Below, in pieces: positions 1-33,322 of a stretch of DNA of 33,322 nt. How positions within the stretch are numbered: the stretch's first letter is position 1; each line of letters begins with the position of its first letter. The translations under genes were made by a program, and so were the position numbers. Source of the stretch: a virus; the IMG/VR virus record IMGVR_UViG_3300030098_004527, positions 1-33,322 of that record, one strand, 5' to 3'. The notes under the pieces were generated by a model. It made no database searches. It was given only the letters and a program-made list of their open reading frames with translations, and was not told where the DNA came from.

Positions 1-2
1 GT

Positions 3-434
3 AAGAAAAAAGATTTCAAGTCTTTCTATGCCGAGCAATACAAGGATGACGCTATTAAAACAACTGTGGCTGTGTTGGAAGCACTTACAAGAGCTACGTA
101 TGGTTTGATTTTTGTATCTGCTAGACCAGAAAAGTACAGAAAAGATACCGAGGAGTGGTTAGCTTCGTGGGTTTATCTTTTAGTTAAAAATTCTGTGTTA
201 GATGAACAACGCATAAAATACGTGAAAGATATACAAGACTGGGAGTGCCTAGGTTTATTGATGCGACCAGAGGGAGATTATCGAGCCGACCACATTGTTA
301 AAGAGGAGATTTATTTAAACCGAATCAAACCTCACTACAACGTGTTTATGGTTCTTGATGATCGTCAAAAAGTTGTAGACATGTGGCGTAAGCATGGGTT
401 GATATGCCACCAAGTAGCTGATGGGAATTTTTAA
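3..434 (+). CDS. Polynucleotide kinase/phosphatase, C-terminal phosphatase part (5' truncated)
   Basis: The reading frame is open from the left edge, so the gene starts outside the window; the GTG at 66 is internal. The visible 143 residues match the HAD-type 3'-phosphatase half of phage T4 PseT-like polynucleotide kinase. There is a VSARPE segment, a WL segment, LLMRPEGDYRADHIVKEEI, and a closing VLDDRQKVVDMWRKHGL followed by CHQVADGNF. This closely follows the T4 ending ([26 protein letters not shown]-like). The family removes 3'-phosphates and, through an N-terminal P-loop kinase not visible here, phosphorylates 5'-OH ends, which supports nucleic-acid repair. The stop is followed by an AAGGAG site for the next gene. 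The family assignment is firm. The presence of a kinase half is inferred. Confidence 0.88.
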   Translation, partial: KKKDFKSFYAEQYKDDAIKTTVAVLEALTRATYGLIFVSARPEKYRKDTEEWLASWVYLLVKNSVLDEQRIKYVKDIQDWECLGLLMRPEGDYRADHIVKEEIYLNRIKPHYNVFMVLDDRQKVVDMWRKHGLICHQVADGNF

Positions 435-452
435 TTAAATAAGGAGATTGAA

Positions 453-758
453 ATGAGCGATAAAAAAATTACACTCGTCATGAGCAGAAGTGCTTTCGTT
501 AGTAACAATCGAGATCACATGGACGTTGAGCAATTATTAGTAGATCAGGGGTATGTTGATTTAACAGAAGTTGCCGAAAACTATAACTACCTTACTGATT
601 CCGACATTGTTAACTGGGATCAAATCAAGCACACAATCGATAAAGATTGTATTGACCCTTGTGGTGTAGGAGATGGGGAAATGAGTGTCGATGATGGCTT
701 TGGTGGTTGTGAAGTTGCTTTCGATTGGAGTAAATACGAAATTAAATGGGAGGAGTGA
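453..758 (+). CDS. Hypothetical protein, paralogue of the 2498-2788 gene
   Basis: This encodes a 101-residue acidic protein of unknown function. ATG at 453 follows AAGGAG. It shares the framework of the gene at 2498: an ITLVMSRS start, a central YLDDIA/VDLTEVA-like strand-helix, N.NYL..DI.NW..IK.T.D.DCID, and the ending DWxKYEIKWE. The copy here carries an extra Gly/Asp-rich insert (about residues 68-85, with two cysteines). The C-terminal Glu-Glu codons also form the Shine-Dalgarno site (GGAGGAG) of the next gene, so the two are probably translationally coupled. No catalytic motif or membrane segment is seen. Confidence 0.8.
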   Translation: MSDKKITLVMSRSAFVSNNRDHMDVEQLLVDQGYVDLTEVAENYNYLTDSDIVNWDQIKHTIDKDCIDPCGVGDGEMSVDDGFGGCEVAFDWSKYEIKWEE

Positions 759-760
759 AA

Positions 761-955
761 ATGAGTGATGATTTTAGATTATGGGAATTTTTTATTAAAT
801 ATTGTGGGTATATAGATCAAGGTGTTGGTAAACAACATTTAGCGTGGCTTCTTGAACATGAACGCAAACACCGAGAGATGAAAGCGAGCAATCTTGCTAC
901 GGACTTTGTTATCAATCTTGAGATAAATAAGGAGAAAAATAATGAGCGAAGATAA
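761..955 (+). CDS. Hypothetical small protein
   Basis: This is a 64-residue protein that I do not recognise. ATG at 761 is preferred over the in-frame ATG at 746 because GGGAGGAG (748-755) sits at the proper distance from 761, while 746 lies inside the upstream gene without a site. The sequence begins MSDDFRLWEFFIKYCGYID and has a charged helical stretch (LEHERKHREMK) in the middle. It ends in a Lys/Asn/Arg-rich tail that overlaps the next gene by 14 bases. It belongs to the run of small early genes between the kinase/phosphatase and the MoxR cluster. Confidence 0.65.
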   Translation: MSDDFRLWEFFIKYCGYIDQGVGKQHLAWLLEHERKHREMKASNLATDFVINLEINKEKNNERR

Positions 956-1187
956 TAAAGCAATACACGTTAGCTATGAAACAGGCTATGACAAAGAAGC
1001 AAGTTTAGATTATTTTCATGATGGCACAGACCATAAATTTGTAGATGAAAGTAATTTCAGAATTGTTTCAACTAGACATAAAGAGATTACTGATAACGAA
1101 GATAAAGCTAAAGGTCTTCAAGATTGGGAATGGAAAGTAGAAGTTTTTACGAAGACTGATAAGAAAAAGGAGAACGACAATGAGTGA
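942..1187 (+). CDS. Hypothetical small acidic/lysine-rich protein
   Basis: This is an 81-residue protein starting MSEDNKAIHVSYETGYDKE. The start is supported by AAGGAG at 929-934. It has alternating short hydrophobic segments (FRIVSTRHKEI, WEWKVEVFTK), suggesting a small beta-rich fold, then a charged tail KTDKKKENDNE. Its end overlaps the start of the next gene, whose Shine-Dalgarno sequence (AAGGAG, 1167-1172) lies in its last codons. No family is recognised. Confidence 0.65.
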   Translation: MSEDNKAIHVSYETGYDKEASLDYFHDGTDHKFVDESNFRIVSTRHKEITDNEDKAKGLQDWEWKVEVFTKTDKKKENDNE

Positions 1188-1674
1188 GCAAGGTTTGTGT
1201 AGGAGTCAGACTCCTACGTCATCAATGGATGCAGAGTTTATCGAATTTGTAAATTATGTTTATGATTTTTATGGGGAAGATGGTATTTACCCAGAAAACA
1301 ACCGTACCAAACCCCAGATCAGAGTAGCAACTCTCATTTATTTAAAATCAATTAACGAACTCAATTCAGATCATTTCACTTGGGGTGGTGGAGATTCTGT
1401 TGATAGGGAGAGAGTGAGAGATATTATGGACTCTCCGACATTTGCTGAAGAATCTAAGGACTGGTGGAAAGTGTTAGAGGATCAGTTTTTAGATGAAATG
1501 AGGAGGAGTGACATGAAAACCTTTATTTGCGAGGTAAGGCTAACTTTTGTTGGCAACAATCATAAAGCTAAAAATGTTGAGGAATATAAACAAAAAGTCA
1601 TTGAACAGTTTAATGATGAGTACCCCAACATCAATGTAACAGAAGACGAGATACATAACATTGAGGAGGAGTGA
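1180..1674 (+). CDS. Hypothetical protein, possibly two modules
   Basis: This is a 164-residue protein of unknown function. ATG 1180 has AAGGAG 7 bases upstream. Residues 1-15 (MSEQGLCRSQTPTSS) look like a low-complexity extension whose codons form a perfect hairpin at 1199-1217. Residues 16-110 form one acidic module. An in-frame ATG at 1513 is preceded by AGGAGG (1501-1506), so the last 53 residues (MKTFICEVRLTFVGNN onward) may also be made as a separate product. The protein ends in Glu-Glu-Glu, and those codons are the ribosome site of the next gene. Codons for KVLEDQ here lie in a 20-base sequence repeated exactly in the gene at 4317. Confidence 0.7.
   Translation: MSEQGLCRSQTPTSSMDAEFIEFVNYVYDFYGEDGIYPENNRTKPQIRVATLIYLKSINELNSDHFTWGGGDSVDRERVRDIMDSPTFAEESKDWWKVLEDQFLDEMRRSDMKTFICEVRLTFVGNNHKAKNVEEYKQKVIEQFNDEYPNINVTEDEIHNIEEE
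1199..1217 (+). promoter_or_regulatory. Perfect 8-bp hairpin just after a start codon
   Basis: GTAGGAGT (1199-1206) and ACTCCTAC (1210-1217) are perfect inverted repeats around a 3-base loop CAG, 19 bases downstream of the ATG at 1180. The left arm contains an SD-like AGGAG. The right arm contains CTCCT, which could instead pair with the gene's own AAGGAG at 1167-1172. The hairpin is seen directly. A translational control role is inferred. Confidence 0.4.
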
Positions 1675-1677
1675 AAA

Positions 1678-2262
1678 ATGACTAAGAAAAATTTACCATG
1701 TGCCTGTGAAGGGCAGACTATCGAGGGACAATTCTTAGTAAATGAGAATTGTCCTAACCCATACGTTATTCGAGTAGTGAGTGGTTTAGTAGCCATGCGA
1801 GAAACTGCTGATGTCGTTGATGATAATGGCAACGACCTATTTGTAATGATTAAGACTAATGATGTTATATCAACAGACAAGCCAATGGGTTTGTATGGTT
1901 GGGAGTTGTATGACAAGAATGGGTATCAGGTTCGCACTATGCTTGCTGAACAAAAAACAAACTTTGACGGCACTCGTATGCACACACCTGATGATACAGA
2001 AGAAGTGCCGTTCAACACGATTGATGATACTAAGGAAGATGCCTTGGATTATCTTCAGTTTCTGATTGAGTTCCACAACGAGCAACATAGTTTCTATAAC
2101 AGGCTTAGTGGTTGGGGCGAAGATGATGAATGGGTATGGTCGTCATTCGACCAAGCTGATGTTGTGTGGGCAGAAAAAATCAGAGAGAACTACGATCATG
2201 ATTTCACAGATGATATCGACTTGGAAGATATTAGGCATGATAGGGAATTAGCAAATGGGTGA
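1678..2262 (+). CDS. Hypothetical acidic protein
   Basis: This is a 194-residue, strongly acidic protein that I cannot assign. ATG 1678 follows GAGGAGGAG and overlaps nothing. An N-terminal CACEG sequence and C25 give three Cys in the first 25 residues. The middle is mixed beta-type (NPYVIRVVSGLVAMRETADVVDD). The C-terminal third is rich in Trp, Asp and Glu (GWGEDDEWVWSSFDQADVVW). Such acidic small phage proteins can be DNA mimics or adaptors, but nothing here proves that. Its last codons overlap the ribosome site of the next gene. Confidence 0.72.
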   Translation: MTKKNLPCACEGQTIEGQFLVNENCPNPYVIRVVSGLVAMRETADVVDDNGNDLFVMIKTNDVISTDKPMGLYGWELYDKNGYQVRTMLAEQKTNFDGTRMHTPDDTEEVPFNTIDDTKEDALDYLQFLIEFHNEQHSFYNRLSGWGEDDEWVWSSFDQADVVWAEKIRENYDHDFTDDIDLEDIRHDRELANG

Positions 2263-2273
2263 GGAGAACGACA

Positions 2274-2495
2274 ATGAAGAGTAAGACCAGAGTATTAGAG
2301 GAAAAAGTCACAGAGTTAGAGATGGCATTGTGCCATGCGAATGGTAAGTTAAATGCAATACAAGATGCTTGTGAACAGGCAATAGCTGATTCTGAGGAAG
2401 CTACGGAAGAAGTTACCGATGGTTCAGAAGCTATCTACGAGGGTCGGGCAGAGTTTGCCAAGCAGATATCAGATTATTTAAATGAGGAGGAGTGA
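2274..2495 (+). CDS. Hypothetical coiled-coil protein
   Basis: This is a 73-residue protein, mostly predicted coiled coil. Residues 4-50 show heptad-like spacing of hydrophobics (RVLEEKVTELEMALCHANG and onward). ATG 2274 is chosen because GAGGAGA (2261-2267) precedes it; the in-frame GTG at 2259 lies inside the previous gene. It ends LNEEE, and the Glu codons make the GAGGAGGAG ribosome site of the following gene. It is probably an oligomeric small early protein. No function is recognised. Confidence 0.68.
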   Translation: MKSKTRVLEEKVTELEMALCHANGKLNAIQDACEQAIADSEEATEEVTDGSEAIYEGRAEFAKQISDYLNEEE

Positions 2496-2497
2496 TA

Positions 2498-2788
2498 ATG
2501 AACGATGAAAAAATTACACTAGTTATGAGCCGAAGTAAATTTGTTAAAAAGAATTATCAATTTATAGACATAACAAGTCCTACACAACTAGACACTTTAA
2601 GTAAGAAAGGTGTAATTTATTTAGATGATATTGCAAAAGGACTTAATTACTTGTACCACAGAGATATTTTAAATTGGAATGAAATTAAAGATACTGTAGA
2701 TGCTGATTGTATAGATGATACCTTTAACGTAAACAATTTAGAAGTTGGGTTTGACTGGAACAAATACGAAATTAAATGGGAGAAGTGA
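2498..2788 (+). CDS. Hypothetical protein, paralogue of the 453-758 gene
   Basis: This encodes 96 residues starting MNDEKITLVMSRSKFV. ATG 2498 is preferred to GTG 2492 because GAGGAGGAG lies 5-6 bases upstream. It is homologous along its full length to the gene at 453, with shared ITLVMSRS, NYL..DI.NW..IK.T.D.DCID and DW.KYEIKWE. The last codons and the downstream ribosome site are nearly identical at the DNA level in both copies (an AAATACGAAATTAAATGGGA run). The function is unknown. The pair points to a duplication within the early region. Confidence 0.78.
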   Translation: MNDEKITLVMSRSKFVKKNYQFIDITSPTQLDTLSKKGVIYLDDIAKGLNYLYHRDILNWNEIKDTVDADCIDDTFNVNNLEVGFDWNKYEIKWEK

Positions 2789-2789
2789 A

Positions 2790-2888
2790 ATGACCAAGTT
2801 AATTATCTACACCACATTAGCGTGTATATGGTTGGACTACGTCTATTGGTGTCATGGTTTGAATTTAAATTACTTTGATAGATTTTAG
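2790..2888 (+). CDS. Small hydrophobic peptide, putative single-pass membrane protein
   Basis: This is a 32-residue frame: MTKLIIYTTLACIWLDYV, then YWCHGLNLNYFDRF. ATG 2790 is directly after the previous stop, with GGGAGAAG as ribosome site. Residues 3-25 are hydrophobic and aromatic, as in a short membrane segment. It fits the tight gene spacing, and GAGAGGAGGTG follows its stop for the next gene. Its small size keeps confidence moderate. Confidence 0.45.
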   Translation: MTKLIIYTTLACIWLDYVYWCHGLNLNYFDRF

Positions 2889-2902
2889 GAGAGGAGGTGT
2901 AA

Positions 2903-3046
2903 GTGAAAGAAAAAAACTGGAAAGAAACCTTTAAAGATACGGTAAAAAGTTGTGACGCAAAACATACCATGAATTGGGTTAACCTAAAATTGAGATGGTC
3001 CAACACTTATTGGGCTAAAAAATTAAAAAACAGAAAGGAGGTGTGA
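2903..3046 (+). CDS. Small basic protein
   Basis: This is a 47-residue Lys/Trp-rich frame with a GTG start at 2903 and a strong GGAGAGGAGGTG site just upstream. It begins MKEKNWKETFKDTVKSCDAK and ends in KKLKNRKEV. Four Trp residues and net positive charge are visible. No family is recognised. It is the last gene before the promoter-bearing gap at 3047-3148. Confidence 0.5.
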   Translation: MKEKNWKETFKDTVKSCDAKHTMNWVNLKLRWSNTYWAKKLKNRKEV

Positions 3047-3050
3047 GAAG

Positions 3051-3079
3051 TTGACAATGTAAAAATATATACATATTAT
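3051..3079 (+). promoter_or_regulatory. Sigma70-type promoter P1
   Basis: TTGACA (3051-3056) is a perfect -35 box. After 17 bases comes TATTAT (3074-3079), a 5/6 match to the -10 box. The predicted start is near 3086, giving a leader of about 60 bases before the MoxR gene. The first 11 bases (TTGACAATGTA) recur exactly in the promoter at 16636. Confidence 0.8.
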
Positions 3080-3088
3080 GTATGTATA
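3068..3088 (+). promoter_or_regulatory. Inverted repeat over the -10 box, candidate operator
   Basis: TATACATA (3068-3075) and TATGTATA (3081-3088) are a perfect inverted repeat around a 5-base spacer, covering the -10 box and presumed start of P1. Two further small palindromes follow: AACAA-G-TTGTT (3088-3098) and TATAC-CTA-GTATA (3105-3117). The symmetry is seen directly. Repressor or activator binding is inferred. Confidence 0.4.
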
Positions 3089-3148
3089 ACAAGTTGTTGT
3101 CGTGTATACCTAGTATATACGTTATTTTAATTTTAAAAGGAGAGTATT

Positions 3149-4285
3149 ATGTCGACAGACAATTACGCAGGAGATATGGGAGATATGTCAGTAAATGATT
3201 TTGCTGATGCTATCTTAACTTATGGTTCAGATATGACTATTTTGGGTATTGGAGAACCCGGAATTGGTAAGACGGCAGTTATGAACATACTTAAAAAGGT
3301 TCTTGGCACTGCTGATTACCACTATCACATCTTTGACATGGGACGTATGGACGTTGGCGATCTTGCATTGCCAAGTGTGACTGAGATCAATGGTGTTACA
3401 GTAAGTAGGTTTGTACCTAATGCTGACTTTGGTACACAGTTCAAGGGTAAAAAACTTGTTGCTATGTTTGATGAGATATACAAATCATCTAAACCTGTGC
3501 TCAATGGAGTTGCATCATTTCTTCAAGAGAAAAGGCTTAATGATTGGATAGCACCAGAGGGTTCTATATTATTTTGTGCATCTAACCTTGAGACTGATGG
3601 GTGTGGAGATAAACCTCAACCGTTTATCAAAAGACGTACAGTTAGGGTGCATGTTAAAAAACCTACTGCTGGAATTTCACCTACTGGTGATATTGAGCCA
3701 GATGGTTGGATAGCTTGGGCGATTGATAATGACATTGCTCCAGAAATTATTTTGCTTATCAAAGAGAATCCTCATTTCTTGGATTCATACACATCTGGTA
3801 GTGACAATCGAGCAATCTTTAATCCAGCACGAGAGCCAAGTGTGGAAGCATTTGTATGTCCATTCACACTAGAACTTGCGAGTAAGATCGTCAAGAAAAG
3901 AGAGCGAGTGAAAGAACATGTGCTTAAGAGTATGCTTAAGGGTGCTTTTGGTTCGTATGCTACAGAATCTTTGATGGCAATATTAAAGTTCTCTAACAAG
4001 ATGCCTTCGTGGAAAGAGGTGATAACCAATCCTGATACAGCGCCTTTACCTACAAATGATGCAGATGGTGTGATGGTTAAGTTTATGTTGGTGTCAAAGG
4101 CATTAACACTAATGAGTGATGACAACATAGATAGTCTAGTCACATACTTTGAACGTCTTGGTAGTGAGTTCGAGGGTGTTTGGTACAGATCAGTTCTTCG
4201 TAGCTCTAAGGAGAGAAGGATGGTTGGTCAAGATTGTAAGAGATGGATGGAACGTGCAGCAAAAATGAAGTGGATGTTTGCTTAA
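3149..4285 (+). CDS. MoxR-type AAA+ ATPase
   Basis: This is a 378-residue P-loop ATPase. The Walker A motif GEPGIGKT is at residues 35-42 and Walker B LVAMFDE is around 103-109. A sensor-1-like CASN (Asn146) is followed by a basic FIKRR segment (159-163) that may hold the arginine finger. MoxR ATPases typically work with a VWA-domain partner to remodel or activate target proteins, and a VWA gene lies two genes downstream. The C-terminal 150 residues are helical and may bind that partner. The start is supported by TTTTAAAAGGAGAG. The gene is the first after promoter P1, so the cluster is probably transcribed early and strongly. The target is unknown. Confidence 0.88.
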   Translation: MSTDNYAGDMGDMSVNDFADAILTYGSDMTILGIGEPGIGKTAVMNILKKVLGTADYHYHIFDMGRMDVGDLALPSVTEINGVTVSRFVPNADFGTQFKGKKLVAMFDEIYKSSKPVLNGVASFLQEKRLNDWIAPEGSILFCASNLETDGCGDKPQPFIKRRTVRVHVKKPTAGISPTGDIEPDGWIAWAIDNDIAPEIILLIKENPHFLDSYTSGSDNRAIFNPAREPSVEAFVCPFTLELASKIVKKRERVKEHVLKSMLKGAFGSYATESLMAILKFSNKMPSWKEVITNPDTAPLPTNDADGVMVKFMLVSKALTLMSDDNIDSLVTYFERLGSEFEGVWYRSVLRSSKERRMVGQDCKRWMERAAKMKWMFA

Positions 4286-4316
4286 GAAGTATTTTACATT
4301 TTAAAAGGAGAGAAAG

Positions 4317-5237
4317 ATGGAACTATCTAAAAGTAAAATTGCTAATTCAGTAACTAATTTGTTTAGGCGTTGTGTTATTGTGCGCTTTGGTATATCTAAG
4401 TGGGATGGTAAGAAGTCTTGTGATAGGGAGAAAAATAAAATCACTTCGGCTGATGGCTTTCTGATGAAGGCTAATTTGTTTGTCAATGATGCGAACTTCA
4501 AAGCGATTACGAGAGTTGATAGTGATGCTCGATCATTTGTAAATAAGCATACTAACTATTGGGGTCATGGACAACGTTTACTTACCATGAATAAGTTTGA
4601 CTCTTTTATGTCGGAGATGAACAGTCTTGAGGAGAAGTTTAGTCGTACAGTTGACATGTTTCTTGATCCACATAACTATGTTGCTTCGATTCATGCGTCT
4701 ATGGACTATTGGAGACGACATTCAAAAGGAGAATGGGTAGATATGATTACAGAAGATGACTATCCAAATAGCGTTGGTTTGCGAGATAGATTTTATTTTC
4801 GTAATGATATCCTTCAAGTGCCTGATGGTGATTTCAAAGTTACCGTTGCTGATGAAGTGCTTAGAGATATACAGGCTAAACAAAACAAAGTGTTAGAGGA
4901 TCAGTTGTATGATTCCATGACAAGGTTTTGTGACAAGATCAAAGATGCCTTGAGTAAAGCTAGTGAGAGGTTTGAGGATTTAGATTCTCCTAAAATCACC
5001 AAGACTGATGTTAAATACCACAAGGATTTTAACTCAACTATCATCACTAATATCACGGATCTTTGTGATACAGGGCATGACTTGAATATCATTGATGACC
5101 CACGCATTACTGAGTTACTTAATGATACACGGAAAGCTGTATCTAACTTTGACGCACAACAGTTGAAGGAAGATGACCACTCAAGACGTGCTGTAAAGAA
5201 AAATATTGATGACGTTTTAAATAAATTTAATCTTTAA
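4317..5237 (+). CDS. Conserved-cluster protein of unknown function between MoxR and VWA
   Basis: This is a 306-residue, mostly helical soluble protein. ATG 4317 follows ATTTTAAAAGGAGAG, nearly the same leader as the MoxR gene. The N-terminal 60 residues are basic (RRCVIVRFGISKWDGKK). The middle has an aromatic-rich segment (HASMDYWRRHSKGEW). The C-terminal 120 residues are charged helices with coiled-coil character. Its fixed place between the ATPase and the VWA/metallopeptidase gene suggests it is the third part of the same machine, as adaptor or substrate. I do not recognise a catalytic motif. A DUF3150-like relationship is possible but not shown. Confidence 0.78.
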   Translation: MELSKSKIANSVTNLFRRCVIVRFGISKWDGKKSCDREKNKITSADGFLMKANLFVNDANFKAITRVDSDARSFVNKHTNYWGHGQRLLTMNKFDSFMSEMNSLEEKFSRTVDMFLDPHNYVASIHASMDYWRRHSKGEWVDMITEDDYPNSVGLRDRFYFRNDILQVPDGDFKVTVADEVLRDIQAKQNKVLEDQLYDSMTRFCDKIKDALSKASERFEDLDSPKITKTDVKYHKDFNSTIITNITDLCDTGHDLNIIDDPRITELLNDTRKAVSNFDAQQLKEDDHSRRAVKKNIDDVLNKFNL

Positions 5238-5249
5238 TAAGGAGAGAAT

Positions 5250-6497
5250 ATGCGAACGTTAAACACAAAAGAAAAGTTAGTACGAGATAAGATGGCATTG
5301 TGTGGTCATAAGACTACGAGTAGTTTTTCAGTGCTGATTCATACGATACCGTTCTATCTAACTAACGATCTAACACCAACAGGTTGTACGGATGGTTACA
5401 ACGTTTGGATAAATGAAGGTTATTACGAAAGTCTTATCGAAGGACAACGTAGATTCCTTATTGTGCATGAGCTTATGCACATCATACCAAACCATCTTGT
5501 TGTGTGGCAGTCATTACGTAAGAAACATCCCCTGTGTGCAAATAAGGCAATGGATCATTGGAATAATCTTACGATTAAGTATGAGATTGATCCCACTCAA
5601 ACCTTTCTTGTACCAATCAAAGGAGCTTTATGTGACGACAAGTATAGGGTTAATGGGGTTATTCTAGATACCAAGTCAATATTTGATGATTTATATAAAC
5701 AGGTAGATAAAGGAAAGGAGAATGGTAATGGACAAACCTCTGGTGATAACTCTAAACAAAAAGTGCAACAAGAGGGAGATAGCAATGAGGGGCAGACACT
5801 TGATGAGCACATGTGGGACAAAGCGCAAGAGATGGCGAAAGATGAAACCAAGTCAAAAAAGATGAGGGAGCAAATTAGAACATCTTTACGTCAAGGTAAG
5901 ATGTATTCAAAACGTACGGGTGGTAACACATTAACTAGTATAGATAAGATATTAGAGTCTAAGATAGATTGGAAAGAATTGTTACGATCTTTTCTTACTA
6001 ATACTAACTCTGATAGAGAAGTATCTTCATGGCGCAGACCAAACCGTAGGTGGATACATCAAGACATTTACCTACCGTCAATAGTTAGTGAGTCAGCCGG
6101 GGACTTAGTTCTTGCCATAGATAGGTCTGGTTCTATTGGGACTCAAGAAACACAGGCTATGCTTGGGACATTAGCTAAGATTTGTAAAGATACAAAACCA
6201 AGTAAGGTTTATATTGCTTATTGGGATACTGTTGTTAATGACCCTGTTGAGGTGTATGAACAGCATGAGCTAGAGAATATTATTTCCTCTACTAAACCAC
6301 GAGGTGGTGGTGGCACGGACCCAAGGTGTATTCCTGCGTTTCTTAAAGAGAAAAAGATCAACCCAGAAGCTGTTGTGGTGTTGACTGATGGTGCTGTAGG
6401 GAGTTGGGGTAAATGGGATTGTCCTGTGTTTTGGGGTATCACACAAAAGGGTATCACTGCAAACGTAGGTACAAGTGTTCATGTAGACGTTAACTAG
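5250..6497 (+). CDS. Metallopeptidase-like plus VWA-domain protein (DUF2201-like)
   Basis: This is a 415-residue protein with two parts. The N-terminal region has HELMH at residues 73-77 followed by IIPNH, an HExxH zinc-binding signature as in DUF2201-type putative metallopeptidases. A Gly/Asn/Gln-rich linker spans about 153-185. The C-terminal domain (about 283-415) has a complete MIDAS pattern: DRSGS at 291-295, GGGGTDP near 352-358 and LTDG at 379-381. This is the usual partner architecture for MoxR ATPases. It probably acts in the cytoplasm, since no signal peptide is seen. GGAGAGAAT precedes ATG 5250. Whether it cleaves a protein or only binds metal is not settled by sequence. Confidence 0.87.
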   Translation: MRTLNTKEKLVRDKMALCGHKTTSSFSVLIHTIPFYLTNDLTPTGCTDGYNVWINEGYYESLIEGQRRFLIVHELMHIIPNHLVVWQSLRKKHPLCANKAMDHWNNLTIKYEIDPTQTFLVPIKGALCDDKYRVNGVILDTKSIFDDLYKQVDKGKENGNGQTSGDNSKQKVQQEGDSNEGQTLDEHMWDKAQEMAKDETKSKKMREQIRTSLRQGKMYSKRTGGNTLTSIDKILESKIDWKELLRSFLTNTNSDREVSSWRRPNRRWIHQDIYLPSIVSESAGDLVLAIDRSGSIGTQETQAMLGTLAKICKDTKPSKVYIAYWDTVVNDPVEVYEQHELENIISSTKPRGGGGTDPRCIPAFLKEKKINPEAVVVLTDGAVGSWGKWDCPVFWGITQKGITANVGTSVHVDVN

Positions 6498-6505
6498 GAG
6501 AAACA

Positions 6506-6550
6506 ATGAGAGGACTAATGAAAACAAACCTACAAGCAGAGGAGGAGTAA
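6506..6550 (+). CDS. Possible 14-residue minicistron
   Basis: ATG 6506 with AGGAGA upstream opens a frame encoding MRGLMKTNLQAEEE and a stop at 6548-6550. Its Glu codons are the GGAGGAG ribosome site of the gene at 6555, 4 bases later. It could be a leader peptide that couples translation, or simply a remnant. Only the frame and the ribosome site are visible. Confidence 0.25.
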   Translation: MRGLMKTNLQAEEE

Positions 6551-6554
6551 ACAA

Positions 6555-6893
6555 ATGAAAGTAAGAACTGAAGCTGCAATAGTACTTGTAGATGGAGCAC
6601 GTTTGAATGTAGACGTGGGAGTACATCCTGATAACAAGGAACTAGGACATTGGTTTTTTGATGAGCATGCAGTATTAGATAGTAAATTGTTCTACTGGTT
6701 TACCGAAAGCGAGTTTGCAGATGTTATAAAGCAGTTGGATTCTGGTAAGTCATTTAAGTTAGAGGACAGTATATACATCCTTACCATGTCAAACAATAAT
6801 GAACCGTTTGTAGTTAGCGAAGAAAATAAGGACGACTACGACTATCAAGAAATACATAACCAAAGACTAAGAGAAATAGAAAGGGGGCAATGA
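6555..6893 (+). CDS. Hypothetical protein
   Basis: This is a 112-residue soluble protein of unknown function. ATG 6555 follows GGAGGAG (6541-6547). The first half is beta-rich (AAIVLVDGARLNVDVGVHPD) and the second ends in a charged helix (EIHNQRLREIERGQ). The stop overlaps the next start in an ATGA arrangement. It is the first of five consecutive small overlapping genes that precede the unknown 412-residue protein. Confidence 0.7.
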   Translation: MKVRTEAAIVLVDGARLNVDVGVHPDNKELGHWFFDEHAVLDSKLFYWFTESEFADVIKQLDSGKSFKLEDSIYILTMSNNNEPFVVSEENKDDYDYQEIHNQRLREIERGQ

Positions 6894-7120
6894 TGAGTGA
6901 TTTTAACGAAATGAGGAGAACGCTAATGAGTAATGAAGCTAACGTGGTTTTAAAAGAGAGATGTTATGCCGAAGCAATCGAGGAAGTTGATAACATGACG
7001 CTAAAGCAACTTAAGTCTGTTATTGAAATTCACCCAGATACCCAACAACATATTGATGGGTACATTATAGCAAAGGCAGAACAGAAGTTTGATAATTTAC
7101 CTGACGTGGGAGGAGAGTGA
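6893..7120 (+). CDS. Hypothetical helical protein
   Basis: This is a 75-residue helical protein (YAEAIEEVDNMTLKQLKSVI in the middle) of unknown function. The start is ambiguous. ATG 6890 or 6893 follows AAGGGGGC and overlaps the previous stop. An in-frame ATG at 6926 has a better AGGAGA site. The protein ends VGGE, and the codons supply the GGGAGGAGAG ribosome site of the next gene. Confidence 0.65.
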   Translation: MSDFNEMRRTLMSNEANVVLKERCYAEAIEEVDNMTLKQLKSVIEIHPDTQQHIDGYIIAKAEQKFDNLPDVGGE

Positions 7121-7362
7121 TGAGTGAAAATAAATCTAATTTTTGTTGTGCAAAAGAAAAACTCTTTACTAGTGGAACAGTTCAGGATTTGATAGATGTC
7201 TTGGAGTTGATAGATGACAAGTCATTGCCTATCAGGGTCATTGAACAAGGTAGGGAAGACGAGGGCATTGACAATTTCTGGCTGTGCGACATTGAAGTTT
7301 CTAGCACAGGTGCTAGTGGCTATGAGCAATCTGGAGAAGTTCGTTTGATAGGGGGAGAGTGA
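7120..7362 (+). CDS. Hypothetical small protein
   Basis: This is an 80-residue protein. ATG 7120 overlaps the previous stop (TGATG) and has GGGAGGAGAG just upstream, so it is preferred to GTG 7117. The pattern TVQDLIDVLELIDDKSLPI, then WLCDIEVSSTGASGYEQSGE, looks like a small phage protein type with an N-terminal helix and a C-terminal beta region. I cannot name it. Two adjacent Cys (FCCAK) occur near the N-terminus. Its stop again overlaps the next start. Confidence 0.7.
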   Translation: MSENKSNFCCAKEKLFTSGTVQDLIDVLELIDDKSLPIRVIEQGREDEGIDNFWLCDIEVSSTGASGYEQSGEVRLIGGE

Positions 7363-7505
7363 TGAGTGAAGTAGACGTTGAAAAACTTGTTCGGTTGTTA
7401 AAGGAAATTAATGTTTCAAAGTATTCACAAGCTGAATACAGAGAAGTTGTTGATTTAATTTATACGGTGGTTAAAACACAAACTAAAGGAGAAACAAATG
7501 GATAA
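7362..7505 (+). CDS. Small hypothetical protein
   Basis: This is a 47-residue frame, MSEVDVEKLVRLLKEINVSK and onward. ATG 7362 overlaps the previous TGA, with GGGGGAGAG as ribosome site. It is helical, with two amphipathic segments. The last codons (AAAGGAGAAACAAATGGATAA) include the ribosome site and ATG of the next gene, an 8-base overlap that suggests translational coupling. The function is unknown. Confidence 0.55.
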   Translation: MSEVDVEKLVRLLKEINVSKYSQAEYREVVDLIYTVVKTQTKGETNG

Positions 7506-7653
7506 AAAATATAAAGCACTTTTAATTAGAAAAGAAGTAAGAGATTTAATTGATGAAAAGAAACTTATTGTAGAAAAGTTGTTGGGGTTAGATTTAAATT
7601 ATAGTCAGTTCATAACGTACTTATGCAACACGATTAAAAAGAAAGAAAGATAA
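7498..7653 (+). CDS. Small protein, possible ribbon-helix-helix DNA binder
   Basis: This is a 51-residue basic protein starting at ATG 7498 after AAAGGAGAAACA. The layout YKALLIRKEVRDLIDEKK, then a second helix LDLNYSQFITYLCNTIKK, resembles the strand-helix-helix pattern of small RHH (CopG/MetJ-type) proteins, where a short strand is followed by two helices. The match is structural impression only, and no diagnostic residue settles it. It lies in the small-gene run before the 7672 gene. Confidence 0.5.
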   Translation: MDKKYKALLIRKEVRDLIDEKKLIVEKLLGLDLNYSQFITYLCNTIKKKER

Positions 7654-7671
7654 CTAAAAAAGGAGAGTAAA

Positions 7672-8910
7672 ATGAGAACGAAACTTTGTACAACTAAATA
7701 TGATTTATATAATTATAATTTCTTTGATGACAACAACCTTGTAAAATACCCTGCTGAATCTAGGGAGTGTGACTGTTTTAGTAAGTGGTTATCAGATCTA
7801 CAGGTAGCGATAGATAAAGCTTCTCATGGTACTTGTGAATTACATATAAAAATTGGAGGAAATAATTGGAAGCCGGGAGCACCACTAGATTCTTTTACTA
7901 ACAGCGAAAACGTGCATATAACCTTATCGAGTAAAATAAATTCAGTAAGTAAAGATGTTTTAGATATTCTAGGCTCTCGATATGATCCTATTCCCTACCA
8001 AATGTTTGTAATAAAATTAACACATAACATCGTAGACTTTTACGATCCCTTGTTGGTTAAATCTGGTGGAGTTCGTAAGGTCCCTCATTGGACTATAGAA
8101 GAAACAGATGTTTACAATTTAGATACCTATTGGGTGAGGCAATTTAAAGATAGTCTGAGTAGTCAGAAAAAACCTAGAGATGTAGTGATGTCGACAACAC
8201 TAAGGGATAAAGTGATTAAAAAAGCTGTTGAGTTTATAAAATTTATTGGCGATCAAAACTACTCAAGGATAGCTAGTAAGTTTGCTGCACATTGTGAGGA
8301 GAGGGCAAGGTATTCTCTTTCTGAATATCAAAGAACTTTAACAGACAGTTTTGAATGTTCTGCAGTGTCTGTTAAAAATACAATGGTTTTATGTGAGGCA
8401 GTTCTTGATATCAAAGATAAACTTGGTTTAGGGAAAAATGATTCTTGTAATTTTACATCGTCTTTACTCCAAGAGGTTGAAACTAAGTCTTTACCAAAAT
8501 ATGCAAAATATAAAAAACAGTCAAATTGTTTAGTTAATATACATCTTATTTTTAAAGTGCCTGAAGTTGTAGGATACCCTGATGGTGCGTATGCGCTTAT
8601 TAGTAAGATGGGATTAAATTGGAGCGCAACTAGCAAAAAGATAGACGATAAGTATATTACTTTTCTAACAGACGTTTTTTGTCCCGGTCTTCAGGGTAAG
8701 TTTAGTTCAGAAGATTCTGAAATTATAAACGCCCACGAGTCCGTGCTTTTTTACTCAGATATTGATTCTATGAGCACGAACGTCAACTCTTTAGTATCTT
8801 TATTAGCTATGACACGTCCAGAATCAGATCACGTAGTAATGATGGAGGGGGTTGGATTTTGGCATCCTTCTAGCGATACGTATTTGTTGACAGAAAGAGT
8901 TGTCAGATGA
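7672..8910 (+). CDS. Large unknown protein
   Basis: This is a 412-residue protein that I do not recognise. ATG 7672 follows AAAAAAGGAGAG, the same strong leader type as the MoxR, 4317, VWA and helicase genes, so high expression is likely. It has no signal peptide or membrane segment. The N-terminal half contains a Cys cluster region (RECDCFSKWLSD), a Gly/Asn-rich turn (IKIGGNNWKPG) and beta-rich stretches. The C-terminal half is mixed alpha/beta with HIHLIF-like hydrophobic strands and ends in a basic tail. Ten Cys in total is high for this window. There is no catalytic motif I can defend. Confidence 0.78.
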   Translation: MRTKLCTTKYDLYNYNFFDDNNLVKYPAESRECDCFSKWLSDLQVAIDKASHGTCELHIKIGGNNWKPGAPLDSFTNSENVHITLSSKINSVSKDVLDILGSRYDPIPYQMFVIKLTHNIVDFYDPLLVKSGGVRKVPHWTIEETDVYNLDTYWVRQFKDSLSSQKKPRDVVMSTTLRDKVIKKAVEFIKFIGDQNYSRIASKFAAHCEERARYSLSEYQRTLTDSFECSAVSVKNTMVLCEAVLDIKDKLGLGKNDSCNFTSSLLQEVETKSLPKYAKYKKQSNCLVNIHLIFKVPEVVGYPDGAYALISKMGLNWSATSKKIDDKYITFLTDVFCPGLQGKFSSEDSEIINAHESVLFYSDIDSMSTNVNSLVSLLAMTRPESDHVVMMEGVGFWHPSSDTYLLTERVVR

Positions 8911-8922
8911 TAGGATTTATTT

Positions 8923-9447
8923 ATGAAAAATAATAGTAAATTTTACTACAAATTTAGGTTTGAATATTTAGATGATTTTTTTAGTAAGGGTATTTTTTAT
9001 TCTTTACAACACTCGCTTTCTTTGTCCACTCCTCCTACTCCTACTCTCTTAGAAGAAAAATTAAGTTTATTGTGTATGTGGAATAGTAACAAAGAGTTAT
9101 ATGGTGTTGGTAGAAGACTAACTAAAAATATTTTTCATGTACACATATCACCAAGTGAGGCTAAGATTATGCAGAAAGAAAAGAAGAAATTAAGCACTAA
9201 AGATAAGATAGCTGATTTTTTTGAAGAACACCCTAATGAATACTATGACGCACCTCAAGTTGCTGACAGTATTAAAAGTGATTCATCTTATGTTAGAGAA
9301 TTATTATGTAGTCTACACAGGGAGGGGTTCTTAGATAAAGAGTCTCATATTAACGAAAAAAGGTACAGAGTTTATAAGTACCGTTTGACACCCCCACTTC
9401 CCGATATAGACCCTTCAATATTATCAAGGAAAAGAAACAATGGATAA
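8923..9447 (+). CDS. Winged-helix-like protein
   Basis: This is a 174-residue protein. ATG 8923 has a weak TAGGAT site. The N-terminal 85 residues are hydrophobic/aromatic and unassigned. Residues 86-165 read as a winged helix: a helix KDKIADFFEEHP, then YYDAPQVADSIKSDSSYVRE, then LLCSLHREGFLDKES, and a basic wing (EKRYRVYKYRL). This order of helix, helix-turn-helix and wing is typical of DNA-binding regulators. It may regulate phage or host genes. It overlaps the next gene by 8 bases. Confidence 0.65.
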   Translation: MKNNSKFYYKFRFEYLDDFFSKGIFYSLQHSLSLSTPPTPTLLEEKLSLLCMWNSNKELYGVGRRLTKNIFHVHISPSEAKIMQKEKKKLSTKDKIADFFEEHPNEYYDAPQVADSIKSDSSYVRELLCSLHREGFLDKESHINEKRYRVYKYRLTPPLPDIDPSILSRKRNNG

Positions 9448-9667
9448 AATTTTAGCTTTTTGTTTAGGTATACTTTTATACTGGTTCATTACTGGATTCA
9501 CTCAAGAAGAACTAGCAGAACGTATGAAAAGTGTTTGGAAAGATGCCTATATGATTGGGAAAGAAGATGGGTATATTCAAGGTAAAAGTGAATACGCCTA
9601 TATGCAAACCCGTGAGTGGTTATCTGCTAAGTGTATGCTTTTTAATTGGGATGAGGAGGCAAAGTAA
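9440..9667 (+). CDS. Small protein with N-terminal membrane segment
   Basis: This is a 75-residue protein. Residues 3-20 (KILAFCLGILLYWFITGF) form a clear hydrophobic helix, either a membrane anchor or an uncleaved signal. The rest is soluble and charged, ending FNWDEEAK. ATG 9440 overlaps the end of the previous gene, and GAAACA gives only a poor ribosome site, so coupling is likely. Its last codons carry the GAGGAGG site for the glycosyltransferase. The role is unknown. A membrane-located early protein such as an exclusion or envelope-modifying factor is possible. Confidence 0.62.
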   Translation: MDKILAFCLGILLYWFITGFTQEELAERMKSVWKDAYMIGKEDGYIQGKSEYAYMQTREWLSAKCMLFNWDEEAK

Positions 9668-9668
9668 T

Positions 9669-10490
9669 ATGAAAGATTTAGAGCTTAAAAATTTAAAAAC
9701 ATTTAATATTGAAGAGGGTAGTTCACACTTAAATATATCAAGCCCTAAATCACTTCCTTCTGTGCTGATAGCTACACCCATGTATAGTGGACAGTGCACA
9801 GGTCAATATACAATATCTATTATTAATACGATTAATAACCTAAGTGTTAACAATTGTGAAACTTACTTAGCGAACATCACGAATGAGTCATTAATCACTA
9901 GAGCAAGAAACGAACTTGTACGTATGTTTTTAGAAGATTCAAAATGCACACACATTATGTTCATAGATGCAGATATGCAGTTTTCTGCAGAAGCAGTATA
10001 CAAATTAGTAGAGCATGATGAGGATGTTGTAGGTGGTCTGTATCCTAAGAAAGTTATAAATTGGAACGCACTACAAACTGCAGCTAATAGAGGTATTAAA
10101 AATATAAAAAGCTTTGCAGGAGACTATGTAATTAACTTTCCTCATGGTGTTAACACTATTAAAAAGAACAGTAAAGGTCTAGTAAAAGTTCGGCATGCAG
10201 GCACTGGGTTTATGTTAGTGAAAAGAAAAGTGTTTGAGAGGCTTTCTAATCATGTACCCACTTACCGTACATGCACTAAAAAAGATAGTAGAGGAGACTT
10301 TTTAAAACCATTGACTAAACAGTTCTTTGACACAAGTATTGATGAGACAGGGGCATTGTTGTCTGAAGACTATCATTTTTGTGATCTCTGGAACAAACAT
10401 GGTGGAGAAGTTTTTGTTGATTTAGATGTTGAATTGAAACATGTTGGTACACACGTATTTGAAGGTAATATAGCAGACTTTAATTTTTAG
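9669..10490 (+). CDS. GT-A-fold glycosyltransferase (family 2-like)
   Basis: This is a 273-residue enzyme. ATG 9669, one base after the previous stop, is chosen because GAGGAGG lies 10 bases upstream; the frame stays open further upstream but without a site. Residues 31-38 (SVLIATPM) are the first beta strand of a GT-A fold. FIDADM at 99-104 supplies the DxD metal/nucleotide-sugar site. LYPKK around 124-128, and SEDYHFCDLW starting at residue 232, match the usual acceptor-side acidic pair of GT2-like enzymes. It would transfer a sugar from a nucleotide donor. In phages this could act on DNA, host surface sugars or virion proteins. Its position amid DNA-metabolism genes mildly favours a DNA or early role. 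Confidence 0.8.
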   Translation: MKDLELKNLKTFNIEEGSSHLNISSPKSLPSVLIATPMYSGQCTGQYTISIINTINNLSVNNCETYLANITNESLITRARNELVRMFLEDSKCTHIMFIDADMQFSAEAVYKLVEHDEDVVGGLYPKKVINWNALQTAANRGIKNIKSFAGDYVINFPHGVNTIKKNSKGLVKVRHAGTGFMLVKRKVFERLSNHVPTYRTCTKKDSRGDFLKPLTKQFFDTSIDETGALLSEDYHFCDLWNKHGGEVFVDLDVELKHVGTHVFEGNIADFNF

Positions 10491-10498
10491 GAGGGAAA

Positions 10499-10753
10499 AT
10501 GATTTTTAAAAAAGATTCTGGTGCAAAAGAGGTACAGATTGGTGGGACTCATTACAAAGATATGGGCGCAGAACCTTGGGAAGTTTTAGAGAAATGGTTG
10601 TCACCCACTCAATTTAAAGGGTTTTTGTTAGGCACTTCAATTAAATATTTGGCAAGGGTGAATGTTAAAGATGTAGAGGGTAAGGGTGGACTACAAGATA
10701 TTAAAAAAGCACACCACACGTTGTCGTACTTGATTGAACACTTAGAAAAATAG
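10499..10753 (+). CDS. DUF3310 family protein
   Basis: This is an 84-residue protein with the DUF3310 pattern. GGTHYKDMGAEPWEVLEKWL is followed by FKGFLLGTSIKYLARVNVKD and a K-G-GLQDIKKAHHTLSYLIEHL helix. The family is common in phage replication and nucleotide-metabolism regions and has no agreed function. ATG 10499 follows AGGAGGGAAA, and the stop is followed at once by the GGGGGTGG site of the alpha-CTD-like gene. Confidence 0.83.
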   Translation: MIFKKDSGAKEVQIGGTHYKDMGAEPWEVLEKWLSPTQFKGFLLGTSIKYLARVNVKDVEGKGGLQDIKKAHHTLSYLIEHLEK

Positions 10754-10762
10754 GGGGTGGTT

Positions 10763-11395
10763 ATGGCTATGGGTAAAAAAAAGAAATTACGAGAGAAAAT
10801 TTACAAAGAATCGAATAGACCTGTAGGTCATTATCTGATGCCAATAGATAGTTTAGGTTTATCAAATAGAATAAACAATTCGTTAAAAGCATATGGTATT
10901 TTTTACATCGCAGACTTAGTGCAATTTACATCAAAGCAACTATTAGAGTGTGTACCAAATATTAACAAAATATCTATCGAAGAAATTGAAAAAGTTATCT
11001 TTAAGCATAGATTTACTTTTGAAACTAAAATTTTAATAGACCCTTTGCTTAATGAAATTATTGATAATTTCCATACACATATAGTAGATAGCATGAAACA
11101 ACGAAGAGAATCAACTTTAAAATACGATCCTGTGCTTTCAAGACCAATAGCTGATACATTTATGCGAGACGCTAACATAGACACTTTACACGGAGAGGGT
11201 ATTTATACAATTCTTGATTTAGTCCAACGCACTGAAAATGAAATATTACATATACCGTCGATAGGGAAGAAGTCTTTAGATGACATAAAAACAATTTTAA
11301 AACAAAGAGGTTTATCTCTTGGTATGTCAATAACTCAATTAGTTAAGATGAAAGACGAAGAACGAAAAGACATCATAAGAAAAGGGTCATGGTAA
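10763..11395 (+). CDS. Protein with two RNA polymerase alpha-CTD-like domains
   Basis: This is a 210-residue protein with a basic N-terminus (MAMGKKKKLREK). ATG 10763 is chosen over GTG 10757 because AGGGGGTGG precedes it. Domain 1 (residues about 26-86) matches the alpha C-terminal domain of RNA polymerase: R36, N39 and K42 line up with E. coli R265, N268 and K271, then YIADLVQ, then N66 and S71 for N294 and S299. Domain 2 (about 121-195) aligns without gaps with the E. coli linker and CTD from YDPVLSRP through DLVQRTE, IPSIGKKSLDDIK and RGLSLGM. It lacks R265 and N268 (A137, D140) but keeps G168, K170 and S171. It may bind UP-element DNA or regulators in place of host alpha. No assembly domain is present. 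Confidence 0.85.
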   Translation: MAMGKKKKLREKIYKESNRPVGHYLMPIDSLGLSNRINNSLKAYGIFYIADLVQFTSKQLLECVPNINKISIEEIEKVIFKHRFTFETKILIDPLLNEIIDNFHTHIVDSMKQRRESTLKYDPVLSRPIADTFMRDANIDTLHGEGIYTILDLVQRTENEILHIPSIGKKSLDDIKTILKQRGLSLGMSITQLVKMKDEERKDIIRKGSW

Positions 11396-11703
11396 TGACA
11401 CCTGAGAAGAAAGTTAAAAACAAAGTCGTAGAGATTTTAAAACGACACAAAGCATACTACTTTTATCCTATGACAGGTGGTTATGGTAGAAGTGGTGTGC
11501 CTGATATTGTTGGGTGTTATAAAGGGCAGTTTTTTGGTATCGAGTGTAAAGCCGGAAATAATAAACCAACTGCACTCCAAGAAAAAAATCTTAGGGAAAT
11601 TAACAGAAATAATGGACTTACTCTAATTATTAATGAAAAAAATATAGATATGGTTGAGACGATGTTAACAACTTGTCAAATTTTAGGGGGGCGTTCGCTT
11701 TGA
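11389..11703 (+). CDS. VRR-NUC domain nuclease
   Basis: This is a 104-residue stand-alone VRR-NUC (PD-(D/E)XK-like) nuclease. GVPDIVG gives the catalytic PD (D39), IECKAG gives E52 and K54, and KPTALQ gives the conserved Gln64. The family cuts branched DNA such as Holliday junctions or flaps, and in phages it often lies next to SNF2-type helicases, as at 15102 here. ATG 11389 overlaps the end of the alpha-CTD-like gene (a second ATG at 11395 is equally usable). Its stop overlaps the TTG start of the next gene, and a run of six G (11686-11691) lies just before it. Confidence 0.87.
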   Translation: MVMTPEKKVKNKVVEILKRHKAYYFYPMTGGYGRSGVPDIVGCYKGQFFGIECKAGNNKPTALQEKNLREINRNNGLTLIINEKNIDMVETMLTTCQILGGRSL

Positions 11704-11936
11704 GAAGAAAACATACTTGTAGACAAGTACAACTTTATAGATGTTTAGAAAGAAATTATGTTTTATCTGTAAAGCAATTATCTAGTCGGCTAAAACTTAG
11801 CATAAGAAGTATACGGAGATACTTACCTATACTTTTGGAACATAAATTGATTGAGGTAAGGTTTACGGAAATAAGAGGTAATTCAAAAAAACCAACTTAT
11901 TTTTATTCTGTAATTAGAGACGAGAGTTCTTCATGA
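11700..11936 (+). CDS. Small winged-helix/HTH DNA-binding protein
   Basis: This is a 78-residue basic protein. The likely start is TTG 11700, inside the TTGA overlap with the VRR-NUC stop and 8 bases after AGGGGGG; the frame is open further upstream. Residues about 19-50 form a helix-turn-helix (YVLSVKQLSSRLKLSIRSIR), then RYLPILLEHKLIEVRF and a wing with GNSKKPTYFYSV. It is probably a small regulator or DNA-binding accessory. A -1 frameshift at the G run could also fuse it to the nuclease. Confidence 0.62.
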   Translation: MRRKHTCRQVQLYRCLERNYVLSVKQLSSRLKLSIRSIRRYLPILLEHKLIEVRFTEIRGNSKKPTYFYSVIRDESSS

Positions 11937-12250
11937 TGAAACAAGACATTCAGTTTGACAAATTATTGACATTAACTAAAAAATACAAACTAAATTTAGT
12001 TGATTTAAAACTTATCTCGTATGCAAATACTTGTTGGAATAATGGGGATTCTATTAGGGTAACGGATTTAATGAAACAACACGAGATCGCTTCACCTAGC
12101 ACAATTCACAGTAGAGTCACTGAACATTTAATTGGTAAAGATTTATTTGTGATAACTAAGAATCCACAAGATGCTAGAGAAAAATTTATAGTTAAGGGCC
12201 AGATGTTTAAAACATTATTAGACGAAATAAGTAATGTTGATAACGATTGA
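11933..12250 (+). CDS. MarR-like winged-helix protein
   Basis: This is a 105-residue protein. It starts at ATG 11933 (or 11936), overlapping the previous stop and without a strong ribosome site. An N-terminal helix (DKLLTLTKKYKLNLVDLKLI) precedes a helix-turn-helix (IRVTDLMKQHEIASPSTIHS). A recognition-helix region RVTEHLIGKDLF and a wing with NPQDAREKFIV then follow, close to the D.R..L.T..G layout of MarR-type regulators. It probably binds DNA as a dimer. It ends 17 bases inside the DNA polymerase gene. Confidence 0.68.
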   Translation: MMKQDIQFDKLLTLTKKYKLNLVDLKLISYANTCWNNGDSIRVTDLMKQHEIASPSTIHSRVTEHLIGKDLFVITKNPQDAREKFIVKGQMFKTLLDEISNVDND

Positions 12251-14081
12251 TTTTGAAACTTATTATGACAAGAAGTTTAGTTTATCTAAGTTAACTACAG
12301 AAGAATATATACGTGACGATAGATTTGAAGTTATCGGCGTTGCATTAAAAGTTAACGAAGAAGATTCTCAATGGTTCTCTGGTACTAAACAAGAAACAAA
12401 AGATTGGCTATCTCAATTTAATTGGGGTAATGCTTTGGTGTTGGCACATAACACCATGTTTGATGGAGCTATACTGTCTTGGTATTTTAATATACACCCT
12501 TATAAATTAGCAGATACGTTATGTATGGCAAGAGCAGTTAATGGTGTATTTGAATCTGTTAGCCTTGCGAATTTATCTAAGAAATATAATCTTGGAGAAA
12601 AAGGTTTAGAAGTACAAGACGCTTTGGGTAAGCGTAGATTAGACTTTACCTCATCTGAATTAGAGCAATATGCAAAGTACTGTCGCAATGACGTACAACT
12701 TACATATGATTTATTTGAAAAATTGCTTATTGATTTCCCCACAAAAGAGTTAAAAATTATAGATATAACATTAAAGATGTTTACCGAGCCGGGTCTTCAG
12801 TTAGATGTTCCTCTTCTGACAAGTCATTTACAGGAGACTATAGAAAGGAAACAACAGCTATTAAAAAAAGCAAATGTCTGTAAAGAAGATCTAATGAGTA
12901 ACGATAAGTTTGCTGAGTTACTGAAAGTTGAAGCTATAGACCCCCCAACAAAAATATCCTTACGCACAGGCAATGAAGCTTGGGCGTTTGCAAAAACTGA
13001 TGAGGACTTTAGAAAATTAGCTAAACATGAAAACGAGAGAATACGAGATTTGGTCGCTGCACGTTTAGGTAACAAAACTACTTTAGAAGAAACAAGAACC
13101 CAACGGTTTATTGATATAGCTAACCGTGGATTGATGCCAGTTCCCTTGAGATATTATGCAGCGCATACAGGGAGATGGGGAGGAGATGACAAAGTTAATT
13201 TACAAAATTTACCTTCTCGTGGTTTAGATGGAAATAAACTAAAGCAATCAATTAAACCTATTGATGGTTATGTAATTATAGACGCAGACTCTTCACAAAT
13301 TGAAGCAAGAGTTCTAGCTTGGTTATCTGAACAACATGATTTAGTTGAAGCGTTCGCAAAAGGAGAAGATGTTTACAAGATCATGGCAAGTGCTATATAT
13401 AAAAAAGAAATAGAAGATATTACTAAGCAGGAAAGGTTTGTGGGAAAGACTACAATTTTGGGCTGTGGGTATGGTATGGGAGCAATTAGATTTCAAGATC
13501 AGTTAAGGACATTCGGAGTGGAGGTATCCGAAGAAGAATCTAAACACATTGTTAAAACTTATAGAAACACGTATACGCAAATAGAAAATTTATGGAAGCA
13601 AGCTGATAGATGTTTAGAAAGTATATTAAATAAGACAGGTAATACTTTGGGTAAGAAAGGCGTATTATTTTTTAATCCAATCGAAGAAGGATTTCAATTA
13701 CCAAATGGTTTATGGCAAAGGTATAAAAATCTTTCCGTGTTTGAACGTTATTTATTTGGCGATAACGAGGGTGGTGGTATTTATAAACGTCAATACTCTT
13801 ACAAGACCAGAGACACTACTACAATTTATGGTGGTAAACTTATAGAGAATATATGTCAGGCTTTAGCTAGATGTATCATTGCTGAACAAATGGCACGAAT
13901 ATCAAATAGATATAAAGTTGTATTAACGGTTCATGATGCTGTTGCTTGTATAGTCAAGGAAACAGAAGCAGAAGAAGGAGTAAAATTTATTGAAACCTGT
14001 ATGAAATGGAGACCTAGTTGGTGCAAAGACCTGCCTTTAGATTGTGAGTCAGGTGTAGGTAAAAATTATGGGGACACTTAA
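12234..14081 (+). CDS. polA: Family A DNA polymerase with 3'-5' exonuclease
   Basis: This is a 615-residue replicative polymerase. The exonuclease domain has DFET (D6, E8), N73 and D77 in AHNTMFD, and YCRND (Y149, D153). The polymerase domain has HTGRWGG and VNLQNLP near 311-327, motif A DADSSQIEAR (catalytic D352, E357), motif B R401 to Y413, and motif C VHDA (H567, D568). K405, L409 and Y413 correspond to E. coli Pol I K758, F762 and Y766, so position 762 is Leu. The motif C Glu (E883 in E. coli) is Ala. There is no 5' nuclease domain, as in many phage enzymes. ATG 12234 overlaps the previous gene and has only a weak site. The nuclease at 14068 overlaps its end. Confidence 0.93.
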   Translation: MLITIDFETYYDKKFSLSKLTTEEYIRDDRFEVIGVALKVNEEDSQWFSGTKQETKDWLSQFNWGNALVLAHNTMFDGAILSWYFNIHPYKLADTLCMARAVNGVFESVSLANLSKKYNLGEKGLEVQDALGKRRLDFTSSELEQYAKYCRNDVQLTYDLFEKLLIDFPTKELKIIDITLKMFTEPGLQLDVPLLTSHLQETIERKQQLLKKANVCKEDLMSNDKFAELLKVEAIDPPTKISLRTGNEAWAFAKTDEDFRKLAKHENERIRDLVAARLGNKTTLEETRTQRFIDIANRGLMPVPLRYYAAHTGRWGGDDKVNLQNLPSRGLDGNKLKQSIKPIDGYVIIDADSSQIEARVLAWLSEQHDLVEAFAKGEDVYKIMASAIYKKEIEDITKQERFVGKTTILGCGYGMGAIRFQDQLRTFGVEVSEEESKHIVKTYRNTYTQIENLWKQADRCLESILNKTGNTLGKKGVLFFNPIEEGFQLPNGLWQRYKNLSVFERYLFGDNEGGGIYKRQYSYKTRDTTTIYGGKLIENICQALARCIIAEQMARISNRYKVVLTVHDAVACIVKETEAEEGVKFIETCMKWRPSWCKDLPLDCESGVGKNYGDT

Positions 14082-14745
14082 AAACTATACATGGTCTTAT
14101 TCAGCGTTGAGTTTATTTAAACAATGCCCAAAAAAATATTACCATTTAAAAGTAGTAAAAGATGTTAAAGAGCCTATGAGCACGGCTTTAGTTTTTGGTA
14201 ATAGAGTTCACGAAGCAGCCGAGGTTTACGTTAAGGATAATAAAAAATTACCAGAAGAGTTAACGTATATAGGAGGTATGTTAGATAAATTACGACATAT
14301 AGACGGAGATAAGTTATGTGAGTACCGTATGGGATTGACTAAAGATTTAGACCCTTGTGGGTTTTTTGATGACAACGTTTGGTGGAGAGGTATTGCTGAC
14401 CTTATAATTTTAAGTGACAGTAAAGCTTATTTGGTGGACTACAAGACCGGTAAAAGTAGTAGATACGCAGATATTAAACAATTGGAGATTTTATCTTTAG
14501 CTATGTTTAAGCATTTCCCTAAAATAAAAAAAGTTAAAGCCGGGTTATTATTTGTTATATCAAAAGACTTTATCAAAGCAAACTACAAAAAAGAGGATCA
14601 AGAGATTAATTGGCAGTATTGGTTAGATAACACTAAATATTTAGAAGATTCTATAAAATCTAATGTCTGGAACGCTAAACCAAATTTTACTTGTAAAAAT
14701 TATTGTGCAGTGTTAAGTTGTCCTCATAATGGTAGAGGAGATTAA
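14068..14745 (+). CDS. RecB/Cas4-like PD-(D/E)XK nuclease with four conserved-type cysteines
   Basis: This is a 225-residue nuclease of the PDDEXK_1 type. WSYSALSLFKQCPKKYY is the usual N-terminal signature. GNRVHEA provides H48, WRGIADLI provides D111, and VDYKTG provides D124 and K126, followed by QLEILSLAMF with Q138. Cys20 near the N-terminus plus Cys209, 213 and 218 at the C-terminus fit the arrangement seen in AddB/Cas4 iron-sulfur nucleases, though the spacing (CX3CX4C) is its own. It probably processes DNA ends during recombination or packaging preparation. It overlaps the polymerase gene by 14 bases. Confidence 0.86.
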   Translation: MGTLKNYTWSYSALSLFKQCPKKYYHLKVVKDVKEPMSTALVFGNRVHEAAEVYVKDNKKLPEELTYIGGMLDKLRHIDGDKLCEYRMGLTKDLDPCGFFDDNVWWRGIADLIILSDSKAYLVDYKTGKSSRYADIKQLEILSLAMFKHFPKIKKVKAGLLFVISKDFIKANYKKEDQEINWQYWLDNTKYLEDSIKSNVWNAKPNFTCKNYCAVLSCPHNGRGD

Positions 14746-14747
14746 AA

Positions 14748-15017
14748 ATGCCTTATGTAAATAAAAAACGACCCTACAAAAAAGAATATAAGCAACAAAA
14801 AGAACGTGGGGAGCATAAAAATAGAATGGAGCGGCAACGTGCCCGTAGAAAATTAGATAAAACAAAACCCGATAAAAATAAAAACGGTAAAGCAGATGTT
14901 AGAGAAGGGAAAGATGTATCTCATAAAAAACCGTTGAGTAGAGGGGGTACTAACAAAGACGGATACACAATAGAATCAAAAAAGAAAAATAGAAGTAGAA
15001 ATTATAAAAAAAAGTAG
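14748..15017 (+). CDS. Very basic HNH-like protein
   Basis: This is an 89-residue protein with over 40% Lys and Arg. A long basic N-terminus precedes DVSHKKPLSRGGTNKDGYTI and a final KKKNRSRNYKKK. SHKKPLSRGGTN followed by N is the core of the HNH/treble-clef pattern (DH..PL..GG.N...N), but the usual Asp before the first His is Ser and the Cys pairs are missing. It may be a reduced HNH nuclease or simply a DNA-binding relative. GAGGAGATTAAAA precedes ATG 14748. It sits between the RecB-like nuclease and the helicase. Confidence 0.68.
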   Translation: MPYVNKKRPYKKEYKQQKERGEHKNRMERQRARRKLDKTKPDKNKNGKADVREGKDVSHKKPLSRGGTNKDGYTIESKKKNRSRNYKKK

Positions 15018-15067
15018 TAGAATAAAGACTGACTAAGTAAAAAATTTAAAACGTTACTTTGGTCTGT

Positions 15068-15089
15068 ACGTGTATTAAACGTGTTTTAA
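15068..15089 (+). repeat. 11-bp tandem repeat upstream of the helicase gene
   Basis: ACGTGTATTAA (15068-15078) is followed directly by ACGTGTTTTAA (15079-15089), 10 of 11 identical. The period is about one helical turn, so the unit repeats on the same DNA face. It lies in the 84-base gap before the SNF2 gene, just ahead of its AAAAAGGAGAG site. No convincing -35/-10 pair is seen in this gap. A regulator site is possible. Confidence 0.4.
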
Positions 15090-15101
15090 AAAGGAGAGTA
15101 T

Positions 15102-16649
15102 ATGCAAATTATCGAAGACAAAGCTTTACTGCTGAAGGTACGTCAGCCGGAAAAAATTACTACAGTAATACCCAAAAGTAAATCTGTCTCTTCCCATGAA
15201 GTTGTTGTTAACTGGGGTTTAGAAGAGGCTCAAGTTTTAAAAAACTTAAATATAAAGAACGTACCAAGTCCAATATATTCTAAATACAAATGGGGTGGGA
15301 GATATAAACCATTTGAACATCAAAAAGAAACATCATCCTTTCTTACTTTAAATCGCCGAGCTTTTGTATTTAACGAACAAGGCACAGGTAAAACTGCAAG
15401 TGTAATATGGGCAGCCGATTACTTAATGAAACTAGGACGTATAAAAAAGGTTCTGGTGCTATGTCCTTTATCTATTATGCAGTCGGCTTGGCAAGCTGAT
15501 TTATTTAAATTTGCCGTTCATAGAACAGTGGGTATAGCGCACAGTTATTCACGAGAAAAAAGAATTGACGTGGTTAATTCTGATGTTGAGTTTGTGATTT
15601 GTAATTATGATGGACTACAAATTATACGAGATGCAGTAAACGAAAACGAATTTGATCTAGTAGTTGTTGATGAAGCTAACGCTTATAAAACGGTTACTAC
15701 TAAACGATGGAAGATACTAAATTCTATAATAAAACCTCATACATGGGTTTGGATGTTAACTGGCACACCTGCCTCACAATCACCTACAGACGCTTATGGT
15801 TTAGCTAAAATTATTAATCCTAGTGGTGTACCAAAATATTTTGGGTCATTTAAAGACATGGTGATGTATAAAGTTTCAGAATTTATATGGCTTCCTAAAG
15901 ATAAAGCAGAAGACGTTGTACACAAAGCACTACAACCTGCTATTCGTTTTACAAAAGAGGAGTGTTTAGATTTACCAGAAATGACATACACAACAAGACA
16001 AGTACCTCTTACAAAACAACAAAATACATTCTACGAAAAAATAAGAAAAGATATGTTAACCATTGCAGCCGGAGAAGAGATAACAACCGTTAACGCTGCG
16101 GCTAACCTAAATAAACTACTACAATTAAGTTGTGGTGCCGTCTACACAGATAACGGTGAAACAGTTGAATTTGATGTATCTAACCGATTACGAGAATTAA
16201 CACAAGTTATTGATGAAGCAAGCCATAAAGTTATCGTGTTTGCGCCTTACCGACACGCTATAAATCTTATTGAGGACTATTTACTTAAAAATAAATATAC
16301 GTGTGATGTGATACACGGAGGGGTTTCTGTTCATGCAAGAACCGATATCTTTAATAGATTCCAAACAACAAAAGACCCACAAATTTTAGTCATACAACCT
16401 CAAGCTGCATCGCATGGAGTAACTCTTCATGCTGCTAATGTGGTGGTATACTGGTCAGCCGTTATGTCTGTAGAAACTTACTTACAGGCAAACGCAAGAG
16501 TGCATCGAGCCGGGCAGAAAAACCCTTGCACAGTAGTTCATTTACAAGGCTCAAACGTAGAGAAGAAAATGTATAAAATGCTTCAATCTAAAATAGACGT
16601 TCATAATAAATTGATTGATTTATACAAAAATATTATTGACAATGTATAA
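15102..16649 (+). CDS. SNF2-type DNA helicase/translocase
   Basis: This is a 515-residue superfamily 2 ATPase. Motif I is NEQGTGKT (91-98), motif II is VVVDEAN (DEAN at 190-193 in place of DEAH), and motif III is LTGTP (220-224). The C-terminal RecA domain has VIVFAPYRH, VIHGG, ILVIQPQAASHG and motif VI QANARVHRAGQ (462-472). Such phage proteins move along duplex DNA and help replication or recombination, often with a VRR-NUC nuclease, present here at 11389. GTTTTAAAAAGGAGAG precedes ATG 15102. Promoter P2 begins inside its last codons. Confidence 0.92.
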   Translation: MQIIEDKALLLKVRQPEKITTVIPKSKSVSSHEVVVNWGLEEAQVLKNLNIKNVPSPIYSKYKWGGRYKPFEHQKETSSFLTLNRRAFVFNEQGTGKTASVIWAADYLMKLGRIKKVLVLCPLSIMQSAWQADLFKFAVHRTVGIAHSYSREKRIDVVNSDVEFVICNYDGLQIIRDAVNENEFDLVVVDEANAYKTVTTKRWKILNSIIKPHTWVWMLTGTPASQSPTDAYGLAKIINPSGVPKYFGSFKDMVMYKVSEFIWLPKDKAEDVVHKALQPAIRFTKEECLDLPEMTYTTRQVPLTKQQNTFYEKIRKDMLTIAAGEEITTVNAAANLNKLLQLSCGAVYTDNGETVEFDVSNRLRELTQVIDEASHKVIVFAPYRHAINLIEDYLLKNKYTCDVIHGGVSVHARTDIFNRFQTTKDPQILVIQPQAASHGVTLHAANVVVYWSAVMSVETYLQANARVHRAGQKNPCTVVHLQGSNVEKKMYKMLQSKIDVHNKLIDLYKNIIDNV

Positions 16650-16664
16650 TAAAGGTTATATTAT
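16636..16664 (+). promoter_or_regulatory. Sigma70-type promoter P2
   Basis: TTGACA (16636-16641), a 17-base spacer and TATTAT (16659-16664) reproduce the boxes and spacing of P1 at 3051, and the first 11 bases (TTGACAATGTA) are identical. The -35 box lies in the last codons of the helicase gene. The predicted start near 16671 leaves about 40 bases before the next gene's GGAGGGAGAG site. It would drive the operon ending with the primase-helicase. Confidence 0.78.
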
Positions 16665-16711
16665 TTAGTATTATTAATTATAAGTATTCTATTAATCGGA
16701 GGGAGAGAACG

Positions 16712-17098
16712 ATGAAAGTAGATAAATTGGTTAAAGTTTACGTAAAAATTCGTGACGAGCGAAAAAAGATTTTAAGCGATTACGAGAAGAGAGATTCTGA
16801 ATTAAAAGAAAGTTTAGAGACTATCGAAGAGGCATTGCTAGAGGTTTGTAAAGATACAGGCGCAGATAGTTTACGTACAGAATTTGGAACAATAACTAGA
16901 CGGGTACAAAAACGTTATAGGACGGCTGACTTTGAGGCGTTTTCTTCGTTTGTTAAAGAAAATGATGCAATAGAATTACTTGAAAAGCGTATCTCTCAAA
17001 ACAACATGTCTACGTTTCTCCAAGAAAACCCAGATAAAATACCTCCCGGATTAATTGTAGATAGTAAATATGCTATCTCTGTTCGTAGAAAGACCTAA
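16712..17098 (+). CDS. Coiled-coil protein of the replication operon
   Basis: This is a 128-residue protein, first after promoter P2, with GGAGGGAGAG before ATG 16712. Residues 1-48 form a charged coiled coil (KIRDERKKILSDYEKRDSEL and following). The second half has FGTITRRVQKRYRTADFEAF and ends IPPGLIVDSKYAISVRRKT, a beta-type tail. Phage Gp157- and Gam-like proteins have a comparable coiled coil plus short C-terminal domain, but identity is not shown. Its place directly before the two SSB-like genes suggests a role with replicating or single-stranded DNA. Confidence 0.72.
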   Translation: MKVDKLVKVYVKIRDERKKILSDYEKRDSELKESLETIEEALLEVCKDTGADSLRTEFGTITRRVQKRYRTADFEAFSSFVKENDAIELLEKRISQNNMSTFLQENPDKIPPGLIVDSKYAISVRRKT

Positions 17099-17794
17099 AT
17101 GAAACGAATCAGTATTAAAAATAATCGGTGGCGATTAATGTCTGATGGGAAAGAGACTAATTGTTTAGAGGGGCATGGATTAAATGTAGTAATTGTTGGG
17201 GCTTCTAAACATATCTCACGAGTTTATTATGAAGGTGAGTATAAAGAAGATAAGTCAAGAACTCCAGACTGTTACTCTATTGATGGTATCAAACCTAGTA
17301 AATTGTCTACTACCCCACAATCAAAGGTTTGTTATGACTGCGAACATAATGTGAAGGGTTCTGGCCCAAATAACAGTAGAGCATGTAAATTCCAACAACG
17401 CATTGCTGTGGTATTAGAGACAGATATTGGTGGGGACGTTTACCAATTAAATATCCCTTCTAGGTCAATTTTTGGTAAGGGCACTTACAAGAAACTACCT
17501 CTTCAAGCGTACTGTAAAAAGATAGCTGAGAATAATGCCCCAATAACTTCTGTTGTTACAGAAATGTATTTAAATTTAGATAACTATGGTGTTCGGATAA
17601 CTTTTAGACCAATACGTATATTGGATAATTCTGAGTTTGATATAGCTTTAAAACAAACAGAATCATTAGCCGTGAGTAAAATAATTTCGGACGCTAATGA
17701 TACCCATACAATTTCTTTAAAAAAGGAGGATATAGACTTACTTAATGAGAATAACTTTACAAATTTAGCTCATGTAATGGGCATGATTAATTAA
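17099..17794 (+). CDS. Cys-cluster replication-operon protein, putative DNA binder
   Basis: This is a 231-residue protein. ATG 17099 comes directly after the previous stop, with no clear ribosome site, so coupling is likely. Residues 58, 78, 81 and 96 are Cys in the pattern DCYSIDG...KVCYDCEHNVKGSG...ACKF, a likely zinc site (CX19CX2CX14C). Beta-rich stretches on both sides (IAVVLETDIGGDVYQLNIPS and YGVRITFRPIRIL) would suit an OB-type fold. With its acidic-tailed neighbour it may form the single-stranded DNA-binding system. That role is inferred from context. Confidence 0.72.
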   Translation: MKRISIKNNRWRLMSDGKETNCLEGHGLNVVIVGASKHISRVYYEGEYKEDKSRTPDCYSIDGIKPSKLSTTPQSKVCYDCEHNVKGSGPNNSRACKFQQRIAVVLETDIGGDVYQLNIPSRSIFGKGTYKKLPLQAYCKKIAENNAPITSVVTEMYLNLDNYGVRITFRPIRILDNSEFDIALKQTESLAVSKIISDANDTHTISLKKEDIDLLNENNFTNLAHVMGMIN

Positions 17795-17817
17795 CAACAA
17801 AAAGGAGATTATTTATT

Positions 17818-18780
17818 ATGTCAAATATCACATTGAAAGATGATTACGACAGTCTTGCAGAAGCTTTAGGTATGACTTCTGATAAGGTTTCAGAAAAGCA
17901 AAGTGGGTTACGCCTACCACGACTAAAGATTATTAAAGAAGGTGTTTTAGGTCAAACTGAAGTTAAGGGTGAAACGAAATCCTATCAAGTAGTTGATCCG
18001 GGGTCTTTTGTCTTGGAGATATCTGAAAATGATTCGACTCGTAAAATTTACGGTAAAGAAGCTAAAATACGTATGTTTATGCAAAGGTTTAAATTTGAGA
18101 GGTATGTGACCGATGATAAAAAGTACGTTAATTCTGTTATGAGCGCAGCTCAATTTACCGAAGATTTACCTGATAGTAATGGCACCATAAACTGTGGTAG
18201 ACCACACAGGGGATATGTGGACGAAAAGACTTATGAAAGTATGAGCAATAGCGATCAGCAGTTGCAAAAGTCTACTAGAAGAGTACGAGTTATTTTAGGT
18301 CTAGTAACGTTTTCTACGGCATTTAATGAGGCAGGTGAAAAAATTGAATTAGATGAACCTACACCTTTTGTTTGGGATATTACAAATAATACTGCTTTTA
18401 AAGTAATGGGTGAAATCATAGGTGAAATGAACGCATCTAAAATTCTTTTACCGAGACGTGAACTTGTTTTTGGGTCTGAACAAAAAGGTGAGGGTGACTA
18501 CAAAACCTATATTCCAAAAGTCACTAGCAAGGACAATAAAGACATAAAGTTTAAGGCTAAAGATCAGGAAAACTTAAATATGTTTTTAGAGTGGATTAAA
18601 CAGACAAACACATGGGTGACAAATCAGGGAGGTAGCACTGAGGAAAACTCAACGAAAACTATAGACGTAAAGCCTACAATAGAAGAGCCAAGAAAAGTTA
18701 GTACTAAAAAAGAAAGTGAACCTGCTGTAAAGGAAAAGGTTACTAAGGTCTTGGATGAATGGGATGACGATGAGGAGTAA
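17818..18780 (+). CDS. Putative single-stranded DNA-binding protein with acidic tail
   Basis: This is a 320-residue protein, ATG 17818 after AAAAAGGAG. The first 260 residues are beta/alpha mixed, with basic and aromatic stretches (RMFMQRFKFERYV, STRRVRVILGLVTF). A flexible Lys/Glu/Thr-rich linker (about 262-308) leads to the acidic end LDEWDDDEE. A basic core, disordered linker and acidic tip is the layout of phage SSBs such as T7 gp2.5 and T4 gp32, where the tip contacts polymerase and helicase. No specific family is recognised, so the SSB call rests on architecture and operon position. Confidence 0.7.
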   Translation: MSNITLKDDYDSLAEALGMTSDKVSEKQSGLRLPRLKIIKEGVLGQTEVKGETKSYQVVDPGSFVLEISENDSTRKIYGKEAKIRMFMQRFKFERYVTDDKKYVNSVMSAAQFTEDLPDSNGTINCGRPHRGYVDEKTYESMSNSDQQLQKSTRRVRVILGLVTFSTAFNEAGEKIELDEPTPFVWDITNNTAFKVMGEIIGEMNASKILLPRRELVFGSEQKGEGDYKTYIPKVTSKDNKDIKFKAKDQENLNMFLEWIKQTNTWVTNQGGSTEENSTKTIDVKPTIEEPRKVSTKKESEPAVKEKVTKVLDEWDDDEE

Positions 18781-18783
18781 CGC

Positions 18784-19017
18784 ATGGCGAAGGGATATTC
18801 TAGGGACTTTATAGAACTTATTCAAAATGCAGATGATAGTTTACTGGGGGTTAAGTTGGGTGGTATTTGTGTTCAAAATGACATCCCAGTAAACGATGTC
18901 GCTGAATTTTTAAAAGTTACTCGTATGACTATTTACAATTGGTTTACAGGTAAAACTAGAGTTCGGGGTCCATATTTAGAAGAAGTAAAAAAGTTAATAA
19001 AAAAATTAGAACAATAA
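18784..19017 (+). CDS. HTH (Xre-like) DNA-binding protein
   Basis: This is a 77-residue protein, ATG 18784 after GATGAGGAGTAACGC. Residues about 32-55 form a helix-turn-helix (PVNDVAEFLKVTRMTIYNWF followed by TGKT), with flanking helices as in small Xre/Cro-type proteins. It lies between the SSB-like and primase-helicase genes. It may bind the replication origin or act as a transcriptional repressor. The inverted repeat at promoter P1 is one candidate site. Confidence 0.75.
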   Translation: MAKGYSRDFIELIQNADDSLLGVKLGGICVQNDIPVNDVAEFLKVTRMTIYNWFTGKTRVRGPYLEEVKKLIKKLEQ

Positions 19018-19033
19018 AATATGAGAAACTTTT

Positions 19034-21916
19034 ATGTTATCAAAAAAAGACTTTTTTTCTTTTGTTCTACCAACAAATGGTTCGTATTGTTTATTTACTT
19101 TGAAAGATGTAGGACAGCCTGAGAAAGTAACCAAACAAATATTTGTAGATACAAAGGAAGAATTAGTATTAAAAACAGATGAATTAATTAAAGACAAATG
19201 GGATATTTATGTAGCTGTTGCAACTTTTAATGGTGATGGTCGCCGTACAAAAGAAAAAGCAAAAGCAATTAAATGTTTTTTTGTAGATATAGATTGTGGA
19301 GAAAAGAAACCTTACAAGACCCAAGAGGAAGGAACATTAGCACTAAAGAAGTTTTGTAAGAAAACAAATCTTTGCAAACCATCTTTAATTATTAATTCAG
19401 GTAATGGGCTGCACGTTTACTGGGTCTTAGAGAATGAAATAGAAACTTCTAAGTGGGTAGGGATTGCTGAATCTTTAAAAAGTTCGTGTATTAGTGAGGG
19501 CTTCTTAGTTGATAATGCAGTAACAGCAAATGCTGCACAGATATTAAGAGTTCCAGAAACTTTAAATTTTAAAAATAACAATGATCCAAAGCCGGTAGAA
19601 GTCTTATTGCATGGAGCTAAATTAAATCTTTCCTCTATGCAGGATTGTTTAAATACAGATATATCTATCTTTGAAGAATTAAAGAACAGAGATTTTTCTA
19701 AACAAATAAATCCTACGTCTCTAACACTTCAAAAAAACTACAAAAATATATTTAAAACAATCTATAAGAAATCCATGCAGGGTGTGGGGTGCGCTCAAAT
19801 AAAATATGCGTATGAGAATCAAGAAACTTTAGCAGAACCTTTGTGGCGAGCCATGTTGTCTATAGCAGAAAGATGTGTAGATAAGGAAACAGCAATAAAA
19901 AAGATGTCTCAAAAGTATCCTAAATACAATATGGAGGAGGCACTTAATAAAGCAAGTTTAACAAAAGGCCCATATACTTGCGCTTGGTATAAAAAAGAAA
20001 ACTCTAAAATATGTGAAGGATGTAAGTTAAAAATAACCTCCCCTATAATCATTGGTAAAGAGGTAATACAAGCATCAGAAGAAGATAATGTCATAGACGT
20101 AATTGAGAACGGTACTGAAAACAAAAAGACTTACAATATACCTGAGTATCCTTTTCCATTTTATCGGGGAAAAGTTGGGGGTATATATAGAAGAGCAGAT
20201 GTACCTAAAAATAGTGATGAAGTAGTTAGAGATGAATTAATCTACCCATATGACTTTTATGTTGTTAAAAGAATCCATGACCCAGAAGATGGGGAAAGTA
20301 TTTTATTACGGTTACATCTACCAAAAGATGGGGTAAGAGAGTTTATAATACCTTTGAGTTCTACACTAGCTAAAGATAAATTTTTATCTTCTATATCATT
20401 TCATGGCATAACCGTACTAGGAAAGAAACAGGATCATCTTATGCAATATATAAATAGATCAGTAGAGAAATTACAAAGCGAAAAGAAAGCAGAGATTGCT
20501 AGACGACAATTTGGTTGGACAGAAGACGATGGTGTTTTTGTTTATGGTGATAAAGAAATTAAAGTTGGTGCAAAAGAACCTATGTATAGCCCTCCTACCA
20601 CGGCTACTCTTATTCTTGTTCCAATGTTTCACGAAAAAGGGGATTTTCACACATGGAAAGATATTATAAACGCTTATGCACATGAAGATAGAATAGGTAA
20701 AGCTTTTGCATTTTTTATGGGTTTTGGTGGCCCTCTTATGAAGTTTGTAGGAGATGGTATGTTAGACGGGCTATTATTTAATTTATTTTCTCCGGGTAGT
20801 GGGGTAGGTAAATCCTCTGTGCTTCATTTAATGAATAGCATTTATGGTAATCCAAAAGCTTTAATATTAAAGTCTAGTGACACACATAACTCTCGTATGC
20901 AAAGGTTAGGCACTATGCAAAACCTAACACCCACAATTGATGAAATAACAAACTTAGATCCAAGATTAATGAGTGATCTGGTATATGACATTACATCTGG
21001 ACGAGGTAAAAATAGAATGGACGCAAGAGTAAATAGAGAAAGACTTAATAAAACTACTTGGTCTATACCTGTGGTATCAACATCTAACACAAGAATTAGA
21101 GATGCTCTTTTATCAATTAAAGCTTTTCCTGACGCTGAATTAATGCGTGTATTAGAAGATAAATTACCCGTTGATAAGTTTGATGATCCTACTTGGTCTA
21201 AAGCACATTTTGGTAGGGTAAGTAAACACTATGGGCATGCTATAAAGCCATATATAGAATATTGTGTGAACAATTTACCAGATGTAATTGCAAGACTTAA
21301 TGAAATAAATGAAAAAATGGATAAAGCTGCTGAAATAAAAAACACAGAAAGGTTTTGGTCAGCAGGCACAGCCGTGGCACTAACAGGAGGTATTATAGCT
21401 AAAGAGTTAGGCCTGCACGACATACCTATACAACCTGTCTTTGATTACGCAGTTAGTCTTGTAAAAAGTAGTCGTAAGAGTAACAAAGATTCTTTAACTG
21501 AATATGGGGAAATATTGGGGGCTTTCTTAAACTCGCATCCTTTAGGTATTACAGTTGTTAATGTTAAAAAAGATAAACGCACTGGGTTAGATATGGGCGC
21601 TATAAAAGAACCTAGAACTTCATGCGTGGCCAGAATAGAAAAAGATGAGAATAGACTATACGTATCTAAATCTATGTATCAACAATATTGTAGTAAAAAC
21701 TTTATAAGTTTTGAGGATTCTTTGTTGGATTATAAGAAAAACGGTTCTTACAGAGGTATAAAAAAGAAAAGAATGTTAGCAGGTACATCCATTGCTAGTG
21801 CATCAAATAGTGTTCGATGCCTTGAGTTTGATACTAAAAAGTTAGATAGTTTTGATTTAGAGGTGTTTACAGATGATAAAGATAATGGGTCTAGCAGTGA
21901 AGATATCTTGGATTGA
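19034..21916 (+). CDS. Primase-helicase: AEP-type primase fused to DUF927-like helicase
   Basis: This is a 960-residue fusion. Residues 1-230 look like an archaeo-eukaryotic-type primase: FFVDID (D85, D87), SGNGLHVYW (H127) and NAAQILRVPETLNFK (168-180). Residues 240-330 form a linker domain ending in a Cys set (C316, C327, C330) with SPI after it. Residues about 380-800 are a P-loop helicase of the DUF927/D5-related kind: Walker A SPGSGVGKSS (586-595), then TIDEITNL, and VVSTSN as sensor. The protein would make RNA or DNA primers and unwind the fork. ATG 19034 has only a GAGAAA-like site. In the third primase motif, PET stands where many relatives have PGT. Confidence 0.88.
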   Translation: MLSKKDFFSFVLPTNGSYCLFTLKDVGQPEKVTKQIFVDTKEELVLKTDELIKDKWDIYVAVATFNGDGRRTKEKAKAIKCFFVDIDCGEKKPYKTQEEGTLALKKFCKKTNLCKPSLIINSGNGLHVYWVLENEIETSKWVGIAESLKSSCISEGFLVDNAVTANAAQILRVPETLNFKNNNDPKPVEVLLHGAKLNLSSMQDCLNTDISIFEELKNRDFSKQINPTSLTLQKNYKNIFKTIYKKSMQGVGCAQIKYAYENQETLAEPLWRAMLSIAERCVDKETAIKKMSQKYPKYNMEEALNKASLTKGPYTCAWYKKENSKICEGCKLKITSPIIIGKEVIQASEEDNVIDVIENGTENKKTYNIPEYPFPFYRGKVGGIYRRADVPKNSDEVVRDELIYPYDFYVVKRIHDPEDGESILLRLHLPKDGVREFIIPLSSTLAKDKFLSSISFHGITVLGKKQDHLMQYINRSVEKLQSEKKAEIARRQFGWTEDDGVFVYGDKEIKVGAKEPMYSPPTTATLILVPMFHEKGDFHTWKDIINAYAHEDRIGKAFAFFMGFGGPLMKFVGDGMLDGLLFNLFSPGSGVGKSSVLHLMNSIYGNPKALILKSSDTHNSRMQRLGTMQNLTPTIDEITNLDPRLMSDLVYDITSGRGKNRMDARVNRERLNKTTWSIPVVSTSNTRIRDALLSIKAFPDAELMRVLEDKLPVDKFDDPTWSKAHFGRVSKHYGHAIKPYIEYCVNNLPDVIARLNEINEKMDKAAEIKNTERFWSAGTAVALTGGIIAKELGLHDIPIQPVFDYAVSLVKSSRKSNKDSLTEYGEILGAFLNSHPLGITVVNVKKDKRTGLDMGAIKEPRTSCVARIEKDENRLYVSKSMYQQYCSKNFISFEDSLLDYKKNGSYRGIKKKRMLAGTSIASASNSVRCLEFDTKKLDSFDLEVFTDDKDNGSSSEDILD

Positions 21917-22073
21917 TTTTAAACCTGATACTTCCATTTTTATCCCCTGTTTAGATATAAACCCCGTAAAAGAATATGTTTTAGCAGAAGCAAATAGGCG
22001 TAAATATGACGTAATATGCAAACAAGTGGTGGAGAAGAACAAATATGGGTTGCGATGTTGGAGAGTAAAATGA
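21897..22073 (+). CDS. Small hypothetical protein at the end of the replication operon
   Basis: The start is uncertain. GTG 21897 gives 58 residues (MKISWIDFKPDTSIFIPCLD and onward), overlapping the primase-helicase end by 20 bases; ATG 21873 or 21885 would add 4 to 8 residues. No good ribosome site is seen. The protein reads as real: a beta start, then NPVKEYVLAEANRRKYDV and a basic end YGLRCWRVK. Three Cys are present. It is the last plus-strand gene, directly before the terminators. Confidence 0.55.
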   Translation: MKISWIDFKPDTSIFIPCLDINPVKEYVLAEANRRKYDVICKQVVEKNKYGLRCWRVK

Positions 22074-22080
22074 TAACATT

Positions 22081-22119
22081 GGGTGTAATTTACTCATTTT
22101 AAATTACCCTGACTTTTTT
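22081..22119 (+). terminator. First plus-strand terminator
   Basis: GGGT-GT-AATTT (22081-22091) pairs with AAATTACCC (22101-22109) apart from a 2-base bulge, with a 9-base loop. After TGAC comes TTTTTT (22114-22119). It sits 8 bases after the last plus-strand stop. The bulge and the 4-base gap make it weaker than the next one. Confidence 0.5.
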
Positions 22120-22160
22120 GTGGTTTGACTCTCCTTCCCAAATGATAAAAAAGTCTACTT

Positions 22161-22197
22161 GCCCTTGGTGGTTGGACATACCATCAAGGGCTTTTTT
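22161..22197 (+). terminator. Strong intrinsic terminator between converging operons
   Basis: GCCCTTGGTGG (22161-22171) pairs with CCATCAAGGGC (22181-22191) over 11 pairs with one G-T, around a 9-base loop. Six T follow (22192-22197). The T run contains the stop codon of the minus-strand gene. On the minus strand the same hairpin is followed by six T only after 8 bases, so it may also stop transcription from that side, less efficiently. Confidence 0.85.
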
Positions 22198-25100
22198 ATC
22201 TACCTAAGATATTTTTCTTTATATACGGTATATTTATAATCCGTATAATGTCGTTATCTAACTTATCTATCTCATTCACTAACCTAGTTTTTTCTGCTGA
22301 TGGTAAGGTACGATCTTCATTTATAATCCGTTTAAGCGCCCTAGTATCACTAAGTTGCGTTTGAACTGCTCGCACTGATTCACCTAAAATATATAGTTTA
22401 AGGTTTTCATCTTCTTCTAAAAGCCTAATTAAACCTTCAAAATCTTGACGATTTATTAATAAGTTAACTGTGTCCGTAACTCTTGCCTGTTCATCTCTAA
22501 ATTTATAGTATTCCGACTTATCACCAGACGGTATCTTGTCATACGAAAAAGTTTTAAATGCAGGTAATTCATACAGGTTATATTCCTTACGCCCCATAAC
22601 TTTAGAACTAATCACGTTAGTTAAATCTATTAAAGTGCCCCCTGCTATACCTGTCATTCCTCTAATAAGATATTCTGTTTTTATAGGACTTAATCCAGTA
22701 AACCGACCAATCATTTTAGTTAATTCAGATGTTGAAGAAGTAAATTGTTCCTCCGAAGCCACATCTTCTAATCCTCTAGGAACTATGGGAGCATCTCTAA
22801 AGAATGAGTAATTTAAAAACACTTCAGCAGGGGCTTTAAAAGCTTGGGGTGTTAAGTTAGGACTAGAGAATGAATCAAAAGCCGCACGTGTTAGGTTTTC
22901 TCTAAATGTTTGAGCATCTTCTGGTCTTGCTGTACCTTGACTAATAACATAATTAATAGATCTTTCAGGTATAACTTTAAACAAAAACCCTATCTCTGGA
23001 GCAACAGGTATTTTACGGCCCGTACCGGGTATTATAAAGTTTTTATCTTTTACGTACTCATTTTGTTGTTGATACTCTTCGTCCTCTCCAACTAAGAACG
23101 TATAAATTGTACTAAGTGTCGCCAGTTTGAGGCCTGCTTTTAAGAATAATCTTTGTGCTATATATTTTTCCCTTTGGCTAACGCCCACACCTTGCATGGT
23201 TCTTAAATACACACTCATACCTTGAATATAAGCGTTCATAAACGGAACAATTTGTCTTAACACACTTACATATCTATTTGCACCTTGACGTTTAAAATTA
23301 ATAATTTCTTGCGCTGCAATACGTGCTGCTAATACATCACCATCAGGAAACTGTTCTGATTTTGTTTCTTCTAAAGTTTGCTCATACACAGCCCTTCTTA
23401 GGTTAGCATCCGATGCTATTGAAAAGTTTTCAAAAAAATCAAAAAATTTTCTAGTTCTACCTCTTTGTTTTAAGTTAAAAGCAGTAAGCACTTCATCTTT
23501 TTCTCTTCCCGGCATAAAATCATATGCGCCTACGATACCATACCGCTTTAATTGTTCCACTACTTCATTTGTACCTAATCTAACTGAACCATAACTTAAC
23601 GGATTTATAACTCTGGTTGCTGTTTTGAATGGGTTATCTGTTCCTGATAAAGTCATAGCTCTAAAACTATCTTGAAACAACTGACTAATAGCAAACTGTG
23701 GTGTTGCAGTAACACCTTTTCTTAATAAATTAGACAAACCTGTCATAGCTTTTATAATAGGTCCACTTATCACTTCAAGACCTTTAAACGCATACACGTC
23801 TAAGATATCGTCAAATGCGTAGTATTCTGCCTTACCATTTCTATATACGGTTACTATATTATCTGCATCTTTATCTACATTTTTATCCGGAATTTTTTCT
23901 ATATTTAAATCATTTTTAATCCAAGTATCTACAATAGATAAAGCCGCATGGTTACGCATAGAACTTTTGACCATCCAAAACGTAAGACCAACCATATTTT
24001 CTAAAACACTATTTATTTCGTCTTTACTACCCTTTAGTGGCCCCATTTCTCTAGTGCTAAGTGGTTTAAAAAATTGTGCAGGAGTTTGTGAAAATATCTT
24101 TTCTTCATTTTCTTTTATTCTGTCCCAAGGCACATACCCTATAGCCTTTTTCCACTCTGTTGCCCTTTCTTTAGATAGTCTTCCAGCGTCAACCATATTA
24201 TCAAGCAAGCCGTTTTTAAAAGAAGTAAATTCTTGATGAATTTCATTTATTATGTCGTATCTTTTTAGTATCTCTTCCCCTACTTTTATTTGCTCCTTAG
24301 TAGGTAATAACTCATCAGGGATTATACCTTTTCCTATTAAGTCTTTTGCTCTAATTATAATTAAACCATCATTAACTAATTTTTCTGCTTTTTTAATATC
24401 TCCTAGCTCTTCTCCTAACCTACCAACTTTCTCAAATACCCCTGTTAAAGAAGCATCTCCTTGAGTAGCTTCAAACCCAGATACCTTGTTAAAAACTAAC
24501 CTACCCAACCTCATCACTGCGGTAGACAAAGAATCAGCATGTTCTGTTTGTAACATTAATATATCAGGTCTAATATCGCCTATCGCATCTCTAGTTTTAT
24601 TGTTGTATAATTTTCTTGCTTTTCTCTCAACAGAAGACCCTTTGTATGCTATTTGTGCTTCTAGTTTCCTTGCAACATTAGAAAGAAATCTAGGCGCTTC
24701 AAAAATAGCACTAGATATTGTGCTAAAAAAACCGGGTGTTGGGCCTTTAGAATTAGAAACATTCATATCTAAAAAGTTATTGACTAACATATCATCAGCC
24801 ATGACTGAAGCATCTCTAAACATAAACCTTTCAGCGCCTGTTTCTGTACCCACGGTTGCTTTACGAGACTTGGCTACAATATTGTTAGTTACATAATTAG
24901 CAGACTGAGCAATGATATTTTGTACTTCGGTGTTGCTTAAAACAGGAAACCCTAAATTCTGCATAGATTGTTTTATTGCTTTTAGAGTGCGTTGAATTAA
25001 CTTTTTCAAAGCTGCCATGAACCCTTCTTGTCCTGCTTCAGGTCTTCTTCCAACAAACGTATTTTCTACTGCTACTGCAATTAATTCTTCAACAGCTTCC

Positions 25101-28100
25101 TCTTTAGATAGTCCTTGTTCTTTCATTAGTTGGTTGGCAGCATATTGTATTTCTTTGTCGGTGTTATACAACCTATTCATAGTTTCTTTATAATCTTTAC
25201 CAAGAATAGATCTAAGACCATAGTGTCCTATAGATTCGTGCAGAATAGTTTTTAATACATCTTTTTTGTTTGTGTTATTAGCTGCTATGACATAAACAGT
25301 GTTTGTATTACTGTCAAATATACCTTTTATGTTTCTCTGCTGTTCGGGTGATAACCTATTTAGTTTCTCAAGACTATACATACCCTCCATAATTCTATCC
25401 ACACCGCCTACAGCCATATCTTGTTCTGTGATTTTTATTAAATCAGGAAAGTTATTTACAACTTTAATTTCAGGTGCGTTTTTCCAACCTTTTGTTAGCT
25501 CTTTTACAAAACCCTCTATACGTCCAACAAATTCAGGAACTTCTATAATCTCAGGTTCTTTTCTTCTACCTCTTGGCGGTTTTTCAGCTTTTTCTCCTTT
25601 AAATTTAGGAGTTACACGAACATTTTCTACTTTCTCTATAAATTCAACTGCTTTTGCTTCGGTTGGTGAAACCTCTCTTACTTCTTTTTTAACTTCTTCA
25701 TATATCCCTTGTAGTTCTTTTATATCATTTAGTAATAAATCTTTTTCGCCTTGCAGCTCTATATCATCAGGTTTTTCTTTTAATTCTTTATTTACATCTC
25801 TTAAATCTAATTCTGCTTTTATTAATTCTGCTCTTGCAGCGGCGAGTTTTCTAATTGGTCCTTTTATTAATAAATCTTGTATTTCTTTTGCAGAATTATC
25901 TACATAGCTTTTTTGCGCTTTATTTAATTTGTTATAAACTTTTCTAGCGGCTCCTCTAGCTCTTTTTTGTGGTCTTAACAAATCTCCCGCTAGTAAACGT
26001 AATCTTCTTTTATTTAAACCGTCTTTCCCTTTACCGCCTTCAGCTACAAACTGTTCTACATATTTATTAAATACTTTTTGTTCTGCAGTTTGTGACTCTT
26101 CATATTCTTCTCTAGTAGCAGCTTTTTGTTCCTCTGTGGCTCCTGCAGGTGAGCTTAGTCTTTCAACATAAGGTTGGTATAAATTTAAAGCAGGATTGTT
26201 TTCAAATATCGTATCTTTTGTTATTGTGTTAACATTTTTTTGTTCTAATTCAACTACTTTTTTCTCTTTATTAAACTCTTTTTGTATTTTTGGTACAATA
26301 GCTTGGTCACGAATTAAACTTGGGTCTTCTGCATAAGCTCTACTAAAGTCTTTCAATGTCATATTCGCACGAACATTAGCCTCTGCGCCTCTTTCTTGTA
26401 CAGAATCTCTATAGTCATCACCCTCTCTATCCGAGTAATATTCTTTTAGTAAAATATTTTTTTGTTCAGGTGTAGAATTTTCTATTGCTTCACGGAAAAA
26501 GTTTTGTTGGTCAGAAGTAAGAAACACTCCCGGTTTCCCTGCTTCTCTAGCAATATTAAGCGCTTGCTCAAACGTGTTTTCAACAACTTTTTTCCTATTT
26601 TTATCAGATTTTTCTTTTATTCTTGGTAAAAATTCTTCAATCTTAGTTGCTACATTAGGATGTCCTTTAGCATACGTATCTAAAGCATCGTAAAAATCAG
26701 GATTCGTAATAGACTCACCCTTTAAATTAGGATTAGCTCTAAAAAAAGAACGTGCGGATTGAGATGGAAGATTAATCTTTTGTTTTAAAAAATCAGCAGT
26801 AATTTTATCCGTATTTTTTATTTTAGTGTCAACTTGATTTTTTCTTTTATTTATTCTGTTATTAGCATCCTTTGTTCTATTTTTAAAAGAAGGTACATTT
26901 ACGTTTTTTTGTGCCTCATCTAAGTTACGGTTTTTATCTACTTCTCCTGATGTAACTTGGTTTGCGGTATCAGGAGTTATATCACCCTTTTCATCAAATA
27001 ATCCTAATTGAGTATCTGGCACTGAAATTGGAGATACAAAACCTTTTTTTCTTTCAGCTTCTGGTAATAATTTTTTCTTTTTTTCAACCTTTCCTCTTAA
27101 ATTTTTTATATAATTTTCTATTTTTTGTATTTGTGGTTCTATTTTTGCTCTATCTTGAGGGGCAGATATTTTTTGTTGTTCTATCAAATCTTTTTTGTTT
27201 CTTTCAAATCTAGTTAAATCTTGCTCCGCTTCTAATATATATTGTCTAGCTTCTTCTCTATCTTCTTCTTTTGTTATCGGTCCCTCAACTCTCTTTTCTG
27301 CCGCTTTTATTAATTCTGATTGCGCTTTATCTTCTTCTGTAGGTTGTGGTAATCCTGTTAATGCAAGTTGATCGCCTTCCTCAATGGGTCTTTCTTTTGG
27401 TTTGGCTGGTTCAATTTTTCTAGCTCTTGGTACGGCTAAGTCAAACAACCCTTGTGCTAACGCACCAACTGCGCCACCATATGCGGCTTCTTCTCCTATA
27501 CCTTCTACAAGTTCTTGTTCAGGTTTATACCCACTTTTTGCAATCGCATTTTGTGCAAACCCTGCAGCGGCTTCTGTAGCTGCTTCTATCCCACCTGTCT
27601 CTAACGCTCTACCAACTCTTTGCACACCACTTTCAATAACACCTGCGTCTAATTTTTTTAATATCCTAGCAGGGGCAAAAAGTTCTAATAGACCTACAGG
27701 TGCACCATACGCTGTTGCTGTTGCTATTTGTTCTGGAGTAGCTTCTGCTTCTTCTGCACGTAACCTAGCTTCTCCTGCTCCTGCGCCCGTAGCTAATGCA
27801 GTAACTGCAGCTTTACCAACTATACCAAAAGGAGCAAACGCTAAAAATGGAATAAAAGAACCAAATGCTTCGCCAAACTTCCTACCAATAGTTTCTTCAT
27901 ATCCGGGAGTTGGCGCTGCAAATTCTTTAAATGGTTTTAATACATCTGTTGCTGTATCACGGATACCTTGCTCTGTTACAAGGCCCTCGTCATCTGCTAA
28001 TGCAGAAGCACCAACAGCCGCAGTTTCAACTAACCCTGCCGCACCGGGAATAATACCTTTAAAAAATTCCTTTGTTTGGCCAGTTATGTCGCTAAAGTCA

Positions 28101-28255
28101 AGCTCGTCATCTGTTGCTTTTAGGGCTGTCGTTAACTGATCGTAATTTAAACCTTCAGACTGTAAATACATTTCTACTGTACCTTCAGGAGCTTCTGAAT
28201 TTGCTATTTTTAAGACATTTCTAGCTATTGCTTCATATCTTTGTCTTGGAGTCAT
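22196..28255 (-). CDS. Giant polyvalent-type virion protein with HExxGH zincin motif
   Basis: This encodes 2019 residues. The N-terminal 270 residues are rich in Ala/Gly with hydrophobic stretches (about 60-85 and 130-160) that could cross a membrane. Residues about 280-900 are highly charged, with long coiled coils (Lys/Glu/Gln-rich). HESIGH at 1006-1011, followed by YGLRS and an EEAVEELIA helix, resembles the zincin variant HExxGH found in polyvalent proteins and in dipeptidyl peptidase III. The C-terminal third has ATPQFAISQLFQDSFRA (about 1520) and an INFKRQGANRY...VPFMNAYIQG segment (about 1655), matching LPD38-type domains. Such proteins are packaged and injected. ATG 28255 has AAAGGT upstream. 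It is the last gene of the minus-strand operon seen. Confidence 0.8.
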   Translation of the reverse strand: MTPRQRYEAIARNVLKIANSEAPEGTVEMYLQSEGLNYDQLTTALKATDDELDFSDITGQTKEFFKGIIPGAAGLVETAAVGASALADDEGLVTEQGIRDTATDVLKPFKEFAAPTPGYEETIGRKFGEAFGSFIPFLAFAPFGIVGKAAVTALATGAGAGEARLRAEEAEATPEQIATATAYGAPVGLLELFAPARILKKLDAGVIESGVQRVGRALETGGIEAATEAAAGFAQNAIAKSGYKPEQELVEGIGEEAAYGGAVGALAQGLFDLAVPRARKIEPAKPKERPIEEGDQLALTGLPQPTEEDKAQSELIKAAEKRVEGPITKEEDREEARQYILEAEQDLTRFERNKKDLIEQQKISAPQDRAKIEPQIQKIENYIKNLRGKVEKKKKLLPEAERKKGFVSPISVPDTQLGLFDEKGDITPDTANQVTSGEVDKNRNLDEAQKNVNVPSFKNRTKDANNRINKRKNQVDTKIKNTDKITADFLKQKINLPSQSARSFFRANPNLKGESITNPDFYDALDTYAKGHPNVATKIEEFLPRIKEKSDKNRKKVVENTFEQALNIAREAGKPGVFLTSDQQNFFREAIENSTPEQKNILLKEYYSDREGDDYRDSVQERGAEANVRANMTLKDFSRAYAEDPSLIRDQAIVPKIQKEFNKEKKVVELEQKNVNTITKDTIFENNPALNLYQPYVERLSSPAGATEEQKAATREEYEESQTAEQKVFNKYVEQFVAEGGKGKDGLNKRRLRLLAGDLLRPQKRARGAARKVYNKLNKAQKSYVDNSAKEIQDLLIKGPIRKLAAARAELIKAELDLRDVNKELKEKPDDIELQGEKDLLLNDIKELQGIYEEVKKEVREVSPTEAKAVEFIEKVENVRVTPKFKGEKAEKPPRGRRKEPEIIEVPEFVGRIEGFVKELTKGWKNAPEIKVVNNFPDLIKITEQDMAVGGVDRIMEGMYSLEKLNRLSPEQQRNIKGIFDSNTNTVYVIAANNTNKKDVLKTILHESIGHYGLRSILGKDYKETMNRLYNTDKEIQYAANQLMKEQGLSKEEAVEELIAVAVENTFVGRRPEAGQEGFMAALKKLIQRTLKAIKQSMQNLGFPVLSNTEVQNIIAQSANYVTNNIVAKSRKATVGTETGAERFMFRDASVMADDMLVNNFLDMNVSNSKGPTPGFFSTISSAIFEAPRFLSNVARKLEAQIAYKGSSVERKARKLYNNKTRDAIGDIRPDILMLQTEHADSLSTAVMRLGRLVFNKVSGFEATQGDASLTGVFEKVGRLGEELGDIKKAEKLVNDGLIIIRAKDLIGKGIIPDELLPTKEQIKVGEEILKRYDIINEIHQEFTSFKNGLLDNMVDAGRLSKERATEWKKAIGYVPWDRIKENEEKIFSQTPAQFFKPLSTREMGPLKGSKDEINSVLENMVGLTFWMVKSSMRNHAALSIVDTWIKNDLNIEKIPDKNVDKDADNIVTVYRNGKAEYYAFDDILDVYAFKGLEVISGPIIKAMTGLSNLLRKGVTATPQFAISQLFQDSFRAMTLSGTDNPFKTATRVINPLSYGSVRLGTNEVVEQLKRYGIVGAYDFMPGREKDEVLTAFNLKQRGRTRKFFDFFENFSIASDANLRRAVYEQTLEETKSEQFPDGDVLAARIAAQEIINFKRQGANRYVSVLRQIVPFMNAYIQGMSVYLRTMQGVGVSQREKYIAQRLFLKAGLKLATLSTIYTFLVGEDEEYQQQNEYVKDKNFIIPGTGRKIPVAPEIGFLFKVIPERSINYVISQGTARPEDAQTFRENLTRAAFDSFSSPNLTPQAFKAPAEVFLNYSFFRDAPIVPRGLEDVASEEQFTSSTSELTKMIGRFTGLSPIKTEYLIRGMTGIAGGTLIDLTNVISSKVMGRKEYNLYELPAFKTFSYDKIPSGDKSEYYKFRDEQARVTDTVNLLINRQDFEGLIRLLEEDENLKLYILGESVRAVQTQLSDTRALKRIINEDRTLPSAEKTRLVNEIDKLDNDIIRIINIPYIKKNILGR

Positions 28256-28267
28256 GATATTTTACCT

Positions 28268-29938
28268 TTAAGTATCCTCAAGTGTAAATCCGTAACTCTC
28301 TATTTGTTTTCTTATTTGTTCTTTCGGAATAGTATCACCTTTAGTGTTTGCTATAGTGCTCATAAATTGTTTAAGTATTTGTGAGCCAGTTTCTGGATAA
28401 GCTAACTTAATGGCTTCTGCAAGTATCTCTCTCTCACTTTCATCTGCATTAGCATACTTCATAGCTAAGTCTGATCTACTTAAACTCTTAACACTAGCAG
28501 CAATTTGTTGAGCCTTCACTGTTGCTCCCGCTCTAACTTTAGCTACATCCATGGCTCTGTCATTGTTAAGTATGCTAACAACTAAATTACCTTTTACTTG
28601 TTGGTAAGTTCTTTGTGCTGCCGCTGCGTTATTTTCTGCGTTCATTTGCATCTTCGCTGAAATATTCGCTATTCCTTCAGCTCTTCTATTTTTCAATTCT
28701 TCAAGTTTAAGTTCAGAATCAAGCACTTTACGTCTAGCATCTTTAGTAGCTTGTATACGTTTAGCAAGAGCAGGAGCAACTTGCATACCCGCTTTTCCTA
28801 TGTTCACTATTGCATTTGGGTCTTTTCCTCCCATAATAGCAAAACCAAGTTCTAATAAACTCATATAAACAGCTTCTTTTTTATCACCTGCTAATGCTGC
28901 TTTTTCTGCTTGAATTGCAGCGGTAGCTGCTGAATCACTAAGATCTACACCTGCTTTTTTCAATATACTTTCAGCTTTTTGAGAAAAATCTACAGGTGCT
29001 TCTACCCCAGATCCAATTGCACCGTTTTGAGAAATATTTACAGGTTTTAATATCTTCTCAGCTTGTGCAAAAGCATCTTCAACAGATATAGGTTTCGTAT
29101 CCACTCCTGCTTCTTCTATAGCAGCATCCGTTGCTGTTTCAGGTACTATTGGTCTTTTTTCTTCTACTTCTTTTTTTACTTCTGGTTCAAACACACGTTG
29201 ATCTCTAAACGGATCACGAGAATCTTGTTCAGCTATTCTTCTGTCAAGTTCTTCTTTTGTTATCTCTTCTGTTTGATCTGTTTTACGAAGGTTGGTAATA
29301 GGGTTGGTAATAGGTTTACCTTCTTTATCTCTTTTTTCAGTAAAGAATTTACGAGCTGGGCCTTCAATCCCTTCCTCACCAGTATCAAGGGCACGAGTTA
29401 TAGGGAAAAAAGGTTTTAAAATACCACTTTTAAGAGTATCTGTTACAACTCCAGAAATTGGATCAAGAATATATCGTTCAAATCCTGTTCTACCCTCTTC
29501 ACGTTCCCTCAAAGTATCTACAAAACCTTTATTTTGAAACGCAACAATACCACCACCCGCTCCTCTAAACATATTTGGGTTTATTGGTAAACCTGCAATT
29601 GCTGTCTGTCTTGGATTTCGTTGTTGTGGTTGAGGTGTTAATAATTCTCGTAAACCAGCAGTAGTAACAGTCTCTTGTTGTGGTATCTGTGCTCGATCTG
29701 CCTGTTGCTTTATTCTTCTAGCTGCATTAATAACAGCACCAAATTCATCAGAAGATTCACTAGATAACTTACCGAGAAACCCTATTGGATCGGAAGAGGA
29801 TAAAAACTCATTAGCTTTTGCCTCTATACCTCTCATTTTTTCAGTTGCTGCTTGTTTTACACCTGCAGCCATTTGTTTCAACCCTTTTTCTAAAGCTTTT
29901 TGTTTCGCATTTATCTGTTGTAACGCTTTTATACTCAC
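28268..29938 (-). CDS. Internal/virion-associated protein
   Basis: This is a 556-residue protein. GTG 29938 is the start, supported by AGGAGG 6 bases upstream in the end of the previous gene. The N-terminal 90 residues are basic helices (KQKALEKGLKQMAAGVKQAA). GGGIVAFQNKG near 128-138 is a Gly-rich motif that I associate with internal proteins of marine podoviruses (from memory, not tested). The middle is Pro/Glu-rich and disordered. The last 200 residues are Ala-rich coiled helices (KDARRKVLDSELKLEEL). It probably forms part of the ejected core or tail with its neighbours. No enzyme motif is seen. Confidence 0.7.
   Translation of the reverse strand: MSIKALQQINAKQKALEKGLKQMAAGVKQAATEKMRGIEAKANEFLSSSDPIGFLGKLSSESSDEFGAVINAARRIKQQADRAQIPQQETVTTAGLRELLTPQPQQRNPRQTAIAGLPINPNMFRGAGGGIVAFQNKGFVDTLREREEGRTGFERYILDPISGVVTDTLKSGILKPFFPITRALDTGEEGIEGPARKFFTEKRDKEGKPITNPITNLRKTDQTEEITKEELDRRIAEQDSRDPFRDQRVFEPEVKKEVEEKRPIVPETATDAAIEEAGVDTKPISVEDAFAQAEKILKPVNISQNGAIGSGVEAPVDFSQKAESILKKAGVDLSDSAATAAIQAEKAALAGDKKEAVYMSLLELGFAIMGGKDPNAIVNIGKAGMQVAPALAKRIQATKDARRKVLDSELKLEELKNRRAEGIANISAKMQMNAENNAAAAQRTYQQVKGNLVVSILNNDRAMDVAKVRAGATVKAQQIAASVKSLSRSDLAMKYANADESEREILAEAIKLAYPETGSQILKQFMSTIANTKGDTIPKEQIRKQIESYGFTLEDT
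29290..29313 (-). repeat. Two copies of a 12-bp tandem repeat in coding sequence
   Basis: GGTTGGTAATAG is repeated exactly (29290-29301 and 29302-29313). On the minus strand it encodes PITN-PITN within the disordered middle of the 556-residue protein. It is a small in-frame duplication. Confidence 0.6.
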
Positions 29939-29940
29939 TT

Positions 29941-30861
29941 TTAGCCTCCTAGTAATTTAGCTAAACTTAAACCTGTAATACCAAGACCTGTTAACTGTGA
30001 GGCAAAGCTTGGTGGAGGTGTAGCAGTTGTTTGTGTGGTATCAGTAGTTGGAACACCACGAAGAATATTTGCTAAGTTACCTAACTGCTGCTGCCCAAAC
30101 AAATCTCTCTGTCTTTGGTAAGCTGCTTCTGCTCCCAACCCTTCTTGCATAATACCTCTTTCTAAATCACCAAAGGCACCAAGTGTTTTGAGTCGGTCTA
30201 ATTCTGCAGCTTGTTGTTGAACTCCTAATGCGCCTTGTTGTTGTCCTAGTGTGCCAAGACCTTGAGCCACCGCCATTTGTGCAGCACGGTCTGCTCCAAA
30301 CTGTTCTCTAGCACGATCAAAAGCAGATTGCAAACCTTTAGCTTGAATATCGCCTAGTTGTTGACGAAGCCCTGACTCTCTGGCTCCTGTTAAAAGAGCT
30401 TGTCTGGCCCCACCATACGTGCCTTGTCTAGCAGCCGCTAAATTAGCGCCTAATTGTGCTTTTTTAGCAGCATCAATTGCTTTTCTTTGTTCTATATCAA
30501 CAACAGCTTGTTGGTACGGAGACATATACGCTTGCGCCGCCGCACTATCAAATCTACCCGGTGTTGCTAACAGACCACTAATACCTGCTTCTTGAGCTTG
30601 TTGTGCCGTAGCAAATGCGTCTGGAGCTTGTAGTTTGGCTATCTCCCTACCAAGTTGTTGTTGTCCTGCAGACATCGGCGCAATACTACCAAGACCCATA
30701 AGTGCTTGTGAGCCGGGACCATATACTTCATCAAAACCTTTTGCAAAAATCTCTTGGGCTTTAGGTAAAACACCTGTTATACCCTCATCAGGATCGCCCA
30801 GAAAATATGGTTCTATTACTTCAGGTATATCACTTGTTACTTGAGTTACTTGTTGTACCAT
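29941..30861 (-). CDS. Ala/Gln-rich virion protein, probable internal or tail-tip protein
   Basis: This is a 306-residue protein with an unusually high Ala, Gln and Gly content. After a 40-residue acidic start, residues about 60-250 are long amphipathic helices (AYMSPYQQAVVDIEQRKAID, GANLAAARQGTYGGARQALL). The YMSPYQQAVVDIEKR/GGARQAL pattern is one I associate with structural genes of marine podoviruses (from memory). The C-terminus ends in a hydrophobic helix (FASQLTGLGITGLSLAKLL). This could be a channel-forming or DNA-ejection protein. GAGGAAA precedes ATG 30861. Confidence 0.68.
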   Translation of the reverse strand: MVQQVTQVTSDIPEVIEPYFLGDPDEGITGVLPKAQEIFAKGFDEVYGPGSQALMGLGSIAPMSAGQQQLGREIAKLQAPDAFATAQQAQEAGISGLLATPGRFDSAAAQAYMSPYQQAVVDIEQRKAIDAAKKAQLGANLAAARQGTYGGARQALLTGARESGLRQQLGDIQAKGLQSAFDRAREQFGADRAAQMAVAQGLGTLGQQQGALGVQQQAAELDRLKTLGAFGDLERGIMQEGLGAEAAYQRQRDLFGQQQLGNLANILRGVPTTDTTQTTATPPPSFASQLTGLGITGLSLAKLLGG

Positions 30862-30871
30862 AATTTTTCCT

Positions 30872-33241
30872 CTACGCTGGTAACGTTTTGTTTACATTTA
30901 TTTCAGGTGGTTGTTTTGTTGTACCATGACGTGCAGTTCTAACTCTGTCCATCATAGAATATAATCTTTCAGCTCCTGCATTTGAGGAACCATTTCCTAA
31001 ATCAGCTACTACATCAGCAGGAACTACAAACTCTCCATCGGCAAGACGTGCTTCTTGCATACCTCCTATGTTCGCTTTTATTGAGTCACTCATCCCATCT
31101 CCTGCGCCATCTAAATATCTAGGAGGCAACGCAGATACACCACCCTTGTTATAACCATATGGATTTGCTCTTAGTGTCTCTAATATACGTTTTCTTTTTC
31201 TTTCTTTATCTTCTGCATCTGCTGCTGTTAAAGCTTTGTATTCTGCTTGTTGTTTAGCATACTCATCTCCAGCTTGTGTGGCTGCTATACCTCCAACAGT
31301 TGTTAGAGCAGGGGTAATTAACTCTTTAGCAGCAATATCTCCTGAAGTTAAACCTCTAAACGTGTCAGCCATTCTTTGCCCTGTACCAACAGCTTCTGCT
31401 TTTAACCTGTCGATCCCAAAACCTGAAGGAGCTGTTGATGTTCCAGCAGTTGTATCATAAGGAGAATAAGAAGCTCTTCCAACTCCAGTGTTTATAGATT
31501 GTCCAGTTTGAGTGGTCAAGGTTTTAGGAACAAAACTAAAAGTTTCTCCAGTTCTAGGGTCAAAACTAATATTTTGCCCCACCTTTCCAGTTATCATGGG
31601 GTCTACACCGACTACATTTTTTGCTGTGCTTATAGTTGAACCACCTTGAAATCCTTCAATTCCAGTAGGACCAGATTTAACCGCAGCGCCTGTTCCCGGC
31701 TCTATACTTATGCCGCCTCCTGCATCTATTCCACCACTTTCTGGGCCAATCGGGGTGCCTGCAGCCTTTGCTAAACTTCCAATACCATACGTTGTAAGAC
31801 CACTTGTCAACGCACGTTTTAAATCAAACTTACCATCTCCTCCTGCAACCCCACCTGCTAATCCACCCAATAGCGCTTGTCTGCCTAAAGTTAAACCTTG
31901 AAACCCCGGTATAAATGGCAACACAAACGGAGCTATTTTAGTTACACCTCTTAATGCTTTACCTATACCCTTAAACAGTCCCCCAATGAATAAACGAGGT
32001 ATACCGTTTTCATCTACCACACCACCACGTCTATATCCTAGACTGGCTAGTCCACCAGCTCTTTTACCTTCTGCCTCCGCCGCTTCCTCCGCCGCTTCTT
32101 TTGCTAACTCTGCTTTATATTGTGCGCCAAACAAATCACCAAGTTGTGTAAAAGTATCAGGTAGCTTTTGTTGCTGAGTATCAATAGAATAAGGTGTTGT
32201 AAACTGAGGGCTTGCAAAAACACCCGCCATAGTCCCTGTTGTATCTGTCGGTCTTAATCTTTCAATACCTGCCGTAGCACCTTCACCTGTTGTTACGGGT
32301 GCCGCTCCAAACGTAGTAAAATCTAAAGGCTTAGTATCATAAAACCCCTTTTCTAAATCTGCCGAATCTGCCGATCTTATTGTAGGTATGCCTAAATTAT
32401 CTCTAAGGCTAGTTATTATTTCACCTTCTTTACCTATAGTGGGATCACCAAATCTAGCAGCTCTAATAAATCTATTAACTTCTTGCGGCTCTAAAAATTC
32501 CCCATAACTATCTTTATAAAATTCCATTTCTTTGTTAGTAGGAAGTCGATTTAACACATCCTCGTAAAGTCTAGGCAATCCACCTTGTGTCGTGCTTCTA
32601 TATCTAACTGCTTCTGGAGAAGACTGAAACTGTCTTCTTTCAAAAGGGTCTAAAGCATCACCGTATAAGTTTTGGTAATATTTTATTTCCTCCTCACTTG
32701 GACCTCTACCTAATTCAGTTTGATAAAGGTCTATTATTTGACCTGCAGGTATATTTGCAATTCCTGTGCTTACATCTCCTCCTACATCTCCTCCTACATC
32801 TCCTCCTACATCACCACCTGCATCTCCTCCCAACCTTGCAAACTCAGGAGAAGCTCTTAATTCAGCTTCTAAGTTTTCAACAGTAATTCTTCTACCCCCA
32901 TGAAAATCTAACCCTGCTGGCTGCACATCTCTACCAAAAACTTTATTATATGTGGCGTTTATTTCTTCTTCTGTTAACGGCGAAGGCTGTGTTGTTGTTT
33001 CTGTTTTTGCTTGATTTTGCCGTGCTAACGTGTTGGCTTGGGCTTCCACTATAGGCGCAAGAAGGTCTGGATTTTTTGCAATTGAAAGGTCTGGAACATT
33101 ATCCCCCATACCAGCAAATATCTCAGGGTAATTATCCCTAACATACGCATCGGCGTTATCTCCAAAAAAACCTTTTTGTAAACCTTCTGCCCTAGCTTGA
33201 GCATAACGAGTTGCAGGTGTTCCTGCATCAAATTTAGCCAT
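30872..33241 (-). CDS. DUF4214-like repeat virion protein
   Basis: This is a 789-residue protein. Three related segments at about 94-136, 168-212 and 223-263 carry the pattern Y..V(F/L)(G/N)R followed by an aromatic helix and a final SPE or short helix, as in DUF4214 repeats. A GGDV repeat (142-157) separates the first two. The middle is Gly-rich, with RRGGVVDENGIPRLFIGG near residue 405. The C-terminal 80 residues (GDGMSDSI, GEFVVPADVVADLGNGSS, YSMMDRVR) form a motif I recall in marine podovirus structural proteins. The role is probably tail or internal virion. ATG 33241 has GAGAGAAAG upstream. Confidence 0.7.
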   Translation of the reverse strand: MAKFDAGTPATRYAQARAEGLQKGFFGDNADAYVRDNYPEIFAGMGDNVPDLSIAKNPDLLAPIVEAQANTLARQNQAKTETTTQPSPLTEEEINATYNKVFGRDVQPAGLDFHGGRRITVENLEAELRASPEFARLGGDAGGDVGGDVGGDVGGDVSTGIANIPAGQIIDLYQTELGRGPSEEEIKYYQNLYGDALDPFERRQFQSSPEAVRYRSTTQGGLPRLYEDVLNRLPTNKEMEFYKDSYGEFLEPQEVNRFIRAARFGDPTIGKEGEIITSLRDNLGIPTIRSADSADLEKGFYDTKPLDFTTFGAAPVTTGEGATAGIERLRPTDTTGTMAGVFASPQFTTPYSIDTQQQKLPDTFTQLGDLFGAQYKAELAKEAAEEAAEAEGKRAGGLASLGYRRGGVVDENGIPRLFIGGLFKGIGKALRGVTKIAPFVLPFIPGFQGLTLGRQALLGGLAGGVAGGDGKFDLKRALTSGLTTYGIGSLAKAAGTPIGPESGGIDAGGGISIEPGTGAAVKSGPTGIEGFQGGSTISTAKNVVGVDPMITGKVGQNISFDPRTGETFSFVPKTLTTQTGQSINTGVGRASYSPYDTTAGTSTAPSGFGIDRLKAEAVGTGQRMADTFRGLTSGDIAAKELITPALTTVGGIAATQAGDEYAKQQAEYKALTAADAEDKERKRKRILETLRANPYGYNKGGVSALPPRYLDGAGDGMSDSIKANIGGMQEARLADGEFVVPADVVADLGNGSSNAGAERLYSMMDRVRTARHGTTKQPPEINVNKTLPA
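32772..32830 (-). repeat. 12-bp tandem repeat encoding GGDV
   Basis: About five copies of ACATCTCCTCCT (plus strand) lie in a row. Three are exact (32772-32807), a fourth is varied (ACATCACCACCT), and a partial fifth starts GCATCTCCTCC. On the minus strand they encode Gly-Gly-Asp-Val units that form a flexible linker. Each unit also reads as GGAGG on the minus strand, so the array resembles repeated Shine-Dalgarno sequences. Confidence 0.85.
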
Positions 33242-33259
33242 ATCTTTCTCTCATATTAT

Positions 33260-33322
33260 TTAAAGCCTGCCAGTCTCTACAACAGCGAGGTATAGGGTGG
33301 ATACTGCCGTAAAGACTGTTTT
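33260..33322 (-). CDS. 3' end of an upstream virion-operon gene (truncated)
   Basis: On the minus strand the frame from the right edge encodes KTVFTAVSTLYLAVVETGRL and a TAA stop (33260-33262), 18 bases before the start of the 789-residue gene. This is consistent with the C-terminus of the preceding gene in the same operon. Twenty residues are too few for identification. Confidence 0.45.
   Translation of the reverse strand, partial: KTVFTAVSTLYLAVVETGRL

Follow-up and report, generated by a model that had tools for sequence, protein, structure and literature searches.

A giant polyvalent-type phage protein with a single, repeatedly exchanged zincin-like domain

The viral DNA analysed here, a stretch of 33,322 nucleotides (the window; IMG/VR record IMGVR_UViG_3300030098_004527), encodes a 2019-residue protein whose relatives each contain exactly one zincin motif between constant terminal modules, and the type of zincin at that slot differs even between phages that are nearly identical on either side of it. 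A slot that is filled once and whose occupant is exchanged is best fitted by a peptidase acting on the proteins of the new host and under pressure to change. We concluded, with a probability of about 0.5, that the giant is an ejected protein of a short-tailed phage and that its peptidase acts in the new host.

The open reading frame to which a sequence-only reading had drawn attention is real (22196-28255), begins with ATG and takes up 18.2% of the window; its strand, absent from that reading, is minus. With 2019 residues and an LPD-type domain (LPD38, E=6.6e-29), the product is a very large multidomain phage protein of the polyvalent kind. The features of the gene and its surroundings were as follows.

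22161..22191 (+), terminator-like hairpin separating the giant gene from the early block, which is convergent with it (1 found, 0.3 expected)
22196..28255 (-), 2019-aa polyvalent-type protein, with whose gene the late block, on the minus strand, ends
22244..24634 (-), C-terminal module, about residues 1208-2004, common to 55/56 giants
22601..23083 (-), LPD38 (PF18857), residues 1725-1885, Pfam E=6.6e-29, exceeding the curated cut-off
24866..25543 (-), zincin-like domain, residues 905-1130, from the alignment of relatives and the AF2 model
25085..25087 (-), Glu1057 (EELIA, second helix), predicted to be the third zinc ligand, kept in 71/72 and invariant in A4 (8 sequences)
25223..25240 (-), HESIGH, residues 1006-1011, with predicted zinc ligands H1006 and H1011 and predicted general base E1007
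25544..27415 (-), variable charged middle, residues 281-904, from composition; no Pfam match here in the window protein
27416..28087 (-), N-terminal module, rich in Gly/Ala (34%), residues 57-280
28268..29938 (-), 556-aa protein adjoining the giant upstream and recurring upstream of related giants; no informative family match
29941..30861 (-), 306-aa protein, two genes upstream of the giant; phrog_4287 'DNA ejection protein', E=2.1e-13
30872..33241 (-), 789-aa protein in the same gene block; a sub-threshold DUF4214 match alone

A second copy of the giant, 99% identical, was found on contig IMGVR_UViG_3300030329_003021. Relatives have in common the N-terminal module and the C-terminal module with LPD38 and vary in the middle; in the one giant of 56 that gave no C-terminal module match (L138), LPD38 was present by Pfam. 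The N-terminal module, at 47-66% identity between the window protein and 17 relatives, contains both of the 19-residue windows in which the giant is most hydrophobic (residues 68 and 137) and is probably membrane-active; its AF2 model was all-helical at low confidence (pLDDT 59). No confirmed relative was obtained when GTDB genomes were scanned with this module, and its profile weakly resembled a 45-residue part of the N4 N-terminus. HESIGH had been described as lying between long charged coils and an LPD38-like C-terminal part, and the upstream side is indeed charged (D/E/K/R 38% in residues 281-900 vs 30% overall); downstream of the motif comes no charged coil but the remaining half of the zincin-like domain, followed by a module of about 800 residues holding LPD38. 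A Pfam scan of the whole giant at E<=1 returned nothing besides LPD38 and DUF2680, and NCBIfam returned no match. The window protein has a zincin-like domain and LPD38, with no second enzyme matched by Pfam; extra domains in relatives were ART-PolyVal (L024) and HATPase (L116).

The giant gene follows two smaller ejection genes, as is expected of a large ejection protein of a podovirus, and relatives repeat this succession of a small gene, one of about 550 aa and the giant, with a 306-like gene upstream of the giant in 40/42 loci with enough sequence and a 556-like gene in 36 of 45 such loci. This order, which fits the earlier label of an injected-type protein, is like that of the ejection operons of N4 and T7 and resembles gp52-gp51-gp50 in N4 and gp73-gp72-gp71 in DEV (PMC10925440), the 556-aa gene being placed like DEV gp72 and N4 gp51. 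Like the giant, N4 gp50 (locus L332) is encoded by the last gene of a late block that runs along the minus strand towards the early genes, with smaller ejection genes upstream. On gene order, the giant is predicted to be present in virions and to be ejected; the virus infects bacteria and probably injects the protein along with its DNA.

HESIGH at residues 1006-1011 proved to be the sole HExxH or HExxxH match in the giant, and among 20,000 shuffles of the protein, which has only 6 His, HExxxH arose in 0.17% and HExxxHxG in 0.015%. A third-ligand Glu had been guessed near residue 1050; Glu1057, placed by the AF2 model on the second helix, is kept in 71/72 aligned relatives, which had been collected with a pattern that required HExxxHxG and left Glu1057 free, so that the domain has both HExxxH and the downstream Glu of a zincin. 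The predicted order helix-strand-helix-strand-strand-helix...helix is zincin-like, with pLDDT of 86-94 across the core, and the three-strand core with its motif helix and Glu helix corresponds to the published description (PMC5512222), in agreement with the zincin fold that the earlier reading had made a check on its proposal. Because Glu1057 is kept in so many relatives and the modelled topology fits, we consider it very probable that the domain is a zincin and infer that it binds zinc and has peptidase activity.

Sequence searching of solved structures with the whole giant gave no match at E<=1; with a 72-row profile, five matches were returned and discarded, the best two of which fell on the helical tail and were leucine-rich repeat proteins, designed or natural. 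Foldseek against the PDB gave no match at E<=0.001 (best E=0.036), and its nuclear receptors, at E 0.036-1 and TM below 0.25, were judged meaningless. In a second structural comparison with Z up to 3.9, zinc-peptidase-type entries made up 5/50 rows at Z 2.8-3.7 (anthrax lethal factor twice, 4l7a, jannalysin and PprI), and 3 of the 8 BFVD matches at E<=0.001 were named large polyvalent proteins, a weak likeness with rmsd of 6-17 Å. A Pfam scan of the 72 domain members at E<=1 listed 76 families with a best E of 0.0007. No Pfam family covers the domain, since among the best 25 of these 76 the zincin-type names (DUF6782, M6, Zincin_1) matched only 2-5 members at E 0.03-0.11. GTDB genomes scanned with the zincin profile gave 10 loci in several phyla.

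The histidines and glutamate of the motif are conserved to the degree that the earlier reading had required, with exactly one HExxH or HExxxH in all 89 distinct full-length giants sharing the N-terminal module (56/56, then 33/33 more), which form 81 clusters at 90% identity. The spacing is HExxxH in 38 and HExxH in 51, and the motif lies 966-1780 aa from the C-terminus (median 1043). The same count gave 1/89 in reversed sequences, about 1.1% in shuffled ones and 0/454 in other ORFs without an A2 match. Left out of the giant counts were ORFs cut at the 3' end (31/117 in the first set, 26/124 in the second), duplicates, and L015, which is 504 aa long with its N-terminal module on a separate ORF. 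Five of the 56 (L029, L031, L034, L068 and L100) came from loci first fetched by the HExxxH pattern, and their contigs were also found by the N-terminal-module scan (L114, L113, L137, L119 and L166). Occupants of the slot fall into at least three sequence groups (A, B and C) plus a single D; A and B have a common 41-column stretch around the motif (probability 81%) and, judged from this alignment, may be distant kin, and the stretch is not shared between A and C (probability 8%).

Zincins with HExxxH were described in polyvalent proteins in 2017 by Iyer et al. and are reported as the commonest domain of such proteins, with MPTases in about 36% of them at one to five copies each (PMC5512222). 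Like the window's domain, those zincins have HExxxH, a Glu on the second helix and a place in a giant phage protein with an LPD domain; unlike in that survey, the motif here occurs exactly once in 89/89 giants and its type is swapped between near-identical phages (PMC5512222). N4 vRNAP gp50 is described as having a likely membrane-spanning N-terminus, the enzyme, an HExxH subdomain C1 and a large helical C2, and thus also carries a zincin directly before a large helical C-terminal domain (PMC12633501). Group-B zincins of the window's relatives aligned with N4 C1 in hhalign at 95% probability, although a default hmmsearch with the group-B model gave no match in N4; for the window's own group A the probability was a weak 32%, and the C-terminal module did not align with C2 (0.5%). 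Unlike N4 gp50, the window giant matched no RNA polymerase domain in Pfam. The C-terminal module also occurs in six isolates. One relative, gp25 of Escherichia phage PTXU04 (PTXU04_00025, L200), has the motif HEIIVHYGLR (with His1161, Glu1162 and His1166), gives matches in the same order to the profile of group A (4e-26) and to the C-terminal module (8e-97), and keeps both downstream Glu; unlike the window giant, it has no N-terminal module match and other small genes upstream. It is reported to be essential and toxic or interfering when expressed, with its function unknown, and is called enigmatic (PMC11879866); four gel bands were assigned for PTXU04, gp25 not among them (PMC6563267). Because the motif is missing from two of the six isolates, Pelagibacter phages HTVC034P and HTVC010P, the C-terminal module can do without the zincin. 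In HTVC034P the protein with this module is flanked on one side by an IVP-B-like gene and a 580-aa protein and on the other by the tail fibre, giving a likeness in gene position to T7 gp16 (internal virion protein D). T7 gp16 carries a cell-wall enzyme.

On a tree built from 55 C-terminal modules, no fewer than 14 changes of zincin type were counted; since shuffled labels gave 18.1 changes, the type is somewhat clustered and, as far as the tree indicates, partly inherited. In the pair L125/L178 the zincins are unrelated, and for most of the stretch that the two have in common, DNA identity outside the cassette is 97-99%. Several pairs at graded divergence have unrelated zincins swapped between flanks up to 98-100% identical, and in L155/L152 the exchange covers little beyond the zincin region. 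All swap loci are IMG/VR contigs, and chimeric metagenome assembly would produce such a picture; we consider this highly improbable, given the number of pairs and their graded divergence, the A/B swap with two separate contigs on each side (L155 and L160 vs L152 and L165, the group-B assignment of the latter two being a little less clean as one small alignment took in L116), the further swap with two contigs against three (L004 and L019 vs L020-L022), and the preservation of the reading frame and of exactly one zincin at each swap. Exchange of zincins in polyvalent proteins is described in no title that we found in the open-access literature, nor in the zincin section of Iyer et al. (PMC5512222).

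What the exchanged domain does is the point on which other explanations differ. The main rival, possible but in our view rather unlikely, is self-processing, in which the zincin would cut its own chain in the head or after entry and free the middle and terminal modules, each cassette bringing its own site so that any zincin suffices. An invariable single zincin reads like a required general function, its position relative to the C-terminus is constant, and Iyer et al. favour this role, P1 DdrB being processed before packaging (PMC5512222); yet N4 vRNAP, whose zincin occupies the same place, is not processed before packaging according to the same authors (PMC5512222) and was obtained in full-length form for the structure of 2025 (PMC12633501), and the interchange of unrelated zincins between near-identical flanks speaks against it as well, the L155/L152 exchange being so narrow that any cut site within the constant flanks would need to suit unrelated peptidases. 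That the metal site is kept for other HExxH-type chemistry, or as a structural or regulatory metal domain of the ejection machine, we regard as improbable: HExxH is known outside peptidases and the N4 C-terminal domain regulates the polymerase (both PMC12633501), and the literature passages covered give no activity for the window's clade, but the general-base Glu and both His are present in 89/89 and the third Glu in 71/72, and groups of different sequence could hardly be permitted in a purely structural part. The kinship to dipeptidyl peptidase III that had been suggested from the six-residue spacing is hardly credible. The HExxxH spacing is indeed the same, with a Glu about 50 residues downstream, but it is a known zincin variant in polyvalent proteins (PMC5512222), and it is not diagnostic because four of the closest relatives, in group A, have HExxH by a one-residue deletion inside the same domain. 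M49 was absent at E<=1 from Pfam scans of the giant and of the domain alone (the latter listing four other families), and the domain has about 225 aa vs 675-786 aa in characterised DPP III.

In the host-directed reading that we prefer, the phage would be short-tailed and the giant its largest ejection protein, carried in the head and leaving it with the DNA. From the N-terminus, a membrane-active module would be followed by a variable middle, one zincin peptidase (HESIGH ... E1057) and finally a large LPD38-containing C-terminal module whose probable function is in packaging and passage. The zincin slot would always be filled once, its occupant exchanged by recombination, and the peptidase would cut protein targets of the newly infected cell soon after entry, as the sequence-only reading had thought possible. 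More tentatively, we propose 'one slot, many blades': the ends that serve delivery would stay constant, while the one zincin slot, always required, would have its occupant switched by recombination between near-identical phages. The slot would then be a peptidase essential for entry, directed at the host and subject to diversifying selection, although the exchange may also be neutral. The slot logic would be comparable to that of receptor-binding cassettes, but inside the cell.

Several alternative roles, among them self-processing, in-virion and effector functions, have been proposed for the zincins of polyvalent proteins (PMC5512222), and the pattern found here, one per protein, of exchangeable type and between constant flanks, is informative in itself, as it describes a tool that is seemingly required and whose type is repeatedly exchanged. 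The group-A members with the one-residue deletion, such as that of L133, offer a natural comparison of HExxxH and HExxH within one fold. The proposed role is testable in a cultured coliphage, because PTXU04 gp25 carries this domain and is reported to be essential (PMC11879866).

The gene under study and two further genes of the window are as follows.

28255 to 22196, minus strand: giant gene, product of 2019 residues
5250-6497, plus strand, with 3149-4285, plus strand: a further zincin-like gene, whose 415-aa product has HELMH and matches Pfam DUF2201_N (1.4e-23), named 'putative metallopeptidase', and the VWA-like DUF2201 (1.5e-10); an AAA-type ATPase (phrog_1297, 6.2e-31) lies nearby
10757-11395, plus strand: 212-aa protein, two stretches of which resemble the bacterial RNA polymerase alpha C-terminal domain (Pfam RNA_pol_A_CTD, 2.7e-22), possibly a mimic affecting host transcription

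A motif search of the giant found HESIGH (residues 1006-1011) as its sole HExxH/HExxxH match, HExxxH arising in 0.17% of shuffles of this protein. The sole Pfam match above cut-off was LPD38 (1725-1885, E=6.6e-29), and the PHROG matches were to three families without function. Three same-strand genes upstream encode products of 556, 306, and 789 aa, the 306-aa product resembling phrog_4287 'DNA ejection protein' (E=2.1e-13). On the other side, beyond a terminator-like hairpin between the minus- and plus-strand blocks, lie plus-strand replication-type genes (Pfam DNA polymerase A, SNF2 helicase, and DUF927). A 47.5-kb contig holds a 99% identical copy of the giant gene and also codes on its minus strand for terminase, portal, and major head protein. 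Strand and circular permutation lead us to infer that these and the giant form one late block crossing the record ends.

Distant relatives had only the protein ends in common, residues ~55-280 (43-55% identity) and the C-terminal 700-800 residues, here the N-module (57-280; window 27416-28087, minus strand) and the C-module (~1208-2004, holding LPD38), with the zincin-like domain at 905-1130. One IMG/VR scan confirmed the N-module in 388 stretches, of which the best 80 were kept; tblastn at E<=0.01 against 50,697 phage records and a scan of GTDB genomes gave no match, and the N-module phage group seemingly lacks isolates in the 50,697-record collection. The 117 N-module ORFs included 86 with an intact 3' end; these gave 57 distinct sequences, 56 of them longer than 1000 aa. 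Every one of the 56 giants carried a single zincin motif (31 HExxxH, 25 HExxH, none both); motif-count controls gave 1/56 for reversed sequences, 60/5600 for shuffled ones, and 0/454 for other ORFs without a profile match. The C-module ended 10-28 residues before the C-terminus in 55 of them, and the 56th, L138, carries LPD38. Two added scans with different lead sequences yielded 33 further distinct giants, all with a single motif (7 HExxxH, 26 HExxH) and 31 with a terminal C-module, so that exactly one motif was present in 89/89 (81 clusters at 90% identity, 67 at 70%, 43 at 50%).

Some loci depart from this plan. On one contig (IMGVR_UViG_3300008259_000233, from 2736; L015/L176), the N-module is on its own 504-aa ORF, directly preceding an ORF of 2724 aa that holds both zincin and C-module; either the gene is naturally split or a frameshift arose in sequencing. 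The variable middle holds an extra enzyme-like domain in L116 (HATPase_c, GyrB/Hsp90-type, 838-979) and in L024 (ART-PolyVal, 1110-1290).

A first alignment of five relatives showed conserved H, E, H, and G, plus a later E (E1057), A, and E. An IMG/VR profile scan found 214 stretches fitting the pattern (95 confirmed, 80 kept) and, with loci found earlier, gave 72 distinct domains, in which HExxxHxG was invariant by construction of the search; E1057 (71/72), A1060 (71/72), and E1064 (60/72) were not so constrained. An AlphaFold2 model from this alignment (pLDDT 79.8, pTM 0.71) predicted strands at 929-933, 978-981, and 986-990, the motif in helix 997-1012, and E1057 in helix 1051-1067, the element order given for polyvalent-protein zincins (PMC5512222). 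A structure search with the model found no PDB match at E<=0.001, and in a second structural look zinc-peptidase entries scored just Z 2.8-3.7, which counts against the zincin reading. In L127, L188, L133, and L140, the same zincin profile matched HELFHKGL or HEVFHKGL at 7e-12 to 5e-17, one residue being absent between the histidines relative to the window domain; by alignment, these giants form a natural bridge between HExxxH and HExxH.

Profile comparison divided the zincins of the first 56 giants into group A (35; all 31 HExxxH plus the four one-residue-deleted HExxH, and including the window protein), group B (15), group C (5), and the single L116. Small alignments within group B matched each other (T2-T5 and T2-T4, 97.5-97.7% probability), whereas A-C reached 8% and A-B 65-81% across a stretch of 40-41 columns that spans the motif. 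In a quickly built tree of 55 C-modules, which carries long-branch warnings, the zincin groups needed 14 changes against a minimum of 3 and a shuffled-label mean of 18.1 (as low as 14 in 1/200), and zincin type is thus inherited in part and frequently exchanged. Pairs of giants give more direct evidence. L125 (A) and L178 (B) were 96-100% identical in most windows of 60 residues as far as residue 1380 and 98.4% identical over the final 864 residues, with 1618-2215 replaced by 1628-1979 and DNA identity of 97.4% and 98.6% on the cassette's two sides. Flanking identities were 91.5% and 98.8% for L160/L165, and 91.7% and 89.6% around ~260-310 exchanged residues for L155/L152; L144/L129 and L131/L143 showed a like pattern with lower left-flank identity.

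A 306-like gene lay upstream of the giant in 40/42 and a 556-like gene in 36/45 loci with enough sequence, counts from iterated profiles that may drift, several '306-like' ORFs being 800-1200 aa. In N4, the giant gp50 (virion RNA polymerase, vRNAP) follows gp52 and gp51, ends a minus-strand block, and faces other genes; DEV gp73-gp72-gp71 are given as counterparts of T7 gp14-gp15-gp16 (PMC10925440). A 2025 preprint describes the N4 vRNAP as a likely membrane-spanning N-terminus, polymerase, C1 with HExxH (2124-2375), and helical C2 (2376-3500) (PMC12633501). With hhalign, C1 matched group-B zincins at 95% probability over 136 columns, although N4 was not recovered by a default hmmsearch with the group-B model. 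C1 aligned only weakly with group A (32%) and C2 did not align with the C-module (0.5%); the layout is thus like that of N4, and these alignments do not bear out common descent of the ends.

Six isolate genes were compared, and none matched the N-module. PTXU04 gp25 (4e-26) and Vibrio phage 1.232.O (2e-31) have an HExxxH domain followed by the C-module, the motif of Vibrio phages FGH and 1.183.O is HExxH, and Pelagibacter phages HTVC034P and HTVC010P had no zincin motif. HTVC034P has one 1229-aa C-module gene, whereas the annotation divides the corresponding region of HTVC010P (5109-8732) into several short hypothetical proteins that overlap in part, possibly through frameshifts or mis-annotation. 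In CRISPRi-ART, PTXU04_00025 was a 'Fit' gene whose knock-down cut plating strongly and which, when expressed, counted among the toxic or interfering genes; the text on it terms it a putative polyvalent protein and mentions no protease, zinc, or ejection (PMC11879866). PTXU04 is a podovirus, and the gel bands assigned there by peptide fingerprinting did not include gp25 (PMC6563267).

HExxxH zincins of polyvalent proteins were already known (PMC5512222). As far as searches of an open-access library show, the one-zincin-per-protein rule in the giant family, the exchange of zincin groups among near-identical phages, the indel form inside a single zincin group, and the connection with a gene essential to a cultured coliphage are new.

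The giant would most likely ride in the phage head and exit together with the DNA. Its zincin appears to be required in the family and its catalytic residues are conserved, both of which argue for catalysis. Processing of the giant by its own zincin, for which there is a precedent in the processed P1 DdrB, is the main rival and seems less likely than action on the host, as the N4 polymerase stays unprocessed (PMC5512222) and unrelated zincins swap between near-unchanged flanks, which is easier if the flanks are not the substrate. On the strength of this exchange, we favor a host protein as the substrate of the zincin, with a probability of about 0.5.
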